The notes under the pieces: model-generated | What the model saw: only the letters and a program-made list of their open reading frames with translations | What the model was told of the DNA's origin: nothing | Databases searched by the model: none | Translations under genes and position numbers: made by a program | In this document: positions 1 through 34,255 of the stretch, piece by piece | Layout: each line of letters opens with the position of its first letter | How positions within the stretch are numbered: the first letter of the stretch is position 1 | Source: Nitrosomonas sp. | GTDB lineage: Bacteria > Pseudomonadota > Gammaproteobacteria > Burkholderiales > Nitrosomonadaceae | Length of the DNA stretch: 34,255 nt | Direction: 5' to 3' | Assembly: GCA_021774265.1 (NCBI GenBank) | Contig: JAJFJG010000151.1 | Span: forward strand, 1-34,255

Positions 1-28
1 GTCTTCTTACTTCAGCAATAATATCCAT
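1..28 (-). CDS. 5' end of an IS21-family transposase gene (istA-like), cut by the window edge
   Basis: Only nine codons are visible on the minus strand, reading MDIIAEVRR from an ATG at 28-26. A good ribosome binding site (GGAG, complement of 37-40) lies 8 bases upstream, so this is very likely a true gene start. The peptide resembles the usual IstA opening of IS21-family transposases (MD/E-I-I-x-E-I/V-R-R), which leads into a helix-turn-helix. Two similar direct repeats lie just upstream at 87-102 and 121-136, as expected for the multiple transposase-binding repeats of IS21 ends. The family call rests on nine residues plus this context, so it is tentative. The rest of the element lies outside the window. 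Confidence 0.5.
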
Positions 29-38
29 ACTTAACACT

Positions 39-118
39 CCAGAGTTCTCCGACAAAATGTCGGATATTAATCAATCTGGGGTGGAAACTTTTCAACGCTG
101 TTTTCCCCAGAACTCTGG
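39..118 (-). promoter_or_regulatory. Three-branched inverted repeat over the istA ribosome binding site
   Basis: CCAGAGTTCT (39-48) and AGAACTCTGG (109-118) form a perfect 10-bp stem. It encloses a perfect hairpin CCGACA-AAA-TGTCGG (49-63) and a second stem GGGG/CCCC (78-81 with 105-108). In RNA read from the minus strand, the last bases of the outer stem include the GG of the istA GGAG ribosome binding site, so the fold would block istA translation. The pairing is seen directly. The role, damping of read-through expression as known for IS10 and IS50, is inferred. Confidence 0.55.
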
Positions 119-136
119 TAAGTTTTGCACGCTGAT
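87..136. repeat. Two imperfect 16-bp direct repeats, probable IS-end transposase sites
   Basis: ACTTTTCAACGCTGTT (87-102) and AGTTTTGCACGCTGAT (121-136) match at 12 of 16 positions with starts 34 bp apart. IS21-family elements carry multiple short repeats near their ends, upstream of istA, which fits the neighbouring gene start. The outer boundary of the element and any target duplication could not be located. Confidence 0.4.
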
Positions 137-514
137 TAACATATTGAAAAACTATTTTAAATTGAGACTACTCACAGCCACTATAAAATCACTGTCCAGT
201 GTGCGTCAACATTAAATTTGGATTTGTTGTGGAAATTAAGTTGGCGAAATAAATGAATTTGCTTAATAAGTCGTGCTTTGCAAAGGTCTAGGGAAATTCT
301 GTATCAACAGTTAAGCGATATACTTCCGGGATTCTTACGCAATTTACGGGGAGGTTACGGGGAGGGTACGGCTATATTCATATACATTCTTCGCGGCAAT
401 GACTTTTAAACCGAAATGTTAAGCATTTTTTATGTTAGTTTGATTCTTAACTGTGTTAGTTTCCTTCCTTATTAAACCCTGAATTGAACCCTAAAACTCT
501 AGTATTTATTGATA
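137..514. other. Intergenic region upstream of pqiA with an 11-bp tandem duplication
   Basis: No gene is supported here. It should contain the outer end of the IS-like element and the promoter of the pqi operon, but neither could be placed firmly. The clearest structure is a head-to-tail duplication of TTACGGGGAGG at 344-354 and 355-365, followed by a partial GTACGG. No strong Shine-Dalgarno sequence precedes the first pqiA. Confidence 0.4.
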
Positions 515-1141
515 ATGAGTAATTGTTTTTCTTTAATTGCCTGCCATGAGTGCGATTTGCTTTATAAAATCGATCGCAGCCCAAGGCAGGGTGTCGTCAA
601 ATGCAGAAGGTGTGGCGCGGTCTTAGTGAAACATGAACGACATAAATTAGAGCACACTATTGCGTTGGCCATCACTGGCTTGGCGCTTTTTGTCCTGGCT
701 AATGTCTTTCCGATACTAAGTTTTGGATTTGAAGGGCAGGTCACGGAAATGATACTCTTCACCAGCGTCAAGAGTTTGTATGATCAACAAATGTGGTCTT
801 TGGCGATTTTGGTATTCCTGACCAGCATTGCGCTACCATTTGCCCGGTTGATGGCATTGCTGTATGTGTTCATACCTATTAAGTTTAATCGGACACCGTG
901 GAAGATGGCGGTCATTTTTAGACTTATTTATTCGCTTCATCCATGGAGTATGATAGAGGTGCTTATGTTGGGTATCCTGGTATCAATCGTAAAACTGAGC
1001 GTATTAGCGACTATTATACCAGGTGTTGCCTTGTGGTCTTTCGCTGCATTGATTTTCGTTCTCGCCGCTACCGCATCCAGTTTAGATCCTGATTTGGTCT
1101 GGGAGCGATTCGAAATTGATACTCCGCCTAGTTTGTATTGA
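515..1141 (+). CDS. pqiA: PqiA-type inner-membrane protein (first copy)
   Basis: This 208-residue protein is one half of what E. coli PqiA/LetA carries in a single chain: a rubredoxin-like zinc ribbon and a four-helix membrane domain. The ribbon is seen as CHEC near residue 10 and CRRC near residue 31. It is followed by hydrophobic segments including a stretch ending in ANVFPI, typical of the family. PqiA works with PqiB and PqiC, an MCE system thought to move lipid between inner and outer membranes. ATG at 515 is chosen; an in-frame TTG at 509 would add two residues and neither has a strong Shine-Dalgarno site. The second pqiA follows after 14 bases, so the two are probably co-transcribed and act as a split PqiA. 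Confidence 0.88.
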   Translation: MSNCFSLIACHECDLLYKIDRSPRQGVVKCRRCGAVLVKHERHKLEHTIALAITGLALFVLANVFPILSFGFEGQVTEMILFTSVKSLYDQQMWSLAILVFLTSIALPFARLMALLYVFIPIKFNRTPWKMAVIFRLIYSLHPWSMIEVLMLGILVSIVKLSVLATIIPGVALWSFAALIFVLAATASSLDPDLVWERFEIDTPPSLY

Positions 1142-1155
1142 TGTGACACTGGAAT

Positions 1156-1791
1156 ATGAAAAAGCATATCATTACTGCAGCTCAACTGGATTTATTGAAT
1201 TGCCATAGTTGTGGGCTGCTGTCGAAAGCAGCAGGACGAGTTCACAATGTTTTGAAGTGCCCGCGTTGCGGCGCGGAACTCCATCAACGTAAACCACGAA
1301 GTATCCCTTATACTTGGGCATTTTTGATTGCTGCCTACATCATGTATATTCCCGCAAACCTTTTGCCAATCATGACAACGACCAGTTTAGGACATGTTCA
1401 GCCGGATACGATTATGAGTGGGGTCACTTACCTTGTGGTGTCCGGATCATGGCCATTGGCGTTAATCATTTTTGTTGCCAGCGTGTTAGTGCCAGTATTA
1501 AAACTCATTATTTTGACGTATTTGTTGCTATCAGTGCAATTTAAATCTCAGTGGCGGCCTGCCGACAGAACTCGACTTTACCGCATTACCGAAGTTGTGG
1601 GACGATGGTCTATGGTTGATATTTACGTGGTGGCATTAATGGTAACCCTGGTTAATATTCAAGGGTTAGCAGAAATTGACGCTGGACCCGGAGCAATTGC
1701 CTTTGGCGCAGTGGTTGTGTTGACAATGTTTGCGGCGATTGTGTTCGATCCACGGCTAATATGGGACAATATAGGTCGAACTTATGAGTGA
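1156..1791 (+). CDS. pqiA: PqiA-type inner-membrane protein (second copy)
   Basis: This 211-residue protein has the same architecture as the preceding gene: a zinc ribbon (CHSC near residue 16, CPRC near residue 35) followed by four predicted membrane helices, with the family-like segment PANLLPIM. A region around residues 143-160 (RITEVVGRWSMVDIYVVALM) matches the conserved core of PqiA proteins. It starts at ATG 1156 and overlaps pqiB by 8 bases, which suggests translational coupling. Together the two PqiA copies would reproduce the tandem arrangement of full-length E. coli PqiA or LetA. The predicted role is the inner-membrane partner of the MCE protein PqiB. Confidence 0.9.
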   Translation: MKKHIITAAQLDLLNCHSCGLLSKAAGRVHNVLKCPRCGAELHQRKPRSIPYTWAFLIAAYIMYIPANLLPIMTTTSLGHVQPDTIMSGVTYLVVSGSWPLALIIFVASVLVPVLKLIILTYLLLSVQFKSQWRPADRTRLYRITEVVGRWSMVDIYVVALMVTLVNIQGLAEIDAGPGAIAFGAVVVLTMFAAIVFDPRLIWDNIGRTYE

Positions 1792-3415
1792 GAAGCGCCC
1801 AGAGGACATTGGACTTGATAATATTCCGGAGGCAGTGCTCGAAGAAAAGCCAGAACGAGTTTCGATCGTCTGGTTAATTCCTCTAGTTACCTTGTTAATT
1901 GGGGCCTGGTTGGGCTATAAAGCATGGTCAGAGATGGGGCCGACAGTCAACGTTACGTTCAAATCGGCGGAAGGTCTCATAGCCGGAAAAACCAAGGTCA
2001 AGTATAAAAACGTCGAAATTGGAACAGTGGATGGAATCGAGCTGAGCGCCGATATGTCTCACGTTGTTCTAACAGTCAGTATGGTCAAAAGTGCTGATGC
2101 TTATTTGACAGAAACGACTCGGTTTTGGGTCGTCCGCGCTCGCGTTGCAGCTGGAGAGGTGTCCGGGTTAGAAACGGTAATGTCGGGTGCTTATGTTGGT
2201 ATTGATCCTGGGGCAGGAGGCGCAACGGCAAAGCATTTTACCGGATTGGAAATTCCGCCTGTGGTTACAAAAAATTTATCCGGCAGGCATTTTCATTTGC
2301 GCTCTGACGATCTCGGCTCTTTGGATCTGGGGTCGCCCGTCTATTACAAAAAAATAAAAGCTGGAAGTGTAATCAGTCAAAAGCTGGCTGAAGACGGTAA
2401 ATCGGTGATACTAGGGGTATTCATAAATACGCCCTACGATAAGTTTGTCAATCAGGATACCCGATTTTGGAATGCCAGCGGACTCGACTTAACCTTGGGT
2501 GCCAATGGTATCAAGATGCATACTGAGTCTTTCGTAACCATGGTAGTTGGTGGAATCGCGTTTGAGAATCCCAGTGGTTCAATGCAAGCACCGGCCGTAG
2601 ACGAATGGAAAAAATTTATTCTTTATGAAAATTACGAAGCGATCACGGAAGGCGCGCATCTACAATCGGCCAGCTACCTTTTATATTTTACCGGATCTGT
2701 CCGAGGTCTCAGCATAGGAGCGCCGGTTGAGCTTAAGGGGATTAAGCTGGGGCAGGTAACTGAGATCAAGATGGAATATGATCCTGATACGAAGAATGTC
2801 AAAATTCCGGTAACGATCCTAATGCAAATGAATCGCATTACTGTAAACGGAGTTCCTGATACTAACACTTTCATTCGTAATCACTACGGGGAATTACTTG
2901 ATGAACTCGTACAGCAAGGCCTTCGCGCTCAACTTCAGACCGGAAATTATGTCACTGGACAGTTACTTGTGGATCTGAATTTCTACCCGGACGTATCGCC
3001 GACAGAAATTAACTGGGAAACCAATCCCCCTATTTTTCCAACTATTCCGACGTCGCTTGAAAAAGTTTCTAATACAATTTTTAGTATTATCAAAAGGCTG
3101 GAAGAGCTGCCATTGGAAAAAATGGGCAAACAACTTTATCAAACCATTGATTCATTGACGGAGACTATGAAGCAGACGGAACTGCTGACAAAAAATCTGA
3201 ATGATGCGGTAACACCCGCGGTAATCGCCACTTTGCAACAAACAGAAAAAACACTGGCTACGGTTGAAAATGTGCTTGAAGACGAGTCTCCCGTTAAACA
3301 AGATCTGAGTCGCGTGATGGATGAGTTATCCAAAGCGCTCCGATCAATCCGATTGTTGGCGGATTATTTGGAACAAAATCCCGATGCTTTAATTTATGGT
3401 AAGGAGACTAATTGA
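1784..3415 (+). CDS. pqiB: MCE-domain intermembrane transport protein PqiB
   Basis: This 543-residue protein has one N-terminal membrane anchor (about residues 28-50), then three MCE/MlaD domains and a C-terminal helical region rich in coiled-coil-like sequence (about 425-530). The first MCE domain is marked by the segment around FKSAEGLIAGKTKVKYK, and the third by GSVRGLSIGAPVELKGIKLG. Length and three-domain layout match E. coli PqiB (546 residues), whose stacked MCE rings and helical needle span the periplasm. It sits between pqiA and pqiC with an overlap at each end (8 and 4 bases), so the four genes form one operon for envelope lipid homeostasis. Confidence 0.93.
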   Translation: MSEKRPEDIGLDNIPEAVLEEKPERVSIVWLIPLVTLLIGAWLGYKAWSEMGPTVNVTFKSAEGLIAGKTKVKYKNVEIGTVDGIELSADMSHVVLTVSMVKSADAYLTETTRFWVVRARVAAGEVSGLETVMSGAYVGIDPGAGGATAKHFTGLEIPPVVTKNLSGRHFHLRSDDLGSLDLGSPVYYKKIKAGSVISQKLAEDGKSVILGVFINTPYDKFVNQDTRFWNASGLDLTLGANGIKMHTESFVTMVVGGIAFENPSGSMQAPAVDEWKKFILYENYEAITEGAHLQSASYLLYFTGSVRGLSIGAPVELKGIKLGQVTEIKMEYDPDTKNVKIPVTILMQMNRITVNGVPDTNTFIRNHYGELLDELVQQGLRAQLQTGNYVTGQLLVDLNFYPDVSPTEINWETNPPIFPTIPTSLEKVSNTIFSIIKRLEELPLEKMGKQLYQTIDSLTETMKQTELLTKNLNDAVTPAVIATLQQTEKTLATVENVLEDESPVKQDLSRVMDELSKALRSIRLLADYLEQNPDALIYGKETN

Positions 3416-4029
3416 AAAAATTAACGCTAAGGTGCCTTGGTTTGGGTATTCTAGTTCTGGTCGGTGGTTGCGCAGGAGGGCCGTCTCCGAAGTTTTATAC
3501 TTTGAGTCCAATGTCGGGCCAGGTTAACCGACTGGAAATCTTAACCGAGACCCGCCCGTTCAGCATTGCAATCGCACCGATCAAGTTTCCCGATTTTTTG
3601 GATCGTCCTCAAATTGTGACCCGACCAAGTCCTAATACGCTCAAATTGTCTGAATTTCACCGTTGGGGTGGTTCCTTATCCAGTAATTTTACGCGAGTAC
3701 TTGGAGAAAACTTGTCGACATTGTTGAGTACCGACAGAATATTTTATCCGCGGCAGGCGAAAGCCTTTCCCATTGATTATCGTCTGAGTCTCAACGTTAA
3801 AGCATTTGAAGGTGAAATTGGAAAAGAAGTGGTTTTAGATGTGGATTGGGTAGTCATCGATCAGCGGGGCAAAGAAGCCACTATGATGCAAAATACTGTA
3901 ATTCGTGAACCGGTGCAGCAGTTGGATTATGAATCATTCGTTGCGGCCCAAAGTCGTGCGCTGGCAGCTCTTAGCCATCGAATTGCCAGCGCCTTGGAAC
4001 AATATTCTACCCGCCAGAATAAGAAATAA
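3412..4029 (+). CDS. pqiC: PqiC outer-membrane lipoprotein
   Basis: This is a 205-residue lipoprotein with a signal peptide and a lipobox ending LVGGC, the cysteine being about residue 20. It belongs to the PqiC/ABC-type transport auxiliary lipoprotein family (DUF330/YmbA), seen in the opening FYTLSP and the segment around RWGGSLSSNFTRVLGENL. It is thought to cap the PqiB needle at the outer membrane. The start is a TTG at 3412, supported by AAGGAG at 3401-3406 five bases upstream. The frame overlaps the pqiB stop by four bases. No ATG start gives a signal peptide, so the TTG is well supported. Confidence 0.9.
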   Translation: MKKLTLRCLGLGILVLVGGCAGGPSPKFYTLSPMSGQVNRLEILTETRPFSIAIAPIKFPDFLDRPQIVTRPSPNTLKLSEFHRWGGSLSSNFTRVLGENLSTLLSTDRIFYPRQAKAFPIDYRLSLNVKAFEGEIGKEVVLDVDWVVIDQRGKEATMMQNTVIREPVQQLDYESFVAAQSRALAALSHRIASALEQYSTRQNKK

Positions 4030-4043
4030 GGTAAACACTCGGA

Positions 4044-5000
4044 ATGCTCATGATTTTAATAAGCCTACTCAGCGGCCTTCTGCTGCTCTGGCTCGGTGGA
4101 GAAGGGTTTGTGCGTGGCAGTGTCGCAGTAGCCATGCGGCTCAATGTCTCTCAGCTGATGATTGGCTTAACTCTTGTCGGGTTTGGCACGTCGTTACCGG
4201 AACTGATAACGAGCGTAACCGCTGCACTAGCTGGCACTCCTGGCTTAGCGGTCGGGAATATCGTAGGGAGCAACATCGCAAACATCCTCTTGGTCTTGGC
4301 GGTGGCGGCACTCATTAAGCCTGTGAGCTCACGATCGGAGGCTTTCTATCGTGACACCAGCGCCTTGGCTGCTGCTACAGTCATCGGTACTATTTTTATC
4401 CTCTTTGGAGACATTGGGCGTATCCATGGCTTGATTCTATTGGCCGGACTTGCTGCGTATATCGTGCGGGTCTACTTGACGGAAAAACAACACGGCCTCG
4501 CAAATATTAAGCTCACTGATAAAGCGCAGGTTGTTAGGCCTAAACCGGAAACCTTGCTGGTGGCAATAACGTTGGTAATCGGCGGGTTATCTGCTGTTAT
4601 TGGAGGTGCTTGGTTGTTCGTTTTCGGCGCAACCAAGCTTGCCCTGGTCTGGGGTGTTTCTGAGACTTTTATTGGCCTTAGCGTCGTCGCGGTTGGTACG
4701 TCGTTACCTGAATTAGTCATCACTGGCGTTGCCTCATTTCGCGGTAGATCCGACGTGGCGCTTGGCAACATCATAGGAAGTAATATGTTCAACATTCTTG
4801 GTGTTTTGGGTGTTACCGCACTTACTGTTCCATTTGAAGTGCCGCCAGAACTAAGTATCTTCGATTTACTTGTCATGCTCGCGGCAACGGCTTTACTTAT
4901 TGCCTGCGCCGCTACAGGTAAACGCGTAACGCGATGGGAAGGCGGTGGATTGCTTGTTTGTTATGTTGTATTCATGGTCGCTCGAGCTAGTGTTGCATAA
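4044..5000 (+). CDS. YrbG-like Ca2+/Na+ (CaCA) antiporter
   Basis: This 318-residue inner-membrane protein has the two inverted alpha-repeats of the Ca2+/cation antiporter superfamily. Repeat one carries GTSLPEL (about residue 49) with GNIVGSNIANI, and repeat two GTSLPEL (about 219) with GNIIGSNMFNI. These acidic helices bind the exchanged cations. Length fits bacterial YrbG. It begins 14 bases after pqiC in the same direction and is probably the last gene of that operon. In E. coli yrbG sits next to the mla lipid-transport genes, another MCE system, so pairing of this exchanger with MCE operons is a recurring context whose reason is not obvious. Confidence 0.9.
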   Translation: MLMILISLLSGLLLLWLGGEGFVRGSVAVAMRLNVSQLMIGLTLVGFGTSLPELITSVTAALAGTPGLAVGNIVGSNIANILLVLAVAALIKPVSSRSEAFYRDTSALAAATVIGTIFILFGDIGRIHGLILLAGLAAYIVRVYLTEKQHGLANIKLTDKAQVVRPKPETLLVAITLVIGGLSAVIGGAWLFVFGATKLALVWGVSETFIGLSVVAVGTSLPELVITGVASFRGRSDVALGNIIGSNMFNILGVLGVTALTVPFEVPPELSIFDLLVMLAATALLIACAATGKRVTRWEGGGLLVCYVVFMVARASVA

Positions 5001-5366
5001 TAGATGCTAGGTCTTACATTTATTGTAATGTGTAAAGCGGAATCCAGATTAATCGATGAAAATGTTTATAGATCGATATTTTATTATCGTTCAGAAACAA
5101 AGAAATGGATATGACTTTCTCCATTGTTGATGTTGGGGGTGGAGCATATCTCGGGAGGTTGCCATCCTTGGGTACATGTAAATAGCCAAGGTACCTGTCT
5201 CGGCAACCCAGGTGTGGGGCGTTATTGAGATGCTAAACTTTCGTGGTAATGTAGAGTTCTATCGCCTTTTTTCAGGTTATGCTGTGTCGATCATCAATGC
5301 GCATGTCTATAGGTTATGATACGACCAAGCATCTTGATTCTTGAAACCAACTAAATAGAAATACAC
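5001..5366. other. 366-bp gap between the antiporter and transglycosylase genes
   Basis: No credible gene was found; the longest ATG-started frames I noticed are about 15 codons. The notable structure is a two-tier inverted repeat at 5157-5208, listed separately. The promoter of the transglycosylase should lie in the last 100 bases, but I see no convincing -35/-10 pair. Confidence 0.5.
5157..5208. repeat. Two-tier imperfect inverted repeat
   Basis: The outer arms GGTTGCC (5157-5163) and GGCAACC (5202-5208) enclose the inner arms CCTTGG (5166-5171) and CCAAGG (5186-5191), with a 14-base loop. GGTAC (5171-5175) and GTACC (5191-5195) offer an alternative inner pairing. No T-run follows, so it is not a standard intrinsic terminator. 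It could be a structured leader, a protein-binding site or a dispersed palindrome. Confidence 0.45.
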
Positions 5367-7559
5367 TTGAAAAATCTAATTTCAAAATACCGCTATCAGT
5401 CAACATTATACTTGTTGGCTGTTTTCTTTTTACTGCCGGTTTCATTTGTTGAAGCTAAAGAAATCAATATTCCTGTACAAATTGATTATCGCTATCTGCA
5501 ACAGGCTTTAATTAAACAAATTTATACTGATCCAATTCAGAGCAAGGAGATTTGGAACGACGGTGGTGGTTGCAGTAAGATTGTATTATCAGATCCGCGC
5601 ATAGATAGCATGAATGGATTACTGCGGATTACCAATCAAGCTTTTATTAATATTAGTTTACCAATGGGTACAAAGTGTACTCCTGTCTATAAGCGAACGG
5701 GGATTGTAGAAACCTATCATCAACCATTGATTGAGAATAACGGCTTCGCTCTGCGTTTTGATGTCGTTGATATGAAAGTATATAACCTGGACAAGACCCC
5801 GTTGGCTGAGGGTCGTGCCCTCGAATTACTAAATCAGTTTGTAAATCCCCAGCTTTCAGCTATGCGTGTTGATTTAGCACCTATGGCTGCTGATATCAAA
5901 CAATTTCTGCCGGAGATCATACCTGTAGAAAATACGGAGATCCTACAAAAATTACTGAATTCACTGTCTTTCCGAACTATTACAGCAAAACAAGTTTATC
6001 TAGATATAGTGCTGGGACTTACAGTAGACGATATTCCTCATGTAAAACACTTTGAACCACCTCTGACACAAGCGGAATTGGATCGTTGGGAACAAGGCTC
6101 GCAACAATGGGATGCTTTTCTTACTTACACGATAAAACAGATTGCTGCCCACAGTAAATCCGCTACAGTTAGAGAAACGCTATTGGATTTATTGATTGAA
6201 ACACGCTACGACATATTAGCATTGTTATCAGGCACTGTTGACCATGATTCCGATCCAGTCAAAGCTTTGCTCATCAATGTTTGGGAGCGCCTTGTGCCTG
6301 TGCTACGTATGGTGTCTCATGAGCTTGAAGGTGATTTACCGCTACACTATCTTACATTTATTGTTGCAGGCGATATTCTGCAAATCATGGATAATCTGAG
6401 TCCCGGTATTGGCCTGGAAATTTCAATGGATGGCCTGCGCCGTATGGCACGAATGCTCGCGCCTGACGATAAATATGATTCCTTGGAATATAACCAAGAT
6501 ATCGACCCCTTGTTACGTAAGTTGTTAGGTACGTCTCTTTTACAGCAATTTGGAAATATTGTGTTTCCGACTAACGTATCCTGGTTCATAAAGTCGGCAC
6601 ATGCGTCAACTAATAATGCTCTGTTGCGACGAAAGTTGAATAACTGGGCTCCTTCACACGATGATGTTAATGAATATCTCCCTTTGGTTCATCGGTTGAT
6701 GATACAAACAGCGTCTGACACTCAAAAATCAAGAAAACTGAATCCCACTTATCAAAAACTATTTTACGATATGTTGCTGGCAACCGCTTGGCAGGAAAGT
6801 TGTTGGCGTCAGTTTGTTAAATCAGGAAATGGCATTAAAACCATTATGTCTGCTTCAGGGGATATCGGAATCATGCAGGTTAACCGGAAAGTCTGGCGTG
6901 GATTTTATGATACAAAGCAACTGGAAAAGGATATTGCTTATAACGTGACTGCGGGCAGTGAAATTCTGCTTCATTATTTCATAGATCATGCGATAAAAAA
7001 GGAACTTAGCAAAAGTGGTGGTGGTGATAATCTTGTCCGCGCATCATACGGTGCATACAATGGAGGCCCACGCCACCTTACACGCTACCGTAAGGCTGAT
7101 GTGTCCGCAGAATTGCGTAAAATTGACGAGTCATTCTTGAGTAAGTACAGAAAGATTAAAGACGGCGACATTATGTCTGTTGCGAGTTGTTATGGAGAAG
7201 CTTCAGGTACTGTAAAGTTCGACACTCAACTTAAACAAAAACATGGGGTCACTAACATACCTGCCCCGGAATCAAAGCCTTCTAAGCGGTCTACCAAGTT
7301 GCTGCTGTCAAACCCGCAGAATTTCACCATCCAGCTGATGTCATCAAAACACGAAGCTCAAGTTATTAAGTTTATGCAACAAAATAAACTTGAAGCAAAA
7401 GCTGAATATTTTATTCGCCGACATAACAATGAAACTTGGTATAAGCTGATATATGGCCGTTATGTCAGTCGTAAGGCCGCTGAAGGTGAAGCGCAATCGT
7501 TAAAAAAACGATTGAATCTCTCTGACCTATGGGTACGTCAAATATCAAGCATAAGATAA
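5367..7559 (+). CDS. Large periplasmic lytic transglycosylase (SLT domain) with C-terminal SPOR domain
   Basis: This 730-residue protein is predicted to cleave peptidoglycan glycan strands. It has a signal peptide (cut near VEA-KE, about residue 31), then about 420 residues I cannot assign. The SLT lysozyme-like domain follows (about 465-590), with the catalytic glutamate in AWQES (E477), GDIGIMQVN, and AYNGGP (563-568). The C-terminal SPOR domain (about 652-725) begins NFTIQLMSSK and binds denuded peptidoglycan at division or remodelling sites. The start is TTG at 5367; no ATG exists upstream of the signal peptide. It stands alone, 367 bases after the antiporter gene. The length is unusual because of the big N-terminal region. 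Confidence 0.85.
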   Translation: MKNLISKYRYQSTLYLLAVFFLLPVSFVEAKEINIPVQIDYRYLQQALIKQIYTDPIQSKEIWNDGGGCSKIVLSDPRIDSMNGLLRITNQAFINISLPMGTKCTPVYKRTGIVETYHQPLIENNGFALRFDVVDMKVYNLDKTPLAEGRALELLNQFVNPQLSAMRVDLAPMAADIKQFLPEIIPVENTEILQKLLNSLSFRTITAKQVYLDIVLGLTVDDIPHVKHFEPPLTQAELDRWEQGSQQWDAFLTYTIKQIAAHSKSATVRETLLDLLIETRYDILALLSGTVDHDSDPVKALLINVWERLVPVLRMVSHELEGDLPLHYLTFIVAGDILQIMDNLSPGIGLEISMDGLRRMARMLAPDDKYDSLEYNQDIDPLLRKLLGTSLLQQFGNIVFPTNVSWFIKSAHASTNNALLRRKLNNWAPSHDDVNEYLPLVHRLMIQTASDTQKSRKLNPTYQKLFYDMLLATAWQESCWRQFVKSGNGIKTIMSASGDIGIMQVNRKVWRGFYDTKQLEKDIAYNVTAGSEILLHYFIDHAIKKELSKSGGGDNLVRASYGAYNGGPRHLTRYRKADVSAELRKIDESFLSKYRKIKDGDIMSVASCYGEASGTVKFDTQLKQKHGVTNIPAPESKPSKRSTKLLLSNPQNFTIQLMSSKHEAQVIKFMQQNKLEAKAEYFIRRHNNETWYKLIYGRYVSRKAAEGEAQSLKKRLNLSDLWVRQISSIR

Positions 7560-7590
7560 TGTGGTAATAAAATACCAAAGTAGTGATGTT

Positions 7591-7697
7591 TAAAAACCGC
7601 TTAACCTGAGAGAAGTTCTGGAAATAAAGTCTGACAACTATACTTTTTGATTTGGCAGAGAAAGGGTTGATTTAGGTTTCCAGCATAGAAAGTAGTC
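7591..7697. repeat. Diverged about 100-bp repeat, copy A
   Basis: This stretch aligns by eye with 12450-12550. Shared blocks in the same order include TAAAAACC, CTGAGA, GAAATAAAGT, TTGATTTGGCA and AGAAAG-AGTC. Copy A lies between the transglycosylase and the convergent lipoprotein gene. The two copies bracket the minus-strand cluster. Whether this is a dispersed element, a duplicated regulatory region or a trace of a segmental duplication is unclear. Confidence 0.5.
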
Positions 7698-7698
7698 T

Positions 7699-8400
7699 CT
7701 AATCCTGACCGGATGATGGCTTATTCTTTTCTTGATCTTTAGCAGTCTTTTTAAAAGCTCCAATATGTGGCGTCTTAGTCAAGTCGGTCTTCTTAAATGA
7801 AAATAAGAATAAGAAGGTGTAATCGTTATAATGCGTTTCGGCAATAAATGGTGAGGTCGAACTAATAAATCGGTTTGATGGCAATTCAAAAATATCGAAG
7901 TATAGTTTTACAAATCCTGTTTGAAACTGCGTTTTATAAAAAGCTAACTCGGGAGTTGCAAAAGGAATAACAACACTCTGGATTGGTGGCAGCCCAATAA
8001 AAGTTTCCCCAAACTCTGTTCCTAATGATTCCAAAACAACATTAACACGATGTGTCGCTTGATCAAAATTACCTTGAACGTGATAACCCTCTCCTCCAAA
8101 CCACCCAGCCATAACATGATAACCCTGTTTTCCCAGCCACCCGGCCATGATTTGACGCACAATATCCTTGTCTTCACTAACCCCTGAAATTTCGAGTACT
8201 ATATTTGAACCTTGAGGAATCGGTAGTGAATTATCAAGCTGCTCAGCAAGGCTTTTTGTTATTGCTTCACTCAGCAGCAATTGTTCAATTGCTGATCTAG
8301 TGGTCTGAGTTGGTTTGTGTATCGTTGAGCAAGCTGACAATATACCAAGAGTCACTAATATTAATATTATTTTTCCCATTGATTTAGTAGTTATCATCAT
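7699..8400 (-). CDS. Unrecognised lipoprotein with a 12-residue internal tandem repeat
   Basis: This is a 233-residue predicted outer-membrane or periplasmic lipoprotein: signal peptide, then a lipobox LSAC with the cysteine at residue 24. I do not recognise a characterised family. The start is supported by AAGGA (complement of 8404-8408) upstream of two adjacent ATGs at 8400 and 8397. Residues 85-96 and 97-108 are near-identical repeats (MAGWLGKQGYHV, MAGWFGGEGYHV), encoded by a tandem 36-bp duplication. The lysine- and glutamine-rich C-terminus looks disordered. It is downstream of two MscS-like genes on the same strand, 202 bases away, so it may belong with them. Function unknown. Confidence 0.8.
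   Translation of the reverse strand: MMITTKSMGKIILILVTLGILSACSTIHKPTQTTRSAIEQLLLSEAITKSLAEQLDNSLPIPQGSNIVLEISGVSEDKDIVRQIMAGWLGKQGYHVMAGWFGGEGYHVQGNFDQATHRVNVVLESLGTEFGETFIGLPPIQSVVIPFATPELAFYKTQFQTGFVKLYFDIFELPSNRFISSTSPFIAETHYNDYTFLFLFSFKKTDLTKTPHIGAFKKTAKDQEKNKPSSGQD
8077..8148 (-). repeat. 36-bp in-frame tandem duplication inside the lipoprotein gene
   Basis: Two consecutive 36-bp units encode MAGWLGKQGYHV and MAGWFGGEGYHV (residues 85-108). The DNA copies differ at several positions, so the duplication is not brand new. It keeps the reading frame. Confidence 0.85.
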
Positions 8401-8602
8401 TATTCCTTAGTTTTGTAATGGTTTGTGTTGCATTCTATCACCAAGGCTTCAAGGCACAGTCAAGTAATTGTCTCCTAGACAGAAATTGTGGAATGAATGG
8501 TTTAAAAACTTTAGCGGCTTGGAAAAGGTTATGCTGGCATATTGAAAGATACTAATGTTAAAGGCTAAACGAGATCTATTTGGCATCGCAAATGCTTTGT
8601 CT

Positions 8603-10366
8603 TCAACCTTGGCTGGTATGAACAACGAGCTGACTGAATGGTATTTCCCATCCCTGTTGGTTGCAGACTTCAACCGCGTAACGTTGTAAGGCACGGGAAA
8701 TGGAGTAGTAATCACCTGCACCTTTGCCATTGAATAATGCGATTATTTTATAGTCCAGTGATGAAGTGTTGGCTTGTGAGAAAGAAACTTGTATATTCAC
8801 CAAAGATTCACCATATTTTTCGTTTTGAAGGCCTTGTCGAATACCCGCACACAGCAATTCAGGAATTTTAGTTGTACATTGTTGTTGATACTTATAATCA
8901 ATACCAAAATCACTAGAAACAATAAATCCTTGCGAGAGGTTTCTCGGATTAGCTGCTAGAAAATCAATGGCGCTGTAAGTCTTTGGACTCATACCATTGT
9001 ATAAAGATAACAGCACGCTCTCAAACGTGATGCATTTTACTTTGCCATAAGTGCCATCAGAAAGCAGGATATAATCACCTTGCTGACAAGGAAACCAGGG
9101 TTCATCTTGCGTGTATTGTCGAGATACATAATTGGAAAGCTCAGATAGTGGCAATCTTAATGACAAGCTTGGTATTTTTGGGTTCGTCAGCTTTGAAAAG
9201 AAATTGAGACTTTCCACTTTCATTGGTATCCCGTTGTAAATAATGTGCTCTCCTTCTCTTACTGAGCCCGCATTAAGAAGGATTTTCAATTCACCGATAT
9301 AGTTTGGGATAGAATTTCTGAGCGCTAACACCGTGATAATGAGTATTAAAAATGCCACTCCAATTAATACTTGGTCATTACGGATATTTAACACATAGAA
9401 AACAGCCGCCAGGGAAAATAACACCATTAATGTATAGTAGACGAGCGTGGTGATGCGTTGAAAATACGACTGCTTAATTTCTTGTTTTCGTGTACTAATC
9501 CATATGATTCCTTTCCACAGCGATAACAAGGAGAAATAAACGACGATAAAGGCCATCACTGCCATTAAAAGGGTTGTGCCGCGTCCAGTAGCGAACTGTT
9601 CTATTTGCTTACTGATCGAAACTTCTTTTTCAGTTTGCGCCTTAATCATTCCATCGAGTTGCAACTCAGCAATCCTCTGGAGTTTCTCATTTTCTACTAG
9701 AAGATTTTGCCATTTCTGTTTTATATGTTCAAAATTTTCTAGCGCATCTTCTTCAAGTTCATTTTTATTAATCCGAACCATCTGATTTAGCGCTTTGTTG
9801 ATATCATGAATCTGAGATTGATAATAAGAAATTTTATTTTGAAGATTAACTAGCTTGCGTTTGTCTTTTGTAAGTTGGCGGAGTTCGTTCATGATAGGTT
9901 GCAGAATTTCAAGTAAATCTTTTTGCCAGTCAAAGGATTCTTTTTGTGAGGCTTCGATTTTGGCTAATTCCAATCCTCCGGTTTGAATCATTTCAAAGGA
10001 TTTCTCTTGTTCAGCGATTGATTGTCTAAGCTCATCTATCTTAAGCTGAATACGCATCTTTTCCTGCTCCATTTTTGTTTTTGACAGTAAGTCTGTCTTT
10101 TTTTCTATCTCTTTATTTTGTAGCTTTATACTGTTAACGATACCGTTTAATATTTGAAAAAATGCTTTTTCTTTAGGTAATCTCTTGTTATTGAAAAGTA
10201 TTGGTTTTTTTTTAGGTAGTGGAGGGGATGATGTTTCTTTCTGAATAGTAGATTCACTATTAGAATGTGACCTTTCTTCATTCGTGGCATGGCTTTTGGT
10301 CATGCATAACAGTAAAAGAATGACTAATAGAATGATGTTTGGTTTGTTTTTGAAATGACTCTTCAT
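8603..10366 (-). CDS. Divergent MscS-like membrane protein with long periplasmic coiled coil (paralog 2)
   Basis: This 587-residue protein has a signal peptide (about 1-27), a charged helical region likely to form coiled coils (about 75-255), three membrane helices (about 264-291, 305-326, 331-349) and a cytoplasmic beta domain beginning GSVREGEHIIYNGIP near 367. The layout of a long periplasmic helical sensor, three helices, then a beta domain matches large MscS-family channels (MscK/MscM type). Sequence match to canonical MscS is weak and I do not see the usual glycine-rich pore helix. It may therefore be a channel or a non-conducting relative. It is clearly paralogous to the gene at 10653-12422, sharing GSVREGE, FGIDYKYQ and a C-terminal GWEIPF. 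Confidence 0.7.
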   Translation of the reverse strand: MKSHFKNKPNIILLVILLLLCMTKSHATNEERSHSNSESTIQKETSSPPLPKKKPILFNNKRLPKEKAFFQILNGIVNSIKLQNKEIEKKTDLLSKTKMEQEKMRIQLKIDELRQSIAEQEKSFEMIQTGGLELAKIEASQKESFDWQKDLLEILQPIMNELRQLTKDKRKLVNLQNKISYYQSQIHDINKALNQMVRINKNELEEDALENFEHIKQKWQNLLVENEKLQRIAELQLDGMIKAQTEKEVSISKQIEQFATGRGTTLLMAVMAFIVVYFSLLSLWKGIIWISTRKQEIKQSYFQRITTLVYYTLMVLFSLAAVFYVLNIRNDQVLIGVAFLILIITVLALRNSIPNYIGELKILLNAGSVREGEHIIYNGIPMKVESLNFFSKLTNPKIPSLSLRLPLSELSNYVSRQYTQDEPWFPCQQGDYILLSDGTYGKVKCITFESVLLSLYNGMSPKTYSAIDFLAANPRNLSQGFIVSSDFGIDYKYQQQCTTKIPELLCAGIRQGLQNEKYGESLVNIQVSFSQANTSSLDYKIIALFNGKGAGDYYSISRALQRYAVEVCNQQGWEIPFSQLVVHTSQG

Positions 10367-10652
10367 TGTTAAATCACTTTTAATATTAGGGTCGTTAGTA
10401 ATTTATAATTCGACGTGCTAACAGTTCTCTGACTTGCTTAGAATCGCTGCATGAACACTCTTCAAGTGACAAGCGCAGCCTTGCCTGTTTATACTATTGG
10501 TTATAAATAATTCCAAGGTAGCCTGCTATATTAGAGTTACATATGAATGCACTCTGTCATGACTGACGCTATTTTTGGTATATCTAGGTAGTACAAGAGT
10601 ATCAATAACTTTGGCACGATTAGTTTAGGTTCACAGTGGGAAACTTATCAAC
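10367..10652. other. Gap between the two MscS-like genes
   Basis: This 286-bp gap separates two co-directional paralogs. No gene was recognised. The size suggests that the downstream gene has its own promoter, although I could not place one with confidence. Confidence 0.4.
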
Positions 10653-12422
10653 TTAGCTGTTTTTTTTCTGATGCAGAGTAATTTGCTGAAACGGGATCTC
10701 CCAACCATTTTCGTTACAGGTATTGGCAAAGGAATAGATGATAGTTCGTTCTACTTCTTCATATAAATTCGCGGCTGAACCTTTCAAAAAGACTTCATAT
10801 TCAAAATCTAGTGAAGAATTGTTGGGTAAAAAGAAATCTACTATGACGCGAACCAAGTTGTCCTCTCCAACTGCCTTAATGAGATCTTCGCGAAAGTTTT
10901 CGGTCATTATTCTCGGAATAGTCGTAGTGCATTCAGCCTGGTATTTATAATCTATCCCGAATACCATTTGAATTCGATATCCGTGAGATAAATTCATTGG
11001 ATTAAGTGCCAAATAATTTTCGGTAGTATATGTAATCAGATTGCCACCAAACAAGCGTACTTGAACCATTTCAGGACTCTGGTATACCACTTCTCCTATT
11101 GTACCTTCATCCATTTTTACCCAATCACCCTCGTTAGAAGGAAACCACTCTTCATTACCAGCAGCGGGTCGTGACACCAGTCCAACCAATTGACGTACTG
11201 GCAGATTTAATCTTCCGCCACTAAGTTCAGGATTAACTAAACGTGTGTAGAAATGGAGTGTTTCAACTTTCCACGGTATACCGTTAAAAACCAGCCGCTC
11301 TCCTTCTCTTACTGAACCGAGATTCAGCAACATCGTTAGTTGCTCAATCATGGTAGGCAATGTTTTGATGAGCACCCAACCAAGTGCCACCAGGAATAAT
11401 ACACAAATACCCAGTAATAACCAGTCATTACGCAAATTAAAAATAAACAAAGTTGCCATAATGGAAGCAAGAACTGTTAGCACGTGGTATATCAGATCAG
11501 TCAGTCGCTCAAAAGTTGATTGTTTTTTATTCTTTCGTTTGGCTTTTAGTTTCTTGACTAAAAAGTACAAAAATCGCATCAAAAAAAACACTACTAAAAA
11601 GGTTGAAGCCCCGAATATAAAATTAACACCCCGACTCTTAAAAAAATCGGCAAACATTTCACCTGTCGCTGTCAGAATAGATCCCTTTGATTGCAGCTTG
11701 TTATCCAGTTGGCGAGAGATAATCTCAGAATCGTTATTGATGTTTTCTAGCTCATCTTGCCAAGTAACCAGTATTGCTTCAAGTGAATTTTTTATAACCT
11801 CATCCTCAGCCTTACGCAGCAAGTTGGTTAAATTACTGGTTGCGGTTATGGCGAGCTTTTTACGGTATCGTACTTCTTCAAGGTCTTGTTTAAGTTCTTC
11901 GATTTCTCTTGAATCTTGAGTAACCGCTTTAAGAGAATAAATAAGCGGCTGCAGTAATTTTTCAACTTCTTCCGCAAGATCAAATTTTTTGGGTGTCTTA
12001 TCACGGTAATCATCGATGGCAACACCAGTAGCGACAGACTCTATTCTCAGCTTTAAATCTTCTAGCTCTGCTTGAAGTTCACCGATATTTTCTAGTAGTT
12101 CCTCTGCTTGTGTCTCATCGAGCCCAGCCAACTCTTTGGAAATTTGTATTAGCTTTGCATTTTTTTCCTGCATATTGTGAACCAGTCTTTGCAGGTTTTT
12201 TAATGTTCCTAAAGAAGATTCCTTTATCGTTTCTTTTTCAGCTTTTTTCTGAGTGTTGTTTTCAGCTTGGTCTGTTTTTTGCGTTATTTCTTGTTTGGTT
12301 AGTTGGTTGTTTTCCTGAATGTTATCCTGCAATTTTCCACTTGTTTCCGCTATAACAGGGAAAGATAAAATCACTAGCAAGGTCACCAGTTGTAGAAGAA
12401 ATTGCGTTTTTAGATTTTGCAT
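10653..12422 (-). CDS. Divergent MscS-like membrane protein with long periplasmic coiled coil (paralog 1)
   Basis: This 589-residue protein has the same plan as its neighbour: a signal peptide beginning MQNLKTQ, a long glutamine/glutamate/lysine-rich helical region, three membrane helices (the first near residue 270), then a beta domain starting GSVREGERLVFNGIPWKVE. The conserved tail contains FGIDYKYQ and ends in GWEIPFQQ. ATG at 12422 is preferred because it opens directly on a compact signal peptide; a TTG at 12443 would add seven residues. Neither has a strong ribosome site. By MscS-family analogy it would respond to membrane tension or envelope stress, but the pore segment is not recognisable. 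The pair may form a mixed complex. Confidence 0.7.
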   Translation of the reverse strand: MQNLKTQFLLQLVTLLVILSFPVIAETSGKLQDNIQENNQLTKQEITQKTDQAENNTQKKAEKETIKESSLGTLKNLQRLVHNMQEKNAKLIQISKELAGLDETQAEELLENIGELQAELEDLKLRIESVATGVAIDDYRDKTPKKFDLAEEVEKLLQPLIYSLKAVTQDSREIEELKQDLEEVRYRKKLAITATSNLTNLLRKAEDEVIKNSLEAILVTWQDELENINNDSEIISRQLDNKLQSKGSILTATGEMFADFFKSRGVNFIFGASTFLVVFFLMRFLYFLVKKLKAKRKNKKQSTFERLTDLIYHVLTVLASIMATLFIFNLRNDWLLLGICVLFLVALGWVLIKTLPTMIEQLTMLLNLGSVREGERLVFNGIPWKVETLHFYTRLVNPELSGGRLNLPVRQLVGLVSRPAAGNEEWFPSNEGDWVKMDEGTIGEVVYQSPEMVQVRLFGGNLITYTTENYLALNPMNLSHGYRIQMVFGIDYKYQAECTTTIPRIMTENFREDLIKAVGEDNLVRVIVDFFLPNNSSLDFEYEVFLKGSAANLYEEVERTIIYSFANTCNENGWEIPFQQITLHQKKNS

Positions 12423-12449
12423 AATTAATTTACAAATACTCAATATTAT

Positions 12450-12550
12450 TAAAAACCAATTAAACTGAGAAATATGTGCGAAATAAAGTTGGCAACGAAG
12501 TGTTGATTTGGCAAAAGAACCATTTCATTTTTCCAACGAAGAAAGAAGTC
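12450..12550. repeat. Diverged about 100-bp repeat, copy B
   Basis: This copy aligns with 7591-7697 in the same orientation. It sits in the divergent promoter region between the MscS-like gene at 10653-12422 and the DUF4398 lipoprotein at 12682, so in this position it could act as a regulatory region. Confidence 0.5.
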
Positions 12551-12681
12551 GATTTTTTGATAAAAGCATATACTGAAAATAATCGTTTAAATATATACTT
12601 ATAGTTTATACTTTATTAGTAAATAAACGAAATAATCGGCCTACTCATTAGGTGGCTTTAATACTAAAAAAGGAGTGAAGA

Positions 12682-13059
12682 ATGCAAATGTTCTATAAGA
12701 GTTTGTTGCCGGTCTTGTTATTTGTAGTAGTTATTTTATTTTCAGGGTGTAGTAGTGTGCCTAAACCTGTTGGTGAAATAGCTAGAGCAAAAGCGCAGAT
12801 TGACACTGCTGTAACTAATGAAGCGGGCAGATTTGCTGCTGTTGAACTCGATCGAGCTAAAGGTAAGCTGAGACGCGCTGAAAAGGCAATTTTGGAAAAA
12901 GAGTATTTAACGGCCAAACAACTTGCTGATGAAGCACGATCAGATGCAAAACTGGCTGCTGCAAAGGCCAATGCAACTCGAGCTAAACAGTCTGCGCAGG
13001 AAATGAAAGATACTGTTCAAACCATGGAACGGGAAATTGATCGCGTTCAAAAGCGTTAA
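12682..13059 (+). CDS. DUF4398 lipoprotein
   Basis: This is a 125-residue lipoprotein with a signal peptide and lipobox FSGC (cysteine at residue 23). The mature part is an alanine-, lysine- and glutamate-rich helical hairpin typical of DUF4398, from about residue 33 to the end. The start ATG has a strong AAAGGAG 7-8 bases upstream. The function of DUF4398 is not established; such proteins often sit beside OmpA-type lipoproteins, as here, and may help anchor or space the envelope. The next gene begins 59 bases downstream in the same direction and carries a related N-terminal region, so the two probably share a transcript. Confidence 0.85.
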   Translation: MQMFYKSLLPVLLFVVVILFSGCSSVPKPVGEIARAKAQIDTAVTNEAGRFAAVELDRAKGKLRRAEKAILEKEYLTAKQLADEARSDAKLAAAKANATRAKQSAQEMKDTVQTMEREIDRVQKR

Positions 13060-13118
13060 GAGAAATCTAGTGTTTTTATAAAATCATTTAGTTAACTTAT
13101 TGCTATAGAGAGTCCATT

Positions 13119-13889
13119 ATGAAAGTTTATGTTCAAGACATATTGTTAATTGTTATGTTGGTTTCAATACTGGCTGCTTGTGGAGGGCCACTCAAAAAGA
13201 ATGAGGCATTGCTAGAAGCTGAATCTTCTTTTAATAAAGCAAAAGCTGATCCTGAAGTGCTTAAACATGCTGCGAGACAGTTGGATGAGGCGGAAATAAC
13301 CCTGAGAAGTGCCGCTGAAGCAGAAACGACTGATCAAATGAACACATTGGCTTATATTGGCAATAATGAGGTTCAGACAGCGCTTGAAGTTACAGCCCAA
13401 AAACATGCAGAAATAGAAATATTAAGTTTGGGTGAAGCATCCGATGGGCTTGCTTTAAAGGCGCGCGAGTATGAAACGCAGAAAGCGGAAGCCAAAAACA
13501 TGCTGCTGCAACAGGAGTTAGCTGCCTTACAAGCTGAAAAAACTGATCGTGGTATGGTGATGACATTAGGCGACGTATTGTTTGAGACTGGAAAAGCAGA
13601 TCTTATGCCTGGTGCTATGAATACGATTAACCGCCTAGCTCAATTTATGAGGCAGTATTCAGATAAAAAACTTCAAATTGAAGGCCACACTGATTCAATA
13701 GGTAGTGCTTCATTTAACCTACGTTTGTCAGAGGATCGAGCCAATGCGGTACGTACTGCGTTGCTTGCTGAAGGTGTCTCTAATAGCCGAATGGAAACGA
13801 TTGGTTTCGGCATGGGTAGACCAGTTGCTACGAATGCCACTGCAGAAGGTCGGCAGCGTAACCGTCGAGTTGAGATCGTTATTCAATAA
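13119..13889 (+). CDS. OmpA-family lipoprotein with DUF4398-like N-terminal region
   Basis: This 256-residue lipoprotein has the lipobox ending LAAC (cysteine at residue 21). A helical alanine/glutamate-rich region (about 28-140) resembles the DUF4398 domain of the preceding gene. A C-terminal OmpA/MotB peptidoglycan-binding domain follows (about 145-256), recognised by GDVLFETGKADL, IEGHTDSIGS, LSEDRANAVR and RQRNRRVEI. It should tether the outer membrane to the cell wall. The arrangement suggests the two neighbours diverged from a shared helical module, one gaining or keeping the wall-binding domain. Confidence 0.92.
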   Translation: MKVYVQDILLIVMLVSILAACGGPLKKNEALLEAESSFNKAKADPEVLKHAARQLDEAEITLRSAAEAETTDQMNTLAYIGNNEVQTALEVTAQKHAEIEILSLGEASDGLALKAREYETQKAEAKNMLLQQELAALQAEKTDRGMVMTLGDVLFETGKADLMPGAMNTINRLAQFMRQYSDKKLQIEGHTDSIGSASFNLRLSEDRANAVRTALLAEGVSNSRMETIGFGMGRPVATNATAEGRQRNRRVEIVIQ

Positions 13890-13939
13890 ATAGACAGATA
13901 GCATGACAGAAGTGCAGTCGTGAGAGATTTAAGGCCGGG

Positions 13940-13959
13940 CAGCGCTTATTATGGCGCTG
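13940..13959. terminator. Hairpin between convergent genes, possible weak terminator
   Basis: CAGCGC (13940-13945) and GCGCTG (13954-13959) form a perfect 6-bp GC-rich stem with an 8-base loop, placed between the OmpA-type gene and the convergent gene ending at 13968. No T-run follows on either strand, so intrinsic termination would be weak. Confidence 0.3.
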
Positions 13960-13967
13960 TTGACCGC

Positions 13968-15128
13968 TCAATAGTGATAATGTGCGCCGATACCTAAATA
14001 TTCGACTTTATCTATATAAAATTGCCCCGTTGGGGAGTTGCCGTTGAAATACTCTAATAAGAACTGAAGTTTACGACCAAATGTTTGAAAATTTTCAAAT
14101 TGGATTCCTGCTCTGGCAGATACATCTGTACTCCAATTTGTTTGCTCATAATTCTTGAAATCTACCGCCATGATTGGTCTGACGGGAGCAGAGGCGATAC
14201 GCCAAGGACCTCTGAATTCGAGACCGTATTGAACTGACCAAGGTTTGAGAGTTGATGGTTCTTTATGAAAAACACCACCACCACCACCGTAAACACGTAT
14301 TCCATACGGCAGTTCATATGAAAGTCGGAGATCGATCCCTTCATAGCTTAGGTTTACACGTTCTAAGTCGGTTCTGGTTCGTAGTAAGAACTCATCCCCT
14401 AAATGTGAGCTTTGGTGATAAATACGAGAAAAAGCAGAGAGCTTACTTGCTCGCATGCTGAAATATACCGATGCAATGAAATCACTGTTGATGAGATCGG
14501 ATGATTCGGCACCGAGATTAAAGTCGCTGAAGACTGTAGCTTGAAGTCCCGTTTCCCATTGTATCGTGGTTTGTCCTAGATTGGCGCGATAGAATGGAAT
14601 GGTTTCACCGAAACTAACCGAACCATTATGATTCCCGTCAACATTACCCCCAATATAGTTGCGATATGCCGCTGAAAAATGTGCCCACCGGGGATCAGCT
14701 AGTAATGGTTTGAACAGATGGCCTGTTGGCAGTATGCCTGTTGGAAAAAGTATTGAATTTTTTGCTGGTATGTTTGCAGGTTTGTTTGACTCATCTGCAG
14801 TTGAAGCTAAAGTGCCATTAGTATTAGTAGTTGATTGGTTGAAAGTGTCCAGCAACTTTACTGCCGCCACGCCAGGTATTTCTGACAACTGTTGTAACAC
14901 CCCGATGTAATCCTCAATAACTAAGTCATTTGCCGGCACTGTAATGACGCCGTTATTTACAATCAATGAAGGAAGCTCGAGGTTAAAGTTAACTTTGAGT
15001 ATTCCAGCAGCATAACCTGCAATATAAGAATCGTCGGGTATTGCAGAATTTGCAATAGAGGATACACAAAATAAAATGATTGCTGAGAAAATCAGGTGTC
15101 TAGTAGTGTTCTTTATTTTTCTATGCAT
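13968..15128 (-). CDS. DUF1207-like secreted or outer-membrane protein
   Basis: This 386-residue protein has a signal peptide (about 1-29, ending NSA). An N-terminal region (about 30-95) has the feel of a small alpha/beta BON-like module. A low-complexity Thr/Asn/Ala linker follows, then a beta-rich C-terminal part that starts ILPTGHLFKPLLADPR, the signature opening of DUF1207. The final residues YLGIGAHYHY end in an aromatic, as outer-membrane beta-barrels often do. No function is established for DUF1207. It stands alone, convergent with the OmpA-type lipoprotein. The run of glycines near residue 285 (YGGGGGVF) is a normal feature of the frame and not a shift. Confidence 0.75.
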   Translation of the reverse strand: MHRKIKNTTRHLIFSAIILFCVSSIANSAIPDDSYIAGYAAGILKVNFNLELPSLIVNNGVITVPANDLVIEDYIGVLQQLSEIPGVAAVKLLDTFNQSTTNTNGTLASTADESNKPANIPAKNSILFPTGILPTGHLFKPLLADPRWAHFSAAYRNYIGGNVDGNHNGSVSFGETIPFYRANLGQTTIQWETGLQATVFSDFNLGAESSDLINSDFIASVYFSMRASKLSAFSRIYHQSSHLGDEFLLRTRTDLERVNLSYEGIDLRLSYELPYGIRVYGGGGGVFHKEPSTLKPWSVQYGLEFRGPWRIASAPVRPIMAVDFKNYEQTNWSTDVSARAGIQFENFQTFGRKLQFLLEYFNGNSPTGQFYIDKVEYLGIGAHYHY

Positions 15129-15387
15129 TATTTATATAGCCAAATTGAGTTGTAAACTTTTTTTTGGTTTAGGAAAATTTCACATTCAATTTTTGTTATA
15201 TAAGACATTTTTGTAAAAACGGAGGAATGATTTTTAGTGTTTTTCTGAAGCTATAACCTGAGCATAGCTTATCATGTAAAGTGCCTTAGTGTTCCGTTCG
15301 AATCCCATTATTGATCAATCTTAAACCAAGATATAATGAGCTATGCCCATATGATTAACAGCATTTTCAACAATATCACTAGTTAAG

Positions 15388-15837
15388 ATGAATAAGAAAA
15401 TATCTAAGCAGATCCCGATTATAGGGTGGAGAGAATGGCTTGTTTTGCCAGACCTAAATATTTACAAGATTAAAACGAAAGTAGATACCGGAGCAAGAAC
15501 ATCAGCGCTACATGCTTTTTGGGTTGATGCTTACAAAAAGAATCATCAATCATGGGTTAGGTTTGCGATTCATCCACTTCAAAATAATACAGATGTTGTG
15601 ATTGAGTGCGATGCACCAGTGAAAGATCGGAGAGTGGTAACTGATTCTGGTGGGCACAAGCAGCGCCGATATGTTATCGAAACAATGGTAAATATGGGAT
15701 CTTGTGCCTTTGCGTCAGAATTGACACTGACTGACCGTGATACAATGAGATTCCGTATGTTGCTTGGACGCACAGCCATTAACGGTCGTTTTTTGGTTGA
15801 TTCTAGCGCTTCCTATTTGTATGGGCAGCTTAAGTAG
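15388..15837 (+). CDS. Retropepsin-like aspartic protease of the RimB/DUF785 family
   Basis: This 149-residue protein belongs to the family once called ATP-dependent zinc protease (DUF785/PF05618), now viewed as retropepsin-like. The single aspartic-protease signature [13 protein letters not shown] places the catalytic aspartate at residue 33, so a dimer would be needed to build the active site. LLGRTAI near the C-terminus is the second family hallmark. In Pseudomonas the RimB member acts with RimK on the glutamate tail of ribosomal protein S6. Here rimK follows after 49 bases in the same direction, which supports that role. The protein is probably cytosolic, with no signal peptide. Confidence 0.88.
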
Positions 15838-15886
15838 TAGATTAAATCCTGAATTCAAGATTCTTATAACAGCTAAGGAACACTCC

Positions 15887-16807
15887 ATGAAAATAGCAAT
15901 TCTATCGCGCAATCCTAAGCTTTACTCAACCAAACGGTTAGTTGAGGCGGCGACAGAGCGAGGACACGAAGTTAGGGTGCTTGATGTTTTACGCTGTTAT
16001 ATGAATATAACCTCGCTTAATCCTAAAATTCATTATCGAGGAGAAGTCATAGAAGGTTTCGATGCGGTCATACCGCGGATAGGTGCCTCAGTCACATTTT
16101 ATGGTACTGCTGTTTTGCGACAATTTGAAATGATGAATGTTTTTCCATTAAACGAATCGGTTGCTATAACGCGTTCGCGTGATAAATTAAGATCAGTACA
16201 ATTGCTGGCAAGAAAAGGTATTGGTTTGCCAATCACCGGTTTTGCGCATAACCCAGATGACATCGAGGATCTTATTTCTGCAGTGGGTGGCGCGCCTCTA
16301 GTCATTAAATTGTTAGAAGGGACACAGGGAATCGGCGTGGTGCTTGCTGAAACACATAAGGCTGCAGAAAGTGTTATTCAGGCATTCATGGGGTTGAGCG
16401 CCAATATCATGGTGCAAGAATTTATTAAGGAGGCCGGCGGTAGCGATATTCGCTGTCTAGTCGTTGATGATAAAGTCGTTGCTGCTATGAAACGTCAGGG
16501 GGCGGAAGGTGAATTTCGTTCCAACTTACACCGTGGTGGGCATGCTTCACTGGTTCGATTGACACCCGAAGAACGCTCAACGGCGGTTAGAGCAGCGAAA
16601 ATTATGGGACTTAATGTCTGTGGTGTAGATCTATTGCGTTCTAATCATGGGCCGGTCGTTATGGAAGTTAATTCATCGCCGGGCTTGCAAGGAATTGAAA
16701 CCGCCAGTAATAAAGATATCGCATCGCTTATTATTCAATTTATTGAAAAGAGACACAAGTCACTTGAGAATAAGCCGGATCGATCTAAAACACGCGGCAA
16801 AGGATAG
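15887..16807 (+). CDS. rimK: RimK ATP-grasp alpha-L-glutamate ligase
   Basis: This 306-residue protein is close in length to E. coli RimK (300). RimK adds glutamates to the C-terminus of ribosomal protein S6 and can make poly-glutamate. The start is ATG 15887 with TAAGGA about 8 bases upstream; the frame is open further upstream to 15764, but that part overlaps the preceding gene and is not homologous. Visible signatures are the opening [15 protein letters not shown], the ATP-grasp loop [10 protein letters not shown], and the metal-binding [13 protein letters not shown] near the C-terminus. It sits between a retropepsin-like protease and an AstE/AspA-like gene that starts 6 bases downstream. 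Confidence 0.95.
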
Positions 16808-16813
16808 CAACTA

Positions 16814-17857
16814 ATGACCGCAGAGCTAATTATCAATGATCAAATTATTGAGCCTGGTTGTAGTGTAATGATCGATCTACCTTTGCCTCGGCTTTATACG
16901 CATGCGTTGATGACGATGCCTGTTCATGTTATTCGTGGGAAAAAACCAGGGCCGAAATTATTCGTCAGCGCCGCAATTCATGGCGATGAGCTTAACGGCG
17001 TCGAGATTATTCGGCGCTTATTGAAGCAACCAGCTCTAAATAAATTGCGCGGTGATCTTATTGCGATACCGATGGTGAATGTTTATGGCATCATTCATCA
17101 TTCAAGATATTTGCCTGATCGACGTGACTTGAATCGCTCTTTTCCTGGATCAAAAAAAGGTTCTCTGGCAGCAAGACTGGCCGACTTATTTATGACTGAG
17201 ATTGTGAGGAAATGTACCCATGGCATTGATTTGCATACTGGGGCGATTCATCGCAGTAATTTGCCGCAAATACGCGCTAATTTGGATGATGCCGAAACCT
17301 TATCCTTAGCCAAATCTTTTAATGTGCCGGTGTTGCTCAATTCTAATTTACGTGATGGCTCAATGCGCGAGTCCGCTGCAGGGCTAGGCATTCCTATGTT
17401 GCTGTATGAAGCGGGTGAAGCATTGTGATTTTATGAGGTCTCTATTCGTGCCGGAGTTAGTGGGATTCTTGAGGTCATGCGGTATTTAGGTATGCTGGCT
17501 ACCAGAAGATCGCGTAAACCTAATACGCCTGAACCATTCGTTGCGCGTTCCAGCCAATGGGTTAGAGCACCCAGCAGTGGTATTTTTAGAGCGGCGAAAC
17601 CTTTAGGCGGAAAAGTTAAACGCAACGACGCATTGGGCGTAATTAATGACCCAGTTTCGGTTCTAGAAGTGCCGGTTATTTCTCCCTGTAACGGTTTAAT
17701 TATCGGTCGTTCAGAATTGCCGCTGGTTCATGAAGGCGAAGCAATTTACCATATTGCACAGTTTGAAGATAATCGAGAAGTGGCTGAGCATATTGAAATG
17801 TTTCAGGGTGACATTACTCCCGAATTGGAATTTGATGGAGAAATTCCAATTGTTTAA
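16814..17857 (+). pseudogene. Succinylglutamate desuccinylase/aspartoacylase (AstE/AspA) family gene interrupted by an in-frame TGA
   Basis: The frame opening at ATG 16814 encodes a zinc-dependent deacylase with IHGDE (first zinc ligands) and IDLHTGA (third ligand). It stops after 204 residues at TGA 17426-17428. The same frame then continues without interruption to 17857 with the rest of the family, FYEVSIRAGVSGILEVMR and the beta-rich C-terminal domain. The join reads YEAGEAL-stop-FYEVSIRAG; relatives commonly carry arginine before the F, so a CGA to TGA change would explain it. An intact gene would give about 347 residues. It lies 6 bases after rimK, apparently in one operon. It could be a true nonsense mutation, a sequencing error or a read-through site. 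A short C-terminal protein from ATG 17477 is possible but unlikely to be active. Confidence 0.85.
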
Positions 17858-18022
17858 CTGTTAAAATAATTCAATAGCTTAACATCACTACAGAACTTTA
17901 ATAAAAATACAGAGATTTTATAAATTGTGCTCGAGGCACTTTCAAAAATTGCCATAGAGACAAATATCAGCGGAAAATCTGTATGGTCATTATGATGCTT
18001 ACATACTTAACTTGGGCGGACC

Positions 18023-19804
18023 ATGAGTGCTGATCAAATAACGGTGTTTCTGTTGCTGTTTTGCGTCATGGGGTTATTTGTTTGGGGACGTTGGCGGTAT
18101 GACCTGGTTGCTTTTGCAGCACTGATTGCTGCTGTTTTATTAGATCTAGTACCCGCGTCAAATGCCTTTGCAGGCTTTTCCAGTTCAGCCGTTATAACAG
18201 TAGCTGCTGTACTGATTATTAGTAAAGGTCTTAGTGCGTCCGGCGCCATTGACCGTATCACTCATATTGTCGTTCCACAAGTTAAGAGTTTGGCACTGCA
18301 AATTTCAAGCCTATCTGGCTTTGCAGCTGCATTGTCTGCGATTATGAACAATGTGGGAGCATTGGCGTTGTTGATGCCTGCAACCATTGAAGCGGCCAAG
18401 AAAGTAGGGCGCTCGCCTTCGCTATTGTTAATGCCTTTATCATTTGGCTCTATTCTTGGGGGAATGATAACGCTGATTGGTACGCCGCCCAATATCATCA
18501 TCGCCAGTTATCGTGAACAGGCACTGGGTACGCCTTATCAAATGTTTGATTTCGCGCCGGTTGGATTGGTGGTTGCGGCCACAGGTGTGCTGTTTCTGGC
18601 CCTAATTGGTTGGAAACTGATTCCAAAAGAACGCCAGACAGCATCGCCAATTGATGAATTGCTCGAAATCGATGCTTATGTAGCAGAAGTGGCAGTGCCT
18701 AAGACATCAGCCGTAATTGGGAAAAATATTATTGAGCTTGAAGATATCGCGGATAAATGTGAGTTGCGTATAGCTGGTCTGATCCGTCACAATCAGCGTA
18801 TTTTAGAGCCCGCGCGACACACACTGATCGAAGCAAAAGATATTTTGATTCTGAAAGCAGGCCCCAAAGAGTTGGATAAGTTCGTTGAAAAATTGGGGCT
18901 CATGATTAAAGGTGGCACTGAAAAATCTCGAGCATTATTCAGTTCAGATGATGTATTGTTGATCGAAACGGTTGTCTCTTCTGACAGTCGCCTGATTGGG
19001 CGTGTCATCGGTGATTTGCGATTAAAATCCCGTTATGGGCTTAATCTTTTGGGTCTATCACGCCAAGGCAAGACTATTCGTACTCGATTGCACAAAATTG
19101 TTTTCCGCTCAGGTGATGTGTTGCTTTTGCAAGCTGATGAAGATGCTGTTTCTACCAATCTACCACTCCTTGGATTGTTGCCACTAGCCGGACGCGGTCT
19201 GCAGATGGGGAAACGGGGGCATGCTTGGCTGGCAGTAGGATTCATGGCAAGCGCTGTGGTGCTGGCTGCTGTTGGTGTCATGAGTTTGACAATATCTTTG
19301 GCCCTAGCGGCACTGCTTATGGTGTTGTCGGGTATTGTGCCCCTAAGAGATCTGTATGAATCAATTGATTGGCCGGTGATTGTATTGGTCGGTGCGATGA
19401 TTCCAGTTGGCGGTGCATTAGAAACCACAGGCGCAACTGTTCTGATTGCAGATAGCATTTTGCAACTGGCCGATGGCTGGTCACCCGTCGTGGTACTTGC
19501 AGCTTTGCTAATTGTTACCATGACATTGTCAGACGTCATGAACAATACCGCGACAGCTGTCGTCATGGCACCTGTTAGCATCAGTATGTCTACGCAACTG
19601 GGGGTCAATCCTGATCCTTTCCTGATGGCGGTTGCCGTCGGCGCAAGCTGCGCTTTTCTCACCCCGATAGGGCACAAGAACAATGCACTAATTATGGGGC
19701 CTGGCGGCTATGCCTTTGGTGACTATTGGCGCATGGGTTTGCCACTTGAAGTGATCGTTGTACTGGTTGCGGTTCCGATGATTCTTATCGTTTGGCCGTT
19801 GTAA
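18023..19804 (+). CDS. SLC13/DASS-type anion permease with two RCK_C domains
   Basis: This 593-residue inner-membrane transporter has an N-terminal membrane half (about 1-200), two cytosolic RCK_C/TrkA-C domains (about 217-289 and 311-385) and a C-terminal membrane half (about 400-593). The two half-transporters carry matching signatures: NNVGALALLMP with GTPPNI in the first, NNTATAVVMAP with TPIGHKNNALI in the second. Relatives transport sulfate, dicarboxylates or other anions with sodium; the substrate cannot be read from sequence. The RCK_C insertion suggests allosteric control by a small ligand. It is 165 bases from the broken AstE-like gene and probably has its own promoter. Confidence 0.9.
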   Translation: MSADQITVFLLLFCVMGLFVWGRWRYDLVAFAALIAAVLLDLVPASNAFAGFSSSAVITVAAVLIISKGLSASGAIDRITHIVVPQVKSLALQISSLSGFAAALSAIMNNVGALALLMPATIEAAKKVGRSPSLLLMPLSFGSILGGMITLIGTPPNIIIASYREQALGTPYQMFDFAPVGLVVAATGVLFLALIGWKLIPKERQTASPIDELLEIDAYVAEVAVPKTSAVIGKNIIELEDIADKCELRIAGLIRHNQRILEPARHTLIEAKDILILKAGPKELDKFVEKLGLMIKGGTEKSRALFSSDDVLLIETVVSSDSRLIGRVIGDLRLKSRYGLNLLGLSRQGKTIRTRLHKIVFRSGDVLLLQADEDAVSTNLPLLGLLPLAGRGLQMGKRGHAWLAVGFMASAVVLAAVGVMSLTISLALAALLMVLSGIVPLRDLYESIDWPVIVLVGAMIPVGGALETTGATVLIADSILQLADGWSPVVVLAALLIVTMTLSDVMNNTATAVVMAPVSISMSTQLGVNPDPFLMAVAVGASCAFLTPIGHKNNALIMGPGGYAFGDYWRMGLPLEVIVVLVAVPMILIVWPL

Positions 19805-19869
19805 GTGAACATGCCTTAATATGCGCTCAACTTCCTACTAGTACAGAACACGCTTGAGATTAAAAAACC

Positions 19870-19885
19870 GCTACCTGTAGCTTTT
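19870..19885 (+). terminator. Small hairpin with T-run after the permease gene
   Basis: GCTAC-CT-GTAGC (19870-19881) is followed by TTTT (19882-19885) and preceded by an A-rich run, which allows a bidirectional signal. With a realistic loop only four base pairs remain, so termination would be weak. It lies 65 bases after the permease stop and before mgtE. Confidence 0.3.
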
Positions 19886-19963
19886 AACCAATTCATCATG
19901 CTTCGAAGATAAAGTAATCTGATGTGTGTATGCATTTAATCAATTAGCAGGAATACAGAAAAA

Positions 19964-21328
19964 ATGACTGAACCGAAAAGCATACCTAATGAAACGTTAA
20001 AACTTTCGTTGGATCAGGTTTTTAGCCTTTTAGAACAACGTAGTTATGAGCAGTTACAGCTTTTGTTTAGTCAAGCGCATCCGGGGCAGTTGGCAGATAT
20101 TCTGGAGGCTATGCCACCCAAGGAACGTAAACAGATATGGGATCTGATGCCGGAATTACAGGAGGCTGAGACACTAACGCTCCTGAATGATGAAGTTCGT
20201 AACAGCCTGATCGTTGAGATGCAAACTGAAGATCTGGTTGCTGCTGTCGAGCAGATGGATTCCAATGACTTGGCGGATATGATTGAGGAGTTACCCGAGC
20301 ATGTCAGGCAATCCATTGAAGAAAACTTGTCTGCTGAAATTCGAGAACATCTTGAAACTAATCTATCTTTTGAAGAAGGCACTGCCGGTCGTTTGATGAG
20401 CCAGGACGTCATTACTGTTAGAAACGATGTGACACTTGCAGTGGTGTTGCGTTATTTACAATTACATGAAGACTTGCCAGAATATACCGAAGGTTTGATG
20501 GTCATTGATCGAGATGGCTTTTATCAAGGTAAGTTGTTGTTAAACAAGGTTTTAACTCATGATGAGGATACGCTAGTTAAAGATGTCATGAATATCCAGC
20601 ATGAACCCATTTTGGCAACCACTAGCGAACATGAAATCGCTCATTTCTTTGAACAATATCATTTTGTCTCCGCGCCTGTGGTTGATGAGAACAATCGTTT
20701 ACTGGGGCGGATAACAATGGACGATGTTATTTTTATACTACGTGCCGAATCGGATCGTGCGCTGATGGGCAGGGACGGTTTGGATGAAGAAGTAGATTTA
20801 TTTGCGCCTGTTATTAGCAGTACAAAACGTCGCACCGTGTGGCTGGCCATTAACTTGGCCACGGCTTTTTTGGCGGCCTGGGTCATCGGTATTTATGCCG
20901 ATACATTGGATAAAATTGTTGCCCTGGCTGTGCTTATGCCGGTTGTTGCTAGTATGGGAGGGATTGCCGGTAGCCAAACATTGACACTAACGATAAGAGG
21001 GTTGGCTCTAGCTCAAATTACCACAGGCAATAGTGTCTGGTTAGCACGTAAAGAAATTCTGATTGGCATCCTAAATGGTTTACTGTGGGCAGTAGTGGTG
21101 GCATTTATTGCCTGGTTGTGGTTCCAGGACACCGGTATCAGCCTAGTTATTGCCGCCGCCATTTTTATTAACCTGATTGCAGCGGCGGCGTCTGGTGTCG
21201 TTATTCCACTGATTTTACAGCGCCTAAACATAGACCCGGCATTATCTGGTGCAGTTGTCTTGACAACCGTTACTGATGTAATTGGGTTTATGAGTTTTCT
21301 GGGCCTGGCTACATATTTTTTATTATGA
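19964..21328 (+). CDS. mgtE: MgtE magnesium channel
   Basis: This 454-residue protein has the full MgtE architecture. A cytosolic superhelical N domain (about 10-135) contains the repeated motifs LADILEAMPPKER and LADMIEELPEHVR. A tandem CBS pair (about 140-265) follows, then five membrane helices (about 290-454) with the pore segment around PVVASMGGIAGSQTLTLTIRG. MgtE is a gated Mg2+ channel closed by Mg2+ binding to the N and CBS domains. The size matches well-studied homologs (about 450). The 159-base upstream gap holds no recognisable Mg2+ riboswitch. The gene is convergent with glsA, 46 bases apart. Confidence 0.96.
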   Translation: MTEPKSIPNETLKLSLDQVFSLLEQRSYEQLQLLFSQAHPGQLADILEAMPPKERKQIWDLMPELQEAETLTLLNDEVRNSLIVEMQTEDLVAAVEQMDSNDLADMIEELPEHVRQSIEENLSAEIREHLETNLSFEEGTAGRLMSQDVITVRNDVTLAVVLRYLQLHEDLPEYTEGLMVIDRDGFYQGKLLLNKVLTHDEDTLVKDVMNIQHEPILATTSEHEIAHFFEQYHFVSAPVVDENNRLLGRITMDDVIFILRAESDRALMGRDGLDEEVDLFAPVISSTKRRTVWLAINLATAFLAAWVIGIYADTLDKIVALAVLMPVVASMGGIAGSQTLTLTIRGLALAQITTGNSVWLARKEILIGILNGLLWAVVVAFIAWLWFQDTGISLVIAAAIFINLIAAAASGVVIPLILQRLNIDPALSGAVVLTTVTDVIGFMSFLGLATYFLL

Positions 21329-21374
21329 ACGTGAGTATAAGCACACGCAATTTAAAACAGTTAGGAGATTTTGA

Positions 21375-22307
21375 CTAAAATATGGATGATCTGGTTTTGG
21401 TTGTAAAAGATTCAAGAACTTTCATTCCTTTATAAGAGTTTCCTTTTTTATTTAATTTTGGACTCCAAACCGCTATACTGTAATTCCCAGGATAAATGGC
21501 TATAATGCCACCGCCGACTCCGCTTTTTCCAGGCAGCCCAACTTTGAAGGAAAACTCGCCTGCTTCATCGTAAAAGCCACACATTAGCATTATTGCATTG
21601 ATACGCTTTGATCTGCGTGAACTAACAATTCGTTGATTAGTGACTGGATTGATGCCATCTGAGGCAAGAAACAAAAATTCATGAGCCAACTCTTGACAAG
21701 ACATTTCAATCGAACAAAGATTAAAATAAAAATCTAGAACTATATTAATGTCATTGTTTATATTTCCGTACGATCTCATTAGATTAATAAGGGAGGCATT
21801 TCTAAAGCCGGCCAATTTTTCTGATTCAGCAATCTTGGAATTATAATTAAGGTTTGGGTTTTCTGAAATGTTTCTGGTGAATTCCAGAAAATCGTATTTT
21901 GGTTTTTTCAGATGGCTAATTAAAATGTCGCAAATGACTAGAGCACCTGCGTTTATGAGAGGGTTACGAGGAATACCATTTTCATATTCTAATTGAACTA
22001 ATGAGTTAAAAGCTGTTCCCGAGGGCTCTACGCCAACTCTATTCCATAAATTGTCGCCCTCTAGCTCAATGGCTAGCGCCAGCGCTAAAACTTTTGAGAT
22101 GCTTTGAATAGAAAATTTCTCGGTGGAGTCGCCGAAGCTAAAATTCTGATTATCAATAGTCGTCAGATGAACACCTAACTTGTTAGGGTCGATATGATGT
22201 AACTCAGGTATGTAAGAAGCAACATTGCCGATATCATCAATCTTCTGACATTCAACAGTTATGCTGGAAAGTAGTTTTTGATAACCTATAAATTTTTCTG
22301 CCTTCAT
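21375..22307 (-). CDS. glsA: Glutaminase
   Basis: This 310-residue cytosolic serine-dependent beta-lactamase-fold enzyme hydrolyses glutamine to glutamate and ammonia. The Ser-x-x-Lys motif appears in FSIQSISKVLAL (S69, K72), followed by NPLINAGAL, a VSSRRSKRINA segment and the C-terminal LPGKSGVGGGI, all typical of GlsA/GLS. Length matches E. coli GlsA (about 310). It is divergent from the zinc-peptidase gene across a 314-base gap and convergent with mgtE. In this neighbourhood it stands opposite a glutamine synthetase 4 kb away, so both directions of the glutamine cycle are present. Confidence 0.95.
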   Translation of the reverse strand: MKAEKFIGYQKLLSSITVECQKIDDIGNVASYIPELHHIDPNKLGVHLTTIDNQNFSFGDSTEKFSIQSISKVLALALAIELEGDNLWNRVGVEPSGTAFNSLVQLEYENGIPRNPLINAGALVICDILISHLKKPKYDFLEFTRNISENPNLNYNSKIAESEKLAGFRNASLINLMRSYGNINNDINIVLDFYFNLCSIEMSCQELAHEFLFLASDGINPVTNQRIVSSRRSKRINAIMLMCGFYDEAGEFSFKVGLPGKSGVGGGIIAIYPGNYSIAVWSPKLNKKGNSYKGMKVLESFTTKTRSSIF

Positions 22308-22621
22308 TTTGGCGTGCGTATCATGCGTTCTTTATTTTTGTGTATGCCTTGCATAGGTGTGGGCGATTGATGTGAAAGTCCTCTGTAGCAAGATTGTTAT
22401 CCATAATGGTTTCTATCGTCATTAGATGTTAACTACAAGATAATGGCAAGCGATATCCTCGCCAAGCCTAAGTATATGTGTTTGTAATGAATATATTATA
22501 TTTGTGGCTTATAAGGTTTATAGCCATATTTTAATTATTTTTTTTGAAAAGTGTAAAGAAAAAACCTAATTGCTGAGTATATACTGCATCTAATTGTATC
22601 GATCAATCAAAGGATAATGTA
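22308..22621. other. Divergent intergenic region with two hairpins and a T-run
   Basis: No protein gene is visible. The promoters of glsA (leftward) and the zinc peptidase (rightward) should lie here. A stem GCGA-TATCC-TCGC, extended by GGC/GCC after an internal loop, lies at about 22444-22467. A stronger hairpin is at 22505-22526 with an AT-rich T-run at 22538-22545. See the separate ncRNA candidate. Confidence 0.45.
22440..22545 (+). ncRNA. Possible small RNA or leader ending in a terminator-like hairpin
   Basis: The second hairpin pairs TGGCT-ATAA with TTAT-AGCCA (one bulged T, loop GGT; 22505-22526). It is followed 11 bases later by eight consecutive Ts. The first hairpin lies some 40 bases upstream. 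The order resembles a short transcript ending in an intrinsic terminator just upstream of the zinc-peptidase gene, but the gap between stem and T-run is long and no promoter is evident. This is a weak candidate. Confidence 0.25.
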
Positions 22622-23767
22622 TTGAAAACCTTTCAGTGTCATTGTGGAAATAGCTTGCATTTTGAGAATAGTCAATGTTTTTCGTGTGATCGGATGGTTG
22701 CTTATTTACCTGATGAAAAACAGTTAAGTGCACTAGAGCCAATTGTGAGTGGCAACTGGACGGCTTTATTAAATAATCAGCAATATCGTCAATGTAAAAA
22801 TTTTTCTGATTTTAATGTTTGTAATTGGATGTTGGCTGCGAGTGATGATGAAGTGCTGTGTGTTTCTTGCAGCTTGAACCAAACTATTCCGAATCTTGAT
22901 GAAGCGAAGAATCTTACATTATGGTATCGCATCGAGTCAGCTAAACGTCGATTGCTGTATACGTTGTATAGTTTGAGTTTACCGGTAGTCGGTCGGCAAC
23001 AGGATTCTTGTCGTGGGATGGGTTTTGCGTTTCTACAAGACGAAGTAACGCAGGATGAGTTTAATAATGAGTTATATATTAAGCAAAGCGTAGCAACCGG
23101 GCATAATTCAGGCATGATTACTATTAACCTGCTTGAAGCCGAGCACGCGTCACGGCTGGAAATGCGGGATAAAATGAATGAACGCTACCGTACATTATTG
23201 GGTCACTTTAGGCATGAATCAGGACACTATTATTGGGATTGCCTGATTAATGATACAGACAGAATCACAGGTTTCCGAGAGCTATTTGGCGATGAGCGGC
23301 TAGACTACCAGCAATCATTAAAAACCTACTACGATCAAGGGCCGCCAAAACGCTGGCAAGACACATGGATTAGCGCCTATGCCAGCATGCATGCTTGGGA
23401 AGACTGGGCGGAAACTTGGGCACATTACTTACATATGGTTGATACTGTCGAAACAGCGCATGATTTTAGTTTTAGGATTCATGGTCATATTGTTTCAGAG
23501 CCCGCGCTTGAGCCTGACCCGACAAACATGCCGTTGACAAGTGGTTATGTAACGCCGATTTTATTTGAAGAGTTATTCGATGATTGGTGTCGATTGTCTG
23601 TTGCATTAAACTCGCTTAATCGTAGCATGGGTATGGACGATGCTTACCCATTTGTGATTTCCGATGTCGCATTAAAAAAACTCCGATATATACACAATAT
23701 TATTTCTGAAGTTAGTGTTCAATCACAGGTTACTTGTTTTCCCATTCAAAACGTGGCAAGCGACTAA
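22622..23767 (+). CDS. Zinc-ribbon plus putative zinc-binding metallopeptidase (DUF2248/Peptidase_Mx-like)
   Basis: This 381-residue protein has an N-terminal zinc ribbon (CHC near residue 6 and CFSC near 20, with further cysteines at C67 and C80-x-x-C83) followed by a predicted gluzincin-like domain. The HExxH motif is RHESGH with H198, E199 and H202, and the downstream helix AWEDWAETWAHYLH offers a third acidic ligand. It starts at TTG 22622, with AAAGGA eight bases before. Members of this family are often found beside Anbu, transglutaminase-like and ATP-grasp/alpha-E genes; that is the case here. Its last 38 bases overlap the convergent Anbu gene. Substrate unknown; a role in trimming the peptide product of the neighbouring ligases is inferred. 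Confidence 0.85.
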   Translation: MKTFQCHCGNSLHFENSQCFSCDRMVAYLPDEKQLSALEPIVSGNWTALLNNQQYRQCKNFSDFNVCNWMLAASDDEVLCVSCSLNQTIPNLDEAKNLTLWYRIESAKRRLLYTLYSLSLPVVGRQQDSCRGMGFAFLQDEVTQDEFNNELYIKQSVATGHNSGMITINLLEAEHASRLEMRDKMNERYRTLLGHFRHESGHYYWDCLINDTDRITGFRELFGDERLDYQQSLKTYYDQGPPKRWQDTWISAYASMHAWEDWAETWAHYLHMVDTVETAHDFSFRIHGHIVSEPALEPDPTNMPLTSGYVTPILFEELFDDWCRLSVALNSLNRSMGMDDAYPFVISDVALKKLRYIHNIISEVSVQSQVTCFPIQNVASD

Positions 23768-24470
23768 AAGCGCGACTCAGGCCCTCATTCCATTGTTTTT
23801 GCATCGATTTGTACATCGGTGAATTGAGCGACAGCGTTAGATGATAAGGTTCTCTAATAGCATCGTTGGTGTGCATCGCCAGTTCTACTGGTGGACCTAC
23901 AGAGATATTGCTGCGAATGGTTGACTCCAGGGATACCAGCGCACAACGTGCGGCATCTTCAAGCGAAGTAGTTGGCGTAATGATTCGATCCAAAATAGGC
24001 TTGCCATATTTATTTTCACCAATCTGCAAAAAAGGTGTTTCAGGAGAAGCGCTGATATAATTTCCTTGCGGATAGATTAAATAGATTTCTGGTTGTTGTC
24101 CTGCAATTTGTCCACCTAGAATGAAACTCGCTGTGGCACCGCCACTATCGCTTTTTTCCAAAGCATCAGCATGTTGACGTTGTTCCTTTTGGCTGAGTTG
24201 GCCTATGTAATGTGCCACTTCATGTAGATATTTTCCTTTACGCAGACTCATTTTAGCTATTGATTCTGCAAGGTCGCTCCTGATGTTATTCACCACGGCT
24301 TGCGATGTTGCAAGATTACCGGCTGTTAATAAAACACAAATACGTTCATCAGGCCAGACAAAGGTGCTCATTTTGCTATAAGTTGTTACATAATCAACAC
24401 CTGCGTTAGTCCTCGAGTCAGAGGCGAAGACGATACCTTTATTAACGCTGATAGCGACGCAATAAGTCAT
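23730..24470 (-). CDS. Anbu proteasome-like peptidase
   Basis: This 246-residue protein belongs to the Anbu family of bacterial proteasome beta-subunit relatives. After removal of the initiator Met, Thr1 becomes the nucleophile (TYCVAI). Asp17 falls in FASDSRTNAGVD exactly where proteasome subunits have it, and a lysine at about 32-33 (SKM) follows. Anbu assembles into an open helical ring and its substrate is unknown. It almost always travels with a transglutaminase-like gene and the ATP-grasp/alpha-E pair, all present here. The gene is 134 bases downstream of the transglutaminase-like gene on the same strand and overlaps the convergent zinc-peptidase gene by 38 bases. Confidence 0.95.
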   Translation of the reverse strand: MTYCVAISVNKGIVFASDSRTNAGVDYVTTYSKMSTFVWPDERICVLLTAGNLATSQAVVNNIRSDLAESIAKMSLRKGKYLHEVAHYIGQLSQKEQRQHADALEKSDSGGATASFILGGQIAGQQPEIYLIYPQGNYISASPETPFLQIGENKYGKPILDRIITPTTSLEDAARCALVSLESTIRSNISVGPPVELAMHTNDAIREPYHLTLSLNSPMYKSMQKQWNEGLSRAFSRLPRFEWENK

Positions 24471-24604
24471 TTTTTATATATAAATAAGTTGCTGTTAAAA
24501 GAAAATATTAAAAGTATTTCACGATCAAATTTTACTCTGTTTCATGTTAAATATTTAGAATTATTTAGTACCAAAAGAAAAATTAAACTAGATGTTATTC
24601 CTTA

Positions 24605-25435
24605 TTATCGATCTTTTTGTTCGATTATTTTTACTTCTGTTTCTAATCTTGAACCAACGTTGCCTCGGTAGGAGCCATAGACAGGTAAAGTCTTCTTAGG
24701 GTCTTTGCTTGCGGAAACGGGTATATAGGCTTCATTGGTAAAAATTCCGGCACTTGGGTCTACACCAATCCATCCAGCTCCCGGCGCCATAAACTCAACC
24801 CAAGCATGTAGTTCATGACCCTCTCCCAATTCCGGATTAAAGGCGTATCCACTGACAAAACGTGCGGGTATTCCAAGGTACCTAAGCATGATAATCATCA
24901 TCCATGACAAGTCTCGACACGAGCCACTTTTTCTTTTAAAACAGTCGGAAGGCTCATGTATGTTTTCAGCATATCTGACGGTATGATCCCAATGTTTGTT
25001 GACCAATTGAAGAATTTCATTGACTGGTGTTAACAATTCGTTAGCAGGTAGGGATGTATAGGGCTGTAACATTGCTTGCATTTCTGTAGAAATCTCTTGA
25101 TGAATAGTCAAGTAACCAAAGTGTTCTTGGCTATTCATTTCCAGTACATCCATGTCTATGAAAAAACCAAAGGGGTTAAATTCAGTAGAATGTACTTTAA
25201 TGGTTGCATTAATTTCGAGGCGCTTTACTGTTTTGTCGAACCAGCATTGGTATTGTAATGAATTTTCAATATTCAGTAAGGGAAATAATCCGTTTGGTGC
25301 AGGATCTACCTTGATATCGAAAGTTTCAACTTGCAAGTATGAACGCTGTTGAGGGTGAAAATTAAGGTAGTGGGGCTCAAGAAAAACGAAATCGTCATAG
25401 AGGTATCGCGTTATGTGGTGTATTTGCAATCTCAT
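24605..25435 (-). CDS. Transglutaminase-like cysteine protease (Anbu-associated)
   Basis: This 276-residue protein has a beta-rich N-terminal domain (about 1-90, starting MRLQIHHITRY, the bacterial transglutaminase N-region) and a papain-like core. The catalytic triad is visible: C173 in SGSCRDLS, H210 in ELHAWVEF, D226 in GVDPSAG. No signal peptide, so probably cytosolic. Such COG1305 proteins may hydrolyse or form amide bonds at glutamine/glutamate side chains. It is the first gene of the leftward pair with Anbu and is divergent from the glutamine synthetase gene, 672 bases away. It probably acts on the same peptide substrate as the ATP-grasp/alpha-E proteins. Confidence 0.9.
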   Translation of the reverse strand: MRLQIHHITRYLYDDFVFLEPHYLNFHPQQRSYLQVETFDIKVDPAPNGLFPLLNIENSLQYQCWFDKTVKRLEINATIKVHSTEFNPFGFFIDMDVLEMNSQEHFGYLTIHQEISTEMQAMLQPYTSLPANELLTPVNEILQLVNKHWDHTVRYAENIHEPSDCFKRKSGSCRDLSWMMIIMLRYLGIPARFVSGYAFNPELGEGHELHAWVEFMAPGAGWIGVDPSAGIFTNEAYIPVSASKDPKKTLPVYGSYRGNVGSRLETEVKIIEQKDR

Positions 25436-26107
25436 TAGTAAACCTTATTCAGAATTTGTGGGGATTACGTGAATTTTGTTTTAAGGCCTCTGTTAGTTTT
25501 GAATCCTCAAACTTGAAAAAAGGCGAGAGAACCTAAAATAAAGTTGATCCAGTACTAGTTTAAATCGTAAGTCTCAGTATTTCTTGCTGCTGTGATTGAC
25601 AATGAAGTCTACATTGTTAGTAGAACTTATTGTTAATTAAGTATAAACATGTAATTTCAGGTGAACTATGAGTGTGTTTGACAGCCAATGCCACTTCCAG
25701 TATTTTATATGAAAGGACGTTAATTTTTCTTACTATCTAATGTCTCTTTGTATTTTCAAGCTTAAAAATTGCCAAATACTTTTTTCACCATTTGACCTGT
25801 TGCTGCTTTACTGCTGGTTGTTTCGGTAAAACGAAGTTTTTCCTCACAAAATTAATAATTCAATAGAATAGCTGCATGGAGGTTGTCTTACCTAATAAAA
25901 GATAGCCGATCTTAGAAATTGTCTGCTATCTTCGTGTGTGCATGTAAATCGGGAATAACGTAATAAATTGATATAAAATAGTTTTGTTTGCAATAAAATG
26001 GGATGAAAGATCTGATCTATTAGTCGTTAAATCAGCGTAAAACATGCGCTCACAAGACCAGCATAGCTTATCTTTTCTATTTTTCTTATTAATATCAAAA
26101 ATACACT
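25436..26107. other. 672-bp AT-rich divergent region upstream of the transglutaminase-like and GS genes
   Basis: No convincing gene was found; the longest suggestive frame is a 14-codon ATG frame near 25668. An 8-bp perfect inverted repeat AAGATAGC/GCTATCTT lies at 25899-25932, about 175 bases before the glutamine synthetase. I saw no sigma-54 GG-N10-GC type site that stands out. The size is large for two divergent promoters and could hide a regulatory RNA. Confidence 0.4.
25899..25932. promoter_or_regulatory. 8-bp perfect inverted repeat upstream of the GS gene
   Basis: AAGATAGC (25899-25906) and GCTATCTT (25925-25932) are exact inverse complements separated by 18 bases. This could be a hairpin in a long leader or a dyad operator. 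It is 175 bases upstream of the GS start codon. Confidence 0.35.
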
Positions 26108-27121
26108 ATGAGTAAATCGAAATTAGAATACATTTGGTTAGATGGCTATGAGCCAACCGCTAACTTAAGAAGTAAAACAAAAGTCGTGGATAATTTCAGT
26201 GGCAAATTGGAAGATTGTCAAATCTGGTCTTTTGATGGCAGTTCCACTAAACAGGCAGTTTCAGGTTCTTCAGATTGTTTGCTAAAACCTATTGCTATTT
26301 TCCCGGATCCTGATAGAACTAACGGTTACTTGATCATGACTGAAGTATTAAACGCTGACGGAACGCCACACGAATCTAACTCTAGGGCAAGAATTGATGA
26401 AGATGCTGATGATGATTTCTGGTTTGGTTTTGAGCAAGAATATTTCATTATGGATAAACATACGCAGCTGCCTTTAGGGTTTCCCGTTGGTGGCTATCCT
26501 GGACCACAAGGCATGTATTACTGCTCTGTTGGTGGAAAGAACACACACGGCAGAAATTTTGTAGAAGAGCATGCGGATTTGTGTATTAATGCCGGACTTA
26601 ATTTCGAGGGTATTAACCAAGAAGTGGCCAGTGGACAATGGGAATATCAACTATTTGCCCAAGGCGCTAGAAAAGCAGGCGATGAGATTTGGGTCGCCCG
26701 ATATTTGATGGATCGATTAACAGAAAAGTATGGCTTCTATATTGAATATCACCCAAAACCCGTCAAAGGGGATTGGAATGGTTCGGGCATGCATGCCAAT
26801 TTTTCAAATACCGTACTAAGAACTTGTGGCTCTCAAGAGATTTATGAAAAAATCTGTGAAGCATTTAGACCGGTTACCGAGGAACACTTAGCTGTTTACG
26901 GAGAATTTAATGAGCAACGCTTAACGGGTAAGCATGAAACCGCATCTATACATGACTTTAGTTTTGTTGTTTCTGATAGGAGGGCATCTATTAGAATACC
27001 TATTATTACCGTACAGAACGGTTGGAAAGGTTGGTTAGAAGACAGAAGGCCTGCTTCCAACGGTGACCCATACAAAATAGCGGCTAGGATCATTAAAACA
27101 ATTAAATCCGTCAAACTGTAA
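26108..27121 (+). CDS. Class II (eukaryotic-type) glutamine synthetase
   Basis: This 337-residue protein matches the short GSII form (about 340-370 residues) and not the 470-residue GlnA of enteric bacteria. Visible motifs are the beta-grasp element WSFDGSSTKQA, the metal/glutamate site FGFEQEYF, the nucleotide region PGPQGMYYCSVGG, the catalytic NQEVASGQWEYQ, the ATP segment WNGSGMHANFS and the C-terminal RLTGKHETASIHDFS with RRASIRIP. All key blocks are present, so activity as a glutamate-ammonia ligase or a related amide-forming ligase is likely. It lacks the adenylylation loop of class I enzymes. It lies between the Anbu/transglutaminase pair and the ATP-grasp/alpha-E pair, which suggests it supplies glutamine or performs amide formation for that system. 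Confidence 0.93.
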   Translation: MSKSKLEYIWLDGYEPTANLRSKTKVVDNFSGKLEDCQIWSFDGSSTKQAVSGSSDCLLKPIAIFPDPDRTNGYLIMTEVLNADGTPHESNSRARIDEDADDDFWFGFEQEYFIMDKHTQLPLGFPVGGYPGPQGMYYCSVGGKNTHGRNFVEEHADLCINAGLNFEGINQEVASGQWEYQLFAQGARKAGDEIWVARYLMDRLTEKYGFYIEYHPKPVKGDWNGSGMHANFSNTVLRTCGSQEIYEKICEAFRPVTEEHLAVYGEFNEQRLTGKHETASIHDFSFVVSDRRASIRIPIITVQNGWKGWLEDRRPASNGDPYKIAARIIKTIKSVKL

Positions 27122-27178
27122 CGACAATATACTTTTCATGTCCAAAAGTAACCCGTTTAGAGTGCTTATTCATGGTGT

Positions 27179-27240
27179 ATGGCTAGACAGCAAAGCTGTC
27201 ACAATAGTCTGCCTATTGAGGGGTTAGGCAATAAAGCCAT
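27179..27240 (+). promoter_or_regulatory. Compact three-branched RNA fold upstream of the ATP-grasp gene
   Basis: ATGGCT (27179-27184) pairs with AGCCAT (27235-27240), closing two hairpins: GACAGC-AAA-GCTGTC (27186-27200) and TGCCTA with a 9-base loop and TAGGCA (27210-27230). All three stems are perfect 6-bp helices. It lies 97-158 bases before the ATP-grasp start and could be a leader element or part of an RNA between the GS and ATP-grasp genes. No known riboswitch consensus was recognised. The possibility that it is a chance fold or a dispersed palindromic repeat remains. Confidence 0.45.
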
Positions 27241-27336
27241 GCGCTATTATTAGTGAGGTATGAAGAGTATAGAATAATAAGGAAGCCCAAGACTCACAGT
27301 TTATCGATGTGATAATAATTAACTTACGAGAACATA

Positions 27337-28791
27337 ATGACTATTCGTTGGGGAAGCTATAAAGTAAAAAGCCTTTATGATGAAATGTTGCGTGCCAGCG
27401 GACGTCCACGTCCAGCTGCTTTGGCTTTGTCCAATTATTTGCGCTCATTGAAAGATAGCGAGATTGAGGAATATAAAATTGGCGCCGAATCTGCTATACA
27501 TGTGATGGGTGTTACTTTTACTGTGTACACCGAAGAAGAAGGTTCCATTGATCGTGCTTGGCCGTTTGACATTATTCCTCGCATCATTGATAAAAGAGAA
27601 TGGCAACATGTCGAAGCAGGTCTTAAGCAACGTGTACAGGCTTTGAATCTTTTTATTGATGACTTGTATCATAAGCAGCGCATCGTTAAAGATAAAATTT
27701 TCCCTGCCGAGTTACTGGAAGATTCAAAAAATTTTCGTCCAGAGTGTGTTGGTGCCAACCCGCCATTAGGAATCTGGGCGCATATTTGTGGCTCTGACCT
27801 AGTGCGTGATAAAGACGGTACATTTTATGTGCTCGAAGACAATCTGCGGGTGCCTTCCGGTGTTTCCTATATGCTGGAAAATCGTCAGGTAATGAAACGG
27901 CTGTTTCCCGAAATGTTTGAACAATACAATATTTTGCCAGTCGATGATTATCCCTCGCAGTTGTATGATACGTTGGCGGCTTTGTCTCCGCGCCCGGGAG
28001 ACCAGCCTGAAATCGTTGTTTTGACACCTGGCATTTATAATTCTGCTTATTTTGAGCATGCTTATTTGGCGCAACAAATGGGTGCGGAACTGGTTGAAGG
28101 TGGTGACCTGACCGTCGATAAGAACGACGTAGTGTACATGCGCACTATTGAAGGACTGACACGTGTTGATGTTATCTATCGTCGAGTCGATGATTTATTC
28201 CTCGATCCAGAAGTGTTTAATCCCGAGTCGGCGCTTGGCGCACCTGGGTTAATGCGCGCCTGGAAAGCGGGTAACGTTGCACTGGCCAATGCGCCGGGGG
28301 CGGGTGTCGCAGATGACAAAGTAGTCTATGCTTTTGTACCCGACATGATTAAATATTACCTTGATCAGGATGCTATTTTGCCTAATGTACCGACCTATAA
28401 ATGCGTAAACAAACAAGAGCGCCAATATGTTGTTGAACATATCCATGAAATGGTCGTCAAACCGGCCAACGAGTCAGGCGGCTATGGCATGCTCATCGGG
28501 CCGCAGGCAAGCAAGAAAGAGTGCGAAAAATTTGTGCGCCTAATCCGTCGTGATCCGCGTAATTATGTTGCTCAACCTATGTTGACGCTTTCTACCGCAC
28601 CGACTTTGGTGGGTAATCGTGTGGAGCCGCGTCACCTGGATTTACGTCCTTTTATCCTGAGTGGAGAACAAACTGTTGTGACCACTGGTGGTTTAACCCG
28701 CGTGGCTTTGCGCAAGGGTTCAACTGTGGTGAATTCCTCTCAAGGTGGCGGTAGTAAAGATACTTGGGTTGTTGACATGGAGGCGATATGA
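27337..28791 (+). CDS. Circularly permuted ATP-grasp ligase (COG2308)
   Basis: This 484-residue protein is a member of the circularly permuted ATP-grasp type 2 family. Evidence: the N-terminal YDEMLRASGRPRP, RAWPFDIIPRII, FIDDLYH, the segment DGTFYVLEDNLRVPSGVSYM, and the later VVKPANESGGYGM and RHLDLRPFILSGE blocks, all in the usual order and length. Family members are predicted amidoligases that join amino acids with ATP hydrolysis; the true substrates are unknown. The next gene (alpha-E) overlaps it by four bases (ATGA), the standard pairing. A weak ribosome site (GAGAA) precedes the ATG. A 215-base gap, which holds a three-branched fold, separates it from GS. Confidence 0.93.
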   Translation: MTIRWGSYKVKSLYDEMLRASGRPRPAALALSNYLRSLKDSEIEEYKIGAESAIHVMGVTFTVYTEEEGSIDRAWPFDIIPRIIDKREWQHVEAGLKQRVQALNLFIDDLYHKQRIVKDKIFPAELLEDSKNFRPECVGANPPLGIWAHICGSDLVRDKDGTFYVLEDNLRVPSGVSYMLENRQVMKRLFPEMFEQYNILPVDDYPSQLYDTLAALSPRPGDQPEIVVLTPGIYNSAYFEHAYLAQQMGAELVEGGDLTVDKNDVVYMRTIEGLTRVDVIYRRVDDLFLDPEVFNPESALGAPGLMRAWKAGNVALANAPGAGVADDKVVYAFVPDMIKYYLDQDAILPNVPTYKCVNKQERQYVVEHIHEMVVKPANESGGYGMLIGPQASKKECEKFVRLIRRDPRNYVAQPMLTLSTAPTLVGNRVEPRHLDLRPFILSGEQTVVTTGGLTRVALRKGSTVVNSSQGGGSKDTWVVDMEAI

Positions 28792-29714
28792 GCATGCTTT
28801 CCCGCGTTGCTAACAAAATTAATTGGATGGCGCGTTACCTGGAGCGGACTGAGAACACGGCACGTATCATCAACGTCAATACACACTTGTTACTTGATTT
28901 GCCAAAACGAGTGCGGTTGGGTTGGGAGCCGATTGTAGATATCACTAGCCAACGGGATCATTTTTATAGCTTGTATGAAGAAGCCGATGAGCACAGTGTG
29001 GTGCGTTTCATGGTCACTGACATGCGTAACCCTGATTCCATGCTAAGTACGCTAAATATGGCTCGTGAGAATACGCGTACCATTCGAGATATTATTCCGC
29101 GCGAGGTATGGGAACAAGTCAATACCCTGTATTTGAACTCAAAGGCCAATGCAAGAAGCGTAACAACGCAGCGGCATCGCTACGATTACTTACGCTCAAT
29201 CATTGCTGGTGTTCAAACCGTTAGCGGTATGCTGGCAGGTACTATGACCCATGATGAAGGGTATGATTTTTTGCGTCTCGGACGTAACCTGGAGCGTGCT
29301 GATATGACGACGCGAATTATTGACGTGCGTTCCGCTTCATTGCTGCCGGATATGTCAGAAGATCTGTCGCCATTTGAAAACTTACAATGGGTGAGCGTGC
29401 TCAAATCACTCACGGCTTACCAGATGTACCGCCGTCAAATGCGACAACGTATTCGGCGGCCGGATGTGCTCAAGTTTTTGTTGCAGGAAGAACATTTTCC
29501 ACGTTCGTTCTATCATGCTTTATGTCAGGCAAGCAATTGTTTAAATAATTTGCCGCGAAGTGAAAAGACGTTAAAGCTACTCGCTAAGCTACAAAAAAAA
29601 CTACTGGATGCCAAGCTAGAAGAGTTTGATCAGGGAAAGCTGCACAAATTTATTGATGAGCTTCAGCTTGGGATTATAAAAATAAACGATACTATCGATG
29701 AAACTTATTTCTAA
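28788..29714 (+). CDS. Alpha-E domain protein (DUF403, COG2307)
   Basis: This 308-residue, mostly helical protein is the obligate companion of the circularly permuted ATP-grasp ligase. The family start MLSRVANKINWMARYLERTENTARI is complete, with RNLERADMTTRIIDVR near residue 165. The domain is rich in conserved glutamates and is predicted to bind the peptide or tRNA-like substrate of the ligase; no activity is proven. A GGAGG ribosome site precedes the ATG, which overlaps the ligase stop by four bases. Translational coupling suggests fixed stoichiometry. The end of the gene is 158 bases from the convergent DUF3617 gene. Confidence 0.92.
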   Translation: MSMLSRVANKINWMARYLERTENTARIINVNTHLLLDLPKRVRLGWEPIVDITSQRDHFYSLYEEADEHSVVRFMVTDMRNPDSMLSTLNMARENTRTIRDIIPREVWEQVNTLYLNSKANARSVTTQRHRYDYLRSIIAGVQTVSGMLAGTMTHDEGYDFLRLGRNLERADMTTRIIDVRSASLLPDMSEDLSPFENLQWVSVLKSLTAYQMYRRQMRQRIRRPDVLKFLLQEEHFPRSFYHALCQASNCLNNLPRSEKTLKLLAKLQKKLLDAKLEEFDQGKLHKFIDELQLGIIKINDTIDETYF

Positions 29715-29754
29715 TAACCGTCTTATTTTGTGGGTTCATAAAAAAATCGGTTAT
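29714..29754. repeat. 7-bp inverted repeat after the alpha-E gene
   Basis: ATAACCG (29714-29720) and CGGTTAT (29748-29754) are perfect inverse complements with a 27-base AT-rich spacer. The stem sits immediately after the stop codon, but no T-run follows, so any terminator function is uncertain. Confidence 0.3.
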
Positions 29755-29872
29755 GACGCCAGGAAACTTGATTGATGAAGATATTCTGGGAAATACTGGA
29801 ACCTTCCTTTGCAAGACGCGTCCCTATAAATGACATGCAAGGCTGTTGAGCTGAGATATCACGTTTGTAAGC

Positions 29873-30382
29873 CTATTGCGACATTGTGCAAGTTTCTTCA
29901 ATCCAGCGACCGCTAGTTTCAACTGTTGCAAAGACCGGCATGCCTTGTACAACACTATCAAATTCAGTTTGTCCAGTGAAATGCTCAGGGTTTGAGAAAT
30001 AACCTTCAGCGACTCCAATCCCCTGAAATTGAGTATTGGTACACGAAAGATCCGCTTTGTAGCGGTTTCCTGTCTTGATGGCATTTTTGACGCTGCAACC
30101 TGATTGGCTTTCGTAAAAATGTGTGGGAACTTCCTGGTCAGCCATCTGTTGGGTAATACATACATTTGAGATGATGGCATCATTTCTAATTTGTGGCATT
30201 TGCAGACCATACTGCTCGACCAGACTGGTTATTTGTTGCATTTGTTGTGATGGAATATGCGGTACCATTGCCAGTAAATTCGATGTTGTGGTGATCTTCC
30301 ATAATCCAGGCCGAATGGTACTTGTCGCCAGACTTGTTGTTGATATCATTAACAGTGATACGAGAATTAGAGTCTTATACAT
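29873..30382 (-). CDS. DUF3617-family periplasmic protein
   Basis: This 169-residue protein has a signal peptide (cut near SLA-TS, about residue 20) and the DUF3617 hallmark RPGLWKITTTS right after it. Four cysteines (C75, C95, C113, C166) could form two disulfides in the periplasm. The start ATG has GGAG five bases upstream. DUF3617 proteins are common in proteobacteria and their function is unknown. It is on the same strand as the FGase-GGT operon, 53 bases downstream of it, but it looks functionally unrelated. Confidence 0.85.
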   Translation of the reverse strand: MYKTLILVSLLMISTTSLATSTIRPGLWKITTTSNLLAMVPHIPSQQMQQITSLVEQYGLQMPQIRNDAIISNVCITQQMADQEVPTHFYESQSGCSVKNAIKTGNRYKADLSCTNTQFQGIGVAEGYFSNPEHFTGQTEFDSVVQGMPVFATVETSGRWIEETCTMSQ

Positions 30383-30435
30383 AGCATCTCCAGAATACTT
30401 GTTGTTCTCATAAGTTTTAAAAAAACTATCTGCGC

Positions 30436-31209
30436 CTACATTTTATACTCGAAAAAAAGTATCAAGGCTTTTTTAAATTGTTCTCGGAGTTCATTTAATC
30501 GCGTTTTTTGCATACTTAATTGGCATTTATCAAACCATGGCTCGGCCAAATATAAATTTCTGCTCATTTCAATTTGTATCCAAGGAGTTGATTGGTTACC
30601 GTAAGTTCTCGTTATGAACCCACCAGAAAAAGGCATATCGATTGTAATTTCTGAGGGATCTAGTTCAAAAGCAATTTGGAAACATCTGGCGAGTTTTTTT
30701 GCTGTTTCTGGTGAACAACTTTGTCCTCGATTGGTGCCGAGACAGATAGAGGGTCTTTTTTGTCCCCGATCAGGAGAAATTTCTGGGCCGATGGCTTCCA
30801 TGCTGTGGCAATCTAGCGCAAGCTGAATTTCTGGTTGTGTTGCCAGTATCTGCCGAATTTTATGATGATAGGGGTGGTAATATTTATTAAGTAGTAGGGT
30901 TATGTTTTTTGAAGACAACTCATTGCCTGGGATATAAATGACTTTTCCATGGCAAGTTGCTGTTTTAACTACGCCATCAGGGTTCGTGGGTGGGAGATCG
31001 TTCGTGTCTCGATTGAGATCAATAAAGGCTCTGGCGCAGAACGTATCAACAAAGGCCGCAACGGATTCCGATATTCCATAAATTTCACGTGTAAAAGCAT
31101 CACTGTCAGCTAACAAGTCTTTTGAGGACAAGCAAACTTGTTCACTAATTTCATCCGGCGTTTTATCGCCGCCATGTGGAACGGAAATCAACACAGGCAG
31201 TTTTGTCAT
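30436..31209 (-). CDS. N-formylglutamate amidohydrolase family protein
   Basis: This 257-residue protein has the family signature (FGase, HutG type): the opening LISVPHGG near residue 7, DLNRD near 66, and the metal-binding LDCHSM near 132, with a C-terminal QIEMSRNLY block. Relatives release glutamate from N-formylglutamate in histidine breakdown, and others act on N-acyl amino acids. No other hut genes are visible nearby. The start codon overlaps the GGT stop by four bases (ATGA), so the protein is translated together with GGT. That context favours an N-substituted glutamate or glutamyl peptide as substrate over formylglutamate from histidine. Confidence 0.9.
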   Translation of the reverse strand: MTKLPVLISVPHGGDKTPDEISEQVCLSSKDLLADSDAFTREIYGISESVAAFVDTFCARAFIDLNRDTNDLPPTNPDGVVKTATCHGKVIYIPGNELSSKNITLLLNKYYHPYHHKIRQILATQPEIQLALDCHSMEAIGPEISPDRGQKRPSICLGTNRGQSCSPETAKKLARCFQIAFELDPSEITIDMPFSGGFITRTYGNQSTPWIQIEMSRNLYLAEPWFDKCQLSMQKTRLNELREQFKKALILFFEYKM

Positions 31210-32834
31210 TGCGGCCCTGCCGCCGTACCGTCCCTACGTTTCTCGGCCACACCTTGGAAATCACCAGTTGTTTGACACCTTAAAACAGCATGAATCGCAC
31301 CCAGATAAAAAGAATAGGGTTCTTTTCGGGCTATTTTATAACCGGCTTTCTCAAGGTAGGAAACTACCTCAGGGTCAAAACGGTCAGCTTCAAGGCTTAG
31401 GGTTCCGCCGATAGAACAATGTAGTCGAGGACGAAGCATGGCTTGATCTATAGGAAGATCGGCATCAATGATATGCGAAAGGAATTGGCTGATGGCTGAA
31501 AAAATCCGTTCACTACCAGGGCTTCCAACAATTAGCCAAGGTTTATCTTTGTGAAAAACAAGTGCCGGCGATACCGAACTCCAAGGAATGGCGTTGGGGC
31601 GAAGATAATAAGGGTGAGAAGGGTCTTTGGTTTCTAATGCACTCATGTAATTGTTGTAGAGAAAACCTAGTCCACGAGCTGCGGATCTGGATCCATACAC
31701 ACGCTCAATTGATTGGGTTATACCCACGGCATTGCCATCCTTGTCCATTACAGAAAGGTGTGTGGTGTCACTTTCTGCCGGATAGGGATCCACCATGGGA
31801 AGCGTAGGGTCGATTTGATCGCGGATAGATGAAGAAAGTGCCTTGGTATATTCTCTACTCAGAATTTTTTTCTCATCGAGTGTTTGCGGGTAGGTATTGG
31901 GATCAAAAGGCCGCTCTTTTCTGTTGATCAATGCTTTCCTGAAAGTCTCGGCCAAGAAATGAAAAGATTCAGGTGTGGCTTGCTTGAGAAACTTGGAAGG
32001 GAGATTATTTAACATTAACAATACTAATAGCAATGTTCTTCCTGAAGTTGGTGGTGGACAAGTAAGTATCCGTGTATTGCGATACTTTCTTTTCAATGGT
32101 TTGCGTTCAACTGGCCAAGGGATAAACGCAAGGTCATCCGCACGTAAAAATCCATCATGATCACGCATATCTTCATCAATTTTTTTTGCGATTTCTCCTA
32201 GATAAAATGGGTGAACACCTTCATTCGCAATACAATCAAGCAGGTTTGCCAAGTCATCTTGCTGAAATAAGTCACCTACATCATAAGGCTGACCATTCTT
32301 GAGAAAATAATCCGCGCCAGATTTTGACTCAACACTATGAAACGCTTCCATCTCGCGTTTCTGAAGTGTATGTTGGAGCGGAGTAATGCTGTAGCCTATT
32401 CTTGCGATACGGATAGCGGGTTCAAGAATGGTATTCCATCCCAATTTTCCGTAACGGAAGTGTAAATGACCGAGCACAGCCGGAGTACTAGGAACCGTTG
32501 TGGCTCGATATCCAGTAAAACGTTCTAGTTTCTCAATACTGTCCATGTGCGTCAAGGAGGGCACTCGGCTTGAACCATCGATAGCAATTGTTTTGCCATT
32601 TATGTGCATGAGTGCCATGGATTGACCGCCGATACCACTGGCTTGTGGTTCACATACACACAATGCAAAGGCTGCTGCGCAGGCGGCATCAACGGCGTTG
32701 CCTCCTAATTCCAGCATTTCTACACCCGCATTAGTCGCTTCTGGAAATGCGGTGGATACCATGCCACGCTTTGAAACAGCACATTTTTTATCTTCATCAA
32801 CTTGAAAATTCTTTTCGACGGTATTGATGTTCAT
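31206..32834 (-). CDS. Gamma-glutamyltransferase-family enzyme without a signal peptide
   Basis: This 542-residue Ntn-hydrolase carries the family blocks GGNAVDAACAAAFALCV and the autocleavage site SDTTHLSVMDKDGNAVGIT with the nucleophile T358. YGSRSAARGLGFLYNN follows. Autoprocessing would give a large subunit (1-357) and a small subunit (358-542). Classical bacterial GGT is periplasmic, but this protein starts MNINTVEKNFQVDED with no signal sequence, so it should be cytosolic. That would place gamma-glutamyl transfer or hydrolysis beside the ATP-grasp ligases. The start overlaps the upstream M20-fusion stop by four bases (ATGA) and the stop overlaps FGase by four, a fully coupled trio. Confidence 0.9.
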   Translation of the reverse strand: MNINTVEKNFQVDEDKKCAVSKRGMVSTAFPEATNAGVEMLELGGNAVDAACAAAFALCVCEPQASGIGGQSMALMHINGKTIAIDGSSRVPSLTHMDSIEKLERFTGYRATTVPSTPAVLGHLHFRYGKLGWNTILEPAIRIARIGYSITPLQHTLQKREMEAFHSVESKSGADYFLKNGQPYDVGDLFQQDDLANLLDCIANEGVHPFYLGEIAKKIDEDMRDHDGFLRADDLAFIPWPVERKPLKRKYRNTRILTCPPPTSGRTLLLVLLMLNNLPSKFLKQATPESFHFLAETFRKALINRKERPFDPNTYPQTLDEKKILSREYTKALSSSIRDQIDPTLPMVDPYPAESDTTHLSVMDKDGNAVGITQSIERVYGSRSAARGLGFLYNNYMSALETKDPSHPYYLRPNAIPWSSVSPALVFHKDKPWLIVGSPGSERIFSAISQFLSHIIDADLPIDQAMLRPRLHCSIGGTLSLEADRFDPEVVSYLEKAGYKIARKEPYSFYLGAIHAVLRCQTTGDFQGVAEKRRDGTAAGPQ

Positions 32835-34255
32835 GATTTAAAGTTGGTTGATGCTTTGTATATAGTGAGAGCCAATAAAACAGCTCGGTCAATCAGGCTA
32901 TCCCGAACCACGTATTCATTTTTACTACCGGGATTGCCAGTGACAGGGCCAAATCCATCGAGGGAAGGAATTTCGTCAGGAACATGACTGAGCGATGTGC
33001 CGATATCGCCATGAGCTTTTTTAGTGCGAACTTCCACGATTTTAGCCAATTGCTCAATTTTTTTATAAAAAGATAGATCTCCTTCAGATTCTAACAGTGG
33101 TCGGCGTTGATGACCGCGTGTGATATGTACATGGAGAGGCCATTTGGGGTCGGCATTAAATAGTCGGTAGACCTCTTTTTGCAAGTTTTCTTTCTGCTGG
33201 GGTTCTGGGTAATGAATACGAAACGAAAGAGACACATGGTCGGGTGCAGTGTCCTCGCCACCTTTGGTTTTGAGTTTAGTAATAATGACTGAAACCCCCG
33301 TTTCTTTTACAGCTAATTTCTGAAGTTTTGGGATTTTGTCACTAACATAAAGTAACGGATCAGTTTGTTTGCCTGTTAGATTCGCACTGGCTTTTTCCAA
33401 AGAGCGGTTAATCTCAATGCTATAACGTAGGATTCCTGAACAGGAGGTAATAATTTCACCAGCCAATCCGGCGCCGCCTAAGCCAATGACATAAGAGGAT
33501 TTCCGAGAAAGTTCGTCAATCAGTGGTCTGGAAGAGCGCCCACTCAGTGACTCGTCGGAGATCAGAAGGATACCGCAATTAACTTTTTTTAAGTTTCGTG
33601 TGTAGTGAAGAGCACGCAAGGCACTAAGCAGCGTAGCCAAGCCACCCTTTCCTCTAGAAACACCCGAGCCGTATATTCGACCGCGTTGCTCAAGGAATGG
33701 TGAGTAATCTGAGAAAGGGATGGCATTGTCTAGATTGCCCAGTATTAGAATATCGTTATGATCTTTAACATGATTGCTGAAATATAGGTTATTAGCAAAT
33801 TCTGCACGCGGGTAAACTTGCCGTTGAAACTTCAAATTCTGGATTTGGTTAGCAATCCAACGGCCGAATGAATTGACGCCTTCGATATTATGGACGTAAG
33901 AGTTAATACGAACCATTTTGGCAAGGTCTTCTTCCATAGTGACCAAATTGCCGCGCAGGTAGCTTCTTAGTCGTACATTGATAGGTGGTGTATTGTTTTT
34001 GGTAGGGCTTTGAAAGAGTAGATCCTTATCGGTCGACACTTGATCCATTTGTTGATCGCCAAAATACCGTTCGACCGCAACATCCAGCATACGATTAACC
34101 AGGGATTCATAAGTATATCCAGCAGCTTTGGCTGCCGCAACGTAAGTTCCAGTAAGCCCCAGGCTGGCCATTGAATTTAATTCCAAAACATAGAGATTAT
34201 TATTTTCATCCATGCGGAAATCGATTCGGCAAAAATCATAAATGCCAAGAACGCG
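32831..34255 (-). CDS. ATP-grasp (D-Ala-D-Ala ligase-like) C-terminus fused to a degenerate M20 peptidase-like domain; 5' end outside the window
   Basis: The frame stays open to the window edge (34255) and reads RVLGIYDFCRIDFR before the first internal Met (34213), so the gene starts beyond the window. The first 40 or so residues match the C-terminal end of an ATP-grasp of the D-Ala-D-Ala ligase type: DFCRIDFR-MDEN followed by the metal-binding VLELNSMASLG. From about residue 85 (numbered from that Met) an M20/carboxypeptidase G2-like domain follows: GNLDNAIPF (about 159-167), GSGVSRGKGG (182-191), SDES (219-222) and a C-terminal LDGFGPVTGNPGSKNEYV. The usual metal ligands are replaced (H to N160, D to R187, second E to S222, last H to G). 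GGT follows with an ATGA overlap. Confidence 0.82.
   Translation of the reverse strand, partial: RVLGIYDFCRIDFRMDENNNLYVLELNSMASLGLTGTYVAAAKAAGYTYESLVNRMLDVAVERYFGDQQMDQVSTDKDLLFQSPTKNNTPPINVRLRSYLRGNLVTMEEDLAKMVRINSYVHNIEGVNSFGRWIANQIQNLKFQRQVYPRAEFANNLYFSNHVKDHNDILILGNLDNAIPFSDYSPFLEQRGRIYGSGVSRGKGGLATLLSALRALHYTRNLKKVNCGILLISDESLSGRSSRPLIDELSRKSSYVIGLGGAGLAGEIITSCSGILRYSIEINRSLEKASANLTGKQTDPLLYVSDKIPKLQKLAVKETGVSVIITKLKTKGGEDTAPDHVSLSFRIHYPEPQQKENLQKEVYRLFNADPKWPLHVHITRGHQRRPLLESEGDLSFYKKIEQLAKIVEVRTKKAHGDIGTSLSHVPDEIPSLDGFGPVTGNPGSKNEYVVRDSLIDRAVLLALTIYKASTNFKS

Follow-up and report, generated by a model that had tools for sequence, protein, structure and literature searches.

The window analysed here is a stretch of 34,255 nucleotides that makes up a whole contig (G000:C59) of a Nitrosomonas genome, which was assembled to 3.4 Mb in 220 contigs. 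A preliminary description had named ten gene families in this DNA, and Pfam supported every one of them at the coordinates given below. The proteasome-family gene (PF00227) was assigned to Anbu by its relatives in a genome-wide scan. The features are as follows.

21331-29885, no strand: 8.55-kb block with the genes for glutaminase, Mx, Anbu, transglutaminase-like protein, GSII, CP-ATP-grasp and alpha-E; delimited by blastn and gene order, missing in G443
21375-22307, minus strand: glutaminase (Pfam/NCBIfam), a sporadic neighbour of Anbu
22622-23767, plus strand: Peptidase_Mx metallopeptidase with zinc ribbon (Mx; Pfam), tail-to-tail with Anbu with an overlap of 38 bases
23730-24470, minus strand: Anbu (Pfam PF00227 and relatives), Thr1, Asp17 and Lys32 present
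24605-25435, minus strand: transglutaminase-like protein (Pfam)
26108-27121, plus strand: GSII-type glutamine synthetase (Pfam)
27337-28791, plus strand: circularly permuted (CP) ATP-grasp of the Anbu core (Pfam)
28788-29714, plus strand: alpha-E protein of the Anbu core (Pfam)
29873-30382, minus strand: DUF3617 protein, adjoining the second operon in G000, G442 and G443
30436-31209, minus strand: FGase-family hydrolase (Pfam), below the HutG cut-off
31206-32834, minus strand: GGT-like Ntn hydrolase (Pfam), catalytic threonine kept
32831-34255 (window end), minus strand: Ddl-like ATP-grasp/degenerate M20 fusion (Pfam), C-terminal 474 aa; the 5' part lies on contig C179 (L024:19013-19936)

All the listed genes stood; what the earlier reading had missed is that the contig end cuts the ATP-grasp/M20 gene, so that of the ATP-grasp domain the window retains no more than roughly the final 60 residues. 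Contig C179 holds the first 308 residues of the fusion; its end shares exactly 141 identical bases with the end of the window, by appearance an assembly overlap. Eleven congeners have the gene uninterrupted, as a single frame of 732-765 aa. Four-base ATGA overlaps occur at the FGase/GGT, GGT/fusion and CP-ATP-grasp/alpha-E junctions, in agreement with the suggestion that the second set of genes is a translationally coupled operon. The GSII-type glutamine synthetase scored 371 bits against NCBIfam GlnII, for which the cut-off is 500. The window Anbu shares 95% identity with its counterpart in Nitrosomonas sp. OFTM190 and 82-85% with those of the other Nitrosomonas records. The Anbu operon, of which it is part, was reportedly also described by Iyer et al. 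2009.

The Anbu operon was described in 2017 as Anbu, an ATP-grasp protein, an alpha-E protein and a transglutaminase-like protein (PMC5666114 and PMC6376114). PMC6376114 reports Anbu to be without peptidase activity and the ATP-grasp protein to release phosphate, and cites strong Anbu expression in nitrogen starvation; PMC5666114 reports that proteasome inhibitors bind, and its authors favour protein degradation and oppose a role in peptide synthesis. All four proteins are encoded in the window, with the CP-ATP-grasp gene followed by the alpha-E gene and the transglutaminase-like gene nearby, and Anbu keeps the N-terminal Thr1, Asp17 and Lys32 (residue names after the abstract of PMC6376114). 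That this core was already known had been recognised from the start, and both papers bear it out.

We counted homologues of the window genes within at most 10 kb on each side of the best 80 of 156 Anbu relatives from the genome-wide scan; some of these 80 loci are shortened by contig ends. Counts were made by single-sequence searches first and then with profiles, except for the fusion, which was counted by single-sequence search only. With profiles, these best 80 of 156 had CP-ATP-grasp near Anbu in 69 loci, alpha-E in 68, Mx in 57, the transglutaminase-like gene in 15, GSII in two, and glutaminase, GGT and FGase in one each; the fusion was likewise found once. A single locus among the 80, that of OFTM190 (L028), contains GGT, FGase, the fusion and glutaminase, and it is the near twin of the window. 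At 1, 1, 2 and 1 of these 80, GGT, FGase, GSII and glutaminase are not regular members of the Anbu operon, and an enrichment of GGT, FGase and the fusion at Anbu loci was not found. GSII also adjoins the Anbu core in N. supralitoralis (L030). GSII and glutaminase, which had been counted as belonging to the locus, are sporadic, locally added Anbu neighbours.

The window differs from the published operon in the metallopeptidase Mx. Within the best 80 of 156, Mx was present in 57 of the 58 loci whose Anbu is at least 64% identical to that of the window, and the one miss (L042) ends just after Anbu; it was present in none of the 22 loci of the more distant Anbu group. The transglutaminase-like gene, a member of the published operon, was near just 8 of the same 58 close relatives. 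In the reverse direction, a search found 50 Mx copies in 48 of 339 genomes, and Anbu lay within about 1.5 kb of Mx in 11 of the 30 Mx loci fetched, the window's own included. The word zinc is absent from PMC6376114. Mx is a constant Anbu partner in this Anbu clade. The first set of genes, called unit A here, corresponds to the known Anbu system in the usual form of its clade (Anbu, Mx, CP-ATP-grasp and alpha-E), here also with the transglutaminase-like gene.

The second set behaves as a separate unit, here called unit B. In all 13 Nitrosomonas carriers the fusion is followed by the GGT-like gene, and FGase comes next in ten of these; G010 has no FGase beside the operon, and the contigs of G019 and G014 stop before that point. 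The ATP-grasp/M20 fusion, the GGT-like gene and, usually, FGase are a coupled operon. Among 85 Nitrosomonas genomes, 13 contain the fusion, 15 contain Anbu, and ten contain both, leaving five Anbu carriers without the fusion and three fusion carriers without detected Anbu (G019, G443 and G014). At completeness values of 91, 91 and 83%, the absence of Anbu is not certain for each of the three.

Anbu and the fusion are linked in three of the ten double carriers (G000, G442 and G010). On a PrfC gene tree that samples 30 of the 85 genomes, namely the 18 with at least one of the units and 12 hand-chosen non-carriers, these three cluster with support 91/85; G019, G443 and G014 form one supported clade on the same tree. 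In the other seven double carriers (G006, G408, G416, G417, G437, G452 and G457) the units lie on different contigs or, in G006, far apart. The G006 genome is complete and places Anbu at 1.88 Mb, the operon at 3.63 Mb; the latter adjoins genes that by eye look like flagellar fliL-fliR, and no Anbu was found in the 16-20 kb read around it. The gene order in G010 is unlike that of the window: 3.4 kb separate alpha-E from the fusion, and Anbu and CP-ATP-grasp each begin a contig. This other order could be read as repeated attraction of the units.

The comparison with G443 (L196) separates the units most directly. In a blastn comparison, its sequence matches the window at 3509-21330, with other gaps, and at 29886-34252, with 78-87% identity in the main pieces, and 16 bases replace window positions 21331-29885, that is, the 8.55-kb Anbu block. 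The order in G443 is MgtE, then directly DUF3617, FGase, GGT and the fusion. The Anbu block was acquired or lost in one piece, and the second operon was not part of the change. MgtE adjoins alpha-E in other Nitrosomonas, as one would expect had G443 lost the block; loss there and gain in the window fit the data equally well. The counts of one in 80 (best 80 of 156) and three in ten, together with G443, amount to an absence of enrichment and to independent inheritance, the outcome that the preliminary description had named as telling against its proposal of one linked module, and that proposal falls.

Could the genes nevertheless form one functional locus, in which the operon would make or recycle a glutamyl peptide for Anbu, with GSII and glutaminase supplying or removing glutamine? 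The two units adjoin in G000 and G442, with a related arrangement in G010; GSII lies by the core in N. supralitoralis too; and the high Anbu expression under nitrogen starvation cited in PMC6376114 would suit such a role. In raw counts, Anbu occurs in 10 of 13 fusion carriers versus 5 of 72 other genomes (Fisher p 2.3e-7). On the PrfC tree the carriers are clustered in clades; four changes are needed for Anbu and three for the fusion. The tree yields just two to four independent pairs, a number that permits no test, and we therefore did not accept the raw co-occurrence as functional evidence. Shared ancestry is enough to explain it, since joint presence tracks the tree, although with so high a raw co-occurrence in the genus Anbu and the second operon may have a functional tie. 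One linked locus was rejected on the neighbour counts, the unlinked genomes and the G443 comparison. The single locus among the best 80 of 156, the separation in seven of ten double carriers, the three and five genomes in which one unit was found alone, and the loss of both the glutamyl pocket of GGT and the M20 metal ligands (below) make one functional locus very improbable.

That units A and B are independently inherited and merely adjoin in this genome is a reading that we hold with high confidence. That they lie close together seems to be accidental and confined to one lineage.

We then compared the proteins of unit B with characterised relatives. The Asp, Glu and Asn of the ATP-grasp metal site (D272, E281 and N283) are invariant in the eight rows of alignment A1. 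The best solved relative of the ATP-grasp domain is a D-alanine-D-alanine ligase (8evx, E 4.1e-28), from which the fusion differs in three ways: about 84 residues at its start are unaligned to 8evx, its acceptor loop reads NSMASLG instead of NTLPGMT, and its gene carries an M20 domain. This M20 domain matches residues 24-303 of carboxypeptidase G2 (CPG2; 1cg2, E 2.8e-8). We take H112, D141, E176, E200 and H385 of CPG2 to be the ligand set for its two metals, mapped here by alignment and not from a structure. All five positions are replaced in 12 of 12 Nitrosomonas rows. The first four read N, R/H/K, S and G/S/N, respectively; the position of H385, a column read from two intact M20 rows in a part of the alignment without CPG2 sequence, is G in Nitrosomonas and Y in G144, a genome from outside the genus whose M20 domain keeps the first histidine (H112) only. 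The metal ligands have been lost, and the M20 domain of the fusion is predicted to be degenerate and catalytically dead.

The GGT-like protein is a full-length family match to gamma-glutamyltranspeptidase, and it scored 350.5 bits against TIGR00066, slightly under the cut-off of 357.85. Its alignment to E. coli GGT has 12 rows (ten Nitrosomonas, G162 and Bradyrhizobium), leaving aside the partial frames of G144 and G325 as well as G442, G019 and G014. All 12 rows keep the catalytic threonine, in a TTH motif, and Gly483. Arg114, Asn411, Gln430 and Asp433 of the E. coli enzyme are presumably the residues that recognise the gamma-glutamyl group, again as mapped by alignment rather than on a structure. 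These are replaced in all 12 rows, by S/H, E/Q, Y and A/S/T, respectively, and G484 is replaced by S; the pocket is altered. No signal peptide was seen by eye on the N-termini of the GGT-like proteins.

The FGase-family protein scored 109.3 bits against HutG, for which the cut-off is 278.75, so by score it does not qualify as an N-formylglutamate deformylase. The motifs HGGD, DLNR, DCHSM and QIE are invariant in nine of nine usable operon rows (ten were aligned, and G408, with a wrong start, was left out). A search for solved relatives of FGase returned none at E 0.001.

Taken at their family names, and given that GGT and FGase match their Pfam families over nearly the full length, the three proteins could be a canonical gamma-glutamyl pathway of a ligase, a real GGT and an N-formylglutamate deformylase. 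The replacement of the GGT recognition residues in 12 of 12 rows, the GGT score just under the TIGR00066 cut-off and the FGase score far under that of HutG make such a pathway quite unlikely. The same losses, of the GGT pocket and the M20 ligands, weaken the earlier proposal that the operon makes or recycles a gamma-glutamyl peptide with the M20 domain in a recycling role.

A sequence search at E 1e-60, covering 369 genomes in all, hit three genomes outside Nitrosomonas. Each of the three has a GGT homologue beside the ATP-grasp gene: full-length in G162, partial in G325 and partial in G144, where a 145-aa frame alone gives a weak match of 44 bits. The G144 ATP-grasp is likewise fused to M20. 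A Bradyrhizobium barranii plasmid carries an aminomutase, a GGT, a 7TM protein and an ATP-grasp gene in a row, and no GGT lies beside the ATP-grasp in the other three of four rhizobial plasmids opened. In none of the 19 further non-Nitrosomonas genomes hit by a profile search did a GGT lie within 1.5 kb of the related ATP-grasp, which restricts the pair to the nearest relatives. In the orders of G162 and G144 the pair was found only in the starting genomes (1 of 11 and 1 of 2, respectively). The rhizobial type of ATP-grasp occurs in 2 of 199 genomes of the G574 family, from the same phylum, and the Bradyrhizobium GGT has close matches (E up to 1e-60) in two records of the plasmid collection, both Bradyrhizobium barranii. 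By these matches, two other lineages clearly repeat the pairing of ATP-grasp and GGT homologue, and two more show it with partial GGT frames. Among the titles listed by literature searches, none concerned the fusion/GGT-like/FGase operon.

Of 20 loci with the sister ATP-grasp (L146-L165), 15 have a lysine-2,3-aminomutase homologue beside it, as have two of the four rhizobial plasmids opened; such clusters suggest that the substrates may be unusual amino acids. From this neighbourhood one might expect unit B to make a beta-amino-acid dipeptide or an osmolyte, and its carriers include N. marina and N. aestuarii, which we take to be marine. In Nitrosomonas, an aminomutase/ATP-grasp cluster is found in just two of the 13 fusion carriers (G000 and G442, of 85 genomes) and so is no general supply for unit B, and it was not seen beside unit B in the Nitrosomonas loci read. 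The count of two in 13 does not support an aminomutase link of unit B in this genus. We regard a beta-amino-acid product as unlikely.

The reading that we prefer is that of two independently inherited, adjoining units, of which unit B most likely produces and remodels, in the cytoplasm, an amide other than gamma-glutamyl. We infer the cytoplasmic location and every catalytic step of unit B, and the mechanism proposed here is tentative. The cytoplasmic ATP-grasp would activate a carboxylate as an acyl phosphate and couple it to an amine, while the M20 fold, non-hydrolysing, would hold or orient the substrate. From the amide so made, the GGT-like enzyme would form an acyl-threonine intermediate and pass the acyl group, probably other than ordinary gamma-glutamyl, onto water or another amine. 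The FGase-like metal hydrolase might then trim or recycle the N-acyl product. Taken as a whole, with the two units and this mechanism together, we consider the explanation probable. The name gamma-glutamyl should not be given to unit B ahead of assays.

The core at this locus is known, and the combination to which attention had been drawn is a neighbourhood of one lineage; unit B varies the ATP-grasp amidoligase operons in a new way. Possibly, though this is doubtful, the fusion, the GGT-like protein and FGase are an undescribed cytoplasmic amide pathway, in which a ligase with a dead peptidase as substrate-binding domain would pass what it makes to a GGT homologue whose pocket has been rebuilt for something other than glutamyl; this pathway and the sister clusters linked to aminomutase would then make up a family of small-molecule amide systems.

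Separating the units removes a tempting but unsupported system that joined Anbu with glutamyl metabolism. In its place stand two testable leads: Mx, which constantly accompanies Anbu in one clade and may be a clue to the job of Anbu, and a compact operon with a putatively dead M20 domain and an apparently re-specified GGT, the product of which is open to enzymology.

When the window was compared with G443, a Nitrosomonas relative lacking the Anbu block, a second presence/absence stretch was located at 17857-19937; this region, which holds the CitMHS transporter gene of the window, had no match in G443. In G010, a Nitrosomonas genome that links the Anbu core and the ATP-grasp/M20 fusion in another gene order, the stretch separating alpha-E from the fusion gene holds one gene for a CitMHS transporter and one for a Zn_protease. 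At 15764-17428 of the window, a RimK ATP-grasp gene is followed by a gene for an AstE/AspA-family deacylase; the two are a further amidoligase-type pair on the same contig as Anbu and the fusion operon.

Contig C179, which carries the first part of the fusion gene, encodes an ankyrin-repeat protein (Ank_2, five stretches; L024:17544-18827) immediately 5' of that gene.

Among 20 loci with related ATP-grasp genes (L146-L165), 15 have an aminomutase homologue adjoining that gene. L165, on contig C37 of the same genome as the window, contains a lysine-2,3-aminomutase homologue and then two Ddl-like ATP-grasp genes; the ATP-grasp of this aminomutase cluster, however, is present in only 2 of 85 Nitrosomonas. 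Outside the genus, the GGT-like frame of G325 (L116:7622-9001) covers just part of the GGT family and has an FHA domain at its end; it could be a genuine fusion or a sequence error.

The Anbu and Peptidase_Mx (Mx) genes of the window (22622-24470) are convergent and overlap by 38 bases. Mx is also found nearby in 57 of the 58 close Anbu relatives, and it could be this Anbu clade's missing partner.
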